Shown: piece by piece, positions 1-64,000 of the stretch
How the letters are laid out: each line of letters opens with the position of its first letter
How positions within the stretch are numbered: the stretch's first letter is position 1
Origin: Maribacter aquivivus
GTDB taxonomy: Bacteria > Bacteroidota > Bacteroidia > Flavobacteriales > Flavobacteriaceae
NCBI RefSeq assembly: GCF_900142175.1
Contig: NZ_FQZX01000001.1
Location: 1,984,001-2,048,000, forward strand
DNA: 64,000 nucleotides
Direction of reading: 5' to 3'
Notes under the pieces: generated by a model
What the model was told of the DNA's origin: nothing
Databases searched by the model: none
The model's input: only the letters and a program-made list of their open reading frames with translations
Position numbers and translations under genes: made by a program

Positions 1-370
1 CCTCAGAAAACATATTGGCTAAAGTTTTCTCATTTTCTCGTAATAAAGACCAGCCGCCAACGGTATGCCAAACACCAGTGCTGTTTGCATATCTGCCGGT
101 CATTAAACCAGCTCGTGTTGGTGCGCAAGTTGGTCCTACATGAAAATTGGTTAAATGTGTACTTTCTGTGTAAAAAGCATCCATATTAGGTGTTTTGATT
201 ATTGAATTACCATGTGCACCTACATCACCATATCCCTGGTCATCTGTAATAACTAAGATTACGTTTGGCTTAATAATTTCACCAATATTGCTTTTATTTT
301 CCTGTTTGCCAACACAGGCTATTAACAGAATAAAACTTAAAAATAAATGGAGTTTTGAGTTAGTAGACAT
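1..370 (-). CDS. S1-family sulfatase, N-terminal part (cut by window edge)
   Basis: This is the first 123 codons of a formylglycine-dependent sulfatase whose 3' end lies left of the window. An ATG at 370 gives a lipoprotein signal peptide (lipobox LIAC, Cys19). It is followed by the metal-binding start of the alkaline-phosphatase fold (ITDDQGYGDVG, about residues 41-51) and the sulfatase signature C-A-P-T-R at Cys82, the cysteine converted to formylglycine, then AGLMTGRY. A lipoprotein would act in the periplasm or at the outer membrane. It lies 22 bp downstream of the GH2 at 393-3272 on the same strand, so it is probably in the GH16-GH2-sulfatase operon. The substrate cannot be read from this fragment; sulfated galactan is inferred from the neighbours. 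Confidence 0.9.
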   Translation of the reverse strand, partial: MSTNSKLHLFLSFILLIACVGKQENKSNIGEIIKPNVILVITDDQGYGDVGAHGNSIIKTPNMDAFYTESTHLTNFHVGPTCAPTRAGLMTGRYANSTGVWHTVGGWSLLRENEKTLANMFSE

Positions 371-392
371 TTTTTTTTAAAGTTAAATTGAG

Positions 393-3272
393 TTATTTAA
401 TCTGTTTTAAAATCAAGCCATTTAACCAAAGGCTGCCTTTTTCGTTTTTACTTTTAAATTTTAAAGTTACAGGATTGGAACCATCGGATATTATCATTGA
501 TTTTATTGAAATTGGTCTGCGTTCACCACTACTACTATTGTCATAGTAATTAACAATATGGTCGTCAGAAGTTCTAGTAAATTTACCGTCAGCATCTTCA
601 ACAGTTACTTCTATATCGTTTGTTAATTTAATATCTGTTTTTCGTGCATGATGAAAAGTTTCTAAAGTATACTTACCTGCATTTAAATTTGTCAATTTCA
701 TTTGAACTTCACCTTTTTCAACAAATACACCATCTGTGCCTACAAAACTTAAATCGCCTAACATGCTAGTACCATCACCTAACCAATTAATTTTTTGGCT
801 ACTACTTATTGCTATGTTTGTATTTGTTTCTTTGATAGAATAACTTAATTGCTGATCAGAATTTCCTGTCCATTCTTCCCATTCAAATTGTACTAATTGC
901 TTCTCTCCTCCAATATCGACCCTAGTAATCGGATAATCGTAAATGGGTGTCGCATTATTGGCAATTTCATTAGTGTTAAATTTTACGGTTTTAATAGATG
1001 CTTTTCCAGATTTGATGCCTGCTGCTTTTGCAGTAACGGTTATTGATCCAAAATCAGAAGTACCTTTTACGTAAATAGCTGCTACGCCATTATATGCTAA
1101 TGCAGGATTAGCATAAATTTTTCCATTGTCTATTAATTCACCTGCGCCAGAAACTGAAAACTGAATTTCTTTTTTAGCAGCGGTAACTACTTCGTTGTTT
1201 TCGTCTAAAATAGAGGCGTAAACTAATCTTATATCTGACCCACCTGCATAAAAAGGTTGATCGGTTATATTATATTCTACATGTAAATGATGTGGTTTTC
1301 CTTCTTTCTCTCTGATAAATTCTATGACTTTTTCTCCATTGGAATACCCTATGGCCTTTAAAGTGCCTTCTTTCCAATTGTGCTTAAATGTAAAAGAAGG
1401 ATGATTTAAATTGAGTTTGGTAAGTTCATTATCTGGTAATTGTCTCGCGATTAATTCGTTGTTATAGTATAAGGCGACTTCTTGGCAATTACTGAAAACA
1501 CGAACTTTTCCATCTTTAGATACCGTTTCATCAGCAATGTGAACAATAGGCTTTTCAACCAATTCTGATTGATACCAATAATACACAGGTTTAGGTACTC
1601 TATAAGGTGATAAAACACCGTACGTGGTCATAAAATCTCGTGACCATTGGTCATCCACAATATCGGGTTGTAAATGGTTGTAATCAGCACCTAGCCATGT
1701 AATGGCGGCAAAATTATTTTTATTACCCTTGTACCTGGATATATGAAATTGATTTACTTCTGAATTTGGAGAACTACCATGTTCCATAACCATGGTAAAA
1801 GCACTCTCTGGAAATTCTGTTCTTCTATAATCCATAGTTGCATGTACATCTGTAATGCCTTCATTTTTTGGTCCGTCCCATGGGGCAGAGGCAGAGGCGG
1901 TTAATCTAAAAGGATCTTCTTCTTTTGCCACGGTTTGCATTCTAGGAACAGGACCTCTATGGTTAATACCAGCTCCCCAAACAATTATTGATGGGTGATT
2001 TCTATGATTACGGATCATTGTTCTAGTAGCTTTTTCCAAATTTGAAAACCAATTGTCATCTCCCCATTCTATCCATGTAGAAGGTTCTTCATAAATAAAG
2101 ATCCCTAGTTCATCACAAGCTTTAATAAACGCATCATCTTGTGTGTAGTGCGAAAGCCTAATGATATTCATACCCGCATTTTTGTATTGTAATGCCTCAT
2201 TATAATGAAATGAGTTTGGTACGGCATCACCAATGTTAGGGTAACTTTGATGGCGATTGGCACCGACCAAGAACAAAGGCTCACCGTTTAAAACGAAACC
2301 TTTTCCTTTTTCTAAAGAAAATTTTCTGAAACCAAACGTGTTCTCTACAAAATCAACGGGTGTTTCGTTAGTATAAATGACTGAATTTACACGGTACAAA
2401 TAAGGAGAGTCTGGCGACCATAAATGGTAATCATCTTCTATGGTTGCAGATTGTCTAAAGGTGTGTGTAGTATTGGCAGCAATGCTTATTTCAGAAACTA
2501 ATTTTTTAATAACGTAGCCATCTCTATTGATTATGTGGGTTACAATATTAGTTTTCTTAGCTGTATCGTTTTCATTTTTTACCGTTGTTTTTATCGTTAC
2601 GGTACCGTTGTGTTTATTTACGGTTGGTGTTGTTATATGCACACCTGCATCAAAATCTTCCCAGTTATAATTTACATGTAGTTTATTAGTAGTTACTAAA
2701 TAGACATCTCTATATAATCCGCCATATTTTACGTAATCGGTTCTGTGGGGATCGGGAGCAATAACTTGACTATACGAATTGTCTGCTTTTATAGCAATGC
2801 TGTTTTCTTTACCCAATTGTACATAATCAGTAATGTCAAAATGAAAAGGAACATATCCGTTCACCGCATAGTTACCTACTAGCTCACCATTCACCCATAA
2901 TTCTGTAGCATTATGTACTGCTTCAAATTCCAAGAATACCTTATCAGAAGTATTGGCATTAATAGTTACTTTTTTTCGATACCAACTAATATCACGCAAA
3001 TACTTCTCTTGTACCCAAGTTTCTTTAATACTATCCATTTCATAAGAAACTAGCTGCGGTGTATGTGGAACGGATACATTTTGCCAGGTACTATCGTCAA
3101 AATCTATTGCGGTAGGTGAATTTGTTACATCGCCTAAATGAAATTTCCATCCAATATTTAAATTCGTTTTTGTTCTGTCGCCAGCATTAAACCCCTCTGG
3201 TAATTGTTGTGCCTTTACATGTGAAGACAATAAAAGAGCGATTATGATTATTTGTAATTTTTTCATTTTCAT
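393..3272 (-). CDS. GH2-family beta-galactosidase-like protein with altered acid/base position
   Basis: This 959-residue secreted protein has GH2 architecture: an N-terminal sugar-binding jelly roll (about residues 35-180), an Ig-like domain, a TIM barrel (about 310-600) and C-terminal beta domains that end in a galactose-binding-like module. The ATG at 3272 (MKMKK, then a hydrophobic signal peptide ending HVKAQ) is preferred; the longer frame to 3287 would start with TTG. The barrel has the NHPSIIVWG strand, but where GH2 enzymes have G-N-E (acid/base Glu) this protein has G-I-N (Asn437). The likely nucleophile Glu497 (VMEHG) is kept. It starts just 5' of the GH16 stop, so the two are translated from one message. 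An exo-beta-galactosidase on agar/porphyran oligosaccharides is inferred; the missing Glu makes activity uncertain. Confidence 0.85.
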   Translation of the reverse strand: MKMKKLQIIIIALLLSSHVKAQQLPEGFNAGDRTKTNLNIGWKFHLGDVTNSPTAIDFDDSTWQNVSVPHTPQLVSYEMDSIKETWVQEKYLRDISWYRKKVTINANTSDKVFLEFEAVHNATELWVNGELVGNYAVNGYVPFHFDITDYVQLGKENSIAIKADNSYSQVIAPDPHRTDYVKYGGLYRDVYLVTTNKLHVNYNWEDFDAGVHITTPTVNKHNGTVTIKTTVKNENDTAKKTNIVTHIINRDGYVIKKLVSEISIAANTTHTFRQSATIEDDYHLWSPDSPYLYRVNSVIYTNETPVDFVENTFGFRKFSLEKGKGFVLNGEPLFLVGANRHQSYPNIGDAVPNSFHYNEALQYKNAGMNIIRLSHYTQDDAFIKACDELGIFIYEEPSTWIEWGDDNWFSNLEKATRTMIRNHRNHPSIIVWGAGINHRGPVPRMQTVAKEEDPFRLTASASAPWDGPKNEGITDVHATMDYRRTEFPESAFTMVMEHGSSPNSEVNQFHISRYKGNKNNFAAITWLGADYNHLQPDIVDDQWSRDFMTTYGVLSPYRVPKPVYYWYQSELVEKPIVHIADETVSKDGKVRVFSNCQEVALYYNNELIARQLPDNELTKLNLNHPSFTFKHNWKEGTLKAIGYSNGEKVIEFIREKEGKPHHLHVEYNITDQPFYAGGSDIRLVYASILDENNEVVTAAKKEIQFSVSGAGELIDNGKIYANPALAYNGVAAIYVKGTSDFGSITVTAKAAGIKSGKASIKTVKFNTNEIANNATPIYDYPITRVDIGGEKQLVQFEWEEWTGNSDQQLSYSIKETNTNIAISSSQKINWLGDGTSMLGDLSFVGTDGVFVEKGEVQMKLTNLNAGKYTLETFHHARKTDIKLTNDIEVTVEDADGKFTRTSDDHIVNYYDNSSSGERRPISIKSMIISDGSNPVTLKFKSKNEKGSLWLNGLILKQIK

Positions 3273-3277
3273 TATTT

Positions 3278-4141
3278 CTATTTCCAAACTCTAAAATATT
3301 TTACGTGATATTCACCATTTAGCTTATTGTTATCCGGTAGGGCACCGAACCATTTGTTAGATTCACAATTAAAATTGACTTCTAAAGGTTGATGCCAATG
3401 TGTGTTCTTCGCCTCTCTAAATAGTATGCCATCTATATAGAAACGGATATATTCCTTGGTCCATTCTAGCCCCCAAACGTGATAATCTTTTTGTAGTTCT
3501 TCTGGGAAAAAATATTTTTTGGTTCTAGAGAAATGCTTTTTAACATCTCCATGTTCTTTTGGAGATTTAAATACATGAATATTTGAATTTAAATCATGGC
3601 GATTGTTTTCTACGCCAGGTGCGTTTTCACAGATATCAATTTCAGTCCACCAATCTTTATCTACGTTTGTCATCCAAAAACCAGAAACCCATGGCGTATC
3701 CATTAATTTAGCTTCAGCTTCAAAATAGCCATATAAAAATTTAGTTTTACTTTTTATAAAGCCTGTTGAATGCGTAAACTCATTAGGTAATTTTTCAGCT
3801 CCGTGTTGGTTTACCTTAATTACTAACTCCCCATTTTTTAGGCTCACATTTGATTCATGAAAATAAGTTGGTGGTCTACCTTTCCATTTTGGATTATTGG
3901 GATACCATCTACTGTAATTCAAATTATTACCCTCAAATTCATCAGAATATTTTTTTATTAGTTTCCAACTTTTAGAATTTTGTTGGTCGGATAGGGGATA
4001 AGCAGAATTTACCCTTTCAATACTATTTTTAAGTTCAATAGAGTCTATATACTTTTTTGGAGGAATAGTCAGGTCTTGGGCAATAATTTTTGATGCTATA
4101 AAGAACAAAACCATAACATGTTGGATTTTTACAAACCTCAT
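3278..4141 (-). CDS. GH16 endo-galactanase (porphyranase/agarase type)
   Basis: This secreted GH16 glycoside hydrolase of 287 residues has a cleavable signal peptide ending at about residue 21 (IIAQ). The catalytic strand reads WTEIDICE: nucleophile Glu167, assisting Asp169 and acid/base Glu172, the E-x-D-x-x-E form of GH16. The catalytic domain fills residues 60-287 with no extra carbohydrate-binding module. The family includes beta-agarases, beta-porphyranases and kappa-carrageenases. The neighbours (GH2, sulfatases, L-galactose and anhydro-L-galactose pathways in the window) favour porphyranase or agarase, but motif reading alone does not separate these. It is the first gene of the operon that continues through GH2 and the edge sulfatase, and it lies behind a terminator at 4303-4335. 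Confidence 0.88.
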   Translation of the reverse strand: MRFVKIQHVMVLFFIASKIIAQDLTIPPKKYIDSIELKNSIERVNSAYPLSDQQNSKSWKLIKKYSDEFEGNNLNYSRWYPNNPKWKGRPPTYFHESNVSLKNGELVIKVNQHGAEKLPNEFTHSTGFIKSKTKFLYGYFEAEAKLMDTPWVSGFWMTNVDKDWWTEIDICENAPGVENNRHDLNSNIHVFKSPKEHGDVKKHFSRTKKYFFPEELQKDYHVWGLEWTKEYIRFYIDGILFREAKNTHWHQPLEVNFNCESNKWFGALPDNNKLNGEYHVKYFRVWK

Positions 4142-4302
4142 TTACTTCGTTATTTAAATTTGAAATAAAATTATTCTATAAGAGCAACTTGTTAAATTAT
4201 AGATGGCCGGAAAACTAACACATATGGTTAATTACAACAATAGTTATCAATAAATGAAATTTACTCACCTACTTAATGTTGTTTTACTTGAAAGAATGAG
4301 AT

Positions 4303-4335
4303 AAAAAAAGGCTTTGAATAAAAATTCAAAGCCTT
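4303..4335 (-). terminator. Intrinsic terminator of the sulfatase-GH2 operon
   Basis: AAGGCTTTGAAT / ATTCAAAGCCTT forms a perfect 12-bp stem with a 4-nt loop. It is followed on the minus strand by a T run (plus-strand A run at 4303-4309). It lies 22 bp past the stop of the sulfatase at 4357. Confidence 0.85.
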
Positions 4336-4356
4336 AATGGTATGGGTTGATATAAA

Positions 4357-5946
4357 TTATTTTAATTCTAATTCTTTAATTTTCGTTTTTTCGGTACCCC
4401 TTAATTTTTCATAGGTTGTTATCATTTCTTTCAGTTTTTCAGTATTGGTTTCTGCGAGGTTATTATCTTGTGCTCTATCTTCTTTTATATTGTAAAGTTG
4501 ATATGCTTCAGAAACACCTAATTCAATTTTAACCTGGTCATTGAAAGAACTGCCTTCATATGGCGGAATCAGTATCCAATCTCCGCTTCTTAATGCAGTT
4601 TTTTGGCTGGCTTCCAAAATAAGATCGGTTCTGCCACTCTTTGTTTTACCCAATAAGGCATCTATTATATCTTTACTGTCATCTGTTTTTTGAGTGCTAC
4701 CTGTTAAACTGGCCAAAGAGTTTAATAAGTCTATTTGACAAACTAACGCTTCTGAAACTGTTGGTTTTATTGTTCCTTTCCAATATGTTATAAAAGGCAC
4801 ATGAGTGCCGGCATCGAATAGACTATATTTCCCACCTCTTAATCCGCCTGCCGGGGTATGCTTTCCTAATTTCTCTACGGCATCATCATAATAACCATCA
4901 TTTAGCACCGGACCATTATCACTGGTGAAAACAATTAAGGTATTTTCTAAAATACCCTCATTTTCTAATGTTTTCATAAATTCACCAATAACCCAATCTG
5001 CCTCAAGAATAACATCGCCACGTGGTCCCATACCAGATTTGCCAACAAAACGTGGATGAGGTGTTCTTGGTACATGTGGTTGTTGAAGTGCATAGTAAAG
5101 AAAGAAGGGTTCTTTTTTATGATCTTTGACATATGCCTGAGCTTTTTCTAAAAAGTGATCGGCCATATCTACATCGCTCCATTTGGCATCTTCCCCACCT
5201 TTCATAAAACCAATTCTAGGAATACCGTTAACAATACTGTTATTATGACCGTGATGCCATTTCATATTCAGTAATTCAGGATTGTCCTTTCCTGTAGGTT
5301 GATTGTCATAATTTTTAGAATAATCTATTTCTATAGGGTCATTTGGGTCTAAACCATCTACATGACCATCTTTTATATACACTGTGGGTACACGATCTTG
5401 TGTCGCTGCCATGATATAAGAATAATCAAAACCAACTTCATTAGGACCTGGTGATACTCTCTCATTCCAGTTTACATGTCCGGTGCCGAGACCTAAATGC
5501 CATTTACCCACAATACCGGTTGCATAACCTTGTTCTTTTAACATTTTAGGAACGGTCATTTGGTTTGTACTAATAATTAATGGTGCGGTACCCGGTAATA
5601 TTTGTGCATCTTTATTTCTCCATGGGTATACTCCGGTTAAAATACCATAACGACTGGGAGTACAAGTTGCTGAAGTAGCATAACCATTAGTGAAACGGAC
5701 ACCGCCATTTGCCAAATTATCAATGTTTGGTGTGTTAATTTCTGTGGCACCGTTGGCACTTATATCGCCGTAACCTAAATCATCTAGATAAATAACTACA
5801 ATATTTGGTTGTACAATAGTATCTGCTTCTTTAGAAATATCGTTTTGGATATTTTTATTAGTCTCTTTGCAACTAAATGCAAATAATATTAAGAGCGACA
5901 GATAAAACTTGTGGATAATAAATTTTGTTTTAATAATCTGGTTCAT
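4357..5946 (-). CDS. S1-family sulfatase (lipoprotein)
   Basis: This 529-residue formylglycine-dependent sulfatase hydrolyses a sulfate ester, probably on a galactan fragment. It has a lipobox (AFSC, Cys26), the metal site VIYLDDLGYGD (about 51-61) and the signature C-T-P-S-R at Cys95 followed by YGILTGVYPWR. A downstream FTSDNGP motif supplies further metal ligands. It is the last gene of the operon 11383-4357, 12 bp after the next sulfatase, and is followed by a strong terminator. The arylsulfatase-type sequence suggests an exo-acting enzyme, but the sulfated position cannot be assigned from the sequence. Confidence 0.93.
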   Translation of the reverse strand: MNQIIKTKFIIHKFYLSLLILFAFSCKETNKNIQNDISKEADTIVQPNIVVIYLDDLGYGDISANGATEINTPNIDNLANGGVRFTNGYATSATCTPSRYGILTGVYPWRNKDAQILPGTAPLIISTNQMTVPKMLKEQGYATGIVGKWHLGLGTGHVNWNERVSPGPNEVGFDYSYIMAATQDRVPTVYIKDGHVDGLDPNDPIEIDYSKNYDNQPTGKDNPELLNMKWHHGHNNSIVNGIPRIGFMKGGEDAKWSDVDMADHFLEKAQAYVKDHKKEPFFLYYALQQPHVPRTPHPRFVGKSGMGPRGDVILEADWVIGEFMKTLENEGILENTLIVFTSDNGPVLNDGYYDDAVEKLGKHTPAGGLRGGKYSLFDAGTHVPFITYWKGTIKPTVSEALVCQIDLLNSLASLTGSTQKTDDSKDIIDALLGKTKSGRTDLILEASQKTALRSGDWILIPPYEGSSFNDQVKIELGVSEAYQLYNIKEDRAQDNNLAETNTEKLKEMITTYEKLRGTEKTKIKELELK

Positions 5947-5958
5947 TGGTTTGTTATT

Positions 5959-7347
5959 TTAATTCTTTTTTAATGAGTTATTTCTGTCTTGTTCCAATTT
6001 GTTTTCTTCTTTGATAACATTTTTTGCGTGAGGGTCTAACCAACCTGGTGCTATATTCTTTGCATCCCATTTTTTATATTCATTTTCTAAATCTAGGCAA
6101 ATTTCTGAATTTGTAGATGCAATATCATTTCGCTCTAGTTGATCATTTTCTAAATCGAATAATAGTGTTTTATTCTTATAGGCACTTTTGTACAACTTGT
6201 ATTTTCCTTTTCTAACGGCATACTCAAAATTGCCAGATGATCGCCAAAATAACGTCTCATGCGGATTTTCTTTATTTACATTTAAAATGTAGGGTAGTAA
6301 GTCAACACCATCTAATTGACTTTCATCAACTGAATCGCCACCTGCAGCATTTAAAAGTGTTGGAAATAAATCTAAAGAGGATATGGGTTTGCTGAAAATT
6401 TGATTTGCTTTTATTTTATTAGACCATGTTATAAAGAATGGAACTTTTAATCCTCCTTCAAACAACATGCCTTTATGCCCTCGGTTAGGTCTGTTATCTG
6501 CATGTTGAATTCTACCTCCATTATCACTTAAAAATACCAGGATAGTGTTCTCTTTTATACCATTAGCTACCAATGTAGAATCTATTTTACCAACATTGGT
6601 ATCAACTGCATTTACCATTGCTGCATAAATACTTCTACCGGCATATTCTATATGTTTGGTTTTTTCTAAATACTCTTTAGTTGCATGGTCAGGTGAGTGG
6701 GGTGCGTTATATGCTAAATAGATAAAAAATGGTTTATCATCCTTTTTATTGATAAAGTCTATGGTCTCGTTTGTAAAATCATCGGTTAAATATGATAATT
6801 CATTTTCAGGTACTGTTTTTCTATTTCTGTAAATAGTCTGAATTTCATTTTTTGACTCCCCCCAATAGTTCATTCCACCGCCAGGAAAACCAAACCAATG
6901 ATCGAAACCTTGAGCAGGTGGATACAAATCTGGATGATCTCCTAAGTGCCATTTTCCTATAGCACTTGTTCTATAGCCTTGCTCTTTTAAAGCTTCAGAA
7001 ATCATTTTTTCTGATAAGGGTGTACCAATACTTGCATCATTTTCTCCATCATAGGGCATATTACAATCATGACCAAAACGAGCTTGGTAACGACCGGTTA
7101 ACAAACCAGCTCTTGACGGACTACAATAGGGATGAGACACATACCCGTTTGAAAAAGTGACACCTTCGCTTGCAAGCCTGTCTAAATTTGGAGTGGGAAT
7201 ATCTGTGGCACCATTAAAGCCAACATCTGCCCAACCTTGATCATCTGTCAGAATTACGATAATGTTTGGTTGCTCTTGGCTAAAGACGGTAGTATAGCTA
7301 GAAAAAATTAAAAGAAGTATAGAAGGTAGTAAAGTGTATTTATTCAT
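5959..7347 (-). CDS. S1-family sulfatase (secreted)
   Basis: This 462-residue sulfatase has a classical signal peptide (cleavage after about residue 23, VFSQ). The metal motif is VILTDDQGWADVG (about 31-43), and the signature C-S-P-S-R at Cys75 is followed by AGLLTGRYQARFGH. FLSDNGG and the H-K-G-M-L-F-E-G-G stretch are typical of S1. Its ATG overlaps the stop of the upstream GH2 by one base (TAATG arrangement), so the two are translationally coupled. That suggests desulfation and exo-galactosidase action on the same oligosaccharide. The regiospecificity is unknown. Confidence 0.93.
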   Translation of the reverse strand: MNKYTLLPSILLLIFSSYTTVFSQEQPNIIVILTDDQGWADVGFNGATDIPTPNLDRLASEGVTFSNGYVSHPYCSPSRAGLLTGRYQARFGHDCNMPYDGENDASIGTPLSEKMISEALKEQGYRTSAIGKWHLGDHPDLYPPAQGFDHWFGFPGGGMNYWGESKNEIQTIYRNRKTVPENELSYLTDDFTNETIDFINKKDDKPFFIYLAYNAPHSPDHATKEYLEKTKHIEYAGRSIYAAMVNAVDTNVGKIDSTLVANGIKENTILVFLSDNGGRIQHADNRPNRGHKGMLFEGGLKVPFFITWSNKIKANQIFSKPISSLDLFPTLLNAAGGDSVDESQLDGVDLLPYILNVNKENPHETLFWRSSGNFEYAVRKGKYKLYKSAYKNKTLLFDLENDQLERNDIASTNSEICLDLENEYKKWDAKNIAPGWLDPHAKNVIKEENKLEQDRNNSLKKN

Positions 7348-9845
7348 TATTTTGTTTTTATGGTAATGGTAGTTGAATTTAGATTGTCTGAACTTGCCGT
7401 AATTTTAATTTCGCCCGGTGTTTCTGTAGATTTTAAAATTGCCAAACTTTTTCCGTAAAACGATTTAATATGTTTTTCTTTGAACGATTCTAAAGAGGCA
7501 GAGTTCCCATTACCTACGGCTTCTAAAACTCCATTACCGGTAACTTCAAAATTCACCAAATTATCAGCGTTTGGACATAAATTACCTTCTTCGTCTTCAA
7601 CTCTAACCGTTATAAAAGAGAGGTCTTTGCCATCTGAATCTATAGTGCTTCTATCTGCTAGTAAAGATATTTTAGCAGGTTTACCAGCTGTTTTTATTTC
7701 TTTTGTTGCTACTTGCTTTCCATCTTTATATGCTACTACTTTTAAACTGCCCGGTTGATAAGGTACATTCCAAGATAATCTGTATTTAGATTTGTAAATA
7801 CCTCTTTTGAAGCCATAACCTGAATCTAAAAAACCTCTATATTCGGTAAAAACATCAGTTAAATCTTTGCCTTTTACTTTTTTTCCAAATGATTTACCGT
7901 TAACGAAAAGTTCTACTTCATCTGCATTGGTGTAAGCGTATACAGGGATAGTTTCTCCTTCTTTTCCTTCCCAGTTCCAGTGTGGTAATACGTGTACCAT
8001 AGGTTCTGTTGTCCATTGACTTTGGTATAGATAGAAACGATCTTTAGCGAAACCGCATAAATCAACAGGGGCAAAGTAAGAAGCATGAGAAGGCCAATCG
8101 TCGTTCCAGTATCCATTGGTAGAATTATCTCTACCACCATAAGGCGTTGGCTCCCCTAAATAATCAAATCCTGTCCAAATGAATTCACCTAAAGAATGCG
8201 GATTAGCTTCTTGTGCAGCAAATTCTATATCTGGCGCATATGCCCAAGATGGACCAACGGTAACATCATAACTAGAAACCTGGTTGGTCTCTTTATTGAC
8301 AGTGTAGGCCTGGGGAATTTCGTAAAATCCTCTTGTGCTTGTTTGTGATGAGGTTTCTGAACCGTAAAAAATCATGTCAGGGTTTTGCTCCCTTATTTCA
8401 CCATAATAAGCGGGTTTGTAATTTACCCCTACCACATCTATCTGTTGCGCCAATTTATTTGTAAAAGATGCAGGATAATAGTTGAAGCCCGCAGTTGTGG
8501 GTCTTGTATTATCTTCATCATGGCAAATGTCATTTAACATTTTAGCTATTTTCCACCCATCGGCTTTAGATTGCTCTAAAATTTCGTTACCGATACTCCA
8601 CATAATTACAGATGGGTGGTTGCGGTCTCTTTTTATCATATCCCGCAAATCAATTTCAGCCCATTCATCAAAATAATTACTATATCCGTTAGGTACTTTA
8701 GGCAATTTCCATTCATCAAAAGCTTCGTCAATGACTACAATGCCTAGCCTATCGCATACTTGTAACATTTCTGGCGACGGCGGGTTGTGACTTGTACGTA
8801 AAGCATTTGCGCCCATTTCTTGCATAATTTGCATTTGGCGTTCTGTAGCTCTGTAATTAACAGCAGCGCCTAATGGACCTAAATCATGGTGCATACAAAC
8901 CCCATTGAGTTCTACGGCATTTCCGTTCAAGTAGAAACCTTCTTTTTTAAATTCGATAGTTCTTATGCCAAACTCTGTTTCGTATTCATCAACAAGCTGA
9001 CCATCAATTTTAACCCTACTTATGGCTTTATATAAATTGGGCATACCAATAGCCCATAACTTTGGGTTATTTATTTCAATCTCTTGAATTTGCTTGTTCT
9101 CAGATTTTTTTAAAAGTGATATGGTTGATGTACTTTCGGCAACATTGTTATTTTCAGTATCTAAAATGGTGGTTTCTAAAGTTACTTCTGAAACATTTTC
9201 TGAAGTATTTTTAATTTTGGTTTCAACTTTAATCAATGCTTTCTCTGAAGTGGCAATTGGAGTAGTGATGTAAGTTCCCCATTGCGGAATATGTATTGCA
9301 TTATTTATTTTTAAGCGTACGTTTCTGTAAATACCTGCACCAGGATACCAGCGTTCAGATAATAGTTCTGGTGCTAATTGTACGGCAATAACATTTTCTT
9401 CGCCGAACTTAATGTATGGTGTTAGATAATATTCAAAACCACTGTAGCCATAGTGTCTTTTACCCACAAATTTTCCATTAATGAAAACTTTAGAATTATC
9501 CATAACACCATCAAATTCTATAGATATTTGTTTGTCTTCATTCTCTTTACCTATTGTAAAATGCTTTCGGTACCAAGCAATACCATCAATGGTTAAACCA
9601 CCGTTTCTAGCATTATTGATACTGTCAAAGGGCATTTCTATAGCCCAATCATGAGGCACGCTTACTTTTTGCCATTGGCTATCATCTAGCTTAATTTTTC
9701 CGCCATTTTCGATTGTGTCTTTTACAAATAACCAGTCTTTGTTAAAATCTATATCAACAATTACCGCTTCTTCTTTTGGTTGACAAGAGGTAACCAAAAG
9801 TGTCATTAATACTATTTTGAAAACTGCGATTTTATAAAGCTTCAT
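7347..9845 (-). CDS. GH2 beta-galactosidase (lipoprotein)
   Basis: This 832-residue GH2 enzyme has a lipobox (VTSC, Cys21) and should be membrane-anchored facing the periplasm. It has a sugar-binding jelly roll (about 35-185), an Ig-like domain, a TIM barrel (about 290-600) and C-terminal Ig-like/DUF4982-type domains. The catalytic residues are intact: acid/base Glu421 in WSIGNE and nucleophile Glu497 in YGSETS. It is coupled to the sulfatase at 5959 and follows the sulfatase at 9863 by 17 bp. The family activity is beta-galactosidase, though some GH2 members are beta-glucuronidases or mannosidases. Context favours release of galactose or 6-O-methyl-galactose from agar/porphyran oligosaccharides. 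Confidence 0.9.
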   Translation of the reverse strand: MKLYKIAVFKIVLMTLLVTSCQPKEEAVIVDIDFNKDWLFVKDTIENGGKIKLDDSQWQKVSVPHDWAIEMPFDSINNARNGGLTIDGIAWYRKHFTIGKENEDKQISIEFDGVMDNSKVFINGKFVGKRHYGYSGFEYYLTPYIKFGEENVIAVQLAPELLSERWYPGAGIYRNVRLKINNAIHIPQWGTYITTPIATSEKALIKVETKIKNTSENVSEVTLETTILDTENNNVAESTSTISLLKKSENKQIQEIEINNPKLWAIGMPNLYKAISRVKIDGQLVDEYETEFGIRTIEFKKEGFYLNGNAVELNGVCMHHDLGPLGAAVNYRATERQMQIMQEMGANALRTSHNPPSPEMLQVCDRLGIVVIDEAFDEWKLPKVPNGYSNYFDEWAEIDLRDMIKRDRNHPSVIMWSIGNEILEQSKADGWKIAKMLNDICHDEDNTRPTTAGFNYYPASFTNKLAQQIDVVGVNYKPAYYGEIREQNPDMIFYGSETSSQTSTRGFYEIPQAYTVNKETNQVSSYDVTVGPSWAYAPDIEFAAQEANPHSLGEFIWTGFDYLGEPTPYGGRDNSTNGYWNDDWPSHASYFAPVDLCGFAKDRFYLYQSQWTTEPMVHVLPHWNWEGKEGETIPVYAYTNADEVELFVNGKSFGKKVKGKDLTDVFTEYRGFLDSGYGFKRGIYKSKYRLSWNVPYQPGSLKVVAYKDGKQVATKEIKTAGKPAKISLLADRSTIDSDGKDLSFITVRVEDEEGNLCPNADNLVNFEVTGNGVLEAVGNGNSASLESFKEKHIKSFYGKSLAILKSTETPGEIKITASSDNLNSTTITIKTK

Positions 9846-9862
9846 TCTTTAAATTTCTATAA

Positions 9863-11383
9863 TTAATTTTTCTGGTTGATTGAATAGCAATCGGTAATAT
9901 CTAATGGGTCACCCATATCTTTTTGGAGTTGTTGTAGGTCAAGAAAAAGTGATTTAATTCTCTCTTGCTCTTCTGGTAATCTAGAAAGATCATTCATTTC
10001 TTCAGGGTCGTCATTTAAATTGAAGAGAAGCAATTTTTTTATGTTTGGGAACACCATTAATTTATACCCGTCTTTTCGAATCATTCTTTGAACATCTAGA
10101 TAAGCACCGTAAATAGCGTCATATTTACTTTTATTCTCTTTCTTTTTTGCGATGTCTAAAAAACTGTTGAATTCTATATAAGTTGGTTTTTCAATATCAG
10201 CAATAGCTAATGAAGTTGCCATGACATCTTGCAAATACACATCTACATTGTTCTTTTTGTTTTTTGGAATATCCGGACCTATTAGTATCATAGGTGGCCT
10301 TATACTATGATCGAATAAACTTTGCTTACCCAGTAAACCATGTTGACCCATTGCTAAACCGTGATCTGCCGTAAAGATGATGTACGTATTGCTCATCTTA
10401 CCGGAAGATTTAAGTGCGTCTATTATTTTGCCAATTTGAGCATCTACATGTGTGATACTGGCGTAGTACTCTTTTGTATGGGTTTTAATGGCAAGTTCAG
10501 TTCTAGGGAATGGTGCTAGAGCTTCATCTCTTAGGTTATCCCCGTTGGCAATATCATGTCTAAACGTATATTCAGGCATGTAGCTTTTAGGTAATGATAT
10601 ATCATCTATAGCATACATATCTTGGTATTCTTGCGGTGCCTGCCTGGGGTCATGTGGTGCATTAAAAGCTAGATACATGAAAAAAGGTTTTTCGCTAGAT
10701 TTTGCGGAGTTTATAAAACCAATGGCGTCGTCTTTTAAAACTTCGCTCCAATGTTTGCCCCCTTGCCAGAATCCACCTTTAGAGGTATCTGTAGGCAACC
10801 ATGTAGTATCATTTAAAGAAAGCGGACGATTATAACCATTTGGCATAATACTTTCGGACTTTGCATTTTTAAGTTTTGAAAGTGAATCGAATTTGGCAAC
10901 CATTGTTTCGTGATCCCAAGCATCTCTAGGCATACCAGGACGAATATGAGTGGTGTGATTAAAAACTTTTTCGGCAGGCGCATCTACATGCCATTTTCCA
11001 GTCATATAAGTCTCATACCCGTTATTTTCCAATAGCTTGCCCCAGGTCTTGTCAATGGAATCATTATTGATCCAATTTTGTCTAAAAGAATTCGCTCTCC
11101 ATACCGAGCGACCAGATATAAGCATTGCTCTAGATGCGGCACATACAGCTCCGCTCCATGAACCCATGTTATATGCATTTGTAAACGTAGTACCCTCATG
11201 AACCATGGCATCCATGTTAGGGGTGATAATTTCGGAGTTACCTAAAGCATGTATTGAAGAATAAGTTTGGTCATCGGTAAATATGAAAACAATGTTGGGC
11301 TTTGAATTTTCTTTTTTTGTTTTAGACTTTCTATCACAAGAAATGAATATAGATAAAAGTAGAAGGGGAAGAATTGACTTCAT
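9863..11383 (-). CDS. S1-family sulfatase with C-A-A-S-R signature (lipoprotein)
   Basis: This 506-residue sulfatase has a lipobox (FISC, Cys16). The modification motif is C-A-A-S-R at Cys81, with Ala instead of the common Pro at the third position. That is permitted by the C-x-[PA]-x-R consensus, so formylglycine formation is expected. Other motifs are VFIFTDDQTY (metal, about 32-41), AFNAPHDPRQ and FTADHGLAMGQHGLLGKQ. The last resembles the iduronate/choline sulfatase-like branch more than the neighbouring arylsulfatase-like ones, so it probably removes a different sulfate. It is first in its operon, 154 bp downstream of the hybrid two-component regulator gene. Confidence 0.92.
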   Translation of the reverse strand: MKSILPLLLLSIFISCDRKSKTKKENSKPNIVFIFTDDQTYSSIHALGNSEIITPNMDAMVHEGTTFTNAYNMGSWSGAVCAASRAMLISGRSVWRANSFRQNWINNDSIDKTWGKLLENNGYETYMTGKWHVDAPAEKVFNHTTHIRPGMPRDAWDHETMVAKFDSLSKLKNAKSESIMPNGYNRPLSLNDTTWLPTDTSKGGFWQGGKHWSEVLKDDAIGFINSAKSSEKPFFMYLAFNAPHDPRQAPQEYQDMYAIDDISLPKSYMPEYTFRHDIANGDNLRDEALAPFPRTELAIKTHTKEYYASITHVDAQIGKIIDALKSSGKMSNTYIIFTADHGLAMGQHGLLGKQSLFDHSIRPPMILIGPDIPKNKKNNVDVYLQDVMATSLAIADIEKPTYIEFNSFLDIAKKKENKSKYDAIYGAYLDVQRMIRKDGYKLMVFPNIKKLLLFNLNDDPEEMNDLSRLPEEQERIKSLFLDLQQLQKDMGDPLDITDCYSINQKN

Positions 11384-11401
11384 TTTCAGATTGATGGTTT
11401 T

Positions 11402-11436
11402 AAAAAAAAAATGCTCACTTCAATTGAAGTGAGCAT
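11402..11436 (-). terminator. Perfect 26-bp palindrome, probable terminator of the sensor-regulator gene
   Basis: ATGCTCACTTCAA / TTGAAGTGAGCAT is a perfect inverted repeat (11411-11436). On the minus strand it is followed by nine T (plus-strand A run 11402-11410). This fits an intrinsic terminator for the gene ending at 11538. Only 27 bp separate it from the next start codon at 11383, so it could also act as a leader hairpin of the sulfatase operon. Confidence 0.75.
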
Positions 11437-11537
11437 CACAAATAACTCAAATAATATAATGCTAACACTTATTACAAATGTGACTTTTATTAGTTCAACT
11501 AGGGATCACAGATGGTTTTTAGATAATAACATATGTT

Positions 11538-14500
11538 TTATTCTTCTAATTCTTCATCTGAAATTTCATCGGTATTGTTTAACCTTATGTACTTGCTTGG
11601 TATAACCCCAAACTGTTTTTTGAAACATTTAGAGAAGTAGGAAGCGGTGTTGAAACCCGTCATATACATGATTTCTTTTACCGATAGGTCACTTTTTTCT
11701 AAAAGCTGAACAGCTCGTTTTAATCTAATATTTCTAATAAATTCACTTGATGAAAGGCCAGTCAATTCTTTAATCTTTAAATACAGGTTACTTCTACTCA
11801 TATTCATTTCTTTCACCAACATTTCAACACTAAATTCAGAATTCATCATGTGTTTTTCTACAATTTCAATAGCATTTTGTAAAAACGTTTCATCTGATGA
11901 GGTTACGGTAACCTCATTTGGTTGTAATGTTATTTCGCGATTGAATCTTTTTCGTAGTTCTTCACGGTCTTTTAGGATATTAGCAAGTTTTAATTCTAAC
12001 ATCTCTAAATCAAAGGGTTTTCTAATGTAGGCATCTGCACCTGTTTTTAATCCTTCTATTTCTTTTTCTTGAGATGTTTTTGCAGTTAGCATTACTACAG
12101 GAATATGGCTTGTTTCTTGTGCGTTTTTTAGATTATTACACAGTTCTATACCATCCATTACCGGCATTACCAAATCTGTAATTACAATATTGGGCATGAA
12201 CTTATTTGCTAATTCTAATCCTTTTTTACCATTTTCTGCTTCGTAGATATAATAGCTTTCTCCCAGTCCCTTTTTTATAAAAGATCTAATATCTGGGTTA
12301 TCGTCTACAATTAGTAGTAACGGCAGTTTAGACCTGGACCTTGTCATGTTTTGGTCAATGATATCATCCATAAAGCTGATGGCATGCGAGTCTGCATCAT
12401 CTTTACTTATGAAGGTGTTGGCCTCAAAAACTTCATGAAAGTTGATTTCTTTTTTTTCTTCAAAGGTTTCTTTTTCTTTTGGTAACCAAACATAAAACGT
12501 AGTACCACTTTCAGAATCGCTCTTAACTTTTATAATACCTTGGTGTAGCTCTACCAGATTTTTGGTAAAAGAAAGCCCAATACCTGTACCCTTAGTATTT
12601 ACATGTGTTGTAAGTCCTATTTCAGTATAAAAGCGTTCGAATATGTGCTGTAATCTATGAGCTGGTATACCAGGACCAGAATCTTTTACTTGAATAACAA
12701 TGTACTTAGATTGGTCTACTTTAAGCTCAATATCCTTTGGTTTATTAAAATCATTACCATCAAAAATTTCAAGAAGAATATTACCTTCTTCAGGTGTAAA
12801 CTTAAAGGCGTTTGAAAGTAGGTTGTTACAAATTTTCTCAACGGCATCTGGATCAAACCATGATAGAATTGATTCTTTCGAAGATTTTATTTCGAATTCA
12901 ATATTCTTTTTTCGGCTTAGAAATTGAAAAGGTTCACCTACTTCTTTTAAAAACTCGGCAATATTACTTTTACTTAGATTAAGATTCATTTTACCATGAT
13001 CCATCTTTCTGAAATCTAGTAATTGATTTACTAATCGTAATAGGTAATCGGTGTTTTTTCTCATTAACCCATATTGATCTTTGGTTTCCTTGGGGCTAAT
13101 TTTTTCTCCTTTTTTAATTAAATAGTCTAATGGACCTTTTATAAGTGTTAGCGGGGTTCTAAACTCATGAGATATATTGGTAAAAAACTCAAGTTTTAGA
13201 CGGTGAATTTCTTCGTTCTTATCTTTTTCTAAATTTCTAAGTTCTAATTGGTGCTTCTCAGCAGATCTTATCATAGTAAACCTTCTAAAAGCATATAACA
13301 ATGCTATTGCCAATAGTAAATATGCAAATTTGGCAAGGTTGGTTCGCCACCACGGAGGTGTTACGGTAATTTTAATTTCAACAGGTGTTTCGTCCCAAAT
13401 GTTATCGTTGTTAGAAGCTTTTACTCGCAAGACATAAGAACCTGGCTCAAGATTGGTATAGGTTGCAAACCTATTATCGGCAGATGTGTAAATCCAATCT
13501 TTATCAAATCCATCTAGTTTATAGGCATATTTATTTTTACTTGAGGCTGCATAATGTAATGCTGCAAACTCAAAAGAAAAACTGTTTTCATTATGTTTTA
13601 ATTCAATTTCGTCAATAGAATTTATAGATTTATCAAGTATAATGCGCCCGTTCATTTCAGCACCTATAGCTAAAGGTTTGTTGAAGATGGAAAAGTTGGT
13701 TAAAACTGTTTCCGCTTTTATTTTGTTACTTATAATATCTTCAGGATAGAAAGCGGTAAAGCCGTTGACTCCACCAAAAAGCATTAATCCATCTTTGGTT
13801 TTAAAAGCAGCTAGTTCACTGAATTCATTGCTTTGTAAGCCGTCGTTAACATCGTAATTTTGAAAATTTTCCTGATCAATATCAAACTTTGATAACCCTT
13901 TATTAGTCGATAACCATAGATTGCCCTGATCATCATCTAGAATACCTTTAATTACATTATTAGGTAAACCCTCTTTTTCGCAATAGGTTTTAAAATGTTC
14001 TGGTTTGCCGTCTTTTGCAGGTATAAGTTTATTTAATCCGCCGCCAAAAGTACCTACCCATATATCTCCTGACTGGCTTTCGAAAACTGTTAAAATGTAG
14101 TTGTGACTAATAGTAGTTTCATCGTTAGGTATATTCTTATAATTAACGAATTTGGGATTTTTAGAAGTAATTTGATTATATGGTAATTTAGCTAACCCAT
14201 CACCTGTTGCAAACCAAATATTGTTCTTAGTATCTTGATAAATATCTCTAATAATATTATTGGGTATACCAGTTTCATTAGTAGGGTTATATCTAAAATT
14301 ATTTTTGGTAAAAGTGTCTCCATCCTCATTTATAAGCCAACGCTGTATTCCACCATTGTAGAAGCCTATCCAAACATTACGGTCTTTATCCTGTAAAATT
14401 GAAAATACACTACTAGGTACCTGGGTTATTGGTTTTAAATCATCTTCACCAATTCTTTTATTTGTGTCAAGATCAATTTCAAATAATCCAGGAGAATTTT

Positions 14501-15827
14501 CTCCGCCAGTAAATAATTTGGTGCTAGATTTTAAGTTTATTTCTTCAATGGCAAATACTTTATTTATTTTTGTAAAGTGCTGAAATTGAGTAAAGTCGTT
14601 TTCTTTATCCGTCTTTCCCAGTAAGTTTAAGCCACCACCTTCAGTACCTACCCATAAGTTCCCCTTGCTGTCTTCATGTATGGCTCTGATCTTATCATTA
14701 CTTAAACTGCCTAATTCTAAGTTTTTCTTTATATGTGAAAATTGTTTTCTTTGAGGGTCAAATTTATTGACTCCGCCACCATTAACACCAACCCATATGA
14801 TACCGGTGTGATCAATATATAAAGATTTAACTGCATTTTTGCTTAAGCTATTAGTAGGATTTTCAGGATCATATTTATAAAGCCCTACTAGCTCAGGTAA
14901 TTTTGTTTCGGATAGGTTAGAAAATTCTATAAGACCATCATCGGTGCCTGCCCAAATATGATAGTTATTTATTGAAATGGTGTTAAAGTTGCCACTATAA
15001 ATAAATTGTAATTGATTCTCTGTTTTATTTGAAGCGTATCGATATAAACCATTACTAGTAGCTAAAATTAAATTACCATAAGTATCTTCAATTATTGATT
15101 TCACTTGCGTGTTTGGTAAGTTAATTTGTTCGTTTACTTCTTGAAAATACATGTCTCCATTACTATCTCTAGATAATTTAGAAAGACCAGTTATACCGCC
15201 AATCCAAATTTGGTGCATACTGTCTTCGTAAAAGGTATTTACATTGTTACTATTTCTAGTAGGAGAATCACTATTTTGATATAAGTTATAATGTTCAAAT
15301 TTTAATGAATCTGTTGGCTTTGAAAGATCTGCCATGTCAATGCCTTTGGTGGTGCCCACCCAGAGCCTGTTATCACTATCAATAAATACCAAGGTGATAT
15401 AATCGCTTGATATAGAAAATTCATTGTTGGCATCACTTTTAAATTGCTTGAATTTTTCGGTTTTTTTGTTAAAATAATTTAAACCTCCGCCAGTTGTTCC
15501 AATCCACAGATTTCCTTTTTCATCATCAATTATTTTCCATATTAAGTTACTGCTGATACTATACTGATTTTTAGGATTTGGTTTAAAAAGTGTAAAGTTA
15601 TACCCATCATATCTATTTAATCCATCATGGGTTCCAAACCACATGAACCCATTATCATCTTGAAAAATTGCATTTACATCACTTTGCGATAATCCATTTT
15701 CGGTATTCAAATGCTCAAATTTTAAAGAATTTTGAGCATAACTGGTATGCGCTAATCCAAAGAACAGCATTAAGATTAAATATAGCGAACTCATAGTTGA
15801 GCTCATTTTAAACAGGAGATTGGTCAT
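11538..15827 (-). CDS. Hybrid two-component system sensor/regulator (HTCS)
   Basis: This 1429-residue one-protein two-component regulator is of the kind that controls polysaccharide loci in Bacteroidota. In order it has a signal peptide (to about 31), two seven-bladed propellers of Reg_prop repeats (repeated W-G-T-x-G-G-L-N and W-I-G motifs, about 35-740), a Y_Y_Y domain (about 745-830), one membrane helix (about 835-852) and a histidine kinase with His887 in SHEFRTP plus an ATPase domain with G-T-G-I-G-L. These are followed by a receiver domain (phospho-acceptor Asp1218 in VITDLVMP) and an AraC-type helix-turn-helix (about 1330-1425). The periplasmic propellers would bind a galactan oligosaccharide. 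It sits between the sulfatase operon and the divergent L-sugar operon. It is a candidate for binding the direct repeats described below. Confidence 0.95.
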   Translation of the reverse strand: MTNLLFKMSSTMSSLYLILMLFFGLAHTSYAQNSLKFEHLNTENGLSQSDVNAIFQDDNGFMWFGTHDGLNRYDGYNFTLFKPNPKNQYSISSNLIWKIIDDEKGNLWIGTTGGGLNYFNKKTEKFKQFKSDANNEFSISSDYITLVFIDSDNRLWVGTTKGIDMADLSKPTDSLKFEHYNLYQNSDSPTRNSNNVNTFYEDSMHQIWIGGITGLSKLSRDSNGDMYFQEVNEQINLPNTQVKSIIEDTYGNLILATSNGLYRYASNKTENQLQFIYSGNFNTISINNYHIWAGTDDGLIEFSNLSETKLPELVGLYKYDPENPTNSLSKNAVKSLYIDHTGIIWVGVNGGGVNKFDPQRKQFSHIKKNLELGSLSNDKIRAIHEDSKGNLWVGTEGGGLNLLGKTDKENDFTQFQHFTKINKVFAIEEINLKSSTKLFTGGENSPGLFEIDLDTNKRIGEDDLKPITQVPSSVFSILQDKDRNVWIGFYNGGIQRWLINEDGDTFTKNNFRYNPTNETGIPNNIIRDIYQDTKNNIWFATGDGLAKLPYNQITSKNPKFVNYKNIPNDETTISHNYILTVFESQSGDIWVGTFGGGLNKLIPAKDGKPEHFKTYCEKEGLPNNVIKGILDDDQGNLWLSTNKGLSKFDIDQENFQNYDVNDGLQSNEFSELAAFKTKDGLMLFGGVNGFTAFYPEDIISNKIKAETVLTNFSIFNKPLAIGAEMNGRIILDKSINSIDEIELKHNENSFSFEFAALHYAASSKNKYAYKLDGFDKDWIYTSADNRFATYTNLEPGSYVLRVKASNNDNIWDETPVEIKITVTPPWWRTNLAKFAYLLLAIALLYAFRRFTMIRSAEKHQLELRNLEKDKNEEIHRLKLEFFTNISHEFRTPLTLIKGPLDYLIKKGEKISPKETKDQYGLMRKNTDYLLRLVNQLLDFRKMDHGKMNLNLSKSNIAEFLKEVGEPFQFLSRKKNIEFEIKSSKESILSWFDPDAVEKICNNLLSNAFKFTPEEGNILLEIFDGNDFNKPKDIELKVDQSKYIVIQVKDSGPGIPAHRLQHIFERFYTEIGLTTHVNTKGTGIGLSFTKNLVELHQGIIKVKSDSESGTTFYVWLPKEKETFEEKKEINFHEVFEANTFISKDDADSHAISFMDDIIDQNMTRSRSKLPLLLIVDDNPDIRSFIKKGLGESYYIYEAENGKKGLELANKFMPNIVITDLVMPVMDGIELCNNLKNAQETSHIPVVMLTAKTSQEKEIEGLKTGADAYIRKPFDLEMLELKLANILKDREELRKRFNREITLQPNEVTVTSSDETFLQNAIEIVEKHMMNSEFSVEMLVKEMNMSRSNLYLKIKELTGLSSSEFIRNIRLKRAVQLLEKSDLSVKEIMYMTGFNTASYFSKCFKKQFGVIPSKYIRLNNTDEISDEELEE

Positions 15828-16096
15828 ACTAACAAATATATCAATTAAGCTAAGAAAATATATGATGGGTTTTTGGTGTACTACGTATGAGTAATATGGT
15901 TAATTTTTATAAGTAATTGATTATCAGTATTTTTTTGATTGTTGCTATGTGAATTTAAATCTATTATACATCATATGTTCTAGCTTTTAAATCATTTGCT
16001 ATAATCCAAAATGGCTTTATGAACGAACTTTACGCACTATTAGTAGAAGATATATTCTAGTTTAATAAAATTTCAATCGTTACAAATACCTCATTA

Positions 16097-17107
16097 ATGA
16101 AATATATAGTTTGTGAAAAACCAGGTGAATTTGTTTTAAAAGAAAAAGAAACACCTGTAAGAAAGAAAGATGAAGCCTTGTTGAGAATTAAAAAGGTAGG
16201 TATCTGTGGTACAGATTTACACGCCTATGGTGGTAATCAAGCATTTTTTACATACCCTAGAATATTAGGTCATGAGTTAGCTTCTGAGGTGGTTGAGATT
16301 GGAGAAAACGATAAAGGAATCAAAGCTGGCGATAAGGTGGTTGTAATGCCTTATATAAGCTGTGGAGAATGTGTTGCATGCAGAAACGGAAAAACAAATT
16401 GTTGTACGAATATTAGAGTTTTAGGTGTGCATACAGATGGTGGAATGCAAGAGTATATTACCGTACCAACAAATATCTTATTGCTTGCCAATAATTTGAC
16501 CGATGATGAAATGGCTATTGTAGAACCATTGGCAATTGGTGCTCATGCCGTTAGAAGAGCCAATATTGTACCTGGCGAAACGGTTGCCGTAGTTGGTTGT
16601 GGTCCAATAGGAATAGGAATTATGAAATTAGCACAGATTGCAGGGGCAAAGGTGATTGCTTTGGATATGAATGAGGAACGTCTGCAATATGCAAAAGATA
16701 AAATTGGGGTAGATTATATTATTAATGTTGGTGAAGATCCAGTAAAACAAATTTCTGAAATTACGAACGGTGATTTATGTACTGCCGTATTTGATGCTTC
16801 TGGCCACAAGGGAGCACTAGAAACATGCCCTTCATACATGTCTCATGGTGGTAGATTTGTATTGGTGGGACTTTCAAAAGGGGAGCTTACCTATACACAC
16901 CCGGCAATACATGCGAAAGAAATGACTTTAATGTGCAGTAGAAATGCTACTACTGAAGATTTTGAACATGTAATTAGCGTGTTAGATCAATTTCCAACAA
17001 CGTCTTTTATAACCCATCAAGTTCCATTTACCGAAATGATAGAAAATTTTGATAGTTGGTTAAAACCAGAGACAGGGGTAATAAAGGCAACAGTTAATTT
17101 TAGTTGA
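16097..17107 (+). CDS. Zn-dependent dehydrogenase, probable L-galactonate 5-dehydrogenase (LgoD-like)
   Basis: This 336-residue medium-chain Zn dehydrogenase has catalytic zinc ligands Cys37 (GICGTD) and His59-Glu60 (GHE). Structural zinc cysteines are at 89, 92, 95 and 103, and the nucleotide fold is VVGCGPIGIG. The family holds sorbitol and threonine dehydrogenases and L-galactonate oxidoreductase (E. coli LgoD, about 340 residues). Its place just before UxaA- and UxaB-like genes points to the LgoD reaction, L-galactonate to D-tagaturonate. It is first in a seven-gene operon; the next ATG follows 4 bp after the stop. The substrate is inferred from the operon, not from residues. Confidence 0.8.
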   Translation: MKYIVCEKPGEFVLKEKETPVRKKDEALLRIKKVGICGTDLHAYGGNQAFFTYPRILGHELASEVVEIGENDKGIKAGDKVVVMPYISCGECVACRNGKTNCCTNIRVLGVHTDGGMQEYITVPTNILLLANNLTDDEMAIVEPLAIGAHAVRRANIVPGETVAVVGCGPIGIGIMKLAQIAGAKVIALDMNEERLQYAKDKIGVDYIINVGEDPVKQISEITNGDLCTAVFDASGHKGALETCPSYMSHGGRFVLVGLSKGELTYTHPAIHAKEMTLMCSRNATTEDFEHVISVLDQFPTTSFITHQVPFTEMIENFDSWLKPETGVIKATVNFS

Positions 17108-17111
17108 TCAA

Positions 17112-18758
17112 ATGCAAAAAAGTTACGTTCAAATAGATTCAAAAGATAATATTATCGTTGCCATCACTAATTTAGAGAAGGGTACAGTTGTTACTATAGC
17201 AGGTAAAGATGTTACTTTAAAAGAGCATATAAAACAGAAACATAAATTTGCCCTTGTCGATTTTAAATCAGGGGATGAAGTATTTATGTATGGCGTTTTA
17301 ATCGGTAAAGCAATGACCAATATAGCTGCTGGTTGTGCTATTACCATAGAAAATGTAAAACATGCTTCTGCAGAATTTAATGAAACTAAAACTGAATTTA
17401 ATTGGCAGGCGCCAGATGTTTCAAAATTTGAGAATAGGACCTTTAATGGTTACCATAGAGATAATGGACAAGTAGGTACTGCCAATTATTGGTTGGTTAT
17501 ACCGCTTACATTTTGTGAAAACAGAAATTTAGATGTAATTGAAGCTGCACTATCAGAAAAATTGGGATACCAAACTTTAAAAGATTTTTCTGTAGATACA
17601 GATGCTTTAATTCAACAGTATAAACTTGGCAGTTCTAGAGATAAAATATTAAATACACCTATACTTACTACCCATGAAGAAATGACAAAGAATAGGGTGT
17701 TTCCAAATGTAGATGGGATTAAGTTTTTAAAGCACGATGGTGGTTGTGGTGGCATTAGGCAAGATTCTGAAACCTTATGCAAACTGTTAGCAGGCTACAT
17801 CGCCAACCCAAATGTAGCTGGTGCAACCATACTGAGTTTAGGTTGCCAAAATGCACAGATTACAATGCTTCAAAATGCGTTGAAAGCGATTAATAGTGAT
17901 AAGCCCGTACATTATTTAGAACAACAACAAAGTCTGAGTGAACGTCACTTTATTGAAGAGGCTGTGAAAGTAACTTTCTTAGGGTTAATCGATGCTAATG
18001 AAATCTTTAGAAAACCGGCACCACTTAGTAAGTTGGTTCTAGGTTTAGAATGTGGCGGGTCAGATGGTTTTTCAGGTATATCTGCTAATCCTGCGTTAGG
18101 GTATGCATCTGATTTATTGGTTGCCTTAGGGGCTAGTCCTGTATTATCAGAATTTCCAGAGTTGAACGGGGTAGAGCAAGAAATTATTAATAGATGTATT
18201 ACAGATGAAGACTCTAAAAAGTTTTATGCCCTAATGCGGGCATATTCCGCTGCTGCAGTTGCAGTGGGCTCGGGTTTTGAAAATAACCCATCTCCTGGTA
18301 ATATTAAGGATGGTCTCATAACAGATGCTATGAAATCTGCAGGTGCGGCTAAAAAAGGAGGTACTTCACCCATAGTAGAGGTTTTAGATTATACAGAACA
18401 GGTGACCAAACCAGGGTTGAATTTATTATGTACGCCTGGTAACGATGTAGAATCAACCACGGGTCTTGTTGGTTCGGGCTGCAATGTGGTTGTTTTTACC
18501 ACTGGTTTAGGTACGCCAACAGGTAACCCTGTAGCTCCCGTTTTAAAAATGTCAAGCAATACAGCTTTATACGAGCGTATGAATGATATTATTGATATAA
18601 ATGCCGGTACAGTTATCAGTGGAGAAGATTCTATAGAAACTATGGGCGAGAAAATATTGGAACATATTATTCAAGTAGCCAGTGGAACACTTGCTTCAAA
18701 AGCGGTGGCACACGGCAATAATGACTTTATTCCTTGGAAAAGAGGAGTATCCTTATAA
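17112..18758 (+). CDS. uxaA: UxaA-family altronate dehydratase
   Basis: This 548-residue sugar-acid dehydratase has an N-terminal SAF domain (about 1-90) and the large UxaA/GarD-type dehydratase domain (about 105-545). The latter shows the conserved HDGGCGG, LGLECGGSDG and GSGCN motifs with metal-ligating cysteines. In E. coli UxaA converts D-altronate to 2-keto-3-deoxy-D-gluconate. It is full length and fused, unlike the split versions of some bacteria. Neighbouring UxaB-like and LgoD-like genes supply the preceding steps. A related alternative is L-fuconate dehydratase in fucose loci; the presence of UxaB argues for altronate. Confidence 0.85.
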   Translation: MQKSYVQIDSKDNIIVAITNLEKGTVVTIAGKDVTLKEHIKQKHKFALVDFKSGDEVFMYGVLIGKAMTNIAAGCAITIENVKHASAEFNETKTEFNWQAPDVSKFENRTFNGYHRDNGQVGTANYWLVIPLTFCENRNLDVIEAALSEKLGYQTLKDFSVDTDALIQQYKLGSSRDKILNTPILTTHEEMTKNRVFPNVDGIKFLKHDGGCGGIRQDSETLCKLLAGYIANPNVAGATILSLGCQNAQITMLQNALKAINSDKPVHYLEQQQSLSERHFIEEAVKVTFLGLIDANEIFRKPAPLSKLVLGLECGGSDGFSGISANPALGYASDLLVALGASPVLSEFPELNGVEQEIINRCITDEDSKKFYALMRAYSAAAVAVGSGFENNPSPGNIKDGLITDAMKSAGAAKKGGTSPIVEVLDYTEQVTKPGLNLLCTPGNDVESTTGLVGSGCNVVVFTTGLGTPTGNPVAPVLKMSSNTALYERMNDIIDINAGTVISGEDSIETMGEKILEHIIQVASGTLASKAVAHGNNDFIPWKRGVSL

Positions 18759-18790
18759 AATTTTTCAATTTTAATATTAGTAGCGGAAGA

Positions 18791-20269
18791 ATGACGATAG
18801 ATCAAAAATCAACAGAACTAAAAATTTTAAACCGAAGAACGGCGAATAAACCAGTACATTACCCTTTACGTGTTATGCAATTTGGAGGGGGGAATTTTTT
18901 GCGGGCATTTTGCGATTGGATGTTCGATGTGCTGAATAAAACAACAGATTTTAATGGTAGTGTGGTTGTCATAAAACCAACCGAGAGAGGCGATTATACT
19001 GAACTTAAAAATCAAGAAGGGTTGTTCCATGTAGCATTAGATGGTATACGGAATGGTAAATTAGTTTCAGAGATTACGTTGGTAGAATCGGTTAGTAAAG
19101 TAATTCAGCCTTACACAGAATGGAATGATTACTTGGCCTTGGCTGAGCAACCTGAAATGAGATTTGTTGTTTCTAACACTACCGAAGCAGGTATTAAGTT
19201 CTCGTCTAGCGATAAGCAAACTGATTGCCCTCCTCACGAATTTCCAGGAAAGTTGACCTTATGGCTATATCACCGTTTTAATTATTTTAAAGGTGCAACT
19301 GATAAAGGTTGTATTGTGCTACCATGTGAATTAATTGAAGATAATGGCGATGCTTTGCAGAAGACGGTTGTACAATATGCTGAACATTGGGATTTAGAAC
19401 CAGAATTTATCACTTGGATTATAAACTGTAATTATTTCTGCAGCACCTTAGTTGATCGTATTGTATCTGGTTTCCCTACCGATAGAAAGGTTGCAATTGA
19501 GCAGCAAACCGGTTACAAAGACGATTTATTAGTAGCTGGTGAGGTCTATCATAGTTGGGTTATTAAAGCACCACCAATTGTTCAGAAAGAGTTGCCTTTT
19601 TCTAAGACTGATTTGAATGTTGTATTTGTTGATGATTTAAAGGATTATCGAGAAATGAAGGTTCGTATTTTAAATGGAGCCCATACATCTTTGGTTCCTG
19701 TAGGTTATTTGGCAGGTATAAGAACAGTTAAGGAAAGTATGGAAGATGATTTGGTTAGCAACCACATTTTGCAAGTACTATCGAAAGAAATTAAACCTAC
19801 CCTAACTAATTTTCCAGAAAAGGATATTGACACTTTTATAAATGCAGTTCTTGATCGATTTAAGAATCCGACCCTCAAACATTTTTTAATATCCATATCA
19901 TTAAATAGCACTTCTAAATTTCAGGCTCGCTTACTACCGGCATTTAAGGAGTACACACAAACTAATGGGCATTTTCCAAAGAGAATAGCATTTTCTTTAG
20001 CCTGTTTAATTCGCTTTTATAAAGGAGAATTTGGCGGCGAAAATATCCCTGTAAATGATGATGCCAGCATATTAGAATTTTTTAAGGATGAATGGGGTCA
20101 GGTAACAGAGCAACATCAAACTTTAGAAGATTTAGTTACAAACGTATTGTCCAATACTGAAATCGTTGGCGAAAATTTAGCTACATATAATGGATTGGTT
20201 CAATTTATTACAAACAGTATCAACAGCATAGATGAAGTAGGGGTAAAAGAATGTTTAAAAGCGCTATAA
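18791..20269 (+). CDS. uxaB: UxaB-like tagaturonate reductase (mannitol dehydrogenase family)
   Basis: This 492-residue member of the polyol-specific long-chain (mannitol) dehydrogenase family is close in length to E. coli UxaB (483). It has the Rossmann start VMQFGGGNFLRAF (about residues 28-40) and the family stretch KVRILNGAHT. UxaB reduces D-tagaturonate to D-altronate with NADH. The start at 18791 is chosen because a purine-rich GGAAGA precedes it and it leaves the protein beginning at the family's usual point. An upstream in-frame ATG at 18734 would overlap uxaA by 25 bases. It sits between the dehydratase and the lactonase in a tight operon, which supports a hexonate route. Confidence 0.83.
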   Translation: MTIDQKSTELKILNRRTANKPVHYPLRVMQFGGGNFLRAFCDWMFDVLNKTTDFNGSVVVIKPTERGDYTELKNQEGLFHVALDGIRNGKLVSEITLVESVSKVIQPYTEWNDYLALAEQPEMRFVVSNTTEAGIKFSSSDKQTDCPPHEFPGKLTLWLYHRFNYFKGATDKGCIVLPCELIEDNGDALQKTVVQYAEHWDLEPEFITWIINCNYFCSTLVDRIVSGFPTDRKVAIEQQTGYKDDLLVAGEVYHSWVIKAPPIVQKELPFSKTDLNVVFVDDLKDYREMKVRILNGAHTSLVPVGYLAGIRTVKESMEDDLVSNHILQVLSKEIKPTLTNFPEKDIDTFINAVLDRFKNPTLKHFLISISLNSTSKFQARLLPAFKEYTQTNGHFPKRIAFSLACLIRFYKGEFGGENIPVNDDASILEFFKDEWGQVTEQHQTLEDLVTNVLSNTEIVGENLATYNGLVQFITNSINSIDEVGVKECLKAL

Positions 20270-20277
20270 ATAAGCAT

Positions 20278-21105
20278 ATGAAAATAGATTCTCATCAACA
20301 TTTTTGGAAATATGAACCGGTAAAGCATAGCTGGATAGATGATGAAATGGCGGTTATCAGAAAAGATTTTATGCCGGTTGATCTAAAGCAAGTATACCTT
20401 GAAAATGATATTGATGGGTGCATTGCTGTACAAGCAGATCAAACAACTGCAGAAACTGACTTTTTAATTGAATTGGCTTCAGAGAATAGTTTTGTAAAAG
20501 GAATTGTAGGTTGGGTAGATTTTAGAGGTAATGATATTGATGAGGTTTTGGAACATTACAGTAAATTCAAAATTGTTAAAGGTTTTAGACATGTAGTACA
20601 AGGCGAAGCCGATCACAATTTTTTATTACGTCCAGATTTTCTGACAGGTATTTCAAAATTAGCACCCTACAATTTTACCTATGATATTTTGGTGTTTCCG
20701 CATCAACTAGGAGCAGTTCTAGAACTTATAAAAAAATTCCCAAACCAAAAATTTGTAATAGATCACATAGCCAAACCTTATATAAAAGATGGTTTTTATA
20801 ACGGTTGGGCTGTCTTAATGAATGAAATTGGCAAGCAAAAAAATGTGTATTGCAAGTTATCAGGGATGATTACCGAAGCCGATTATAAAAAATGGAACGT
20901 TGAGCAAATAACACCTTATATGACCTTGGTTTTAAAAGCATTTGGTGCAGATAGAATAATGTTCGGTTCTGATTGGCCAGTATGTTTAGTGGCCGGAAAT
21001 TACAAAACCGTAAAAAAATTAGTTACAGATTTCATTTCGCAACTCAATAGCGAAGAGCAGGCTAAAATAATGGGTTTGAATGCAATGAAATTTTATAATT
21101 TATAA
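20278..21105 (+). CDS. Amidohydrolase-superfamily sugar lactonase (COG3618)
   Basis: This 275-residue metal-dependent amidohydrolase of the COG3618 group begins MKIDSHQHFW with the H-x-H metal pair (His6, His8). The conserved GSDWP near the C-terminus (FGSDWPVC) carries the catalytic Asp. Characterised members open L-fucono-, L-rhamnono- and L-galactono-lactones. Here it would hydrolyse the lactone made by the next gene's dehydrogenase. The start at 20278 is preferred over an in-frame ATG at 20251 inside uxaB, because the protein then starts directly at the first beta strand. It lies 8 bp after uxaB and 10 bp before the SDR gene. Confidence 0.85.
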   Translation: MKIDSHQHFWKYEPVKHSWIDDEMAVIRKDFMPVDLKQVYLENDIDGCIAVQADQTTAETDFLIELASENSFVKGIVGWVDFRGNDIDEVLEHYSKFKIVKGFRHVVQGEADHNFLLRPDFLTGISKLAPYNFTYDILVFPHQLGAVLELIKKFPNQKFVIDHIAKPYIKDGFYNGWAVLMNEIGKQKNVYCKLSGMITEADYKKWNVEQITPYMTLVLKAFGADRIMFGSDWPVCLVAGNYKTVKKLVTDFISQLNSEEQAKIMGLNAMKFYNL

Positions 21106-21115
21106 TAGGAACAAT

Positions 21116-21907
21116 ATGGATTTAAAATTAAAAGATAAAGTAGTTGTCGTTACAGGTGCTGCGGGATTAAAAGGAAGTATTGGTGAAACTATAGTTCAAC
21201 ATTTGGCAGCTGAAGGCGCTATACCGGTCATTGTTTGTAGAAATGATAGAGGGTTTGGTTATGAGAAAGAATTACAGGACAAAGGTATTGACGCTTTGTT
21301 CGTAAAAACAGATTTATCAGACCATGTACAAATAGAAAAGGCTGTGCGTGAAATTGAAGAGAAGTATGGTGAAATACATGCCTTAATAAATAATGTGGGT
21401 GTTAACGATGGTGCAGGTTTAGATGCTTCTTTAGACGATTTTATGTATTCGTTAAAACTGAATATGGTCAGTTATTTTGCCATGGCCAAGTATTGCTTGC
21501 CAATGCTCAAAAAAACTAGGGGAAATATTTTAAATATAGGCTCTAAAGTAGCACTAACAGGGCAAGGCGGTACTTCTGGTTATGCAGCTTCAAAAGGTGG
21601 GGTATTTGGTCTAACAAGAGAATGGGCGGTAGATTTAATAAAGTTTGGCATCCGCTCCAATGCCATTGTTATTGCCGAAAGTTGGACACCTGCATACGAT
21701 GCTTGGATTAAAACTTTAGACAACGGAGAAGAAAAACTTGAGGCTATCGTTAAAAAAATTCCTTTAGAAAATAGAATGACAATGCCTGCAGAAATAGCGG
21801 ACCAATGTTTATTTACTATTTCAGAAAAATCATCTCATACAACTGGTCAGTTTATTACTGTAGACGGCGGTTATGTTCATTTAGATAGGTCATTATTGAC
21901 TGAATAA
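21116..21907 (+). CDS. SDR-family sugar dehydrogenase (probable L-galactose/L-fucose 1-dehydrogenase)
   Basis: This 263-residue short-chain dehydrogenase has the cofactor motif TGAAGLKGSIG (about 14-24), NNVG, catalytic Ser and the Y-x-x-x-K of YAASK, and it ends with a typical VDGG loop. In L-fucose loci of other bacteria (for example Campylobacter) an SDR next to fucP, a COG3618 lactonase and a mutarotase oxidises the pyranose at C1. L-galactose and L-fucose differ only at C6, so the same chemistry fits L-galactose here. An alternative is a later 2-keto-3-deoxy-acid dehydrogenase. It is in an operon, with 60 bp to the permease gene. Confidence 0.78.
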   Translation: MDLKLKDKVVVVTGAAGLKGSIGETIVQHLAAEGAIPVIVCRNDRGFGYEKELQDKGIDALFVKTDLSDHVQIEKAVREIEEKYGEIHALINNVGVNDGAGLDASLDDFMYSLKLNMVSYFAMAKYCLPMLKKTRGNILNIGSKVALTGQGGTSGYAASKGGVFGLTREWAVDLIKFGIRSNAIVIAESWTPAYDAWIKTLDNGEEKLEAIVKKIPLENRMTMPAEIADQCLFTISEKSSHTTGQFITVDGGYVHLDRSLLTE

Positions 21908-21967
21908 TACTAGACTATTAATACAAAAAAACTCTAATTATAATCCAATTAGCTTTTTATTTTAACC

Positions 21968-23308
21968 ATGAAAGTAATTCAATTAAATATGAATCAACCA
22001 AAAAAAATACCTGTAGTAAGTAAAGAGTTATTGATACCTTTTATCATTATAACATCACTTTTTGCTTTATGGGGCTTTGCTAATGATGTCACTAACCCTA
22101 TGGTGACAGCATTTAAAAAGGTAATGCCAGAATTAAGTTGGACGCAAGCATATTTAGTACAATTTGCATTTTATTTCGGATATGGTTGTATGGCTATTCC
22201 TGCAGCATTGTTTATTAAAAAATATACCTACAAGAAAGGTATCATTCTAGGATTGTCACTTTATGCCCTTGGAGCATTTTTGTTTTATCCGGCATCTGCT
22301 TACGAAGAGTATTCATATTTTTTAATCTCATTATATGTCATTACATGTGGTTTAGCCTTATTAGAAACAACATCAAACCCTTTGATTTTATCTCTGGGAG
22401 CTAAGGAAACTGCTACACAGCGGTTAAATTTGGCGCAATCTTTTAATCCAATAGGGTCTATTTCAGGAATGATGATAGCTCAATTTGTAGTTTTAAGTCA
22501 GATAAAATCAGCGACCTATAATGATGAGACATATGCAGCTTTAGACGTAGCAAGTAAAGCCGCAATTAAAACAGAAGATTTAAATATAATTAGCTACCCC
22601 TATTTAGGTATTGGGGTTATTGTTTTGGTTATTTTAATATTAATTGTGTTTACTAAAATTCCCACTGTTCAAGAACATACGAGTTTAAGCTTCAAAGAAT
22701 CCGTAAGCAAAATATTTTCTAAAAAAACTTTTTTGCCAGGGGTTATTGCTCAAATGTTCTACGTAGGAGCACAAATTATGTGTTGGACGGCCATTTTTCA
22801 ATATGTACAGTATTTAAATGAGTCTACAAATAGTGACATAAACGCCACCTATATGAATATGATCGCTATGGGTATTTTTCTTGGCGGTCGTTTCTTAGGT
22901 ACCGCTTTATTAAGTGTTTTTTCAGCGCCAAAATTACTTTATATTTTTGCAGCATGTGCCGTATTATGTTGTGCAGGGGCTATCATTATACCTGGAATGC
23001 CCGGGTTAATTTCTTTAGTATCTATTTCTTTATTTATGTCAATTATGTTCCCTACAATTTATGGTATAGCCTTAAAAGATATGGGAGATGAAGCAAAGGT
23101 AGGATCTGCTTTTTTAGTAATGGCAATTGTTGGCGGAGCTATTTTTCCTTTAATGCAAGGTGCTATAATTGACATAGGCGGAGATAATTTAGCAGATACC
23201 TTGATTTTAGGAGTTCCTGAAGTTAAGTTTTCTTTTATTATGCCAATGATATGTATAGCAGTAGTTGGCTTGTATGGCTTATATGCCGCTAAACTAGAAA
23301 ATGCTTAA
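21968..23308 (+). CDS. fucP: FucP-like sugar/H+ symporter (MFS)
   Basis: This major-facilitator permease of 446 residues has about 12 hydrophobic helices. The N-terminal FALWGFANDVTNP motif is characteristic of the FucP/GluP branch, which carries L-fucose, L-galactose, D-arabinose or glucose/galactose with protons. A start at 21989 (MNQPKK) is also possible. Its operon partners handle an L-galacto-configured sugar, so inner-membrane import of L-galactose is inferred. L-fucose cannot be excluded from the sequence. Confidence 0.88.
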   Translation: MKVIQLNMNQPKKIPVVSKELLIPFIIITSLFALWGFANDVTNPMVTAFKKVMPELSWTQAYLVQFAFYFGYGCMAIPAALFIKKYTYKKGIILGLSLYALGAFLFYPASAYEEYSYFLISLYVITCGLALLETTSNPLILSLGAKETATQRLNLAQSFNPIGSISGMMIAQFVVLSQIKSATYNDETYAALDVASKAAIKTEDLNIISYPYLGIGVIVLVILILIVFTKIPTVQEHTSLSFKESVSKIFSKKTFLPGVIAQMFYVGAQIMCWTAIFQYVQYLNESTNSDINATYMNMIAMGIFLGGRFLGTALLSVFSAPKLLYIFAACAVLCCAGAIIIPGMPGLISLVSISLFMSIMFPTIYGIALKDMGDEAKVGSAFLVMAIVGGAIFPLMQGAIIDIGGDNLADTLILGVPEVKFSFIMPMICIAVVGLYGLYAAKLENA

Positions 23309-23328
23309 CTATTTAAAAAATTAGAATC

Positions 23329-23667
23329 ATGACAAAAAGATATTGTTACGCCTGTGATTTAAAAGACGACTCTAAATTAATTGCTGAATATAAAGCATAT
23401 CATGCAGAGGGAAAAGCATGGCCAGAAATCACAAAGAGTATTAAGGATGCGGGTATAGTAGATATGCAAATCTATTTAACAGGAAATAGAATGTTCATGA
23501 TTATGGAAGTTGATCAAACGTTTGATTCAGCCAAAAAAGCTGAAATGGATGCTAATAACCCCAAAGTACAAGAATGGGAGAATCTGATGTGGAACTATCA
23601 ACAGGAGCTACCTTGGGCTAAAGATGGTGAGAAGTGGATTGAATTAGACCAGATATTTCAATTATAA
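23329..23667 (+). CDS. RhaM-family L-sugar mutarotase
   Basis: This 112-residue protein of the L-rhamnose mutarotase family (dimeric alpha/beta barrel) has the early R-Y-C-Y-A-C-D-L-K-D start, the Y-H-A-E-G region and the C-terminal W-x-x-L-M-W-N-Y-Q segment. It interconverts anomers of an L-sugar so that the C1 dehydrogenase has its preferred form. A homologous gene occurs in fucose loci of other bacteria. It is last in the operon, 20 bp after the permease, with a terminator right behind it. Confidence 0.88.
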   Translation: MTKRYCYACDLKDDSKLIAEYKAYHAEGKAWPEITKSIKDAGIVDMQIYLTGNRMFMIMEVDQTFDSAKKAEMDANNPKVQEWENLMWNYQQELPWAKDGEKWIELDQIFQL

Positions 23668-23685
23668 CCTAGTAAAAGTAATAGA

Positions 23686-23725
23686 AACACAGAAGCCAGA
23701 TCTTTAAATCTGGCTTCTGTGTTTT
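23686..23725 (+). terminator. Intrinsic terminator of the L-galactose operon
   Basis: A perfect 16-bp stem, AACACAGAAGCCAGAT with its complement, has a 6-nt loop and a short T tract. It starts 19 bp after the mutarotase stop. Its core CAGAAGCCAGATCT is reused in the terminator at 36456. It may act in both directions, as the GH2 gene converges from the right. Confidence 0.85.
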
Positions 23726-23805
23726 AAGTAATTAATATACTTACTTGATTTAAGTTAGACTACGGTAATTGGCAACAATTACAATCTCTTAGAATAAACC
23801 ATTTA

Positions 23806-23913
23806 AAATCCAAATCTTGAGCCCATTGCAAATCCCATATTATGCTTTCTTAATGAGTCTATGTTGATCATACCTAATTTATCTGTTAGTTCTTCTGTAG
23901 CTACTGTTTTTTC
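23806..23913 (-). pseudogene. Short decayed coding remnant, GH117-like N-terminal segment
   Basis: On the minus strand a 36-codon stop-to-stop frame without a start codon overlaps the 3' end of the GH2 gene in another frame. It encodes [18 protein letters not shown], then a Gly/Phe-rich tail. The segment resembles residues 38-55 of the GH117 in this window (VITDELIDELGITNRDSL), with 11 of 18 positions identical by eye. It may be a relic of a GH117 gene or a frameshifted extension of the GH2 C-terminus. The evidence is thin because the match is short. Confidence 0.3.
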
Positions 23914-26432
23914 TTATTTGGTATGATTGTTATTTCTATTTCGTTGCTTGTTAATGTATTTGAGCTTGCTTTTATACGTATTGGTGTTAAGCTATCTTTT
24001 GTTGATTGAACAATAAGTAAAGCACGCCCTTTATCTGTTATTAGCTCTTGTGAATTAAAGTCTTGCGTATTAGTGATGCTGCCATTGTCTACGCCTAACA
24101 CTTTTGCATCTCCTGTCACAGTAAATAGTACTTTTTGATTTTCGGTTTTAACAGGGTTACCATCATTATCTATAATTTGTAGTACAATATGAACTGTGTC
24201 ATACCCGTCTGCTAGTACGCTTTTAGTATCAGTAGATATTTGTAAGGCTTTTGGTTTAGTACTAGTTTTTATGAGTGATTCAACTTTTTTTCCATTTTTC
24301 AATCCAACGGCTTTTAAAGTGCCTGCTTCAAAAGGAACTGCCCATTTATAAATATGATCTTCAAAATCTGCTAGCTTTTTAGTACCCAATGATTTTTCGT
24401 TTAAGAAAAGTTCTACTGTATCAGAATTTGAATATACTTCTACTATTGTTATTTGATTACTATCGTAGTTCCAATGTTCATTCACATCTTGCCAAAACCA
24501 GAGGGCTTTTTGCCAAGCTCCTTCTTTTTTCTCAATAACTTTACCATTATTGTCAATTTTATATTTTGATTTTTCAGCCGTTTGTGTCGTAATATATATA
24601 CTAGGTGACTTGCTCCATAAAGATTTAAACATATAGAAAGAAGGCTTTTTAAATCCAGCCAAATCTAATAATCCGCTTGGAGTTCCTTTTTTAGGCCATC
24701 CTCCGTTAGATTCTCCCAGATAGTCAATACCGGTCCATAAGAATGTTCCTGAAATAAAAGGTCTTTCCATGACAGCCTTCCATTCATGCCATTGCCCTAA
24801 ATTTTCAGTACCCATAAGTGGCTTGTTAGGGTAGTTTTCATGACCATAATCGTAAAGAACTCGTCTATAGCTAAAACCAATTATATCTAGAGCGTCTGCA
24901 TAACCAGATTCATAACTAGAAGAAGGTAAAATGCAATTAGCGATCACATATCTTGTTGTGTCTAATTCTTTGGTCCATTTAGCTAGTTTCTGAGCAGTTT
25001 TACCAATATCATATGTAGCTTGTGGTAATGTGACTAGCTTCTTTTTTATCTGTTCTATACTATTTGGTGGTGTAGACCAAAAGTAATTGCCACTCCAGTC
25101 CATATTATTGAAGAAACCGGTAGCTTCAGCATTACGTGGGTATGTCCATTCAATTTCATTACCAATACTCCATTGAAATATTGATGGGTGATTTCTATGT
25201 GATAAGATGGTGTTTTTTAGGTCTCTTTCTGCCCAATCTTGAAAATGTTCAGTGTAAGCTCTGGTAATATAGTCAACACCTTTTTCATTCATATTCTTTC
25301 TTTTATCTTTAGGGTTGTCCCATTCATCAAAGAATTCATCTTGAACCAAAAAGCCCATTTCATCGCATAAATCTAAAAACTCATTGGAAGCAGGGTTGTG
25401 CGATATTCGTATAGCATTACAACCCGCATCTTTTAGTTTTTCTAAACGTCTTCTCCAAACACTTTTAGGTACGGCTGCACCAACTAAGCCAGCGTCATGG
25501 TGTAAACAAACACCTTTTATTTTACGGTTTTTCCCATTAAGATAGAATCCTGTATTGGCATCAAACTTAATACTGCGAATTCCAAAAATAGTTTCTTCAG
25601 TATCTACTACTTGATTATTTTCAATAATTTGAGTAATGGCTTTATAAAGAGTAGGTTTATCTACATCCCATAAATCAGGATTTTTAATAGCTACGGTAGT
25701 TGTATAATTTTCTGTAGCCCCTGGATAAATCGTTTGTTCTTTAGTTGTTGAACCAACCTTTAAATTCTCATTATTGAAAATTTTTGTAATGATTTTTACT
25801 CTTTTATCTTCTGAATACCCGTTTTTAAGTTGAGTTTCTATTTTAACAGTGGCTTTATTTTGCTCTACTTGTGGTGTGCTAATAAATGTTCCCCAAACAG
25901 GAATGTGAAGTTTGTTTTTTGTAATTAGGTTTACGTTTCTATAGATGCCAGATCCTGTATACCATCTACTGTCTGCATATCTTGTTCTATCTACAGTTAC
26001 ATTTATAGTATTTGTGTTTTTCTGCAATTGTTCTGTAATCTCATAATAGAAAGGAGAGTAGCCATAAGGGTGTTTTCCTAATTCTTGATTATTTAAGCTT
26101 ATAGTAGCATTATTATATACACCATCAAAAACTAAATACGTAACCTGATCATCGTTCAATTTTAGGGTAAAGTCTTTTTTATAATATCCGGTGCCTCCTA
26201 ATAAATAGCCTGTAGCCCCTTCGCCTTTTATTGAGTCGAAAGGTGTTTTGATACTCCAATCATGTGGCAGGTTTATTTTTCCCCAAGTTGTATCGAACCG
26301 ATTAGATGTGGAGTCTTCTAACTTAAATTCCCAATTAAAATTAAAATCGGTGTTATTGGTCAAATATTCTTTTGTAGAACAACTAAAAAGTGTGATTGCA
26401 ATTAGGGGAATAAGTAAAATTTTATATTTCAT
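23901..26432 (-). CDS. GH2 beta-galactosidase (lipoprotein)
   Basis: This 843-residue GH2 enzyme has a lipobox (LFSC, Cys18). The domain order is jelly roll (about 30-180), Ig-like, TIM barrel (about 290-610) and C-terminal Ig-like domains. Both catalytic residues are present: acid/base Glu426 (WSIGNE) and nucleophile Glu543 (MGTEN). It resembles the GH2 at 7347 in layout but has a longer barrel insert. It is monocistronic and divergent from the TPR/LuxR-type regulator. Two direct-repeat sites lie upstream, at 26483 and 26734, both in this gene's orientation. Release of galactose or methyl-galactose from galactan oligosaccharides is inferred. Confidence 0.9.
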
Positions 26433-26482
26433 TCTGTTCGTTTAAAAATATTTTTCACGGTGTATTTTTTATGTTGTACCGC

Positions 26483-26500
26483 ACTAGAAAAAACTAAACA
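26483..26500 (-). promoter_or_regulatory. Candidate operator, direct repeat TGTYNAGT
   Basis: On the minus strand the site reads TGTTTAGT-TT-TTTCTAGT, with a 10-bp period and 15 of 16 repeat positions matching the consensus. It lies 51-68 bp upstream of the GH2 start at 26432. Confidence 0.4.
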
Positions 26501-26733
26501 TTTTATTTAATTAATTTTAACCAACTATTTTTCTAATATACTTTAGCTGAACTTTTTGCGATATAGAAACAACGTTTGTTGATTGTAAGTATCTACAGTT
26601 AAATGCACTATAAGTATTGAAACTGCATTTAATTTTCAATTAATTCAAAATATTGCAATATTATATAGTAATAACTGCAGTATTCTTAGCTTTACAAATA
26701 TGTGTTTATTAAAGGGTTTAATGTTATTCATAA

Positions 26734-26752
26734 ACTAGACAAAAACTCAACA
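26734..26752 (-). promoter_or_regulatory. Candidate operator, direct repeat TGTYNAGT
   Basis: On the minus strand the site reads TGTTGAGT-TTT-TGTCTAGT, with an 11-bp period and a full match to the consensus. It lies between the divergent GH2 and regulator genes, about 100 bp before the regulator ATG at 26851. Confidence 0.5.
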
Positions 26753-26850
26753 TAACCCAATTAGTATTGGTTTTTAAAGAAAATGAACTAGACATTGTAT
26801 ATATTGATTTCTCAATTAAACTTTAAAAGAACGAGGAGAATTTTTTTAAT

Positions 26851-28482
26851 ATGAATTATACAATACAGACTATTAGAGGGTATTTAGTTATCTTTTTAAC
26901 CTTGGTTTTTCTCGTATGCCTAAGTGGTATGTTGTCTGCACAAAATATTAAAAAAACCGATCAATATTTCCAAAAAGCAGAGTCTCTAAAAGCAACGAAT
27001 ATTGATAGTGCTATTAATTTCTACAAGAAAAGTATTCACTTACATAAAGAGCAAAAAGATACCGCTAACTTGGTAAATAGTTTATATGAGCTTTCTAATT
27101 TATATGCCCATAATTTAGATTATGGAAATTCATATGATGGTTACTGGGAGGCCTTGTTTCTTGCTGATAGTTCAAAAAACGATGTAGCAAGAGCAAAGTT
27201 ATATCAAGCATTGGGTTGGCTTTATTTATTTTATAGGCGAGACAACGAAGCTAATAATTACTTTAACCTTTCTCTGAGATTAAAGGATAAAATGATTGAT
27301 GAAAAGGTTATGAATTCTAGTTATTTATTAACCGATTACTATGCGTTAACTACTATGTTCAGAACCAATGGAAATGATAAAATGGTTCGTAAATATTTAG
27401 ACAGTAGTAATATTATTCGAAATCAATATAAGATAAAATCTAACTATTTAGATGCAGAAGAGGGCTATCAAGACGCAAGGGACGGTGATTTTGAAATGGC
27501 TTTGCTTAAGTTAAATAAATCTAGAGATGAGTTCGAGATTGAAAACCCTTCATACCTAATTATAATAGATTATTTAATTGGTCAGGTTTATTATATGAAG
27601 GGTGATTTAGAGGAGAGTAGAAAGTTTTTTGAAAAATCATTGGCTTATACTACGGTGTATAGTAATCACTCAAATTATAAGTTAATGGTGCAAGAAGCCT
27701 TGGCACTTTTAGATAAACAGGCTAAAGATTTTGAAAGTGCTTTTCTTCATTTAGAGGCTGCAAATGAATTGAATGAATCAATTTTTGGTAGAAAGAGTAA
27801 GAATAATCAACATTTGTTTGAGATTAATGATAAGTATCGGCTGCAGAAAGAGAAAGAAAAGGAATTAATAAAAGAACAGCGCCTGGCTAATTTAGAAAAT
27901 GAAGAAAAATTATGGGTTTTGAAGTTTTCATTGATGTTTGTTGTTGTGGCTTCCTTACTAATTCTTGGATTTTTATTCATTCGTAATATTAGACGTAAAC
28001 ATAAGTTAGAAAAAAAATCACTTGAAGAAAAGAGAGTTGTTGAGTTGCAGAAAACTAATGAAATATTAGAGTTGAAGAATAATGAACTAACGTCTTCTGC
28101 ATTGCAACTGATAGAGAAAGAAGAGTTTATTAGAAAAATGAAAGATACTATTGGTAAGAGTAAAGAAAATTTAGATGTTTCAGCTCTCAATAGAATAATT
28201 AGTGCTGCACAAGGCAGCCCTAGTGGTAATTGGAAAGAATTTGAGGCTAGGTTTACGGCTATAAATCAAAGTTTTTATAAAAATCTAAAAGAATCTTACC
28301 CGTCTTTAAGTCAAACAGATTTAAAACTTTGTGCATTGGTAAAGCTTAATTTTTCTAGTAAGGAAATGGCATCACTTTTAGGTATTTCAATTGAGAGTAT
28401 GCATACATCTCGTTATCGTTTAAGAAAAAAGTTGAAACTTGAACGTAATGATAACCTGACAGAGTTTATAGCAAACCACTGA
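26851..28482 (+). CDS. Membrane-spanning TPR/LuxR-type HTH regulator
   Basis: This 543-residue protein has a signal peptide (to about residue 31, LSAQ) and tetratricopeptide-type helical repeats (about 35-340). A single membrane helix (about 353-375) is followed by a charged coiled coil (about 376-450) and a C-terminal LuxR-like helix-turn-helix (about 486-540: LSQTDLKLCALVKLNFSS, EMASLLGIS). The layout puts the TPR sensor in the periplasm and the DNA-binding domain in the cytoplasm in one chain, without kinase or receiver domains. It is directly upstream of a SusC/SusD operon, and a paralogue at 55053 sits before the second pair. It is therefore probably a dedicated regulator. Ligand and mechanism are unknown. 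Confidence 0.85.
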   Translation: MNYTIQTIRGYLVIFLTLVFLVCLSGMLSAQNIKKTDQYFQKAESLKATNIDSAINFYKKSIHLHKEQKDTANLVNSLYELSNLYAHNLDYGNSYDGYWEALFLADSSKNDVARAKLYQALGWLYLFYRRDNEANNYFNLSLRLKDKMIDEKVMNSSYLLTDYYALTTMFRTNGNDKMVRKYLDSSNIIRNQYKIKSNYLDAEEGYQDARDGDFEMALLKLNKSRDEFEIENPSYLIIIDYLIGQVYYMKGDLEESRKFFEKSLAYTTVYSNHSNYKLMVQEALALLDKQAKDFESAFLHLEAANELNESIFGRKSKNNQHLFEINDKYRLQKEKEKELIKEQRLANLENEEKLWVLKFSLMFVVVASLLILGFLFIRNIRRKHKLEKKSLEEKRVVELQKTNEILELKNNELTSSALQLIEKEEFIRKMKDTIGKSKENLDVSALNRIISAAQGSPSGNWKEFEARFTAINQSFYKNLKESYPSLSQTDLKLCALVKLNFSSKEMASLLGISIESMHTSRYRLRKKLKLERNDNLTEFIANH

Positions 28483-28593
28483 TTTAGAATTTTTATACTT
28501 CCAAAAGCTCAGTTGTTTTTAATTTCATAGAATTATTTCTGCTCATTTAGTTGAATATTAATCAACTGTTTCTAATAACACCATCAAAATTAC

Positions 28594-28611
28594 TGTCTAG
28601 TTGTGTTTAGT
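28594..28611 (+). promoter_or_regulatory. Candidate operator, direct repeat TGTYNAGT
   Basis: TGTCTAGT-TG-TGTTTAGT has a 10-bp period and a full consensus match. It is the distal of two sites upstream of susC, 201-218 bp before the ATG at 28812. Confidence 0.5.
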
Positions 28612-28652
28612 ATTGCTTAAAACACTGACAAATAAGCCTTTTTTTTATTATT

Positions 28653-28671
28653 TGTTCAGTTTTTGTTGAGT
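28653..28671 (+). promoter_or_regulatory. Candidate operator, direct repeat TGTYNAGT
   Basis: TGTTCAGT-TTT-TGTTGAGT has an 11-bp period and a full consensus match. It lies 141-159 bp before the susC ATG at 28812, nearly the same distance as the site before the second susC. Its core is identical over 15 bases to the site upstream of galT. Confidence 0.55.
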
Positions 28672-28811
28672 GCTATTTCTAAATAAAACAATATCAAATT
28701 AATAATTTAGACCATATAAATTTATTATTTGTTTAAAATTTAAGAATCCAAATAAGAATTTGTTAAAAATAACTCACCACAACTTAATTATTAATTAACT
28801 CAATTTTATTT

Positions 28812-28877
28812 ATGAAGGAAAAGGACAAATTATGGAAGAGGATGCTTTCAGTGTTTTCTCTATTTGTAATCTAGGCA
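28812..28877 (+). other. Interrupted signal peptide of the first SusC (in-frame TAG)
   Basis: The ATG at 28812 opens a typical signal peptide (MKEKDKLWKRMLSVFSLFVI) in frame with the SusC body. The 21st codon, at 28872-28874, is TAG; it is followed by AMQQGHAQ, which looks like the normal cleavage region. One substitution (for example TCG, Ser, to TAG) would explain it. Without this segment the protein has no export signal. Confidence 0.8.
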
Positions 28878-31800
28878 ATGCAACAAGGCCATGCGCAAGA
28901 TGTAATTAATGGATCCGTAAGTGATGAACAAGGTACGCCGATACCAGGTGCAACCATTCTTATTGAAGGAACAACTAAAGGAGCTGTTGCCGATTTTGAT
29001 GGAATTTTTTCTATTAATTCAGCATCCGGAGATGTTTTAGTGATTTCATCAATTGGTTTTAAAACTAAAAAAGTAAGCGTAGGTGCAAGTAAGAATTTAA
29101 AAGTTGTACTTGTAGAAGACCTTGCTCTTTTAGACGAAGTTGTTGTTGTAGGTTACGGTACACAGAAGAAGAAAGAAGTAACTGGTGCTGTAGTACAGGT
29201 AAAGTCTGATATTATTAGTATAGCTCCTGTGTCTGATGTTAGTGAGTCTCTGCAAGGTCGGGTAGCAGGTGTAAATATACAGGCTGCAAGTGGACGCCCA
29301 GGTGAAGCTGCCAACATTCAGATAAGAGGTGTAGGATCTTTACTTGGTAGTTTAGAGCCATTGTATGTGGTAGATGGGGTTCCTTATGAATCTAACCCTA
29401 ACATTGCTCCTGATCAAGTAGAAACTATAGACATTTTAAAAGATGGTGCTGCAGCTTCTATTTATGGGGTAAGAGCTTCTAACGGGGTTATTTTAATTAC
29501 GACTAAATCAGGTAAAGAAGGGAAGTTAGATGTTAACTTTTCTACATACACGGGTATTCAGAATATAACTTCAGGAACACCTTTAATGAATACACAACAA
29601 CAATTGTTTGCTGATTTTTCTGTAGATAATGTTTTAAATGCTGGTAATCTTCCAGGATACTTTATTACCTCTCCAGAATTATTGGATTTTGACAGTGACT
29701 TTGTTGGAGATGTGCAAAATAATAATGCTCTATTTAGAAACTATGAATTGGGTATTAGTGGCGGTTCTAAAGATTTGAATTTAGGTTTCAGTACCAGTTA
29801 TAACGATCAAGAAGGTGTGCTGATCAAATCTGGTTTTGATAGATTGAGTTCTAGATTGACAGCTAATTTTACAAAAGGAAAATTTAAAGCATTTGCTACA
29901 GTTGCTTATACTGAAGAAAATAGAGAGCAAGAACCTTTTGCCTATTATGAATATAGTATAGGTCAAAACCCATGGCAGCTACCTCTAGGAGAGTTAGATA
30001 TTAGTGAAGATAATGTAGTAACAATACCAGTAGATAATACTATTTATTTTGGCTTTTTAGCAAAACAACTATTGAATATTGATGATAGAAAAACAACTTC
30101 TACGAATGTTGCTTTCAATATGCAGTATGAATTAGCAAAAGGGTTGACTTACAAGTTAAGTTTAAGTAATAATAAATTTGACTATAATCGAAAATTCTTT
30201 AGACCTACATTTTTAATTTATGGTAGAGATGGCGTATTAAATGCAACGGCTTCTACGCTTGAGGCACAACTTCAAAAAGATTTTACTATGTCTACTAGAA
30301 GGGTGCTTGAAAATATGATAAACTATGATGTAAAATTCGGTGGTCATAAAGTAAACACAACCTTGGTATCTTCTTATGAAGATTATTCGTCAGAACAACT
30401 TACCATAGGTGGTATTGGTTTCCCAACAAATAGTACACAAGAAATTGGGCAAGCTTTTTCTGCAACTACACCAACTAGTTTCGTAAATAATTATTCACTT
30501 TCTGGTTTGCTAGGTAGAGTTCAATATAGTTATGATGAACGCTACCTATTGTCAGCAAGTATTCGTAGAGATGGTTCTTCTAAATTCGGACCGGATAATA
30601 GATATGGTACTTTTGGAGGTGTTTCTATAGGATGGAATATTGCCGAAGAAAATTTCTTTAAAAATTCATTTTTGGGTGATGCGGTCAATAGCTTAAAGTT
30701 TAGAGCTAGTTATGCAGAATTGGGTAACCAAGATGTTCAGCCTTATGCAGCATCTACTCAAATAGAAACTGGTGTAAATTATTTATTCGGACCTAATGAA
30801 GCTATAGCTTCAGGATTGATCCAAAGAAGAAATGCAAATCCTGATTTGAAATGGGAAACGAGTGTTTCTAAAAACATTGGGTTTGATTTAGCTATGTTTC
30901 AAAATAGATTGACCTTGACTGCTGATTTTTATAGCAATGATAAGCAAGATATGTTGTTGCCGTTTCAAACACCGCCTTCTTTAGGTACATCTGCGCCGGG
31001 TGCAGAAACCGTGTATAACCCAATATTTATCAATGCTGGTAAAATGACCAATGAAGGTATTGAAATAGCATTAGGGTTTAAAAGTGAATTAAAAAACGGA
31101 CTAAAATATAATATCTCTTCTACGTTCACGAAAAATACCAATGAGATCATAGATCTAAACGGAATAGAGCGTGGTTACTCTAATGGTAGACCAACATTTT
31201 CTTTAGGTAATAGTATAGATGAAACTACATTTTTTGCCGTAGGTCATGAAGCAGGAGCATTCTTTTTGCTAAGAAATGAAGGTGTTATTAAAACTGATGC
31301 TGAATTAGCAGAATACCAGCAAATAAATCCATCTGCAGCAAAAGGCGATATGCGTTATGCTGATGTAAATGGCGATAATGCAATTGATGATAATGATCGT
31401 GTTTATGCTGGTTCTGGTCAAGCAGAATGGGAAGCGGGTTTAAATGTTGATTTAAACTATAAAAACTTTGATCTATCGGTTCAGACTTACATGTCGTACG
31501 GTGCCGAGTTATTTAACGGTGCACGATTTTTTGCCTACACTCAAGGTAGACACTTAGATCAATATTATCAATGGTCTCCACAAAACCCTACTTCTGATAT
31601 TCCTAGTTATAGAAATAGTGAGGCTACAGAAAGCATCAGAGCAAGATCAGATTATTGGATAGAAGATGGTACTTATTTAAGAATTCGAAATATTACTTTG
31701 GGTTATTCTTTACCTCAAGATTTATTAGATAAAACCAAAATTGGTAGCATAAGATTATATGTAACAGGATTTAACCCTTTTACAGTGACTAATTATACCG

Positions 31801-31907
31801 GTTATGATCCAGAAGTTGGTGGTAACGGTATAAGCACAAGAGGTGTTGATAGGGGTAATTATCCTGTAGCTAGAAGATTTGTTCTAGGGGCTAAAGTTAA
31901 ATTTTAA
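28878..31907 (+). CDS. SusC-type TonB-dependent outer-membrane transporter (signal peptide broken)
   Basis: This is the 1009-residue body of a SusC-family importer. It has a CarboxypepD_reg-like domain (about 10-85), the DEVVVVGYGTQKKKEVTGAV TonB-box/plug entry (about 88-107), the plug domain (to about 215) and a 22-strand-type barrel ending in a C-terminal aromatic (VKF). With SusD it would take up galactan oligosaccharides across the outer membrane. The usual start at 28812 is in frame but separated by a TAG codon. The only uninterrupted start is ATG 28878, which lacks a signal peptide. The barrel itself is intact, so this is a recent mutation, a sequencing error or a suppressed stop. It precedes susD by 18 bp. 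Confidence 0.9.
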   Translation: MQQGHAQDVINGSVSDEQGTPIPGATILIEGTTKGAVADFDGIFSINSASGDVLVISSIGFKTKKVSVGASKNLKVVLVEDLALLDEVVVVGYGTQKKKEVTGAVVQVKSDIISIAPVSDVSESLQGRVAGVNIQAASGRPGEAANIQIRGVGSLLGSLEPLYVVDGVPYESNPNIAPDQVETIDILKDGAAASIYGVRASNGVILITTKSGKEGKLDVNFSTYTGIQNITSGTPLMNTQQQLFADFSVDNVLNAGNLPGYFITSPELLDFDSDFVGDVQNNNALFRNYELGISGGSKDLNLGFSTSYNDQEGVLIKSGFDRLSSRLTANFTKGKFKAFATVAYTEENREQEPFAYYEYSIGQNPWQLPLGELDISEDNVVTIPVDNTIYFGFLAKQLLNIDDRKTTSTNVAFNMQYELAKGLTYKLSLSNNKFDYNRKFFRPTFLIYGRDGVLNATASTLEAQLQKDFTMSTRRVLENMINYDVKFGGHKVNTTLVSSYEDYSSEQLTIGGIGFPTNSTQEIGQAFSATTPTSFVNNYSLSGLLGRVQYSYDERYLLSASIRRDGSSKFGPDNRYGTFGGVSIGWNIAEENFFKNSFLGDAVNSLKFRASYAELGNQDVQPYAASTQIETGVNYLFGPNEAIASGLIQRRNANPDLKWETSVSKNIGFDLAMFQNRLTLTADFYSNDKQDMLLPFQTPPSLGTSAPGAETVYNPIFINAGKMTNEGIEIALGFKSELKNGLKYNISSTFTKNTNEIIDLNGIERGYSNGRPTFSLGNSIDETTFFAVGHEAGAFFLLRNEGVIKTDAELAEYQQINPSAAKGDMRYADVNGDNAIDDNDRVYAGSGQAEWEAGLNVDLNYKNFDLSVQTYMSYGAELFNGARFFAYTQGRHLDQYYQWSPQNPTSDIPSYRNSEATESIRARSDYWIEDGTYLRIRNITLGYSLPQDLLDKTKIGSIRLYVTGFNPFTVTNYTGYDPEVGGNGISTRGVDRGNYPVARRFVLGAKVKF

Positions 31908-31925
31908 TAACTAATTAAGAAAAAA

Positions 31926-33665
31926 ATGATACAAGTTATATTAAAACACAAAGTGTGGTCCATTGCAATAGTGGCATGCTGTATATTATCTCTAGCTAGT
32001 TGTTCAGAGGATGAATTTTTAACAGTAGATAACCCAAACTCTATTACAGATGCAACGTTTTGGAATACACCAACTCAGTTCAATACTGCCTTAACGACAG
32101 TTTATGGCGCAATGCAGTTTCAAGCAGTAAGTGGTTCTGGATTGTCACAAGAAATAATTAGGGCTGATATTGCAGATACCTATTCTTTTTTTGGAAGATG
32201 GAACATTTTTAGACAACTGAGCTATACAGATAATAGTGAGCAAATAGTAAATAAGTGGAATCAATTATATATTGGCATTTTTAGAGCTAATCAGATAATA
32301 AATAATATAGAACTTGCCGATGAAACTGTTTTTGCAACAGGGGAAAAAGAAGCTATTATAGGTCAAGCAAGATTATTAAGGGCTTTCTTTTATTTTCAAT
32401 TGGTTCATACTTATGGTAAAGCGGTAATACGTACAGAGGTTTCTACAACAGAATTGAGTAAAGCACTTAGTTCAATTGAAGAAGTTACACAGCAAGTAAT
32501 ACTTCCAGATTTAAATTATGCAAAAGATAACCTGCCATTAGCTTGGGACGATAGTTCAGATTTAGGCAGAGTAACATCTGGTACAGCAACATCTTTAAGA
32601 GGCAAAGTTTATTTGTTTGCTGAAAACTGGCAACTTGCTGCCGATGACTTTAAAGAAGTTATAGATTCTGGTGTATATGCGTTGGTTCCAAATTCTTTAG
32701 ACAATTTTACAGATCAGAACGAATATAATTCTGAATCAATTTTAGAAGTAGCGTACAGTTCTACAGCTAATCCTGGCGCAAATGGAAATAACGTAGATGA
32801 TACTCCTGGTAATTCAGGTGCTGAAGCTAGTGCTGTCTCTAGTAATTATGCTTCTATTGGTGGCTTTGGCGGATTTAATACCGTAGTAGCAAATTTGTAT
32901 CTACATGAATTATTTACGAATGATGAAATAGATCCTAGTAATCCAGTCAATGCAGGCGGTAATTTACATTCTCAACGTTTAACGGCATCTATTTGCCCAA
33001 AAGACTTTGAAGGGACCTATTATGGTGTAGATAATACAGATACAAACGTACATTCATATAGAGGACTAGGCTTAACAGCTTTGGTGAAAAAGCATACAAA
33101 TTGGTTTCAAGGTACAGCTGAAATAGCTTTAAATAGAAGTGGAATTAATTTTAGGCATATTCGTTTGGCAGATGTTTACTTAATGTATGCAGAGGCGGTT
33201 TTAAATGCAAGCGGAGATGTAGATGAAGCTATTAAGTACATTGACATGGTTCGTTCAAGAGCTGGTGTTATAACAATACAACAGTACCTAGCTGATAACG
33301 GAAATACTTTTCCGCAATTACACATTAGTAAGCAAAGGTATGGTAGCCAGCCATTTGTTAATGCAACAGCTGATAATTTAATGACACACCTTCAGATGGT
33401 AGAAAGACCACTTGAACTTTGTTTTGAAGGGCAAAGATGGGCTGATTTAGTTCGCTGGGGTATCGTTGATGATGTGTTTGCAACAATGGCCAACGACTTA
33501 AACTGGAGAAATGATAATTTAGAGTCTATCACAGGACAAGCACCTCTTTTTATTGAAGGATCAATCAATTTACTTTCGTTAGGCGGTATAGATAGATATA
33601 GTTCAAGTCAACATGATTATCTCCCTATTCCTGCAGGAGAAGTACAAAGTAATAATGATTTATAA
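31926..33665 (+). CDS. SusD-family surface glycan-binding lipoprotein
   Basis: This 579-residue SusD/RagB lipoprotein has a lipobox (LASC, Cys26), followed by the FLTVDNPNSIT region typical of mature SusD N-termini. TPR-like helices include the G-Q-A-R-L-L-R-A-F-F-Y-F-Q motif (about 140-155), and the C-terminal ERPLELCFEGQRWADLVRWG matches the RagB signature. It caps the SusC barrel and binds the glycan at the cell surface. It is in an operon with susC (18 bp) and the next lipoprotein (10 bp). Confidence 0.95.
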   Translation: MIQVILKHKVWSIAIVACCILSLASCSEDEFLTVDNPNSITDATFWNTPTQFNTALTTVYGAMQFQAVSGSGLSQEIIRADIADTYSFFGRWNIFRQLSYTDNSEQIVNKWNQLYIGIFRANQIINNIELADETVFATGEKEAIIGQARLLRAFFYFQLVHTYGKAVIRTEVSTTELSKALSSIEEVTQQVILPDLNYAKDNLPLAWDDSSDLGRVTSGTATSLRGKVYLFAENWQLAADDFKEVIDSGVYALVPNSLDNFTDQNEYNSESILEVAYSSTANPGANGNNVDDTPGNSGAEASAVSSNYASIGGFGGFNTVVANLYLHELFTNDEIDPSNPVNAGGNLHSQRLTASICPKDFEGTYYGVDNTDTNVHSYRGLGLTALVKKHTNWFQGTAEIALNRSGINFRHIRLADVYLMYAEAVLNASGDVDEAIKYIDMVRSRAGVITIQQYLADNGNTFPQLHISKQRYGSQPFVNATADNLMTHLQMVERPLELCFEGQRWADLVRWGIVDDVFATMANDLNWRNDNLESITGQAPLFIEGSINLLSLGGIDRYSSSQHDYLPIPAGEVQSNNDL

Positions 33666-33675
33666 TATTTAAGAT

Positions 33676-35238
33676 ATGAAAACAAAATTTAAAATATTAA
33701 CAGCGTTTGTAGCGGTTCTATCAGGTCTGTATTCTTGTGAAGATATTTACGATGATATAGAGCTAAATGAAGCTAATAGTAGAATTATTGCTACATCTCA
33801 AATGAATTTTACCAATACAATAAGAATTGGTAATAGCATTACTTTAGGAGATTTATCTTCTGGAGTAGCGTCACGATTATGGACTTTACCTACTGGTGTC
33901 GCAGATATTGTTGGGTCTGATAATGACGAAACATCCACAGAGCAAAATGTTAAGGCAATTTTTAATGTTGAAGGTGAGCACGATGTGTTTTTAACCCAGG
34001 TGTTTAAAGGCGAAGCGTATGATTTGGCAGGAAATATAATTGGCAAAGAAATAGATACCACTATTGTTGTTACAGTACTTCCTCAAATAAAAACCGTCCT
34101 TAAAGCATTCAAATTAAACGAGGATGGATCACAGGGAGATGAATTAAGTCTTACAAGTGGAGCAAATAATGAAGTTACTGCAGGTAAGGCGGTTCGTTTT
34201 ATAGTAGACGAATCAACTCAAGGTAGTCCTGATAGTTTTGTGTGGACTGCAGAAGGCGGTACAAGAGTTAGCCTATCTGAAGACAAGAGAATTTACGATG
34301 TGCGTTATAAAAAAACGGGTTCCTTTGGCTTAGAGCTTATATCTTCATTGGCAAGACCAGTTGGGGAAGAAATCATCACGCTAACAAGTTTAATTAATGT
34401 AATACCTTCTACTGAGCCAGTTCAGTTGGATGGAATAGAGGCAGTAGGGACTAGTATATTCTTGAATTTTAGTAGAGATATGGATGAAACTACAGGTGTT
34501 CCTTCAGATTTTGTTGTATCGATCGATAATGGTGGAATATCTAATCCAGCAATCACTTCGATTACGGTAAATCCTGATACGGCAAACTTTGTAGAGTTAA
34601 AGTTAGATATACCTCAGTTTTATTCTGATGATATGATTAGTCTTTCTTACACAAAAGGAAGTTTGTCAACTTTAGATGGGGTTATAGCTGATTCATTTAC
34701 GGATGAAGAAGCAGTACTAATCGAACAAAATCTTTTAATTGGAACTAGCTATGATTATAGTATGGAGACTGGCGGTGCTGATTGGAAAGATGTTGGATGG
34801 GGTGGCGTTTGGGGTCAGTTTACAGCAGTGGTTAACGACGCAAGAGCTAAAACGGGTACAATGGCTGCTCAAGCTGCAATAGAAGCAAACGGTGGTATGA
34901 TATACGCTTATAAACCAGAGGCTATTGATAATGCTAAGTTTACTTTTGAGGCAGGTAAAAATTATAAACTAGGAGCTTGGGTTTATATAACAACTCCGGT
35001 GACAGGTACAGCAGATCTTAGATTTTATGTAGTTCCTCCTTTTAAAGAAGTTTTTATAGCAGAACTTAATGCATCAACACCTCTAGACAAATGGGTTTAC
35101 ATTAGTTCTGATGAATTTAACTTCTTAAGTGATACAACCAGTGAAATCTTAATTAGAGGTAATAATCAAAATAATGGTGCAGAGTTACTATTTACTATTG
35201 ATGATATTACAATTACTGAAGTTGTAAATAAACCTTAA
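33676..35238 (+). CDS. Surface glycan-binding lipoprotein (SGBP-like)
   Basis: This 520-residue lipoprotein (lipobox LYSC, Cys21) sits in the position downstream of susD where loci of this kind encode a second surface glycan-binding protein. It has PKD/Ig-like beta domains (about 45-130, 140-235 and 245-345). The C-terminal jelly-roll region (about 350-515) has aromatic residues (WKDVGWGGVWGQF) and resembles CBM4/16-type carbohydrate-binding modules. No catalytic motif is visible. The function is assigned by position and architecture rather than by a recognised family, and the ligand is inferred to be agar/porphyran. Confidence 0.75.
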   Translation: MKTKFKILTAFVAVLSGLYSCEDIYDDIELNEANSRIIATSQMNFTNTIRIGNSITLGDLSSGVASRLWTLPTGVADIVGSDNDETSTEQNVKAIFNVEGEHDVFLTQVFKGEAYDLAGNIIGKEIDTTIVVTVLPQIKTVLKAFKLNEDGSQGDELSLTSGANNEVTAGKAVRFIVDESTQGSPDSFVWTAEGGTRVSLSEDKRIYDVRYKKTGSFGLELISSLARPVGEEIITLTSLINVIPSTEPVQLDGIEAVGTSIFLNFSRDMDETTGVPSDFVVSIDNGGISNPAITSITVNPDTANFVELKLDIPQFYSDDMISLSYTKGSLSTLDGVIADSFTDEEAVLIEQNLLIGTSYDYSMETGGADWKDVGWGGVWGQFTAVVNDARAKTGTMAAQAAIEANGGMIYAYKPEAIDNAKFTFEAGKNYKLGAWVYITTPVTGTADLRFYVVPPFKEVFIAELNASTPLDKWVYISSDEFNFLSDTTSEILIRGNNQNNGAELLFTIDDITITEVVNKP

Positions 35239-35292
35239 CTGTGCTTAATGAAAGGTAAATAAGGAAAAGTTGTTGAGTTAGTAATTTGTTAG

Positions 35293-35330
35293 AAAAGGGG
35301 GGAAGCATAGCACTGTTTTCCCTCTTTTAA
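35293..35330 (+). terminator. Terminator of the susCD-SGBP operon
   Basis: AAAAGGGGGGAA pairs with TTTTCCCTCTTTT across an 11-nt loop (two G-T wobble pairs), followed by AATTTTT. It lies about 55 bp after the SGBP stop. Confidence 0.65.
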
Positions 35331-35508
35331 TTTTTATCAAATAGCAACAGTTGAGTCTCATATTCATGCTGTAAAAATTATAACGACATTTTACGTAACG
35401 AAGATTATTATGTTTCAATTTAATTAAATGCAAGATGATATTGAATATGCCTTAAATAGCATGATGAATTTTTAAAAATCTTAAATAATTATTTACAAAA
35501 TTAAAAAT

Positions 35509-36453
35509 ATGAAGAAAGCCCTTGTCTTAATAGTATTATTTGAAAGCTTGTTTCTAGGTAGTTGTTCTAGTCAAAATATTGATTCTATAAAAGAGGAACC
35601 CATTTCGAAGGAAATTATAGATGAAGAAATCGTTGATAAAGAAGAAGGTGAGAATGATGTATCCTTTTTGCCTGGTCCGAAGGTGGAAGGTACGGTATGG
35701 ACTATTCAACCTGATGTTTCCAGTGAGTTTAATTACGAAAACGGGAAATCTTCAACTGATTTTTTGAACAATTGGAACGATAGTTTTTTCAACGGATGGA
35801 CTGGACCAGGAATAACTAGATATACCCCTGAACAATCTTCTATAGATGCTGGTGAGCTTGTTTTTAAAGCTAATATTGTTGATGGTAAAATATTGACTGG
35901 TTGCATTACTTCTAAAGCAAAAACAACATATCCCATGTATATGGAGGTTAGAGTAAAGCTCAGTGAGTCTGTGCTATCATCTGCCGTATGGATGCTAAGT
36001 GATGATTCTACGGAAGAGATTGATAATTTAGAGGCATTCGGAGCAAAAAGTAACGACTATTTTTCAAGGCGATTACATTTGAGTCATCATGTTTTTATTC
36101 GAGAACCATTTCAAGATTATCAACCAACTGGTCAGGAAACTTGGTATGCTGATGGTAATGGAACAATATGGTCAGAAGATTATCATAACTACGGTGTTCT
36201 TTGGGAAGATCCTTGGAGTTTGTCGTATTATGTAGATGGTGAATTAGTTCGCACAACTCCAGTTGACGAAATAGATCCTGAAAACTATACTAGCGGTAAT
36301 GGTTTAACAAAACCAATGCATCTAATTATTAGTGCTGCTGCCCAATCTTGGAGAACAACTCAAGGCATAGATTTTTTAAATGACCCAACGGTCACAAATG
36401 AGGAAAACACAATGATGCATGTAGATTGGATACGGGTGTATAAACCAGAATAA
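35509..36453 (+). CDS. GH16 beta-agarase-like lipoprotein
   Basis: This 314-residue GH16 enzyme has a lipobox (LGSC, Cys19) and an acidic linker (about 25-55) before the catalytic domain, so it is probably displayed on the cell surface. The catalytic strand is EEIDNLE: nucleophile Glu170, Asp172 and acid/base Glu175. The stretches ETWYADGNGTIWSEDYHNYG and the final MMHVDWIRVYKP agree with the beta-agarase branch of GH16, which cuts beta-1,4 bonds of agarose. It follows the susCD-SGBP operon after a 270-bp gap with a terminator, so it may have its own promoter. Porphyranase is the main alternative. Confidence 0.85.
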   Translation: MKKALVLIVLFESLFLGSCSSQNIDSIKEEPISKEIIDEEIVDKEEGENDVSFLPGPKVEGTVWTIQPDVSSEFNYENGKSSTDFLNNWNDSFFNGWTGPGITRYTPEQSSIDAGELVFKANIVDGKILTGCITSKAKTTYPMYMEVRVKLSESVLSSAVWMLSDDSTEEIDNLEAFGAKSNDYFSRRLHLSHHVFIREPFQDYQPTGQETWYADGNGTIWSEDYHNYGVLWEDPWSLSYYVDGELVRTTPVDEIDPENYTSGNGLTKPMHLIISAAAQSWRTTQGIDFLNDPTVTNEENTMMHVDWIRVYKPE

Positions 36454-36455
36454 AT

Positions 36456-36497
36456 AAAAAACAGAAGCCAGATCTTAAGATCTGGCTTCTGTTTTTT
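36456..36497. terminator. 42-bp perfect palindromic bidirectional terminator
   Basis: A fully palindromic sequence (CAGAAGCCAGATCTTA and its complement, flanked by A5 and T6) lies between the convergent GH16 and permease genes. It should terminate both transcripts. It shares the core CAGAAGCCAGATCT with the terminator at 23686. Confidence 0.9.
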
Positions 36498-36517
36498 ATA
36501 CCTTACTTTTTAGTAGT

Positions 36518-37531
36518 CTAAGAAAGACTATTGCTATAGGCAACAATGATAATCCCTATAACCATAAAGCTTAAGCCCATGTACAAGAACTTACGAGCCT
36601 TTGGTGAAGCGTTGACCCATTCTTTAGTAATAATACCACTTATTATAGCCGTTACTACACAAGCTGTATTAAATATGGCGTACCCTACCGTATTACCTGA
36701 TGCACCCAATTTGTATGCTGCAAAAGCAAATAGGGCAGACGCAGCATAATGAAAGAATGCCATAACTAATATTAGTATAAAGTTTTTGCCGAATGCAGGT
36801 GTTTTAAAATCTCCCCATGCCTTTTTAGTGCTTAATTGCCAAAGAAAATAAGCGGTCATTACTATACCGCCACTAATAAAAATTGGAAACATTACAGCCA
36901 CGGCGGTGATCCATTCTGCATTCCCGGCAGCTTGGCTAGCTTCGTGTAGATAAGGTCTACCGGCTGCATTTGCATAACTAAAGCCAGTTGCAAGTAGGCC
37001 GCCAATAACTGCGATTAAAATACCTGTTGCCATCGAGCCTTTTTGTTCGCTGTTCTCATCATTTGCCTTTTCAACTTTTTCACGAATAAAACCAGCTTTA
37101 CCGTTCGCAAAAATTCCTATTAATACAACGAACAATCCTAGTAGAATGGTTGTTAATTTGTTTGTAGGTGGTAAGCCATCTTCAATAAATGGTAATACCG
37201 ATCCCACTAAAATAATAGTACCTATAAAAAGTGAAAAACCTAATGATAGACCAATATGGTTTATCGCCTTACTCCACATCATAACCCCAACGCCCCAAAG
37301 AAAACTGGTAAGCCCCATTTTAATCCAAATATCTGTTGGCATATTGCCGAAAATATCTGCAAAGCCATTGATTAAGGTAACCGATGCTATAATGGGTACA
37401 ACGAACATGGTTAATAAAAAGAATAAACTCCAGGTATTTTCGTACTTAAAATCTTTCGTAAATTTTTCGGGTAGGGCATAAAGCCCCAACATTAGTCCGG
37501 CAAAAATAGCCAGTAAAACTCCTTCTGTCAT
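36518..37531 (-). CDS. RhaT-like sugar permease
   Basis: This 337-residue integral membrane protein has about ten hydrophobic helices and belongs to the L-rhamnose/proton symporter (RhaT) type of the drug/metabolite transporter superfamily. It has the AGLMLGLYALP start and glycine-rich helices. It is the last gene of the operon for 3,6-anhydro-L-galactose, so import of that sugar (or of galactose) across the inner membrane is inferred; the substrate is not visible from the sequence. Confidence 0.8.
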   Translation of the reverse strand: MTEGVLLAIFAGLMLGLYALPEKFTKDFKYENTWSLFFLLTMFVVPIIASVTLINGFADIFGNMPTDIWIKMGLTSFLWGVGVMMWSKAINHIGLSLGFSLFIGTIILVGSVLPFIEDGLPPTNKLTTILLGLFVVLIGIFANGKAGFIREKVEKANDENSEQKGSMATGILIAVIGGLLATGFSYANAAGRPYLHEASQAAGNAEWITAVAVMFPIFISGGIVMTAYFLWQLSTKKAWGDFKTPAFGKNFILILVMAFFHYAASALFAFAAYKLGASGNTVGYAIFNTACVVTAIISGIITKEWVNASPKARKFLYMGLSFMVIGIIIVAYSNSLS

Positions 37532-37563
37532 AATTGGTTGTTTTGTGAGTTGATTAGTTGATG

Positions 37564-38607
37564 TTAAAATGAAAATTTAAACACGGTCTCGCTTTTAAAA
37601 TTTTCACCTGCTTTTGTAATCGATTTGGGTGAACCTTCAATGTTTGGACCGTTAGGGTATCTATGTGTTTCACAGCAAAATCCTTTGTATTTTCCGTATT
37701 GAATTCCATTTTCCCTTTTTAAATCATCTGAGGTGTATTTACCAGTATACAACAGCATACACGGTTCTGTAGAAAAGACATCTAAACGTATTTGTTCTTT
37801 TTCACTAGAAATAGAAGCAACTTGATTTAAATCTGCTTTTTCATTATCGAAAACATAAAAATGTTCAAACCCGTCATTTATGGCTTCATGAACATCTCCA
37901 ATTCGTTTTGAAACTCTTAAATCGTCAGCCTGATTTTCAATATTGACGATTTTTCCAGTAGCAGCTCCAGTATCATCAAGCTCCAAACGTTTATTGGTAT
38001 GTACTTGAGCCTTATGGTTTTCTATAGTTTCAGAAAATCCCTCTAAATTAAAATAGGTATGGTTTGTAATGGATAGGGGAGTATCTGCATCGGTCGTTGC
38101 ATTATAGTCCATTTTTAACTCATTATCATCTGTCAAAGTAAAAGACACATTTACCTGTACATTACCAGGAAATCCCTCTTCCATATCTTTACTTAATAAA
38201 GACATTTTAATGGTTGACTGATCATTGTCTTCAAAAGTGGTATCCCATATTCTTTTGTCAAAACCAACAACGCCACCATGTAAATTATTTGGTCCACAAT
38301 TACTTGCCAAATCATATGTTTTACCATTTAGGCTGAATTTAGCATCTTTAATTTGAGAACAATACCTGCCCACTGTTGAACCAAAATAAGGTGAATTTGC
38401 TTTATAGTCATCAGAAAAATAACCTTCTATCGTATCAAAACCACAAGCAATTTCTTTCAATTTTCCATTGGAATCAGGAATCTGTATCGATGTAATAGTA
38501 GCACCGTAGTTAGTAATTTTTACCACCATACCGTTGGCGTTTTTCAAGGTATATAAATCTACTTTTTCTCCTGCTAAATTTCCGAAATCATTTTTTATGG
38601 GTTTCAT
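37564..38607 (-). CDS. galM: Aldose 1-epimerase (galactose mutarotase)
   Basis: This 347-residue cytoplasmic GalM has the substrate-binding GSTVGRYCSQI and NHTYFNLEG motifs (His as general acid) and the C-terminal GFCCETHRYPNGPN with the catalytic Glu. It interconverts alpha- and beta-D-galactose ahead of galactokinase (galK lies at 46875). It lies 9 bp after the cycloisomerase gene, which places D-galactose and anhydro-L-galactose use in one transcript. Confidence 0.92.
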   Translation of the reverse strand: MKPIKNDFGNLAGEKVDLYTLKNANGMVVKITNYGATITSIQIPDSNGKLKEIACGFDTIEGYFSDDYKANSPYFGSTVGRYCSQIKDAKFSLNGKTYDLASNCGPNNLHGGVVGFDKRIWDTTFEDNDQSTIKMSLLSKDMEEGFPGNVQVNVSFTLTDDNELKMDYNATTDADTPLSITNHTYFNLEGFSETIENHKAQVHTNKRLELDDTGAATGKIVNIENQADDLRVSKRIGDVHEAINDGFEHFYVFDNEKADLNQVASISSEKEQIRLDVFSTEPCMLLYTGKYTSDDLKRENGIQYGKYKGFCCETHRYPNGPNIEGSPKSITKAGENFKSETVFKFSF

Positions 38608-38616
38608 ACGTTTTTT

Positions 38617-39708
38617 TTACTGTTGATAAGGGGCTAATTTCTTCCAATCGAATACTACTCCTGTTCCTGGCTCATCAGAAGCTACAGCTCTGCAATTTTC
38701 AACAACTAAAGGTCTTGTAGTATACTGATCAATGGGGAAACTGTGTACTTCTAACCATCCAGAATTAGGTTGGGCAGAAACTAAACTAACATGTAATTCT
38801 TGCATACCGTGAGAGCAAGCAGGTATACCGTGCTTGTCTGCTAAACGGGCAGCTTTAAGCCAACCGGTTACACCACCACAGTTAGAGGCATCTGGTTGTA
38901 TAAAGGATAGTTTAGCTTGGTCAAAAGCATATTCAAATTCATGAATGGTATGTAAATTTTCTCCCATAGCTAAAGGGAATCCTGTTTTTTCTACTATTTC
39001 AGCAAAGCCTTTATAATCATCTGGTATTATGGGTTCTTCAAACCAAGTGATGTCATATTTTTTAAATCCTTCAATTGCTTTAATTGCTTTTTCTATGGAC
39101 ATAGAATAATTGGCATCTACCATAAAGGTTACATCTGGGCCAATAAATTCCCTAACCGCTTTAATACGTTCTAAATCTTCTTCTAAATTTTCTCTTCCTA
39201 TTTTGATTTTCACGGCATTGAATCCGTTATCTAAATAGGTTTTCATATTGTTTAAAAGCTTTTCTATAGGGAATTGTAAATCTATACCGCCACAATATGC
39301 TTTACAGGTATTGCCCTCACCACCTGCCATTTTCCATAAAGGTTGTCCGGCTTTTTTGCATTTTATATCCCATAAGGCAATATCGATGGTTGATATCGCA
39401 AATGATGCTATACCACCACGACCTACATAATGTATATGCCACTCCATAAAATCGTAAATACCATCTATATCTGTACCGTCTTTACCCACCAGAACGTTGG
39501 CAAAATCATGATCAATCATGGCTTTTATTGAAAAACCTCCTTTTCCGCCTGTATAAGTATACCCGGTACCTTCACTACCGTCTTCTAAAGTTATGGTAGT
39601 GGTTACTAATTCGAAATGTGTGTGATCTCCATGTTTTGCATCGTTCATTACTTCAGGTAAAGGGACTTTAAAAAGTTTGGCGATTACGCTCTTAATTTTT
39701 GTACTCAT
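38617..39708 (-). CDS. 3,6-anhydro-L-galactonate cycloisomerase (enolase superfamily)
   Basis: This 363-residue member of the mandelate-racemase/enolase superfamily has barrel residues Lys167 and Lys169 (VKIKIG), metal ligands Asp198 (VDANYS), Glu224 (WFEEP) and Glu250 (GENLH), and His300 (CSHGMQE). In agar-degrading bacteria such an enzyme opens 3,6-anhydro-L-galactonate to 2-keto-3-deoxy-L-galactonate. The assignment rests on the adjacent aldehyde dehydrogenase and GH117. A galactonate-type dehydratase is the alternative. It is in the middle of the operon, 42 bp after the dehydrogenase. Confidence 0.85.
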
Positions 39709-39750
39709 CTTAATTAAATAAAAGGTGCTATTAATTACACTTATTACTAC

Positions 39751-41205
39751 TTATGCTTTATGTCTAATATAAAAGGTTTTCTTTTCCATGTATTGTTCAA
39801 AACCATACTTGCCATCTTCACCACCAGAACCAGATAATTTGTAACCATTATGGAAACCTTGATGTTGTTCTCCATGACCACGGTTTACATATATTTCGCC
39901 GTATTCCAATTCATCATTACATTTCATGATGGTGTTCATGTCATTGGTAAAAACCATAGCGGCTAATCCATATTCACAGTCATTTGCATAGCCAATTACT
40001 TCATCAAAAGTTTTAAATTTTAAAACGGGTAAAATTGGACCAAAAGATTCTTCATGAACAATAGTCATATCTTGGGTTACATTGGTTAAAACAGTAGGTT
40101 CAAACCAAAATCCTTTTTCAAATTCAGCACCTGTAGGTCTTTTTCCTCCGGTAGCAACAGTTGCTCCTTCTTCAATACTGACAGCTACTAAATGCTCCAT
40201 ATGCTTTAATTCTGATGCATTTACTTTGGGACCCATATCCGTATCTTCTAGCATTGGATCCCCAACTTTTAATGCCTTGGTTTTAGCAATGAATTTTTCC
40301 ATAAACGTATCATAAATACCTTCGTGTAAATACATTCTTTCGTTACAGGTACATACCTGACCACAATTGTCAAAACGAGAATGCAAGGCGGCATCTACTG
40401 CGGCATCAATATCTGCATCTTCAAATACAATAAATGGGGCTTTACCACCTAATTCTAATTGAACGTGTGTTAGGTTTTGAGCTGCATTTCTTGCTATTTG
40501 CTGACCAACAGGTGTAGAACCTGTCATAGTCACCATTTTGCAAATAGGACTTTCAACTAATGCATTACCCATTGCTCTACCCGGACCAGTTAAAATATTG
40601 ATTACCCCTGCAGGAATACCTACTTTGTTTGCTAAATTTCCAAGTTCTAAAGTTGCCAAGGGTGTTTCAGAAGTAGGCTTAATTACAATAGAATTACCTG
40701 CAACTAGTGCCGGTCCTAATTTACGACCCGCCAACGCCAACGGAAAATTCCATGCTGTAATGGCAACAACGACACCACGAGGAACTTTTTGAATCCAAAT
40801 TTGTTCGTTCGGATTGTCTGAAGGAATAATATCCCCCTCTATTCTACGTGCACCTTCACAAGCATACCTAATGAATGATGCAGTAACAGCAACTTCAAAA
40901 CGAGCAACCTTTAAAAGTTTACCTTGTTCTTTGGTCAATAATTCAGCTAAATATTCTGTATTTGCATCAATCTCATCGGCTAACTTATATAATAAATCTG
41001 CTCTGGTTCTGGCAGGTAGTTTTTTCCATTCTTTTTGAGCTTTATCGGCAAACTTTAATGTTTCTATGGCTTCTTCGGCAGTACCGTTTTGTACACGTGC
41101 TACAATTTCTCCATTAGAAGGACTAATAATATCAATTGTTTCACCTGAAGTTGATGTTCTCCATTCTCCGTTTATAAAAAGCTTGTATTCCTTAATTGAT
41201 GACAT
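39751..41205 (-). CDS. 3,6-anhydro-L-galactose dehydrogenase (aldehyde dehydrogenase family)
   Basis: This 484-residue NAD(P)-dependent aldehyde dehydrogenase has general base Glu251 (QLELGGKAP) and catalytic Cys285 in NCGQVC. The family's usual length is about 480. Placed directly before the cycloisomerase and near GH117, it should oxidise the free aldehyde of 3,6-anhydro-L-galactose to the acid, the first committed step of that sugar's catabolism. Lactaldehyde dehydrogenase (AldA) is the closest other reading. It is in the operon between a sulfatase and the cycloisomerase. Confidence 0.87.
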   Translation of the reverse strand: MSSIKEYKLFINGEWRTSTSGETIDIISPSNGEIVARVQNGTAEEAIETLKFADKAQKEWKKLPARTRADLLYKLADEIDANTEYLAELLTKEQGKLLKVARFEVAVTASFIRYACEGARRIEGDIIPSDNPNEQIWIQKVPRGVVVAITAWNFPLALAGRKLGPALVAGNSIVIKPTSETPLATLELGNLANKVGIPAGVINILTGPGRAMGNALVESPICKMVTMTGSTPVGQQIARNAAQNLTHVQLELGGKAPFIVFEDADIDAAVDAALHSRFDNCGQVCTCNERMYLHEGIYDTFMEKFIAKTKALKVGDPMLEDTDMGPKVNASELKHMEHLVAVSIEEGATVATGGKRPTGAEFEKGFWFEPTVLTNVTQDMTIVHEESFGPILPVLKFKTFDEVIGYANDCEYGLAAMVFTNDMNTIMKCNDELEYGEIYVNRGHGEQHQGFHNGYKLSGSGGEDGKYGFEQYMEKKTFYIRHKA

Positions 41206-41216
41206 AGTATATTGTA

Positions 41217-42620
41217 TTATTTTTTTGTATTCGTTTTTCTGTAAGCATCCATTCTATCGGCTGCTTTTCCTTCAAATTCTCGTCTTAATTGCCAAAGTGG
41301 TCTTTCTAGTGCAAGCTCCCAAGTGAATAATTTCTTGTAGAGTTCTTTTACTTTTTCAGGATGTTGTGCAGCTAAATCATTGGTTTCAGATTCATCTTCG
41401 TTAATATTGTACAATTCGGCCGGGCGATCAGGAAAACGTATTAGTTTCCAATCTTGATTTCTAATGGCGCCTCTGTTTTCTTTTTTCCAGTATAGAAACT
41501 CATGAGGTGCTGCTGTTTTTTCACCTTTTAAATAGGGTAGAAGGTTTACGCCGTCTAATCCTTCAATTTCAGAACTATTTCCGCCTGCCGCGGATAAAAA
41601 GGTTGGGAATAAGTCTAAGGTGCTAATTGGGTAATTGTAGGTCTTGTTATTATTAAATTTGTTAGCCCAAGACATGAGAAAGGGTACTCTAATACCACCT
41701 TCTAAATGATTTGCTTTTGTACCGCTTAACGGACTATTATCAGATTCATTAGCGTCTGAAGGTCCACCGTTATCATTGGTATAAACAATTAAAGTATTAT
41801 CTGTTAACCCTTGTTTTTTAAGTTCTTTTAATACCTTTCCGATTGCTCTATCCATGGCTAAGGTCATTGCTGCCAATGTTTTTCTTTTTCCTTTGAGATT
41901 TGGAAATTCAGCTAAATCTTCAGCTGTGGCTTCCATGGGTGTATGTACTGCATTGAAAGACAGGTAGATGAAAAACGGATTTTCTTTATTTCTATCAATA
42001 AAAGAAATTGCTTCGTTGGCTAGTTCATCAGTGAGATAGCCTTTGTGTTCTGAGAAATTACCAAAGCCTTGTTCTAATTTGTCTTCGTTTCTAGTGAGCA
42101 GATTGTTTTTATCAAAAGGCAAATAACTACGGGCGCCGCCTCTAAACCCGTAAAATTCATCAAATCCACGTTTAGTTGGGTGAAAACGGTCCGCATTGCC
42201 TAGGTGCCATTTTCCAAAAAGTGCAGTTTTATATCCTTGTTTTCTTAAATGATCAGCTATTGTTGTTTGATCTAATGGTAATCCCATATCATCATCTGCC
42301 AAACAAGATATACTCATGTACCCAGGTACATTATTCTCTTCAAAGCCAAACCTTTGTTGGTATTTTCCGGTTAACATTCCTGCTCTTGATGGTCCGCAAA
42401 CTGCAGCACTTACATAGGCTTGCGTAAATTTTATACTTTTATTCGCAAGCTTGTCTAATTTTGGGGTTTTAAATTCTTTACTTCCTTGAAACCCAAAATC
42501 AGCATAACCAGCATCATCGGATAGTATAAAAACAATATTTGGTTGCTGTTGGGCAATTAAAAAACTCACCTTAAAAAAGCCTAACAGTAGAAATATTAAT
42601 ATTACGCGCCAATGATGCAT
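41217..42620 (-). CDS. S1-family sulfatase (secreted)
   Basis: This 467-residue sulfatase has a signal peptide ending at about residue 24 (LIAQ). It shows the metal motif [13 protein letters not shown], the signature C-G-P-S-R at Cys75 followed by [13 protein letters not shown], and YTNDNGGP. It acts in the periplasm, although all its operon partners except the permease are cytoplasmic: it is embedded between the SDR and the anhydro-galactose dehydrogenase. This suggests that desulfation of a galactan unit is co-induced with anhydro-L-galactose catabolism. The position of the sulfate removed is unknown. Confidence 0.93.
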
Positions 42621-42643
42621 TGTATACTTTTTTTGAATTTATA

Positions 42644-43414
42644 TTATCTTCCCATCCAACCCCCGTCAACAAGGGTAATAGATCCATGCATGTAGTCTGA
42701 TGCTTTTGAGCATAGGAATACAATTGGACCAGCAAAATCTTTAGGCTCACCCCATCTACCTGCCGGTATTCGAGATAAAATAGAAGTTGCTCTATCTGGA
42801 TCATTACGTAATGCTTCAGTATTATCAGTAGCAATATATCCTGGAGCAATACCATTGACATTTACCCCTTTTCCAGCCCATTCGTTAGCAAAAGCCATAA
42901 TCATTTGACCAATTGCACCTTTACTAGCCGCATAACCAGGAACAGTTATTCCTCCTTGGTATGTTAATAATGATGCAGTAAATACTATTTTTCCAGAACC
43001 ACGTGCAATCATGTCTTTTCCAATCTCACGGGTTAGAATAAATTGTGCGTTCTGGTTTACTTCTATAACTTTATCCCACATATCATCTGGGTGTTCTGCT
43101 GCCGGTGTTCTTAGAATAGTACCCGCATTGTTTACCAGAATATCTATTATAGCATGGTTAGCTTTCACCTTCTCTATAAATTTGTAAAGCGCTTTTCTAT
43201 CTGAAAAATCACATTGGTATGCAGTGAATTTTCTGCCAAGTGCAGTGACTTCTTTTTCTACAGCACTACCTGTTGCTTCTAAAGATGCCGATACACCTAT
43301 AATATCTGCACCGGCTTCTGCTAATGCCAAAGCCATACCTTTTCCAATTCCTCTTTTACAGCCAGTTACAATGGCTACTTTACCTTTTAAACTGAAACTA
43401 TCTAATATGCTCAT
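42644..43414 (-). CDS. SDR dehydrogenase, KduD-like
   Basis: This 256-residue short-chain dehydrogenase has cofactor motif TGCKRGIGKGMA (about 17-28), NNAG and catalytic YAASK, and ends near VDGGW. It closely resembles 2-dehydro-3-deoxy-D-gluconate 5-dehydrogenase (KduD). In the anhydro-L-galactose route such an enzyme would reduce 2,5-diketo-3-deoxy-L-galactonate to KDG after the neighbouring Zn-dehydrogenase has oxidised C5. It lies 12 bp after that dehydrogenase gene and 23 bp before the sulfatase. Confidence 0.82.
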   Translation of the reverse strand: MSILDSFSLKGKVAIVTGCKRGIGKGMALALAEAGADIIGVSASLEATGSAVEKEVTALGRKFTAYQCDFSDRKALYKFIEKVKANHAIIDILVNNAGTILRTPAAEHPDDMWDKVIEVNQNAQFILTREIGKDMIARGSGKIVFTASLLTYQGGITVPGYAASKGAIGQMIMAFANEWAGKGVNVNGIAPGYIATDNTEALRNDPDRATSILSRIPAGRWGEPKDFAGPIVFLCSKASDYMHGSITLVDGGWMGR

Positions 43415-43426
43415 TTCTATTTTATT

Positions 43427-44443
43427 TTATAATTGACAATCCATTAAGACTTTTAGTCCGTCTGGATTATTATCTATGTTTTCAAAAACTTGTTGAATGT
43501 TTGTTAATGGCTGAACATCTGTAATCATTTGTTCAAAAGGCAGTTCATTTTCTGTAATCAGATTAATGGCTTTTTCATAATCTTCTTTTTCGTAAACCCG
43601 TGCGCCAATTAGGCTTAACTCTTTCCAGAAAAACTTGAATAAATCAACCGGTTTTTTCTCACCGTGAATTGCTACCATTAATATTCTCCCTCTAATGCCT
43701 GCTACTTCGCACATTACATCTAGTGCAGGTTGTACGCCAGCTACTTCAAAAACAACATCTGCACGGCGATTCTCGGTTTTGCTTTTTACGTATTCTACTA
43801 AGTCTAATTCAATAGGGTTAACTGCGTCAAAGCCTAATTCTTTTGCCTTTGCAATACGTTTTGGGTTTACTTCTGAGATAATTACTTGAGCACCTACTTC
43901 TTTAGCCACCATTGCAACTAATAAGCCAATTGGTCCGCCCCCTAAAACAATCGCTGTTTCACCTTTTACCAAACCACTTCTACGTACATCATGTGTAGCT
44001 ACTGATAATGGTTCTATTAAAGCGGCTAGTTTTAAATCTGTTTCTGGTTTCAATTTATGAAGAACAAATGCTGGAACATTCCAATATTGTTGCATGGACC
44101 CAGGACTGTCAATTCCTATAAATTTCAACTCTTCACAAATGTGGTTAAAACCTTTGTCAGAAGCTTTTACTTTTCTGTCATCTAATGGGCGAACAACTAC
44201 TTTTTCTCCCACAACATAGCCTTCAACACCTTCGCCAATGGCATCAATGGTACCAGACATTTCATGCCCAATGGTTTGTGGCATAGCCACACGCTTGTCC
44301 ATCATACCATGATAGATGTGAACATCGGTGCCACAAACACCTGAATAAGCTACTTTAATTCGGACTTCACCTGTTTTGGGTTGATCAATTTCTTTGTCTA
44401 TAACAGTGAAGGTTTTATTGCCTTCGTAAATGGTTGCTTTCAT
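43427..44443 (-). CDS. Zn-dependent dehydrogenase, probable 2-keto-3-deoxy-L-galactonate 5-dehydrogenase
   Basis: This 338-residue medium-chain dehydrogenase has catalytic zinc residues Cys37 (GVCGTD) and His60-Glu61, and the nucleotide fold VLGGGPIGLL. Unlike its relative at 16097 it lacks the four-cysteine structural zinc lobe; only a lone Cys remains in that region. Paired with the KduD-like SDR it would epimerise C5 of 2-keto-3-deoxy-L-galactonate by oxidation and reduction, yielding KDG. It is the first gene of the operon, directly behind a 32-bp palindrome. Confidence 0.8.
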   Translation of the reverse strand: MKATIYEGNKTFTVIDKEIDQPKTGEVRIKVAYSGVCGTDVHIYHGMMDKRVAMPQTIGHEMSGTIDAIGEGVEGYVVGEKVVVRPLDDRKVKASDKGFNHICEELKFIGIDSPGSMQQYWNVPAFVLHKLKPETDLKLAALIEPLSVATHDVRRSGLVKGETAIVLGGGPIGLLVAMVAKEVGAQVIISEVNPKRIAKAKELGFDAVNPIELDLVEYVKSKTENRRADVVFEVAGVQPALDVMCEVAGIRGRILMVAIHGEKKPVDLFKFFWKELSLIGARVYEKEDYEKAINLITENELPFEQMITDVQPLTNIQQVFENIDNNPDGLKVLMDCQL

Positions 44444-44453
44444 TTTATATTAG

Positions 44454-44485
44454 TTTCAAATAGTAAACTAGTTTCATATTTGAAA
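44454..44485. promoter_or_regulatory. 32-bp imperfect palindrome, candidate IclR operator
   Basis: The left arm TTTCAAATAGTAAACT mirrors the right arm AGTTTCATATTTGAAA, with 14 of 16 pairs matching. It lies 11-42 bp upstream of the start codon at 44443, the first gene of the anhydro-L-galactose operon. The neighbouring IclR-family gene is the likely binder. Confidence 0.55.
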
Positions 44486-44577
44486 TAAATATACAATTAT
44501 TTATAAAACAAAGCACTTTTTACTAATGATATACTGAAGTTTAATTGTTAAATATTGGAAAAGGAGATATTTAGATA

Positions 44578-44602
44578 TAAAAAAAGCCCTTAAAAAGAGC
44601 TT
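44578..44602 (-). terminator. Terminator of the IclR gene
   Basis: AAGCCCTT / AAGAGCTT forms an 8-bp stem with one mismatch, followed on the minus strand by a T run. It lies about 37 bp past the regulator's stop. The stem is weak. Confidence 0.5.
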
Positions 44603-44638
44603 GGTTTATTTGAGAAATCATATTTATTAGTAAAAAAA

Positions 44639-45430
44639 CTATTGTGAGATATAGCCTAATTTTATTGAGATGTCAAGCGCATATTGTGCTATGATTTTTC
44701 CTTTGGCATCGAATTCTTCATGAGGTAGTCTACCATGGGGTGCTGTGATCCAAAGCGCTGCCACCGGATACCCTGATTCATTAAAAATAGGTGCTCCTAT
44801 ACAATGAATACCTTGTATGTCTTCGCCGTTATCAATCGCAAATCCATTTTTTTTAACCTCTTTAAGGGTGTTTCTAAAATCTTTTTTAGAAGTAATGGTG
44901 TTTTTTGTGAATTTAGTAAGAGTAATTTTTTTTAAAATTTCATCAGACTCTTCTTTTGGTAAATATGATAGTATGCATTTACCACCTACAGAGCTATGTA
45001 AACTGAATTGGGTACCCTGTTCTACAAATAATTTTACTGGATAAGAAGAAGATACTTGTTCTAAAATAGTGCCTTTATCTCCTAATAAAATACCCAACAT
45101 AACAGATTCTTTCAATTCATCTCTTAAGGCACGCATAACATCAATAGACATTTCTACGATGCTTTGCTCTGTCATGGAAGATATGCCTAAAGAAAGCATT
45201 TTTCTAGATAGTGTTATCTTTTTGGTAGTTTCGTTTTTTTGTAAGTAGTTCTTGAAAATTAACGTGCTAACGACCCTAAATGCCGAAGTTTTTGTTAAAG
45301 ATAAAGTTTCGGTAATTTCAGCTAAAGTGAGTCCGCTTTTTTTTGTAGCCAATAACTCAATAACCAATAGACCTCTTTCAAGATTTGGTACATTATACTC
45401 TGATTTTAAATTTGGCTTAGTCTTGTTCAT
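44639..45430 (-). CDS. IclR-family transcriptional regulator
   Basis: This 263-residue regulator has an N-terminal winged helix (about 15-80: LERGLLVIELLATKKSGLTL, LSLTKTSAFRVVSTL) and a C-terminal IclR effector domain (about 90-260: GGKCILSYLP, AIDNGEDIQGIHCIGAPIF). IclR proteins bind sugar-acid metabolites such as KDG. It lies immediately upstream of the anhydro-L-galactose operon on the same strand, with a palindrome between them. It is therefore the probable local repressor or activator, responding to an intermediate of that pathway. Confidence 0.92.
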   Translation of the reverse strand: MNKTKPNLKSEYNVPNLERGLLVIELLATKKSGLTLAEITETLSLTKTSAFRVVSTLIFKNYLQKNETTKKITLSRKMLSLGISSMTEQSIVEMSIDVMRALRDELKESVMLGILLGDKGTILEQVSSSYPVKLFVEQGTQFSLHSSVGGKCILSYLPKEESDEILKKITLTKFTKNTITSKKDFRNTLKEVKKNGFAIDNGEDIQGIHCIGAPIFNESGYPVAALWITAPHGRLPHEEFDAKGKIIAQYALDISIKLGYISQ

Positions 45431-45483
45431 TAAAAAAACATTGTACCGTAAAATTACTATTATTTAACTTACCAACATGTGGA

Positions 45484-45518
45484 TAAAAAAAGAGGAGCAC
45501 TTTCTAATGCTCCTCTTT
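45484..45518 (-). terminator. Terminator of the GH117 gene
   Basis: AAAGAGGAGCA / TGCTCCTCTTT gives an 11-bp perfect stem with an 8-nt loop, followed by T on the minus strand. It is 20 bp past the GH117 stop and separates it from the IclR gene. Confidence 0.85.
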
Positions 45519-45537
45519 CTACTAATATGAAGTCTAT

Positions 45538-46764
45538 TTATTTTGCTTTTTCTCCTTTTGCGGCATGCGTAGTTTTTCTTTCAGATGTAAAGCTCATAAT
45601 GCTTTGGTAATCGCCATTATTATAAATATGTGAAAGACCCCAACGTAAAATTTCGGTTGGCTCTTTTTCATTGTCAGCTGATCTATCTAAGCCTATAGCG
45701 TGTGCAGAAACTCCAGGAATTACAGACATTATCTCAAAATTAATACCATCTGGAGACCATTGAATTGTGTTTTTTTCAGGACCATCAGTAGTAATTAAAG
45801 CTGCAATACCATCATTATAAGGCCATACACAAATTTCGTGTCCGCTATTACTAATTGGGTTGTAAGGTGATTTTACATAAGGACCCAATGGGTTATCTGC
45901 AATGGCAACTCCGTGACGAATTTGTCTACCACCAAAAGTGATTTTTTCCCCCATTTGTTCTCCTTTGTAATACAAATAGAATTTACCTTTGTAAGGTATT
46001 ATGCATGGGTCATGTACTTTATGACTATCAAAGTCTCCTTTTTTCTCGACTAGAAATCTGTTTTGTTCTTCTCCTTTCCAAACACCATTGTCTGCCGGAC
46101 TTAGTATTGGTTCTTCGCTTTTGGTCCATGGTCCGTTTGGAGAATTAGACCAAGCCAATCCTACTTGATTTTTGACTCTAACATTATACGGGGATTTTAC
46201 TGTTTGGTAGCATAAATAATATTTGTCTTCAAATTTCATGATTTCTACTGTAAACACGGAGCGATCATCATAAGTTCCCTTTTCGCCTCTTGCTACCGCT
46301 AACCCTTCTTCTTTCCAGGTTTCACCATCTTCAGAAGTTGCATACCAAATATCGCAGCGATCCCATGGGAAAACTTTTTCATTTTCAATGTCACCACCAA
46401 AACCTTGAGATGGTCCCACACTTTTGCTATACCAAACGTAATATTTGCCATTTTCTTTAATAACGGCACTAGGGTCTCTACGTACAACGCCTTCTTCGTA
46501 AGCAAGGTCACCCTTTAAAGGTTTAAGATCAGAAAATTGAATAAACCATTCATTTCCTAAATCTTGAGGCCATTGTAACGCCCTCTTTGAAGCTGCACTT
46601 AATGAGTCTCGGTTGGTAATACCTAATTCATCTATCAGCTCATCTGTAATGACTATTTTTTGTTCTACCGTCGCTGTTTCTTTTTCGGTTTTTATAGTTT
46701 CGGAACATGCCGTAAAGATGAACAAACACATTATTGATAATAATCTTATGATATTTTTTTTCAT
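45538..46764 (-). CDS. GH117 alpha-1,3-(3,6-anhydro)-L-galactosidase (lipoprotein)
   Basis: This 408-residue lipoprotein (lipobox FTAC, Cys20) has a helical N-terminal segment and a five-bladed beta-propeller. Conserved acidic sites of GH117 are visible: Asp97 in RRDPSAV, His251-Asp252 in VHDPCIIP and His309-Glu310 in GHEICVWPY. GH117 enzymes remove 3,6-anhydro-L-galactose from the non-reducing end of neoagaro-oligosaccharides, feeding the dehydrogenase/cycloisomerase operon next door. Its terminator separates it from IclR. It lies 110 bp after galK and may be the last gene of the galT-galK transcript. Confidence 0.93.
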   Translation of the reverse strand: MKKNIIRLLSIMCLFIFTACSETIKTEKETATVEQKIVITDELIDELGITNRDSLSAASKRALQWPQDLGNEWFIQFSDLKPLKGDLAYEEGVVRRDPSAVIKENGKYYVWYSKSVGPSQGFGGDIENEKVFPWDRCDIWYATSEDGETWKEEGLAVARGEKGTYDDRSVFTVEIMKFEDKYYLCYQTVKSPYNVRVKNQVGLAWSNSPNGPWTKSEEPILSPADNGVWKGEEQNRFLVEKKGDFDSHKVHDPCIIPYKGKFYLYYKGEQMGEKITFGGRQIRHGVAIADNPLGPYVKSPYNPISNSGHEICVWPYNDGIAALITTDGPEKNTIQWSPDGINFEIMSVIPGVSAHAIGLDRSADNEKEPTEILRWGLSHIYNNGDYQSIMSFTSERKTTHAAKGEKAK

Positions 46765-46874
46765 TTTTATTTGTTGTTTGGTATTAAAATAATTGGTTTA
46801 CAAATTAAAGTTAAGTGTGTTGAAAATTTATCATATTGAGCTAAATTTCCTTTTAATTGATTGATTAGTCCATG

Positions 46875-48023
46875 TTAATATAAATTGTTGGTATTGATAC
46901 TAGTACCTTCACTAGGCATTGCTTCGAAAGCGGTCAATTTAATATTGAATTTATTATAATATGCATTGGTGGCTTCTTCAATAAAATGGTCTACCGCATC
47001 TTCATGTATTAGATTTATGGTGCAACCACCAAAACCACCACCCATCATTCTAGATCCAATTACATTATCATAACATTTAGAGAAATCTACTAAATAATTA
47101 AGTTCTGGGCAGCTTACATCATAAAGGTGTTGTAGACCGTGGTGCGTCTCAAACATTAATTTTCCTAATTGGTGAAGGGATGATTCTTTTAAGGCTTTAA
47201 CTGATTTTAAAACGCGTTCTTTTTCTTCAATGATATAGGTACAGCGATTAAAAACATCTTCAGAAAGTTCATTTTTAAATTCAGATAAAATGGTTATAGA
47301 AACATCACGTAAAGAGCTTACGGTATTATATTTTTCTCGAATAATAGCTACTGCTTCTTCGCACTGACTGCGACGAACATTATACTCGCTAGAAGCTAAA
47401 TTGTGTGAAACATTGGTATTCAATAAAAGAATTCTATAAGGAGCGATGGTTATGGGAACGTATTCATAATCAAGAGATTTACAATCTAACAAGATTACAT
47501 GTCCTAATTTGCTCATTACTGAGCTGAATTGATCCATGATACCACATTTTGTACCCACGTAATTATGTTCTGCACGTTGAGATAATGCTACGATTTCTTG
47601 TTTTGTGAGTTTCAATTCGAAGAGTTCGTTGAGTCCGTATGCAATTCCACATTCTAAAGCGGCCGAAGAGCTAATGCCAGATCCTACCGGTATGTCACTA
47701 TCTAAAATACAATCGAAACCTTTCAGCTTATTGGTCAACTGCTGTAGTTCGTATATAACACCCAGTACATAGTTTTCCCATTGGTTTTCGCTTACGCTAA
47801 TATTATCAAGTTCAAAAGTTAGATTTGCATTAAAATTGCGGCTATGAATATTGCACGTAGTAGCACTATTATTTTTATTGAATTTGAGTTGAATTTTTTT
47901 ATCAATAGCTGTAGGTAGTACAAAGCCATTATTGTAATCAGTGTGCTCGCCAATAATATTTATTCTACCGGGAGAGTCGATAATTAAATCCCATTTTTTT
48001 GAGTTAAATTCTATTTCTTTCAT
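46875..48023 (-). CDS. galK: Galactokinase
   Basis: This 382-residue GHMP kinase has the galactokinase signature GRINIIGEHTDYNNG (about 19-33), the ATP loop PVGSGISSSAALE and the C-terminal MMGGGFGGCTI motif. It phosphorylates alpha-D-galactose to galactose-1-phosphate in the cytoplasm. It is directly abutted by galT (stop and start 1 bp apart), so it is co-transcribed with it. Together with galM in the neighbouring operon it handles galactose released by the GH2 enzymes. Confidence 0.96.
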   Translation of the reverse strand: MKEIEFNSKKWDLIIDSPGRINIIGEHTDYNNGFVLPTAIDKKIQLKFNKNNSATTCNIHSRNFNANLTFELDNISVSENQWENYVLGVIYELQQLTNKLKGFDCILDSDIPVGSGISSSAALECGIAYGLNELFELKLTKQEIVALSQRAEHNYVGTKCGIMDQFSSVMSKLGHVILLDCKSLDYEYVPITIAPYRILLLNTNVSHNLASSEYNVRRSQCEEAVAIIREKYNTVSSLRDVSITILSEFKNELSEDVFNRCTYIIEEKERVLKSVKALKESSLHQLGKLMFETHHGLQHLYDVSCPELNYLVDFSKCYDNVIGSRMMGGGFGGCTINLIHEDAVDHFIEEATNAYYNKFNIKLTAFEAMPSEGTSINTNNLY

Positions 48024-49040
48024 TTATAGGGATTTTAGTTTTTCTGCAGCCATTTCTGGTGTAATATCACGCTGTGCCATGGCAAACATTTCATAACCTA
48101 CCATAAATTTTTTTACAGTTGCAGATCGTAATAATGGTGGGTAAAAACTCATATGCCAATGCCATTCTTCGTAATTATCACCATTGGTTGGCGCTTGGTG
48201 TATGCCTGACGAATAAGGAAAAGAACAGTTAAACAATGCGTCGTATTTTTGAGTCAATGTTTTTAATTGTTGGGCAAAGTCTTCTCTTTCAGTGGCATTT
48301 AAACTTGCTATATTAGCCATTTGCCTTTTTGGAATAATCATAGCTTCATAAGGCCAAACTGCCCAAAAGGGTACAAGTGTAACAAAGCTTTTATTTTCTG
48401 ATATAATACGAGTACCAATACTTAGTTCTTGATCAATGTATTTACTTAGTAAGCTGGTACTTTCTTTTTTATAGAAGTTTTTTTGTGTTGTCGTCTTTTT
48501 TTCAATTTCTGTGGGTATTGAATGTTGCGCCCAAATTTGACCGTGGGGGTGGGGGTTACTACAACCCATGATCGCCCCTTTATTTTCGAAAATCTGTACG
48601 TAATTAATATGCTTTAAATTGCCCAGTTCAGTAAATTCGTTTTGCCATGTCTCTACTACTTTAATAATATCATTAACCTCCATATCAGGAATTGTTAAAG
48701 AATGGTTGGGCGAGAAGCAAATAACCTTGCAAATACCACTCTCACCTTCAGCGTGTAGTAAGCCATCAGTATAATTGAACAATGGCGTATCGTTTAGAAG
48801 AGCACCGAAATCATTTTTAAAAACTAATGTGTTCTTGTAATTGGGGTTAGGTTCACCATTCATTCGGGCATTAGTAGGGCATAGAAAACATTCAGAATCG
48901 TAATTGATTTTTTCCCTTTTTTCAGAAGATTCTATTTTGCCTTGCCATGGTCTTTTGGTTCTATGTGGTGATACCAAGATCCACTCACCAGTAAGTATAT
49001 TAAGTCTTCTATGTGGAGCGTTCTCTAATTCAGATTTCAT
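48024..49040 (-). CDS. galT: Galactose-1-phosphate uridylyltransferase
   Basis: This 338-residue GalT has the catalytic H-P-H motif in CSNPHPHGQIW and an N-terminal zinc-site region (CFLCP). The start PHRRLNILTGEWILVSPHR is standard for the family. It transfers UMP from UDP-glucose to galactose-1-phosphate. It is first gene of galT-galK, preceded by a 174-bp gap that carries a full-consensus direct repeat. No galE was seen in the window. Confidence 0.96.
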   Translation of the reverse strand: MKSELENAPHRRLNILTGEWILVSPHRTKRPWQGKIESSEKREKINYDSECFLCPTNARMNGEPNPNYKNTLVFKNDFGALLNDTPLFNYTDGLLHAEGESGICKVICFSPNHSLTIPDMEVNDIIKVVETWQNEFTELGNLKHINYVQIFENKGAIMGCSNPHPHGQIWAQHSIPTEIEKKTTTQKNFYKKESTSLLSKYIDQELSIGTRIISENKSFVTLVPFWAVWPYEAMIIPKRQMANIASLNATEREDFAQQLKTLTQKYDALFNCSFPYSSGIHQAPTNGDNYEEWHWHMSFYPPLLRSATVKKFMVGYEMFAMAQRDITPEMAAEKLKSL

Positions 49041-49149
49041 TTATGAGCTAAAAGTTTTGAGGTTTTAAATAATTATGAAGCCTCTGATTTTTTATTCTTT
49101 TTCTTGAAACCTAATGTACAGGTATTGCGTTGGAAACGTGGATAATTAG

Positions 49150-49168
49150 ACTTGACAAAAACTGAACA
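49150..49168 (-). promoter_or_regulatory. Candidate operator, direct repeat TGTYNAGT
   Basis: On the minus strand the site reads TGTTCAGT-TTT-TGTCAAGT, with an 11-bp period and a full consensus match. It lies 110-128 bp upstream of the galT ATG, next to a TATATTTTG that could be a -7 element. Fifteen consecutive bases are identical to the site upstream of the first susC. Confidence 0.5.
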
Positions 49169-49214
49169 AAATATATTTTTGGTATAATTAACTCTAAATC
49201 AGTAATAAACGAGC

Positions 49215-50012
49215 TTACTTTATTTCGTTAAAGAAAACCAAGGTCTTTTCTATATGTTCTTGCCAATAAGACCACTCGTGTTTACCTTCAAATTCTTGGT
49301 AGGTATGATTAATATCTGAGTTGTCAAGTTTTGTATGAAGTGCTCTATTGTACTCAATTAGTAAATCATCTTTACCACAATCAAAACGAAAAGGAGGTAG
49401 CTCTTTCTTATTTTGTTGCATCAACTTAAAAACATCTTCGTTTAACTCTTCGGTTTGACTATAGTTGGTTTCCTTTTCTTCTACGAATAAATGCATCTGG
49501 TTAATGTTCGTTAAAGAAGAATGCCCTGAAAAACCTTTATATTTTTTAGGATATTTGGCTGCGAGACGCAAAGCACCATAACCACCCATTGATAGACCAG
49601 AGATAAATAAATTTGATGATGAACTTGTAGCATTAATATTTTCAATAACTGCATTGATTACATCTTCAACAATCCATTTTTCAAAATCAAGATTATTATG
49701 AGGTAGATATGCCGAGCCATCTCCCCATAATCCGTCAGAAGGCATTGCAACAACCATAGGCTTGATAAGCCCTTCAGTCATCATACGTAAAACGGTAAAG
49801 TGCACGCCTGCCTTGTGTGCCCAAATCCAAGCACTACCGTACACGCCGTGAAGAAGCGTAACTATAGGTAAGTCTTTTAGATTTTCACCTGGGGGGACAA
49901 ATACACAAATGTCTCCACGACCTTTAAGATTAGGAGTCTTTACAGTAATAAATCTAAGATGATTACTTTCAAATTCAGGATTTGATATTTCTGTTGTTCT
50001 AAATATTGACAT
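49215..50012 (-). CDS. Esterase of the S-formylglutathione hydrolase / esterase D type
   Basis: This 265-residue alpha/beta hydrolase has nucleophile Ser in GLSMGGYGA (about 139-147), Asp in CGKDDLL and His in EGKHEWSYW near the C-terminus. There is no signal peptide, so it is cytoplasmic. The family includes acetyl-esterases and S-formyl-thiol hydrolases. It follows the alcohol dehydrogenase by 6 bp at the end of the P450 demethylase operon. Hydrolysis of an S-formyl-thiol made from the formaldehyde released by the P450 is an attractive inference; deacylation of a sugar is the alternative. Confidence 0.8.
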   Translation of the reverse strand: MSIFRTTEISNPEFESNHLRFITVKTPNLKGRGDICVFVPPGENLKDLPIVTLLHGVYGSAWIWAHKAGVHFTVLRMMTEGLIKPMVVAMPSDGLWGDGSAYLPHNNLDFEKWIVEDVINAVIENINATSSSSNLFISGLSMGGYGALRLAAKYPKKYKGFSGHSSLTNINQMHLFVEEKETNYSQTEELNEDVFKLMQQNKKELPPFRFDCGKDDLLIEYNRALHTKLDNSDINHTYQEFEGKHEWSYWQEHIEKTLVFFNEIK

Positions 50013-50018
50013 ATTTGT

Positions 50019-51134
50019 TTATTCGAAAACGATTACACCTTTAGCATTTTTACCTGCCAGCATATCATCAAAAGCTTGTTGTAGATTTTCAATAGGGTAT
50101 GTTCTGGTAATCATTTCATCTAACATCAAATCTCCTTTATCATACAAGCTTACCAATTTTGGAAAATCTATCTGCGGACGACATTTACCGTAAAGGGGAT
50201 TAATGTAAATTTTATCCCATTCAAATAAGTTCATATCTATAGAAATGGTTTCTTCAATACCACTAACTTGTACAGCTGTACCTGCATTTCTAATCATTGC
50301 TAAGGGTGCTGCACCTAATGCCGGAACGGCTGTACACTCAAAAGCATAATCTGCACCTCTACTTTCTGTTAGTGTTTTTACTTTTTCTGATGCCTGTAGT
50401 AAACCTTCATCATTTTTATCTGCTAGAATAGTATGGGTTGCCCCAAACTGTTTTGCCATTTCAAGACGCTCTTCATTAATGTCAATAGCTATAATTTTTG
50501 ATGCTCCAGAAATTCTAGCACCTTGTATAACATTTAAGCCAACTCCTCCAGTACCAATAATTACGGCAGAACTTCCTGCGGTTACTTTTGCCGTATTCAC
50601 AGCAGAACCATAACCCGTCATAACCCCACAACTAATAATACTTGCAGAGGGCATAGGTAGATTACCATTAAATTTGACGCATGCAGATTCTTTCACTAAA
50701 GCATACTCAGAAATAGTACCAATATTAAAAGAACGCTCAATAGGGGTATCATTCCATTTTGTTCCTTCTAAATGAGCGTGACCAGGAGTAAAACCATTTC
50801 CGCCAGCGGTTACAGGCGAATTATTTTCGCAAATATGCTGATTGCCTTCTTGACACTGAAAACATTTCATACAAGGAGTAGCCCAATTTAAAATTACCTT
50901 ATCACCAACCTTAAAATCTGTAATGGCGCTGCCTATTTGTTCTACAATGCCTGCGCCTTCATGACCTATAACAATTGGTTTGCCCCATGTTAGAGAATCA
51001 TGATCGGTATGGCAAAGTCCGGCAGCTTTTATTTTAACGATTATTTCATCTGCTTTAGGTTCTGCTATAGTAACTGTATCTATGATAAATTTACCATCAC
51101 CTGTTGCTATTGCACATTTTGATTGTATTGACAT
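50019..51134 (-). CDS. Class III-like Zn alcohol dehydrogenase of the demethylase cluster
   Basis: This 371-residue medium-chain alcohol dehydrogenase has Cys41 (GLCHTDHD), His58-Glu59 (GHEGAG) and structural zinc cysteines at 88, 91, 94 and 102, with a GTGGVGLN cofactor fold. Its length and motifs match the glutathione-dependent formaldehyde dehydrogenase branch. A gene of this type accompanies P450 demethylase clusters of marine Bacteroidota. Formaldehyde oxidation is the obvious guess, but I recall a report that such an enzyme did not oxidise formaldehyde in vitro. It is 22 bp after the reductase gene. Confidence 0.85.
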   Translation of the reverse strand: MSIQSKCAIATGDGKFIIDTVTIAEPKADEIIVKIKAAGLCHTDHDSLTWGKPIVIGHEGAGIVEQIGSAITDFKVGDKVILNWATPCMKCFQCQEGNQHICENNSPVTAGGNGFTPGHAHLEGTKWNDTPIERSFNIGTISEYALVKESACVKFNGNLPMPSASIISCGVMTGYGSAVNTAKVTAGSSAVIIGTGGVGLNVIQGARISGASKIIAIDINEERLEMAKQFGATHTILADKNDEGLLQASEKVKTLTESRGADYAFECTAVPALGAAPLAMIRNAGTAVQVSGIEETISIDMNLFEWDKIYINPLYGKCRPQIDFPKLVSLYDKGDLMLDEMITRTYPIENLQQAFDDMLAGKNAKGVIVFE

Positions 51135-51156
51135 TTTTTTCTTTTTTGTACTGATT

Positions 51157-52401
51157 TTAGATAAAACTAGTAGGGGTTATGGCTATTGAAACATCTGAAA
51201 GTTTAAGCTTGTCAATTTTTTGATTTTTTTGAATAAATCTAGTACCTAACATATAAGCTTTTGCATTATTTATGGCATCAACAGCAAGTAATTCATCATC
51301 CTTAAAATACCAAACAGATTGGCAGTTATCTCTATCTGTTTCTATTCTCTTAATAGTTTGATTATAACCCTGTGATAAACCCACCATTTGTAATTTTACA
51401 TCATATTGATCAGACCAAAACCAAGGTATGGAGTCATATGCTACAGCTTCGCCACAAATAGATTTTGCAGCAATTTTTGCTTGGTCTACAGCGTTTTGTA
51501 CAGATTCTAATCTAATATATTTTTTGTAATGTGGATTAAAATGAAAAGTACAATCACCTAAAGCATATATGTTTGGGTCATTGGTTTTGCAGTTGGCATC
51601 AACTTTAATTCCGTTTTCAATTTCTAAACCAGCTTCTTCGGCTAATTCAGTATTTACTTTAATGCCTACGCCAACAATGATGATATCTGCTTTATAGCTA
51701 GAGTTATCATCGCATTGAACTTCATTGATGCCATTGTTAAAATCAACAGATGTTACATTTTTATTTGATAAAACCGATACGCCATGTTTATGATGTAACT
51801 CTTTAAAATAGGTAGACATTTCTGGAGCGGTAACACGAGAAAGAACACGTTCTTCGCGTTCCAATACCGTTACCGAAGCATCTAGTTTACTTAAAGCAGC
51901 AGCAGTTTCTAGACCAATGTACCCACCACCTATAATAATTACTTTGTTGCGGTCTTTGTTGAGAGATTTTCTAATATTAAGAGCATCTTCTGCCGTTCGC
52001 ATTGCAAAAACATTTTTTGCGCTGTTCAGTCCTTTTATTGGTGGTATAAAGGGGCGTGCTCCTGTAGAGAGAACTAATTTGTCATACTTCTGAACCAAAC
52101 CATCAGAAACAGTGATGCTTTTTTCTTTACGGTTAATTGAGCTGATGGTTTTACCTAATTTAAGGGTAATCTTATCAGTCTCATAATTTTGTTTCGGAAA
52201 GAGCAAATCTTGCTGAGTACCTTCTTCACTTGTTAAGTATGCTTTAGATAAAGGCGGTCTGTGATATGGAAATTCTGGGTCGCGATCAAATAAAATAATA
52301 TCACCTTCCCAACCTTCTTTTCGTAAGGCGAAAGCAAAATTTACTCCAGCGTGACTTGCACCGATTACGACACAAATTTTATTTGATGTTTTGGTAGACA
52401 T
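51157..52401 (-). CDS. Ferredoxin reductase (FAD, NAD(P)H-dependent)
   Basis: This 414-residue flavoprotein of the putidaredoxin-reductase family has FAD motif GASHAGVNFA (about 14-23), NAD motif IIGGGYIGLETA (about 155-166) and the third FAD motif YALGDC. It passes electrons from NAD(P)H to the neighbouring ferredoxin. Its ATG overlaps the ferredoxin stop by one base (TAATG), a sign of coupled translation. It is part of a P450-ferredoxin-reductase three-component monooxygenase. Confidence 0.95.
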   Translation of the reverse strand: MSTKTSNKICVVIGASHAGVNFAFALRKEGWEGDIILFDRDPEFPYHRPPLSKAYLTSEEGTQQDLLFPKQNYETDKITLKLGKTISSINRKEKSITVSDGLVQKYDKLVLSTGARPFIPPIKGLNSAKNVFAMRTAEDALNIRKSLNKDRNKVIIIGGGYIGLETAAALSKLDASVTVLEREERVLSRVTAPEMSTYFKELHHKHGVSVLSNKNVTSVDFNNGINEVQCDDNSSYKADIIIVGVGIKVNTELAEEAGLEIENGIKVDANCKTNDPNIYALGDCTFHFNPHYKKYIRLESVQNAVDQAKIAAKSICGEAVAYDSIPWFWSDQYDVKLQMVGLSQGYNQTIKRIETDRDNCQSVWYFKDDELLAVDAINNAKAYMLGTRFIQKNQKIDKLKLSDVSIAITPTSFI

Positions 52402-52709
52402 TATTTGGCAACATTTAAAACCACCCCATCAATTGCATCTGAAACATCTATTTGGCAACAAAGGCGACTGTATTCGCTAACATTATCATCAAATTCTAGC
52501 ATGTCACTTTCTAATTGGCTAGGTGCTCCAACTTTGTCCCAAAACGCAGGTTCAACATGAACATGGCAAGTTGCACAAGAGCATACTCCTCCACAATCAC
52601 CATCAATTCCTTTAACCTTATTCTGTACTGCAAGTTCCATTACACTACCTGTAGTAGCCTCCGTAATAATGGTTTCGTTATCGCTTGTTACAAATGTTAT
52701 TTTTGCCAT
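52401..52709 (-). CDS. 2Fe-2S ferredoxin (putidaredoxin type)
   Basis: This 102-residue ferredoxin has the cluster ligands Cys39-x5-Cys45-x2-Cys48 and a fourth Cys at 84 or 85 (RLCCQ), the pattern of adrenodoxin/putidaredoxin. The start at 52709 (MAKITF) is preferred: an ATG at 52763 would add 18 residues not found in the family and would overlap the P450 gene. It carries electrons to the P450, 22 bp downstream of that gene. Confidence 0.93.
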   Translation of the reverse strand: MAKITFVTSDNETIITEATTGSVMELAVQNKVKGIDGDCGGVCSCATCHVHVEPAFWDKVGAPSQLESDMLEFDDNVSEYSRLCCQIDVSDAIDGVVLNVAK

Positions 52710-52731
52710 ATTAACTATATTAGTGTTTTTA

Positions 52732-53886
52732 TTAAGAGTTGAATTTAACGTGTAAACTGTCAAAGCCTACTTTACGTTTAAAGTGACCTAAATCTTCAAT
52801 ATTTTCTTTGTAATCTAGGATATCTATTGATTTGACTTCATCTAATAAAGTTGAAATCAAAATTTTTAGTATTTGTCTAGCATGTGTTGCTCCTAAGCAG
52901 TTATGCGTGCCAAAGCCAAATGCTACATGCGGATTTATTTTTCTGTCGATAACAATTTCATTTGCATTCTCGAACACATTGGCATCACGATTGGCAGAAG
53001 CCCAACAAAGCGATATTTTACTATCTGCTTTAAGTGCATGTTCACAAACGGTAGTATCTTCGGTTGTAATTCTTCCCATTTGTGTTAGCGGCGAAAAATA
53101 TCTAATTAATTCTTCTATAGTGTTATTCAATATTTCAGGCTCATTGCGCAACCTTTCTAATGATTCTGGATGTTCGGAAAAATAAGAAATGGAATTTGTA
53201 ACGGCATTTATAACGGTATCTCTACCGCCAGCAAAAGTTAGAATAATAACACCTTTAACTTCTTCTTTAGTCAGCTTTTTACCATTAGCCTCAGATGCCA
53301 GTAACACAGAATACAAATCGTCTGTTGGGGCAGCACTTGCTCTTTCAATTTCCTTGTCAATATAATCATACAAAATGTTAGCCTTGTCAGCATCTAAAGC
53401 AGAGCCTTCACTTCTAAAAACATGTGTGCCCCATGAGATCCATGTTTCAGCTTGTGCGTATGGTGTGTTTAATAAAAGGGTTAATGCTCGTGATTGTAAT
53501 GGTAAAGCAAATTCACTAACAATATCTAAAGAGTCCCTTTTTAAAACCTCTTTGACTAAAGATTGAATTTGATTCTTAAGCTTTGTGGTATATTCTTCCT
53601 CTAAAGGTCGTTTAAACCACGGGTCTAAAATATCTCTAAACCCTTTGTGTAATGGAGGGTCTACTTCAAACGGAATCTGACGTATATCTCTTATATTTTC
53701 TTCGGATGGAATAACGATTCGCCCAGGTGCAGCTCCAGATTGATAGGTTTTTGCATTATGTGCACACTTTCTAACATCTTTATGACCTAATACCATGGTG
53801 ACTTCTTCACCCTGATCGTCCATCTTGCCAAATCCTTTTTCAATTCTTTCCTTTTCAAAAGGGTCTAGAAACTTGCTCTTATCCAT
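52732..53886 (-). CDS. Cytochrome P450, probable 6-O-methyl-D-galactose demethylase
   Basis: This 384-residue soluble P450 has oxygen-activation motif AGGRDT (219-224), ExxR at Glu259-Arg262 and heme-ligand Cys330 in FGFGTHNCLG. The I-helix has Gly-Arg where many P450s have Gly-x-Asp/Glu. P450s of the CYP236A type in marine flavobacteria (Zobellia, Formosa) demethylate 6-O-methyl-D-galactose from porphyran to galactose and formaldehyde. Gene order with ferredoxin and reductase, and the surrounding galactan locus, match that system. It heads a five-gene operon, divergent from an AraC-family gene. Confidence 0.9.
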   Translation of the reverse strand: MDKSKFLDPFEKERIEKGFGKMDDQGEEVTMVLGHKDVRKCAHNAKTYQSGAAPGRIVIPSEENIRDIRQIPFEVDPPLHKGFRDILDPWFKRPLEEEYTTKLKNQIQSLVKEVLKRDSLDIVSEFALPLQSRALTLLLNTPYAQAETWISWGTHVFRSEGSALDADKANILYDYIDKEIERASAAPTDDLYSVLLASEANGKKLTKEEVKGVIILTFAGGRDTVINAVTNSISYFSEHPESLERLRNEPEILNNTIEELIRYFSPLTQMGRITTEDTTVCEHALKADSKISLCWASANRDANVFENANEIVIDRKINPHVAFGFGTHNCLGATHARQILKILISTLLDEVKSIDILDYKENIEDLGHFKRKVGFDSLHVKFNS

Positions 53887-54044
53887 GGTGTTGACTATTA
53901 TTTATTTTTAAAAAGTATACTCGCAAATATGAATAAACTATTGGTGCGTTAATTAATCTTTATTAGCCTATATAGTGCTTATTTTGACATTTTAATAGGT
54001 ATATTGATGTTTTATACATCATAATAGATTATAATTGCTATTAT

Positions 54045-54902
54045 ATGAAAGCACAATTTGAAAAGATAAATTCTAAGCAAAGTGCATTATATGCGTTTGT
54101 TTATGAGGATGTTGAGTTTGATGCGCCTTGGCATTTTCACCCAGAATATGAACTAACTTACATTGTAAAAGGGAAAGGGATGAGGTACGTAGGTAACAGC
54201 ATTCAAAACTTCGAAGAAGGTGATTTTGTTTTAATAGGTGCAAATTTGCCGCATTGCTGGAAAAACACAGATTTACATATTGGGAATGTGAAGTCGGTTG
54301 TTTTTCAATGGAATGATTTGTTTTTAGGGGAGAATTGGTTTCAAAAAGAAGAGTTTTATCAAATTAATTTATTGTTGAAAAAGGCTGCGAAAGGAATATT
54401 GTTTCATTCGTATTCCTCAAAAAAAACAGCAAAGAGATTAATGGCTATTATAGAGAAAAAACCCTTAGACAGATTATTGAGTTTTTTACAATTACTAGAA
54501 GAATTGGCATTGGTAAATTCAATCGAGTTATTAACGACTACCAGTTTCTCGCCAAATCTTAATTTAAAAGCGAACAATAGAATTGATGTAGTGTACGATT
54601 ATGTGGAGAAGAACTATCATTCTAAAATAAAATTAGATGATGTATCTACTTTGGTATCTATGAGTAATGAAGCGTTTTGCCGTTTTTTTAAAAAATCGCT
54701 TAACAAGTCATTTTTTACCTTTATAAATGAATACCGTATTAACCTTGCCAGTAAAATGCTAATTGAAACAAACAAACAAGTAAGCCAAATTGCTTACGAT
54801 TGTGGATATGAAAGTCTGCCTTTTTTTTACAGACAATTTCAAAAATATATGAATTGTTCACCAAAGGTTTTTAAAAATCAATATTTGAAAATGAATTCAT
54901 AA
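54045..54902 (+). CDS. AraC-family transcriptional regulator
   Basis: This 285-residue regulator has an N-terminal cupin (about 20-100: FDAPWHFHPEYELTYIVKG with the two-His motif) and a C-terminal double helix-turn-helix (about 185-282), including VSQIAYDCGYESLPFFYRQF. The cupin probably binds a sugar. It is divergent from the P450 operon across 158 bp, the usual position for a local activator. It is a second AraC-type DNA-binding domain in the window besides the HTCS, so it is also a candidate binder of the direct repeats. Confidence 0.92.
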   Translation: MKAQFEKINSKQSALYAFVYEDVEFDAPWHFHPEYELTYIVKGKGMRYVGNSIQNFEEGDFVLIGANLPHCWKNTDLHIGNVKSVVFQWNDLFLGENWFQKEEFYQINLLLKKAAKGILFHSYSSKKTAKRLMAIIEKKPLDRLLSFLQLLEELALVNSIELLTTTSFSPNLNLKANNRIDVVYDYVEKNYHSKIKLDDVSTLVSMSNEAFCRFFKKSLNKSFFTFINEYRINLASKMLIETNKQVSQIAYDCGYESLPFFYRQFQKYMNCSPKVFKNQYLKMNS

Positions 54903-55052
54903 TTTATTTGATTTGTACTTTTAATTCTATTAGGTTTCAAGATTAAAAGTAGTATTGGCAGAATATTTCTTGAATTTTTTTATAGAGAAAAATATATTTT
55001 AGCTAGAGTGTAATTGAATTATTAATTAAATTTTTTCTTTGAGAATATACTT

Positions 55053-56687
55053 ATGAAAAGAATACTGTCTGTATTTTGCTTGCTTATCATTACCATAGGT
55101 TATGCTCAAAATAACTTAAAAGATATTAGTGCTAAACAAGCCTTTGAAAGAGCATTAGAACTGAGATTTCAAAATCCTGATAGTGCTGTTGCCTTGTTAG
55201 ATTACAGCAGTAAAAGTTATTTAAAATTAAATGATACCGTTAGTGCAACATATAGTTTGTTAGAGAAAGCTTATGTATTTGAAAATACGGCTAGATATGC
55301 AAGCTCTTATGATGCATTATGGACTGCACTAATTTTAAACGATAGAAGAGATGATGATAAATTAAAATCTATAATATTTGTTAGGTTAGGAAGAATATAT
55401 AGCTATAACAAGCGTGTAGATGCGTCTTTAAAATATTTAAAATCTTCTTTAGAACTACAAAAGAAGCGTGTAAAGAAGTTACATTTAGAAAAGTCTGAAT
55501 TAGTACCTTATTATTACTCTTTGGCTAAAACAAATAGAGAGTTAGAAAGAAGTGGTCGTGCTCAAATTTATTTGGATAGCTGTTATCTCTACTTTTCTAA
55601 TGAGATAGATATTCAACCTTTGGCACATCTAGAATATAGAAGTAAAGAATACCTAGATTTTGAAAAAGCTATACTATTAGGGAGAAAAGGTGAAAATGAA
55701 CAAGCCATTGAAATTATGGAAGGTTTACTGCCTTATTTTCAAGATAACGAACCTACCTATCTAGTATTGATTTATAAGTTTTTAGGAGATATAAATCTTA
55801 ACTTATCTAACTTGAATAAAGCAGAGGAACTCTATGTAAAATCTTTGAAATATTCTGATGACTATAAAAGTCATGTAGATTTTACGCCGTTAGTGTATGA
55901 GAAACTCACCGAGTTATATCTTCTGAAAAACGATTATAAAAATGCTTTTAATAGTGTTAAAAAAGCCAAGGAGCTAGATGCTAAATTTTTTGATGGTAGA
56001 AGTTCTATAAACCAATCTTTATTAGAAATAAAAGATAACTATCGAATAGAGAAAGATCGACAAGAAAAACAAATTCAAGAACAATATTTAAAGCAACTTG
56101 AGCAAGAAGAAGAGATTAGCAAACTTCAATTGATTATTCTAATAGGGTCTATTTTCTTTTTACTAATTATAGGCTATGGTTATTTTAATTATTTAAGAAC
56201 AAAACATACAAATGAAAAAATATTTATAGAAAAAAATAAGGAGTTAGAAATAAAAAAGCAACAGGCTCTTATTGATATAAAGAATAAAGAATTAGCATCT
56301 TCGGCATTACAGCTTATAGAAAAAGATGAATTTTTGAAAGAGATAAAATCTAAGGTACGCGTAGGTACCGATAAGATTAAAATTCACGAAATAAATAAGG
56401 TGCTAAGGTCAATTTCTACTAATAATAATAACAATTGGGATGAGTTTAAGCATCGATTTATCTCAGTAAATAAGGAGTTTTACAATAAAATTTTTGAGAA
56501 GTTTCCTAACTTAAGTCAAAGTGATCAAAAAATTTGTGCTTTAATTAAATTAAACATGTCCAGTAAAGATATGGCGCGTTTGTTAGGTATATCAGTAGAA
56601 TCTGTACATACATCAAGACATCGTATTCGTAAAAAAATGGACCTACCTAGAAATGTAAATTTAGAAGATTATATAAATTCTATTTAA
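55053..56687 (+). CDS. Membrane-spanning TPR/LuxR-type HTH regulator (second copy)
   Basis: This 544-residue paralogue of the protein at 26851 shares its layout. It has a signal peptide (to about 18, GYAQ), TPR-type repeats (about 25-340), one membrane helix (about 356-378), a coiled coil (about 380-450) and a LuxR-like helix-turn-helix (about 487-540: LSQSDQKICALIKLNMSS, DMARLLGIS). The HTH is the best conserved part between the two, while the TPR region differs, as expected for different signals with related DNA sites. It lies upstream of the second susC/susD pair with a 1.1-kb gap. Confidence 0.85.
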   Translation: MKRILSVFCLLIITIGYAQNNLKDISAKQAFERALELRFQNPDSAVALLDYSSKSYLKLNDTVSATYSLLEKAYVFENTARYASSYDALWTALILNDRRDDDKLKSIIFVRLGRIYSYNKRVDASLKYLKSSLELQKKRVKKLHLEKSELVPYYYSLAKTNRELERSGRAQIYLDSCYLYFSNEIDIQPLAHLEYRSKEYLDFEKAILLGRKGENEQAIEIMEGLLPYFQDNEPTYLVLIYKFLGDINLNLSNLNKAEELYVKSLKYSDDYKSHVDFTPLVYEKLTELYLLKNDYKNAFNSVKKAKELDAKFFDGRSSINQSLLEIKDNYRIEKDRQEKQIQEQYLKQLEQEEEISKLQLIILIGSIFFLLIIGYGYFNYLRTKHTNEKIFIEKNKELEIKKQQALIDIKNKELASSALQLIEKDEFLKEIKSKVRVGTDKIKIHEINKVLRSISTNNNNNWDEFKHRFISVNKEFYNKIFEKFPNLSQSDQKICALIKLNMSSKDMARLLGISVESVHTSRHRIRKKMDLPRNVNLEDYINSI

Positions 56688-56726
56688 ACCTTATTTGCCT
56701 TATAAATATGTACTGATTTATCGATT

Positions 56727-56745
56727 TGTAAAGTTTATGTCTAGT
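56727..56745 (+). promoter_or_regulatory. Candidate operator, direct repeat TGTYNAGT
   Basis: TGTAAAGT-TTA-TGTCTAGT has an 11-bp period, with 15 of 16 repeat positions matching the consensus. It starts 39 bp after the TPR/LuxR-type gene, upstream of the decayed frame. Confidence 0.4.
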
Positions 56746-56796
56746 TGATAAAACTAATGATTCTTTCTTATTAGGCTACTTTCGTGAACTATTTAA

Positions 56797-57174
56797 TGCT
56801 ATTCTTATTTAACAATTAAAGAGAAAGATGCTGTGTTTGTAAAGTCAGCAGATAATTGGACAAGAACCTGGAATGAAAGCAACAAGACTTTTAAAATATT
56901 TTCTAAAAAAAATAGGCTAGCCTTCAGAATTTGAGGTGAAAAGGGATATAAGTATTTGTCTTCAAATACCGGGTATGATGAATGTTTAGGTATTGGAGTC
57001 ATTAATTTTTAAAAAGGAGATAAGGTTGTTGTTTGCACTTTAGACAATAGATTAGTAAAACCTTCAATTAAAGAATTCAATTATATTTTTGAAGAATTAA
57101 CATGTGTAGGTATAAATAGAGCAGGGATTAAGCAAGAATATTGTGCGTACCGGCATTCACACTTCACAAATTAA
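56797..57174 (+). pseudogene. Decayed gene with two in-frame stops
   Basis: One frame reads through about 125 codons with protein-like composition but is broken by TGA at 56932 and TAA at 57010, and ends at TAA 57172. Recognisable pieces are KDAVFVKSADNWTRTWNESN, YLSSNTGYDECLGIG and KGDKVVVCTLDN. There is no start codon or signal peptide. The frame is held throughout, so point mutations rather than indels broke it. The family is not recognised; the pieces suggest an extracellular beta-rich domain. Confidence 0.55.
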
Positions 57175-57520
57175 AATTAGACACTTATTTACTATTAACT
57201 GTATTTATAGCCCAACCTTTGGTTGCGAAACCATATTTATAGTTTAATTATAAATGAATAGGCTACAAGATTTTCTTTGGTTTAAAATTTTAGCGCAGTA
57301 GCACATAATTATTCCGGTGTCGGGATAGTTATGAATCAAGAAAATTTAATTCATTGAAAACAGGAATAAACTTGAATCGGTTAGTAAAGAAAAGTACAAT
57401 TGAACAAGTGATTTTTTAAATAATACCCAAATTTATATTCTAATTATGGAGAAAATTAAGCTATCAAAATTAATATTAGAGAGGAGTTAGTAAAGAATTA
57501 ATCTCGATTTATAAGTATAA

Positions 57521-57553
57521 AAAAGATTGTCTGTAAGGACAGTCTTTTTTTTT
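57521..57553 (+). terminator. Intrinsic terminator
   Basis: AAAAGATTGTC pairs with GACAGTCTTTT (one G-T pair) across a 6-nt loop, followed by a T run to 57553. No intact gene precedes it, so it probably belonged to the decayed gene. Confidence 0.75.
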
Positions 57554-57621
57554 GTTAAAAATTTCAACTTCAACACATGAAAATATGTGAAAACCTTTAA
57601 AAATCGACCTTTTAGGGTTTG

Positions 57622-57640
57622 TGTCAAGTTCTTGTGCAGT
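57622..57640 (+). promoter_or_regulatory. Candidate operator, direct repeat TGTYNAGT
   Basis: TGTCAAGT-TCT-TGTGCAGT has an 11-bp period, with 15 of 16 repeat positions matching. It lies 139-157 bp before the ATG of the second susC, almost exactly the spacing seen at the first susC. Confidence 0.5.
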
Positions 57641-57778
57641 TGTAATATGGCAAAAAAAATAGATTTATAATTAGTTTTATTCAATCATAAGTGAAGAAAT
57701 TAAGAATACTAAAAAAATTTAACAATAGTCTTAATTCAACTCTAAGTACAATAACTCAAGCAAATTTTATTTAAACCA

Positions 57779-60700
57779 ATGATTATGAAAAAACAATTTT
57801 TTGAATTTTTAAAGAAATGCTTTCTGGCAGGACTGTTCTTTGCCCTATTAAGCATGAACAGCGCAATTGGTCAAGAGACCATTTCAGGAACAGTAACAGA
57901 TAATTTAGGACCTGTAGTTGGTGCCAATGTTTTAGTAAAGGGATCAACTAACGGTTCACAGACAGATTTTGACGGTAATTTTTCTATTCAGGCATCTCCA
58001 AATGACGTTTTGGTTATTTCATATATAGGATATGCCTCACAGTCTATAAAGGTTGGAAATCAAAAAACAATTAATGTAGTATTAGCCGAAGATGCAAGTT
58101 TGTTAGATGAGGTAGTAGTAATAGGATATGGTACCTCTAAAAAGAGTGATCTTACTGGTGCCGTTTCTCAAGTAACAGCTAAATCATTTGAAAACCAACC
58201 ATTAACTCGTGTAGAAGATGCCTTGCAAGGTAGAGCTGCAGGGGTATCGGTTTCAGGATCTGGTGCACCAGGTGCGGGTATCAAAGTAAGGGTAAGAGGG
58301 GTAAACTCTATTACAGGTAACAATGACCCGCTAGTTGTAGTTGATGGTGTTTTTGGAGGAGATTTAAGAACAATTAACCCAAATGATATTGCCTCTATTG
58401 AGGTATTAAAAGATGCTTCTTCATTAGCAATTTATGGCTCTAGAGCTTCGAATGGGGTAATTTTAGTCACCACTAAGAAAGGGGCGGGAAAACCGAAAAT
58501 AAGTTTTGATCATTTTGTTTCTATAAGTAGTCAGGCAAGAAGTATTGAAACTTTGGGTTCTGGTGATTTTGCTAGACAAAAAAATGCAGGTTTAATTGCA
58601 AACGGTGCCGATCCAGCATATACAGAGCAACAAATATCTGCACTTGATGCGAACCCAATTAATTACGAAGATCAATTATTTCAAACAGGTATTGGTACTA
58701 ATACTCAGTTGGCAGTAAGCGGTGGCAAGGATAATTTAAGATACTTTGTTTCTGGTAACTATGTAAACCAAACTGGTACCGTTATCGGTAATGAATATGA
58801 GCGATTCTCTTTACGTTCTAATATTAATCTTGACGTAACAGAAAAATTATCGGTAGGTGTAAATTTATACGGCAGTAGAGAATCAGAAGTAAATAACCCA
58901 GATGATTTTAACCGTTTTAAAGGTAGTAGTATATTAAAGACGCTTACATGGGATCCAACATTACCTGTACAAGACAGTGATGGTAATTTTATTACAAGTT
59001 CTAATTTTGCAAATAACGGTTTTAATCCAATTGGTACACTATTAAGAAGTAATAGAGACCGTGCAGCTGATCGTTTAAATACCACAATTAATGTTGGTTA
59101 TAAATTTACGGATCATTTTAAATATAGTCTTGTAGTAGGTGCGTCAACAATAAATCAAAATATTGAATCTTTTATACGAGACGATAATCCTTCCGATGCT
59201 AATCCTAATCATACACGTGTTGCATATACCAATTTTAGAAACACAAGTCACCAGGTAAGTAATATTCTTAATTATAACAATAGTTTTAATAAGCATAATC
59301 TTGATGTTACAGGGGTATATGAATTTCAAGGAGACCGTAATACGTTTAATGGTTACGACACATTTGCTATTGCAACCGGTAGTATTTATTTAGCGGATAA
59401 TGAGGATCAATCAAGAGAGAATTTCACTAACGATGGTAACCAAAATGCAATACAATCTTATTTAGGTCGTGTGCAATACAATTATAACAACTCACTTTAT
59501 TTAACGGGCTCTATGCGTATAGATGAATCGTCAAGGTTTGCAAAAGGTAATAGAACAGGGTATTTTCCTTCTGGTGCAATTGCTTATAGTTTCAATAATA
59601 TGCCATTCATTGAAAATGGTAAAACATTAAGTAGTTTAAAGTTCAGAGCTGGCTGGGGCCAGGTAGGTAATCAGAATATAAACTCTACAGCACGTTTTTC
59701 ATTAACTAACGATGCCGGTAATTATCCTTTTGACGGTTCTACCTTGGTATCTGGTTCAACCCTAATACAAGTTGGAAATCCAAATTTAACCTGGGAAACA
59801 ACATCACAAACAAACATTGGTGTAGATATGGGATTCTTTAGCGGTAGACTTAATGCTTCGGTAGATTATTTTAGTAAGACAACAGAAGACCTTTTGTTGA
59901 GAACAATAATTCCGGGTACATCTTTTGCAAAATTTGAAAATGCAGGGGTCGTTGAAAATCAAGGTATAGATTTGACATTGTCTGGTACAATTGTTCAGAA
60001 TGACAATTTCACTTGGGATTCATCTTTTAACCTTTCACACGTCAAGAACGAAGTAACTGAATTGGTAAATGATGTTGATCAAATATTAGGAAATATTAGA
60101 CCGGTAGATGGTACAGAAAATTCTATTAACGTAATTGAGCTTGGTCAACCATTAGGTCAATTTTATGGTCTTACCTTTTTAGGTACTTGGAAATCAACTG
60201 ATGACTTACCAGATGGTATACAAGCAGGTGACGCAAAATACTTAACTGATGACGAAGGTAACTCTGTTTTCTCTACCATTGGTAATGGGTTACCAACCTT
60301 AACATGGGGTTTTAATAACACATTTAACTATAAAAATTTGAGCTTGAACGTCTTCATAAACGCAGCGCATAATTTTGATGTTTATAATCAAGTTGCAGCG
60401 GCTATTAATGGAGGTGCTGGTGATTTTAGAGATGACCTTTCTCCCTTAAGTGTAAATAAATGGACTCCGCAAAATGAAACAGAATTACCACGTAGAGGAT
60501 CACTAAATGTTTTGAATTCTTCACGATATGTCGAAGATGGCAGTTTTGTTCGATTAAGTAATTTAAAACTAGGCTACACATTTGATGATGTGATAAAAAA
60601 TGTTGAAAGCTTACAAATTTATGTAAGCGGTCAAAACTTGGTATTACTTACAGATTACAGTGGTTATGACCCAGAGGTTTCATCTACACCGGTTAATCAA

Positions 60701-60793
60701 GATTTGAATAATACAGATGCTGGTGCTGGTATTGACATAGGTGCGTATCCAAATCCAAGAACATTTACATTAGGTCTTAAACTTCAGTTTTAA
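57779..60793 (+). CDS. SusC-type TonB-dependent outer-membrane transporter
   Basis: This 1004-residue SusC-family importer has an intact signal peptide (cleavage near SAIGQ, about 33; ATG 57785 is an equally good start). It has a CarboxypepD_reg-like domain (about 36-110), the plug entry LDEVVVIGYGTSKKSDLTGA (about 113-132), a plug domain and a long barrel ending LKLQF. It shares the general layout of the first SusC but differs much in the barrel, so it probably imports a different oligosaccharide. It is followed 11 bp later by susD, and a direct-repeat operator candidate lies upstream. Confidence 0.96.
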   Translation: MIMKKQFFEFLKKCFLAGLFFALLSMNSAIGQETISGTVTDNLGPVVGANVLVKGSTNGSQTDFDGNFSIQASPNDVLVISYIGYASQSIKVGNQKTINVVLAEDASLLDEVVVIGYGTSKKSDLTGAVSQVTAKSFENQPLTRVEDALQGRAAGVSVSGSGAPGAGIKVRVRGVNSITGNNDPLVVVDGVFGGDLRTINPNDIASIEVLKDASSLAIYGSRASNGVILVTTKKGAGKPKISFDHFVSISSQARSIETLGSGDFARQKNAGLIANGADPAYTEQQISALDANPINYEDQLFQTGIGTNTQLAVSGGKDNLRYFVSGNYVNQTGTVIGNEYERFSLRSNINLDVTEKLSVGVNLYGSRESEVNNPDDFNRFKGSSILKTLTWDPTLPVQDSDGNFITSSNFANNGFNPIGTLLRSNRDRAADRLNTTINVGYKFTDHFKYSLVVGASTINQNIESFIRDDNPSDANPNHTRVAYTNFRNTSHQVSNILNYNNSFNKHNLDVTGVYEFQGDRNTFNGYDTFAIATGSIYLADNEDQSRENFTNDGNQNAIQSYLGRVQYNYNNSLYLTGSMRIDESSRFAKGNRTGYFPSGAIAYSFNNMPFIENGKTLSSLKFRAGWGQVGNQNINSTARFSLTNDAGNYPFDGSTLVSGSTLIQVGNPNLTWETTSQTNIGVDMGFFSGRLNASVDYFSKTTEDLLLRTIIPGTSFAKFENAGVVENQGIDLTLSGTIVQNDNFTWDSSFNLSHVKNEVTELVNDVDQILGNIRPVDGTENSINVIELGQPLGQFYGLTFLGTWKSTDDLPDGIQAGDAKYLTDDEGNSVFSTIGNGLPTLTWGFNNTFNYKNLSLNVFINAAHNFDVYNQVAAAINGGAGDFRDDLSPLSVNKWTPQNETELPRRGSLNVLNSSRYVEDGSFVRLSNLKLGYTFDDVIKNVESLQIYVSGQNLVLLTDYSGYDPEVSSTPVNQDLNNTDAGAGIDIGAYPNPRTFTLGLKLQF

Positions 60794-60804
60794 AAAAAAA
60801 GAAT

Positions 60805-62322
60805 ATGAAAAATTATAATAACAAAAAAAGTATAGTGAAAAAGCTGGGTTATGCTGGTTTGTTCTTAGCTATTTCTGCAACCGTTTTACAAGGTTGTGCA
60901 AATTTAGATCCAGACCCAATAGAGTTTAATTTGCCACCAGAATCTTTTGCAAGTTTAACTGATTTCGATAAAGGTATTACTGGTATTTACAGTACGTTGT
61001 TGAGTGCAGCACAATGGACAACTTTTTATGCTGCTTCTTGGGCTGGTGATGATATTACTACCCATTTTGCAAGTAATAAAGCAGATTTTAGACAGTTTGA
61101 TCAACGTGTGGTACAGTCTACAAACGGACGTTTATTAAACAATTGGAATGCAATCTATAATATAGTGAATACTGCAAATTCTCTTTTAGAGAGATCGCAG
61201 GGCATGGAGAATTTAGATGTTGATCAAGATCGTTTAAATATTTTAATCGGTGAAGTTTACTTTTTAAGAGGTATGGCTCTTTTTCATGCAACACGTGTTC
61301 ATGGTAAAATTCCTATACCGCTGACAGCTATACCAGATCCTAATATTGGTTTATCTGAGCAGACAGATGTTTATCTTCAAATAGAATCTGATTTTATGGA
61401 AGCTGAATTGAGATTGCCAGATGTTTACCCAGGGCAGGAAGCTGGAGCTCCTAGACCTAATAAGGGATCTGCAAAATCATTATTGGCTAGACTGTATTTA
61501 GATTGGGCAGGATTTCCTGTAAAAGATGCTAGTAAATATACTAGTGCGGCAACAAAAGCTAAAGAGGTTATTGATAATGCAGCACTTTATCAATTTGAGC
61601 TATCAGATAATTTAGAAGATTTATGGAGGGTTGCTAACCGATTTAATAACGAAAGTGTATTTACTATTTCATATTGTGGGTCATGTGGTTTCAGCACGGC
61701 AAATTTAAAAGATGGAATATTAGGTCTTCCTAGTGATTTTGGAGGTTGGCAAGAGACTTTTGCCGAAATTAAATATTTTGAAGATTTCCCTGAAGGAGCA
61801 CGTAAAGAAGCTACTTATAGAACTGATTTGGATTACACCACTTTTAGTGATCAAAAAAGTCCGATTTTCAAAAAAATTGCAGGACCTGTAGATGACTTAC
61901 CTGCAGCTGCATTCATTACAGATAGAAATGATTTTTACATGCGTTACGCTGAGGTATTATTAATATATGCCGAAGCTTCTGGTAGATCAGGTGCATCAAG
62001 CTCAGATGCTTGGGAGGCTTTAAATATGATTAGAAGAAGAGCTGAAGGTTTGCCATATGCAACTGCAGATGCAAGCATAGATGTAACTAGTGGCGATTTA
62101 GCAGATTTGGCTTTTACCGAAAGAAAATGGGAGTTCGCTGGTGAATACCTTAGATGGTTTGATCTTGTTAGAATGGAAAAAGTAGAAGAAGCATTAATAG
62201 CGAGAGATTCGCCAGGTACTATTCAAGAACATAATGAAATACAAGGTAGCCTAGGTACCAATAATTATTTTTCACCTGTACCACAGGCAATAATTGATTT
62301 AAACTCAAACTTGGGTAATTAA
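60805..62322 (+). CDS. SusD-family surface glycan-binding lipoprotein
   Basis: This 505-residue SusD/RagB lipoprotein has a lipobox (LQGC, Cys32), an early LDPDP stretch, TPR helices with FLRGMALFHATRVHG (about 153-167) and a C-terminal FTERKWEFAGEYLRWFDLVR signature. It pairs with the SusC 11 bp upstream to bind and hand over glycan at the cell surface. It is shorter than the first SusD (579). It ends the operon before a strong terminator. Confidence 0.95.
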   Translation: MKNYNNKKSIVKKLGYAGLFLAISATVLQGCANLDPDPIEFNLPPESFASLTDFDKGITGIYSTLLSAAQWTTFYAASWAGDDITTHFASNKADFRQFDQRVVQSTNGRLLNNWNAIYNIVNTANSLLERSQGMENLDVDQDRLNILIGEVYFLRGMALFHATRVHGKIPIPLTAIPDPNIGLSEQTDVYLQIESDFMEAELRLPDVYPGQEAGAPRPNKGSAKSLLARLYLDWAGFPVKDASKYTSAATKAKEVIDNAALYQFELSDNLEDLWRVANRFNNESVFTISYCGSCGFSTANLKDGILGLPSDFGGWQETFAEIKYFEDFPEGARKEATYRTDLDYTTFSDQKSPIFKKIAGPVDDLPAAAFITDRNDFYMRYAEVLLIYAEASGRSGASSSDAWEALNMIRRRAEGLPYATADASIDVTSGDLADLAFTERKWEFAGEYLRWFDLVRMEKVEEALIARDSPGTIQEHNEIQGSLGTNNYFSPVPQAIIDLNSNLGN

Positions 62323-62345
62323 AATTGTTGAGTTAGTTTTAGTTT

Positions 62346-62386
62346 AATAACGGTGAACGAATTAAAGTTCACCGTTATTTTTTATA
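62346..62386 (+). terminator. Terminator of the second susCD operon
   Basis: AATAACGGTGAAC / GTTCACCGTTATT is a perfect 13-bp stem with an 8-nt loop and a T run. It starts 24 bp after the susD stop. Confidence 0.9.
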
Positions 62387-62476
62387 CCCACTGCATTCTT
62401 TCCAAAATAGGAATAGTTATTATATACACGTATTTTAAAGACTTTATTAAAAGCTATGCAAGTCAAATACTTAAAG

Positions 62477-64000
62477 ATGAATAATTCATTTATAAAACCT
62501 TGTTTTTATGTGTTAGCATTTTTTTCTTTTTCATGTAATTCGGTTTCAGACGATAAAAAGGAAACAGTTACCACTTCTTCACCTAAATTATTTACAGAAA
62601 TTAATTCTTCCAGTTCTGGAGTTTATTTCAATAATACACTTACAGAAACTGTAGATTCTAATTATTATCAATATATGTATACTTATATCGGGGCCGGGGT
62701 AGCTGCCGGTGATATAAACAATGACGGTTTAGTTGATCTTTACTTTACGGCAAATTCAGCACCAGACAAGCTGTATCTTAATTTAGGAAATTTAAAATTT
62801 AAAGATATTACAGAAGAAGCCGGTATATTAAATATCCCAGGTTTTAATACAGGTGTAACCATGGCAGATATTAATGGCGATGGTTTATTAGATATTTATG
62901 TATCTCGTGGTGGTTGGTTAGATCAAAATGGTCAATTCGATAATTTGGTGTACCTAAACAATGGAGATTTAACATTTCAAGAAAAAGCTAAAGAAATTGG
63001 TCTGGCAGATGGTAATAGAACAATACAAGCGACATTCTTTGATTTTGATAGGGATAATGATTTAGATGTGTATGTCTTAAATACACCAGACATAACAAGT
63101 AGAACCAAAATAGTAGATTTAAGTAAAGTGCATAGCAATCCAAAAACTATGGAGCTTAAAGGTAGTGATCGGCTTTACGAAAATGATGGTACTGGTCATT
63201 TTACAGATATTTCATTAAAAGCAGGATTATATTATGATATTGGTTTTGGCTTAAACCCACAAGTAGGTGATCTAAACAATGATGGTTGGCTAGATATCTA
63301 TGTTTGTAATGATTTTAATTATCCTGATTTAGCATATGTTAATAATGGAGATGGTACATTTCAAGAATTAAGTAAAAGCATGTTCAAACACATGTCATTC
63401 AATAGTATGGGCAGTGATTTGGCTGACATGAATAACGATGGTCAACTTGATTTAATGACTCTTGACATGAGCCCCGAAGATTATAAAAGGGCTAAATTAA
63501 ACATGGGTATGATGCCAATTAGTCAATTTGAAATGATGGTAGATCAAGGGTACCATCATCAGTATGTTCATAATATGCTGCAAATGAATAATGGTAACGG
63601 TTCTTTTAGTGAAATATCTAAAATGGCTGGTGTTGCAGATACAGACTGGTCTTGGGCAGTTTTGGCAGCCGATTTTAATTTAGATGGTCTTAATGATATT
63701 TTTATAACTAATGGTATTTACAGAGATGTAATGAATCGTGATATTATAGAGTCTACAATGGACATACTTCGTTCAAGAGGGAGAAAGCCTACCGACGAAG
63801 ATTTTTTAGAATTCACCAAAATGTTACCACAACAAAAATTAAAAAACTATTTATTTCAAAATAGTGGGAATAATACTTTTTTGAATGCTTCTGATAAATG
63901 GGCAACTATGACCCCATCACTTTCTAATGGAGCAACTTATGCCGATTTGGACAATGACGGGGACCTTGAAATTATTGTAAATAATATCAATCAAGAAGCT
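62477..64000 (+). CDS. VCBS/FG-GAP repeat lipoprotein, CRTAC1-like, N-terminal part (cut by window edge)
   Basis: This frame is open to the window end (508 codons). The ATG at 62477 gives a short signal peptide with lipobox FSFSC; ATG 62456 is possible and would add 7 residues. It has repeated calcium-binding propeller motifs of the FG-GAP/VCBS kind: AGDINNDGLVDLYF, ADINGDGLLDIYVS, FDFDRDNDLDVYVL, DLNNDGWLDIYV and DMNNDGQLDLMTLD. Large proteins of this type, often ending in an ASPIC/UnbV domain, are common next to susCD in Flavobacteriia, but their role is poorly known; surface binding of glycan or protein is a guess. A terminator separates it from susD. Confidence 0.88.
   Translation, partial: MNNSFIKPCFYVLAFFSFSCNSVSDDKKETVTTSSPKLFTEINSSSSGVYFNNTLTETVDSNYYQYMYTYIGAGVAAGDINNDGLVDLYFTANSAPDKLYLNLGNLKFKDITEEAGILNIPGFNTGVTMADINGDGLLDIYVSRGGWLDQNGQFDNLVYLNNGDLTFQEKAKEIGLADGNRTIQATFFDFDRDNDLDVYVLNTPDITSRTKIVDLSKVHSNPKTMELKGSDRLYENDGTGHFTDISLKAGLYYDIGFGLNPQVGDLNNDGWLDIYVCNDFNYPDLAYVNNGDGTFQELSKSMFKHMSFNSMGSDLADMNNDGQLDLMTLDMSPEDYKRAKLNMGMMPISQFEMMVDQGYHHQYVHNMLQMNNGNGSFSEISKMAGVADTDWSWAVLAADFNLDGLNDIFITNGIYRDVMNRDIIESTMDILRSRGRKPTDEDFLEFTKMLPQQKLKNYLFQNSGNNTFLNASDKWATMTPSLSNGATYADLDNDGDLEIIVNNINQEA

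Follow-up and report, generated by a model that had tools for sequence, protein, structure and literature searches.

A putative L-galactose catabolic operon beside porphyran-related genes in Maribacter aquivivus

Introduction

Phocaeicola (Bacteroides) vulgatus reportedly converts L-galactose through its lactone and L-galactonate to D-tagaturonate (as Hobbs is said to have described in 2014), the same steps as are proposed here. A route from L-galactose to KDG is already known from Luteolibacter sp. LG18, where the lguABCDEF genes constitute an L-glucose/L-galactose pathway and knockouts led to growth defects on L-galactose (PMC12632266, consulted in part). The D-galactose units of porphyran alternate with L-galactose-6-sulfate or anhydro-L-galactose (PMC10033563, consulted in part). 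The literature searches made, with sources consulted partially, found the release of L-galactose described, but not its later fate in marine bacteria.

Here we describe a seven-gene operon in a 64,000-nucleotide stretch of the M. aquivivus genome (contig NZ_FQZX01000001.1, positions 1,984,001 to 2,048,000), referred to as the window. Judged from its sequence, the operon very probably serves the catabolism of L-galactose in a bacterium that degrades porphyran and agar.

Results

Organization of the operon and the proposed pathway

The preliminary description had reported seven co-directional, tightly packed genes. An ORF check of the window found all seven open on the + strand between 16097 and 23667, at unchanged positions, and profile matches supplied their families:

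16097..17107, + strand: MDR Zn-dehydrogenase (ADH_N, ADH_zinc_N), predicted L-galactonate 5-dehydrogenase (L-galactonate to D-tagaturonate)
17112..18758, + strand: UxaA-type dehydratase (SAF and GD_AH domains; PF20629, 321 bits), predicted D-altronate dehydratase (to KDG)
18791..20269, + strand: UxaB, tagaturonate reductase (D-tagaturonate to D-altronate; NF002969, 641 bits, cut-off 359)
20281..21105 (alternative start ATG 20251), + strand: COG3618 amidohydrolase (Amidohydro_2), predicted L-galactono-1,5-lactonase
21116..21907, + strand: SDR aldose 1-dehydrogenase (YAASK motif), predicted for L-galactose, of a family that oxidises L-fucose as well
21968..23308, + strand: FucP-type sugar/H+ symporter (TIGR00885, 487 bits, cut-off 280.4), predicted L-galactose importer
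23329..23667, + strand: RhaM-type mutarotase (PF05336, 108 bits, cut-off 23.4), predicted for L-galactose

The intergenic gaps are 4, 32, 11, 10, 60 and 20 bases, with UxaB starting at ATG 18791 and the lactonase at ATG 20281; the in-frame upstream alternatives (TTG 18734 and ATG 20251) would overlap the previous gene. The comparison of gene order called for earlier was carried out on the loci of relatives. The same order was found again in other Flavobacteriaceae, and this recurrence places it beyond chance. Two features flank the operon:

11538..15827, - strand: hybrid two-component regulator (HTCS), divergent from the operon and a candidate for its regulator, named by reading the sequence
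23684..23725, no strand assigned: 18-pair hairpin between convergent genes, directly 3' of the operon (-28.9 kcal/mol, z -7.6)

HTCS homologues adjoin the operon in several relatives. The hairpin, for which the terminator scan gave a terminator-like match on the - strand only, is a probable bidirectional terminator between the convergent genes. A sigma-70 promoter scan (38 sites vs 36 expected) was uninformative.

In the proposed pathway, in which every substrate and every reaction is a prediction, a GH29 exo-alpha-L-galactosidase encoded ~51 kb upstream would free L-galactose from desulfated porphyran oligosaccharides, FucP would import the sugar, and RhaM would interconvert its anomers. The SDR would then oxidise C1 to yield L-galactono-1,5-lactone, the ring of which would be opened by the COG3618 enzyme to give L-galactonate. 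Oxidation at C5 by the MDR would produce D-tagaturonate, and UxaB would reduce C5 with inversion to D-altronate, so that this oxidation-reduction would carry an acid of the L series over to the hexuronate route of the D series. The UxaA-type enzyme would dehydrate D-altronate to KDG, from which a KDG kinase and a KDPG aldolase with genes at a distant site (C1, ~180-183 kb) would form pyruvate and glyceraldehyde-3-phosphate. The operon had been credited with every step from extracellular L-galactose to KDG; this goes too far, as release by GH29 and outer-membrane uptake lie outside the seven genes. KdgK and Eda, needed after KDG, are also encoded outside the operon.

Family assignments of the seven proteins

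The MDR is 43% identical to E. coli LgoD and 33% to RspB, its best NCBIfam model being NF007489 (218 of 376 bits). It carries GICGTD, GHE and CGECVACRNGKTNCC, which we take to be Zn motifs. The only NCBIfam match of the UxaA-type protein was galactarate dehydratase (281.8 of 730.85 bits). As regards the earlier assignment to UxaA, the protein is very distant from E. coli UxaA in sequence comparison and its family is also present in FAH (fucose-type) operons; its role therefore rests on context and on the tree, not on the name. The lactonase reached 256.8 bits with the L-fuconolactonase model NF052480, under the cut-off of 400; its nearest PDB sequence is 4dlf, and it contains the motifs HQHFW, DHIAKP and GSDWP. 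The RhaM-type protein reached only 23.4 of 99.6 bits with the NCBIfam L-rhamnose mutarotase model. Deducing the substrate from enzyme names alone was abandoned: the curated names indicate L-fucose, and UxaA family members accompany either sugar.

The SDR scores above the cut-off of the curated L-fucose dehydrogenase model NF052481 (359.8 bits, cut-off 300), and its characterised relatives prefer L-fucose. Because of this score, dual use has to be considered: FucP, the mutarotase, the SDR and the lactonase would handle both L-galactose and L-fucose (perhaps D-arabinose too), only L-galactonate would pass through MDR, UxaB and UxaA, and L-fuconate would exit otherwise or be a dead end. This explanation, which overlaps with the best one, we regard as possible, though tentatively. 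The three further GH29 genes of the genome, beyond the L-galactosidase-like one, are in keeping with it. Against it, the two L-fucose exits searched for were not recovered from the genome: there were no PF02952 matches (L-fucose isomerase FucI), and the best match to the FAH 2,4-diketo-acid hydrolase, which the operon also lacks, reached 114.5 bits (cut-off 500, on a scale where the FAH of locus L028 itself reaches 339.5 bits, likewise below the cut-off). The UxaA-type gene, moreover, is the sole PF20629 match of the genome.

Predicted genes for red-algal galactans and for the hexuronate route

The following genes within the window point to the use of porphyran and agar:

3278..4141, - strand: GH16 of porphyranase type (best PDB match 8EP4, 357 bits, E 8.2e-106)
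38617..41205, - strand: predicted 3,6-anhydro-L-galactonate cycloisomerase and 3,6-anhydro-L-galactose dehydrogenase (enolase-superfamily and aldehyde-dehydrogenase matches)
50019..53886, - strand: alcohol dehydrogenase, ferredoxin reductase and P450 (PF00107, PF07992, PF00067)

The structure 8EP4 is that of the 6-O-methyl-beta-porphyranase BpGH16C (PMC12316285, consulted in part). The genes at 38617..41205 are predicted by analogy to encode agar route enzymes, and relatives 91-98% identical to them adjoin the operon in three Cellulophaga loci. The set at 50019..53886 is predicted to be of the 6-O-methyl-D-galactose demethylation type, by analogy with the system in PMC10033563 (consulted in part); P450 relatives (72-74%) were found in all four Zobellia loci. 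The four GH29 genes of the genome all lie outside the window. The one at C1:1947798 is, among the structures compared, nearest in sequence to the known exo-alpha-L-galactosidases 7SNK, 7LJJ and 7LNP (418-424 bits vs 295 for 4NI3), which makes this its putative activity. In the search for an exo-L-galactose-6-sulfatase, three of the four sulfatases of the window were compared and none was closest to 7LHA; six more, outside this comparison, are encoded directly upstream of the window.

At E <= 1e-60 the genome has no UxaB match besides this one, and the lactonase and the SDR are present in one copy each of their kind. The single KDPG aldolase (Eda) is encoded at C1:182391 (NF005499, 378.6 bits, cut-off 275). 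The KDG-kinase-like gene at C1:180054 stays under the cut-off of both kinase models (486 of 700 and 208 of 440 bits); among the 20 kinase genes found in relatives, 15 are 86-95% identical to it. UxaC is located at C1:1902586. A further explanation is that UxaA and UxaB serve mainly as a D-galacturonate back end, lying next to the sugar genes by chance and with L-galactose as a minor substrate. The single copies of both genes and the UxaC elsewhere are compatible with this, as is the presence of UxaC beside UxaB-UxaA pairs in 17 of 20 other fetched loci (a selection, namely the UxaB places with an adjoining UxaA). However, UxaC is ~96 kb from the operon, the other five operon genes are without known role in galacturonate use, and an MDR 84-86% identical to that of the window is found in eight Flavobacterium-type loci without UxaA or UxaB in the fetched stretch. 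Together with the absence of UxaC from operon-type loci reported below, this makes the explanation very improbable.

Distribution of the two back ends among related loci

Gene content and conservation were compared across 129 loci with front-end genes (80 of 108 relatives kept; 48 of 49 SDR places fetched, the 49th being the window's own). UxaB was present in 54 loci, the FAH hydrolase of the L-fucose diketo route in 31, and neither in the other 44; not a single locus carried both, and this exclusion was the same at all identity thresholds between 40 and 25%. The uronate isomerase UxaC was found in none of the 129 loci, and thus in none of the 54 with UxaB, so that tagaturonate must there come from another source, presumably the MDR. 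This, with the exclusion of UxaB and FAH, bears out the earlier argument that MDR and UxaB make sense together only for a hexonate with a 6-hydroxyl. The exclusion, taken with the results for fucose isomerase and FAH in the genome, also upholds the preference given to L-galactose, which is supported as fitting the operon better than L-fucose.

In a strict count (operon's strand, within 7.5 kb, at least 40% identity), KdgK was recorded in 15, Eda in 18 and GH29 in 16 of the 54 UxaB loci, and none of them in the 31 FAH or the 44 other loci. When whole loci were recounted, KDG kinase or KDPG aldolase occurred in up to 18/54 UxaB, 0/31 FAH and up to 3/44 other loci; the notion that KdgK, Eda and GH29 are exclusive to UxaB loci was thus discarded, being true in the strict count only. 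Operon variants in relatives have KdgK, Eda or GH29 added, and in eight loci an aldo-keto reductase replaces the SDR, the two never occurring together.

Several observations, besides the SDR score and the sulfatase comparison above, count against the L-galactose reading. Of 50 named UxaB loci, only 19 had red-algal galactan markers within ~10 kb (at identity thresholds of 50-60%, chosen by us). The MDR is present in 10 of the 31 FAH loci, at 68% identity in three and 46-54% in seven (a value of 23% for L020, apparently from a second, short alignment, was left out). Six FAH operons carry an SDR of the window's clade (81-83% identical in three of them), from which it follows that the SDR-type front end also pairs with a fucose-type back end; the combination of MDR, FAH and such an SDR in six operons speaks for dual use. 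C. jejuni, whose fucose locus has comparable components, did not grow better on L-galactose (PMC6946681, consulted in part).

Phylogeny of the dehydratase and the SDR

In the UxaA tree (proteins of at least 450 aa, with 6 of 15 'other' rows taken into the tree that placed the window protein), the protein fell into a group of 60 rows (support 94) containing UxaB- and UxaC-linked copies and none from FAH operons, a placement in favour of altronate as the substrate. In the SDR tree (proteins of 230-300 aa), the window's clade and the main fucose-operon clade are split by a branch of 1.57 (support 100), and 25 of the 31 FAH-operon SDRs belong to the clade opposite the window's. As a substrate test on its own the SDR tree was dropped, given the six FAH operons inside the window's clade. 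Signature columns separate both clades, with no tie to C6 recognition established.

These trees bear on the possibility of an L-fucose operon, in which the UxaA-type enzyme would dehydrate L-fuconate, the role it presumably has in FAH operons, and the MDR and UxaB would be accessory or act on galacturonate. FAH operons do also combine UxaA-type, FucP, SDR, lactonase and mutarotase genes. The dehydratase of the C. jejuni fucose locus presumably belongs to the UxaA family, and its hydrolase to the COG3618 family. Alongside this dehydratase and hydrolase, the locus encodes FucP, FucX and a mutarotase (PMC6946681, consulted in part). Nevertheless, the mutual exclusion of UxaB and FAH, the grouping of the window's UxaA-type protein with UxaB- and UxaC-linked copies, and the red-algal surroundings all argue against this possibility, as do KdgK and Eda, which would be useless for a 6-deoxy acid and are missing from all 31 FAH loci. 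We consider an L-fucose operon very improbable.

Discussion

The preliminary description had singled out the whole route as one operon in a galactan locus. A whole-route cluster has already been published for LG18 (PMC12632266, consulted in part). As far as literature searches show, three things are new: a fucose-type front end is united with a back end of hexuronate type, this arrangement is spread among Flavobacteriaceae, and it is situated next to genes for porphyran.

On balance we favour, with some reserve, a joint model for Bacteroidia in which a front end common to L-fucose and L-galactose use (FucP, mutarotase, COG3618 lactonase, and either an SDR or an aldo-keto reductase) would be linked to one of two back ends that exclude each other. 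The FAH branch would receive 6-deoxy acids. Acids with a 6-hydroxyl would enter a UxaB-UxaA branch (in some loci with KdgK and Eda), borrowed from galacturonate catabolism and joined by the C5 dehydrogenase. The UxaB branch would be a so far undescribed fate of porphyran L-galactose in marine Flavobacteriaceae, and the sugar used by an operon would be evident from whether it carries UxaB or FAH. If this is true, the operon supplies the missing step after L-galactose release in marine bacteria, and back-end exchange switches one front end between two sugars. UxaB beside a fucose-type front end would then be a marker by which 'L-fuconolactonase' and 'L-fucose dehydrogenase' genes of marine flavobacteria are reassigned.

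The non-phosphorylating L-fucose pathways (the C. jejuni fuc locus and the FAH-type operons of Bacteroidia) have FucP, a mutarotase, an SDR and a lactonase-type hydrolase in common with the window, and many of them a UxaA-type dehydratase. They continue, however, to KDF dehydrogenase and the FAH hydrolase, and UxaB is absent from the 31 FAH loci; the C. jejuni model has a DapA-type enzyme in place of the FAH hydrolase (PMC6946681, consulted in part). The LG18 cluster resembles the operon predicted here in uniting a C1 dehydrogenase, an L-galactonate C5 dehydrogenase, a tagaturonate reductase and an altronate dehydratase. It also includes a KDPG aldolase, which in M. aquivivus is encoded outside the operon, while its genes, as listed in the part of the source consulted, comprise no lactonase, FucP or mutarotase, all three of which are predicted in the window. 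Its LguA depends on NADP and does not act on L-fucose; the N-terminus of LguA by our reading resembles an aldo-keto reductase, in contrast to the SDR of the window. LG18 belongs to the Verrucomicrobiota, and the consulted part of the source does not place its cluster within an algal galactan locus (all from PMC12632266). The three reactions of E. coli LgoD, UxaB and UxaA are identical to those proposed here, but their genes lie at three separate sites with entry at L-galactonate, whereas in the window their predicted counterparts form one operon.

Organization and setting of the operon

The seven genes had been described as co-directional and tightly packed, and they indeed lie on one strand, 4–60 bases apart, with families assigned by profile. 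They are located in a Maribacter-like flavobacterium with a genome of 4.58 Mb (window at C1:1984001-2048000), and the closest named lactonase match, among the matches listed, is that of Maribacter spongiicola (91–92%). A perfect 18-pair hairpin is present at the operon end, between the operon and a convergent GH2 gene. The features are:

16097-23667, + strand: MDR Zn-dehydrogenase (LgoD-like), UxaA-type dehydratase, UxaB, COG3618 lactonase, SDR, FucP, RhaM-type mutarotase, in this order
upstream of the operon, - strand: GH2, GH16, sulfatases
upstream, - strand: hybrid two-component regulator (HTCS), putative, from sequence reading
downstream: GH2, second GH16
28878-33665, downstream: SusC/D, putative, from sequence reading
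downstream: predicted anhydrogalactose genes, galactokinase, uridylyltransferase
42644-44443: KduD-type SDR and second MDR, adjoining the predicted anhydrogalactose genes
50019-53886, downstream: P450, ferredoxin reductase, alcohol dehydrogenase

These surroundings (GH2, GH16, sulfatases, SusC/D, anhydrogalactose and P450 genes) therefore identify the setting as an agar/porphyran locus, in agreement with the preliminary description. The set at 50019-53886 resembles the known 6-O-methyl-galactose demethylation set. The KduD-type SDR and second MDR probably carry out C5 oxidation and reduction of 2-keto-3-deoxy-L-galactonate, so that both L-sugars of agar/porphyran would reach KDG via C5 inversion.

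Comparison with related loci

A total of 129 loci was compared: 80 named loci (the best 80 of 108 lactonase relatives, a set biased towards the window's type), 48 found with an L-fucose dehydrogenase model, which was positive in 47 of 396 genomes of the same class (49 places), and the window. The proposed comparison of gene order with other flavobacteria revealed the same order, MDR-(KdgK-Eda)-UxaA-UxaB-(GH29)-lactonase-SDR-FucP-mutarotase, with parts absent or beyond the fetched stretch in some loci. In eight loci an aldo-keto reductase occupies the SDR position, and none of the eight carries an SDR.

UxaB was found in 54 of the 129 loci (including the best 80 of 108) and FAH, the hydrolase of the L-fucose diketo route, in 31; none had both and 44 had neither. 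These counts, made on whole loci, were constant from 40 to 25% identity (Fisher p 2e-9, relatedness ignored). The UxaB loci comprise 50 named loci (from the best 80 of 108), three of the class sample and the window, and the FAH loci three named (from the same 80) and 28 of the class sample. UxaC was found in none of the 129 loci (including the best 80 of 108), so the operon UxaB is not there for an adjoining uronate isomerase. Identity of UxaB to that of the window is bimodal (46–49% in 29 loci, 57–100% in 25), which may reflect repeated recruitment or replacement of this gene.

Partner genes in the 129 loci (including the best 80 of 108). Strict: operon's strand, ≤7.5 kb, ≥40% identity; loose: whole loci, either strand, ≥25% identity.
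Gene, count: UxaB loci; FAH loci; others
KdgK, strict: 15/54; 0/31; 0/44
Eda, strict: 18/54; 0/31; 0/44
GH29, strict: 16/54; 0/31; 0/44
KdgK, loose: 18/54; 0/31; 3/44
Eda, loose: 18/54; 0/31; 3/44
GH29, loose: 29/54; 2/31; 4/44

Given the exceptions in the loose count, the enrichment of these partners in UxaB loci is strong, but not absolute. By established chemistry, phosphorylation at C6 is not open to a 6-deoxy acid, so the presence of KdgK and Eda in an operon points to a 6-OH hexonate.

Two further arrangements were observed. Eleven loci (L049, L059, L062, L064, L067, L069, L072, L074, L082, L083, L090 (Arenibacter)) contain MDR-UxaA-lactonase without nearby UxaB, SDR or FucP, and in nine of them a WecA-like glycosyltransferase gene follows shortly after. 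In L061, L070 (Aestuariibaculum) and L028 (Confluentibacter), KDF dehydrogenase and FAH take the place of UxaB, next to an SDR, a lactonase and an MDR of the window's kind; these are possible two-sugar operons.

Genes shared with the own genome's galactan genes and located within ~10 kb of a locus were used as markers of a red-algal link. Among the named loci (best 80 of 108), they accompany 19/50 UxaB loci, 0/27 others and 0/3 FAH loci, and in the class sample 1/3 UxaB (a GH2), 0/28 FAH and 0/17 others. The markers observed are GH29 (66–77% to the own L-galactosidase-like GH29), P450 in Zobellia and Ulvibacterium, anhydrogalactose genes in Cellulophaga, porphyranase-like GH16 and GH2. The red-algal association of UxaB loci is thus real, yet by no means general. 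In eight Flavobacterium-type loci, MDR-lactonase-SDR occurs without UxaA/UxaB in the fetched stretch; these loci presumably serve other L-galactose sources.

Phylogeny of the operon proteins

The SDR tree is split in two (branch length 1.57, support 100), with one row, L121, left over and weakly placed. The first clade has 38 rows (25 FAH-type, 13 other, no UxaB-type), and the second, including the window, 58 (40 UxaB-type, 12 other, six FAH-type). MDR is present in all six FAH-type loci of the latter, and genomes G095 and G386 each have one SDR of each clade. In 31/38 SDRs of the first, fucose-operon clade, including L117 and L120, the Lys of YxxxK is replaced by Asn, and 31/38 have Arg three residues beyond this position; the Lys is retained in 58/58 of the window's clade.

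In the UxaA-type tree (94 rows), the window's protein falls within a 60-row group (support 94, just below the tool's star) of 52 UxaB-operon, five other, two UxaC-linked and one further UxaB-linked copies, with none from an FAH context. The 15 remaining UxaC-linked copies intermix elsewhere with fucose-type copies, so at least two partner switches have occurred in the family. The UxaA of E. coli is a very remote relative of the window's protein. With LgoD of E. coli the operon MDR shares 43% identity, and with RspB 33%; MDR occurs in 10/31 FAH loci, three at 68% and seven at 46–54% identity.

Related functions in the own genome

All four GH29 genes of the genome lie at C1 1.931–1.954 Mb, outside the window. 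For one of them (C1:1947798-1949345), located ~51 kb before the operon on the upstream side, the matches to the exo-alpha-L-galactosidases 7SNK, 7LJJ and 7LNP score 418–424 bits, the best other entry being 4NI3 (295 bits). Upstream of the window lies another extensive polysaccharide region (G000:C1:1931000-1982000, loci L102-L105), which holds the four GH29 genes, six or more sulfatases and a golvesin-domain GH2.

The genome has one PF20629 (UxaA) gene, one UxaB, and one lactonase and one SDR of operon type. Genes for uronate isomerase and KDPG aldolase are also present, the latter near a KDG-kinase-like gene whose model matches score below cut-offs. As UxaA and UxaB of the operon are the sole copies, they are probably also used for galacturonate. 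A profile search of the genome found no fucose isomerase, and its best FAH-family match reached 114.5 bits (cut-off 500); the FAH of L028, for comparison, scores 339.5.

Comparison with known pathways

The UxaB/FAH exclusivity, the KdgK/Eda partners and the trees together uphold the original interpretation: predicted L-galactose catabolism is the best reading of the operon, and we consider it probable. No published description of the operon in marine flavobacteria was found in a search of open-licence PMC papers. In the available portions of three papers, Zobellia genes induced by agar and porphyran (PMC5613140) and galacturonate and anhydrogalactose routes (PMC5385347, PMC5943477) are described, and no L-galactose route is named. 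For the SDRs from C. jejuni and B. multivorans, the sections available of PMC6946681 report a preference for L-fucose and weak activity on L-galactose; they also report that L-galactose gave no growth increase in C. jejuni. For lguABCDEF of Luteolibacter LG18, the accessible text of PMC12632266 reports kinetics and knockouts with growth defects on L-galactose, and cites the Phocaeicola vulgatus work as Hobbs 2014. The operon, with its predicted reactions, is a variation on a known pathway and not a new one.
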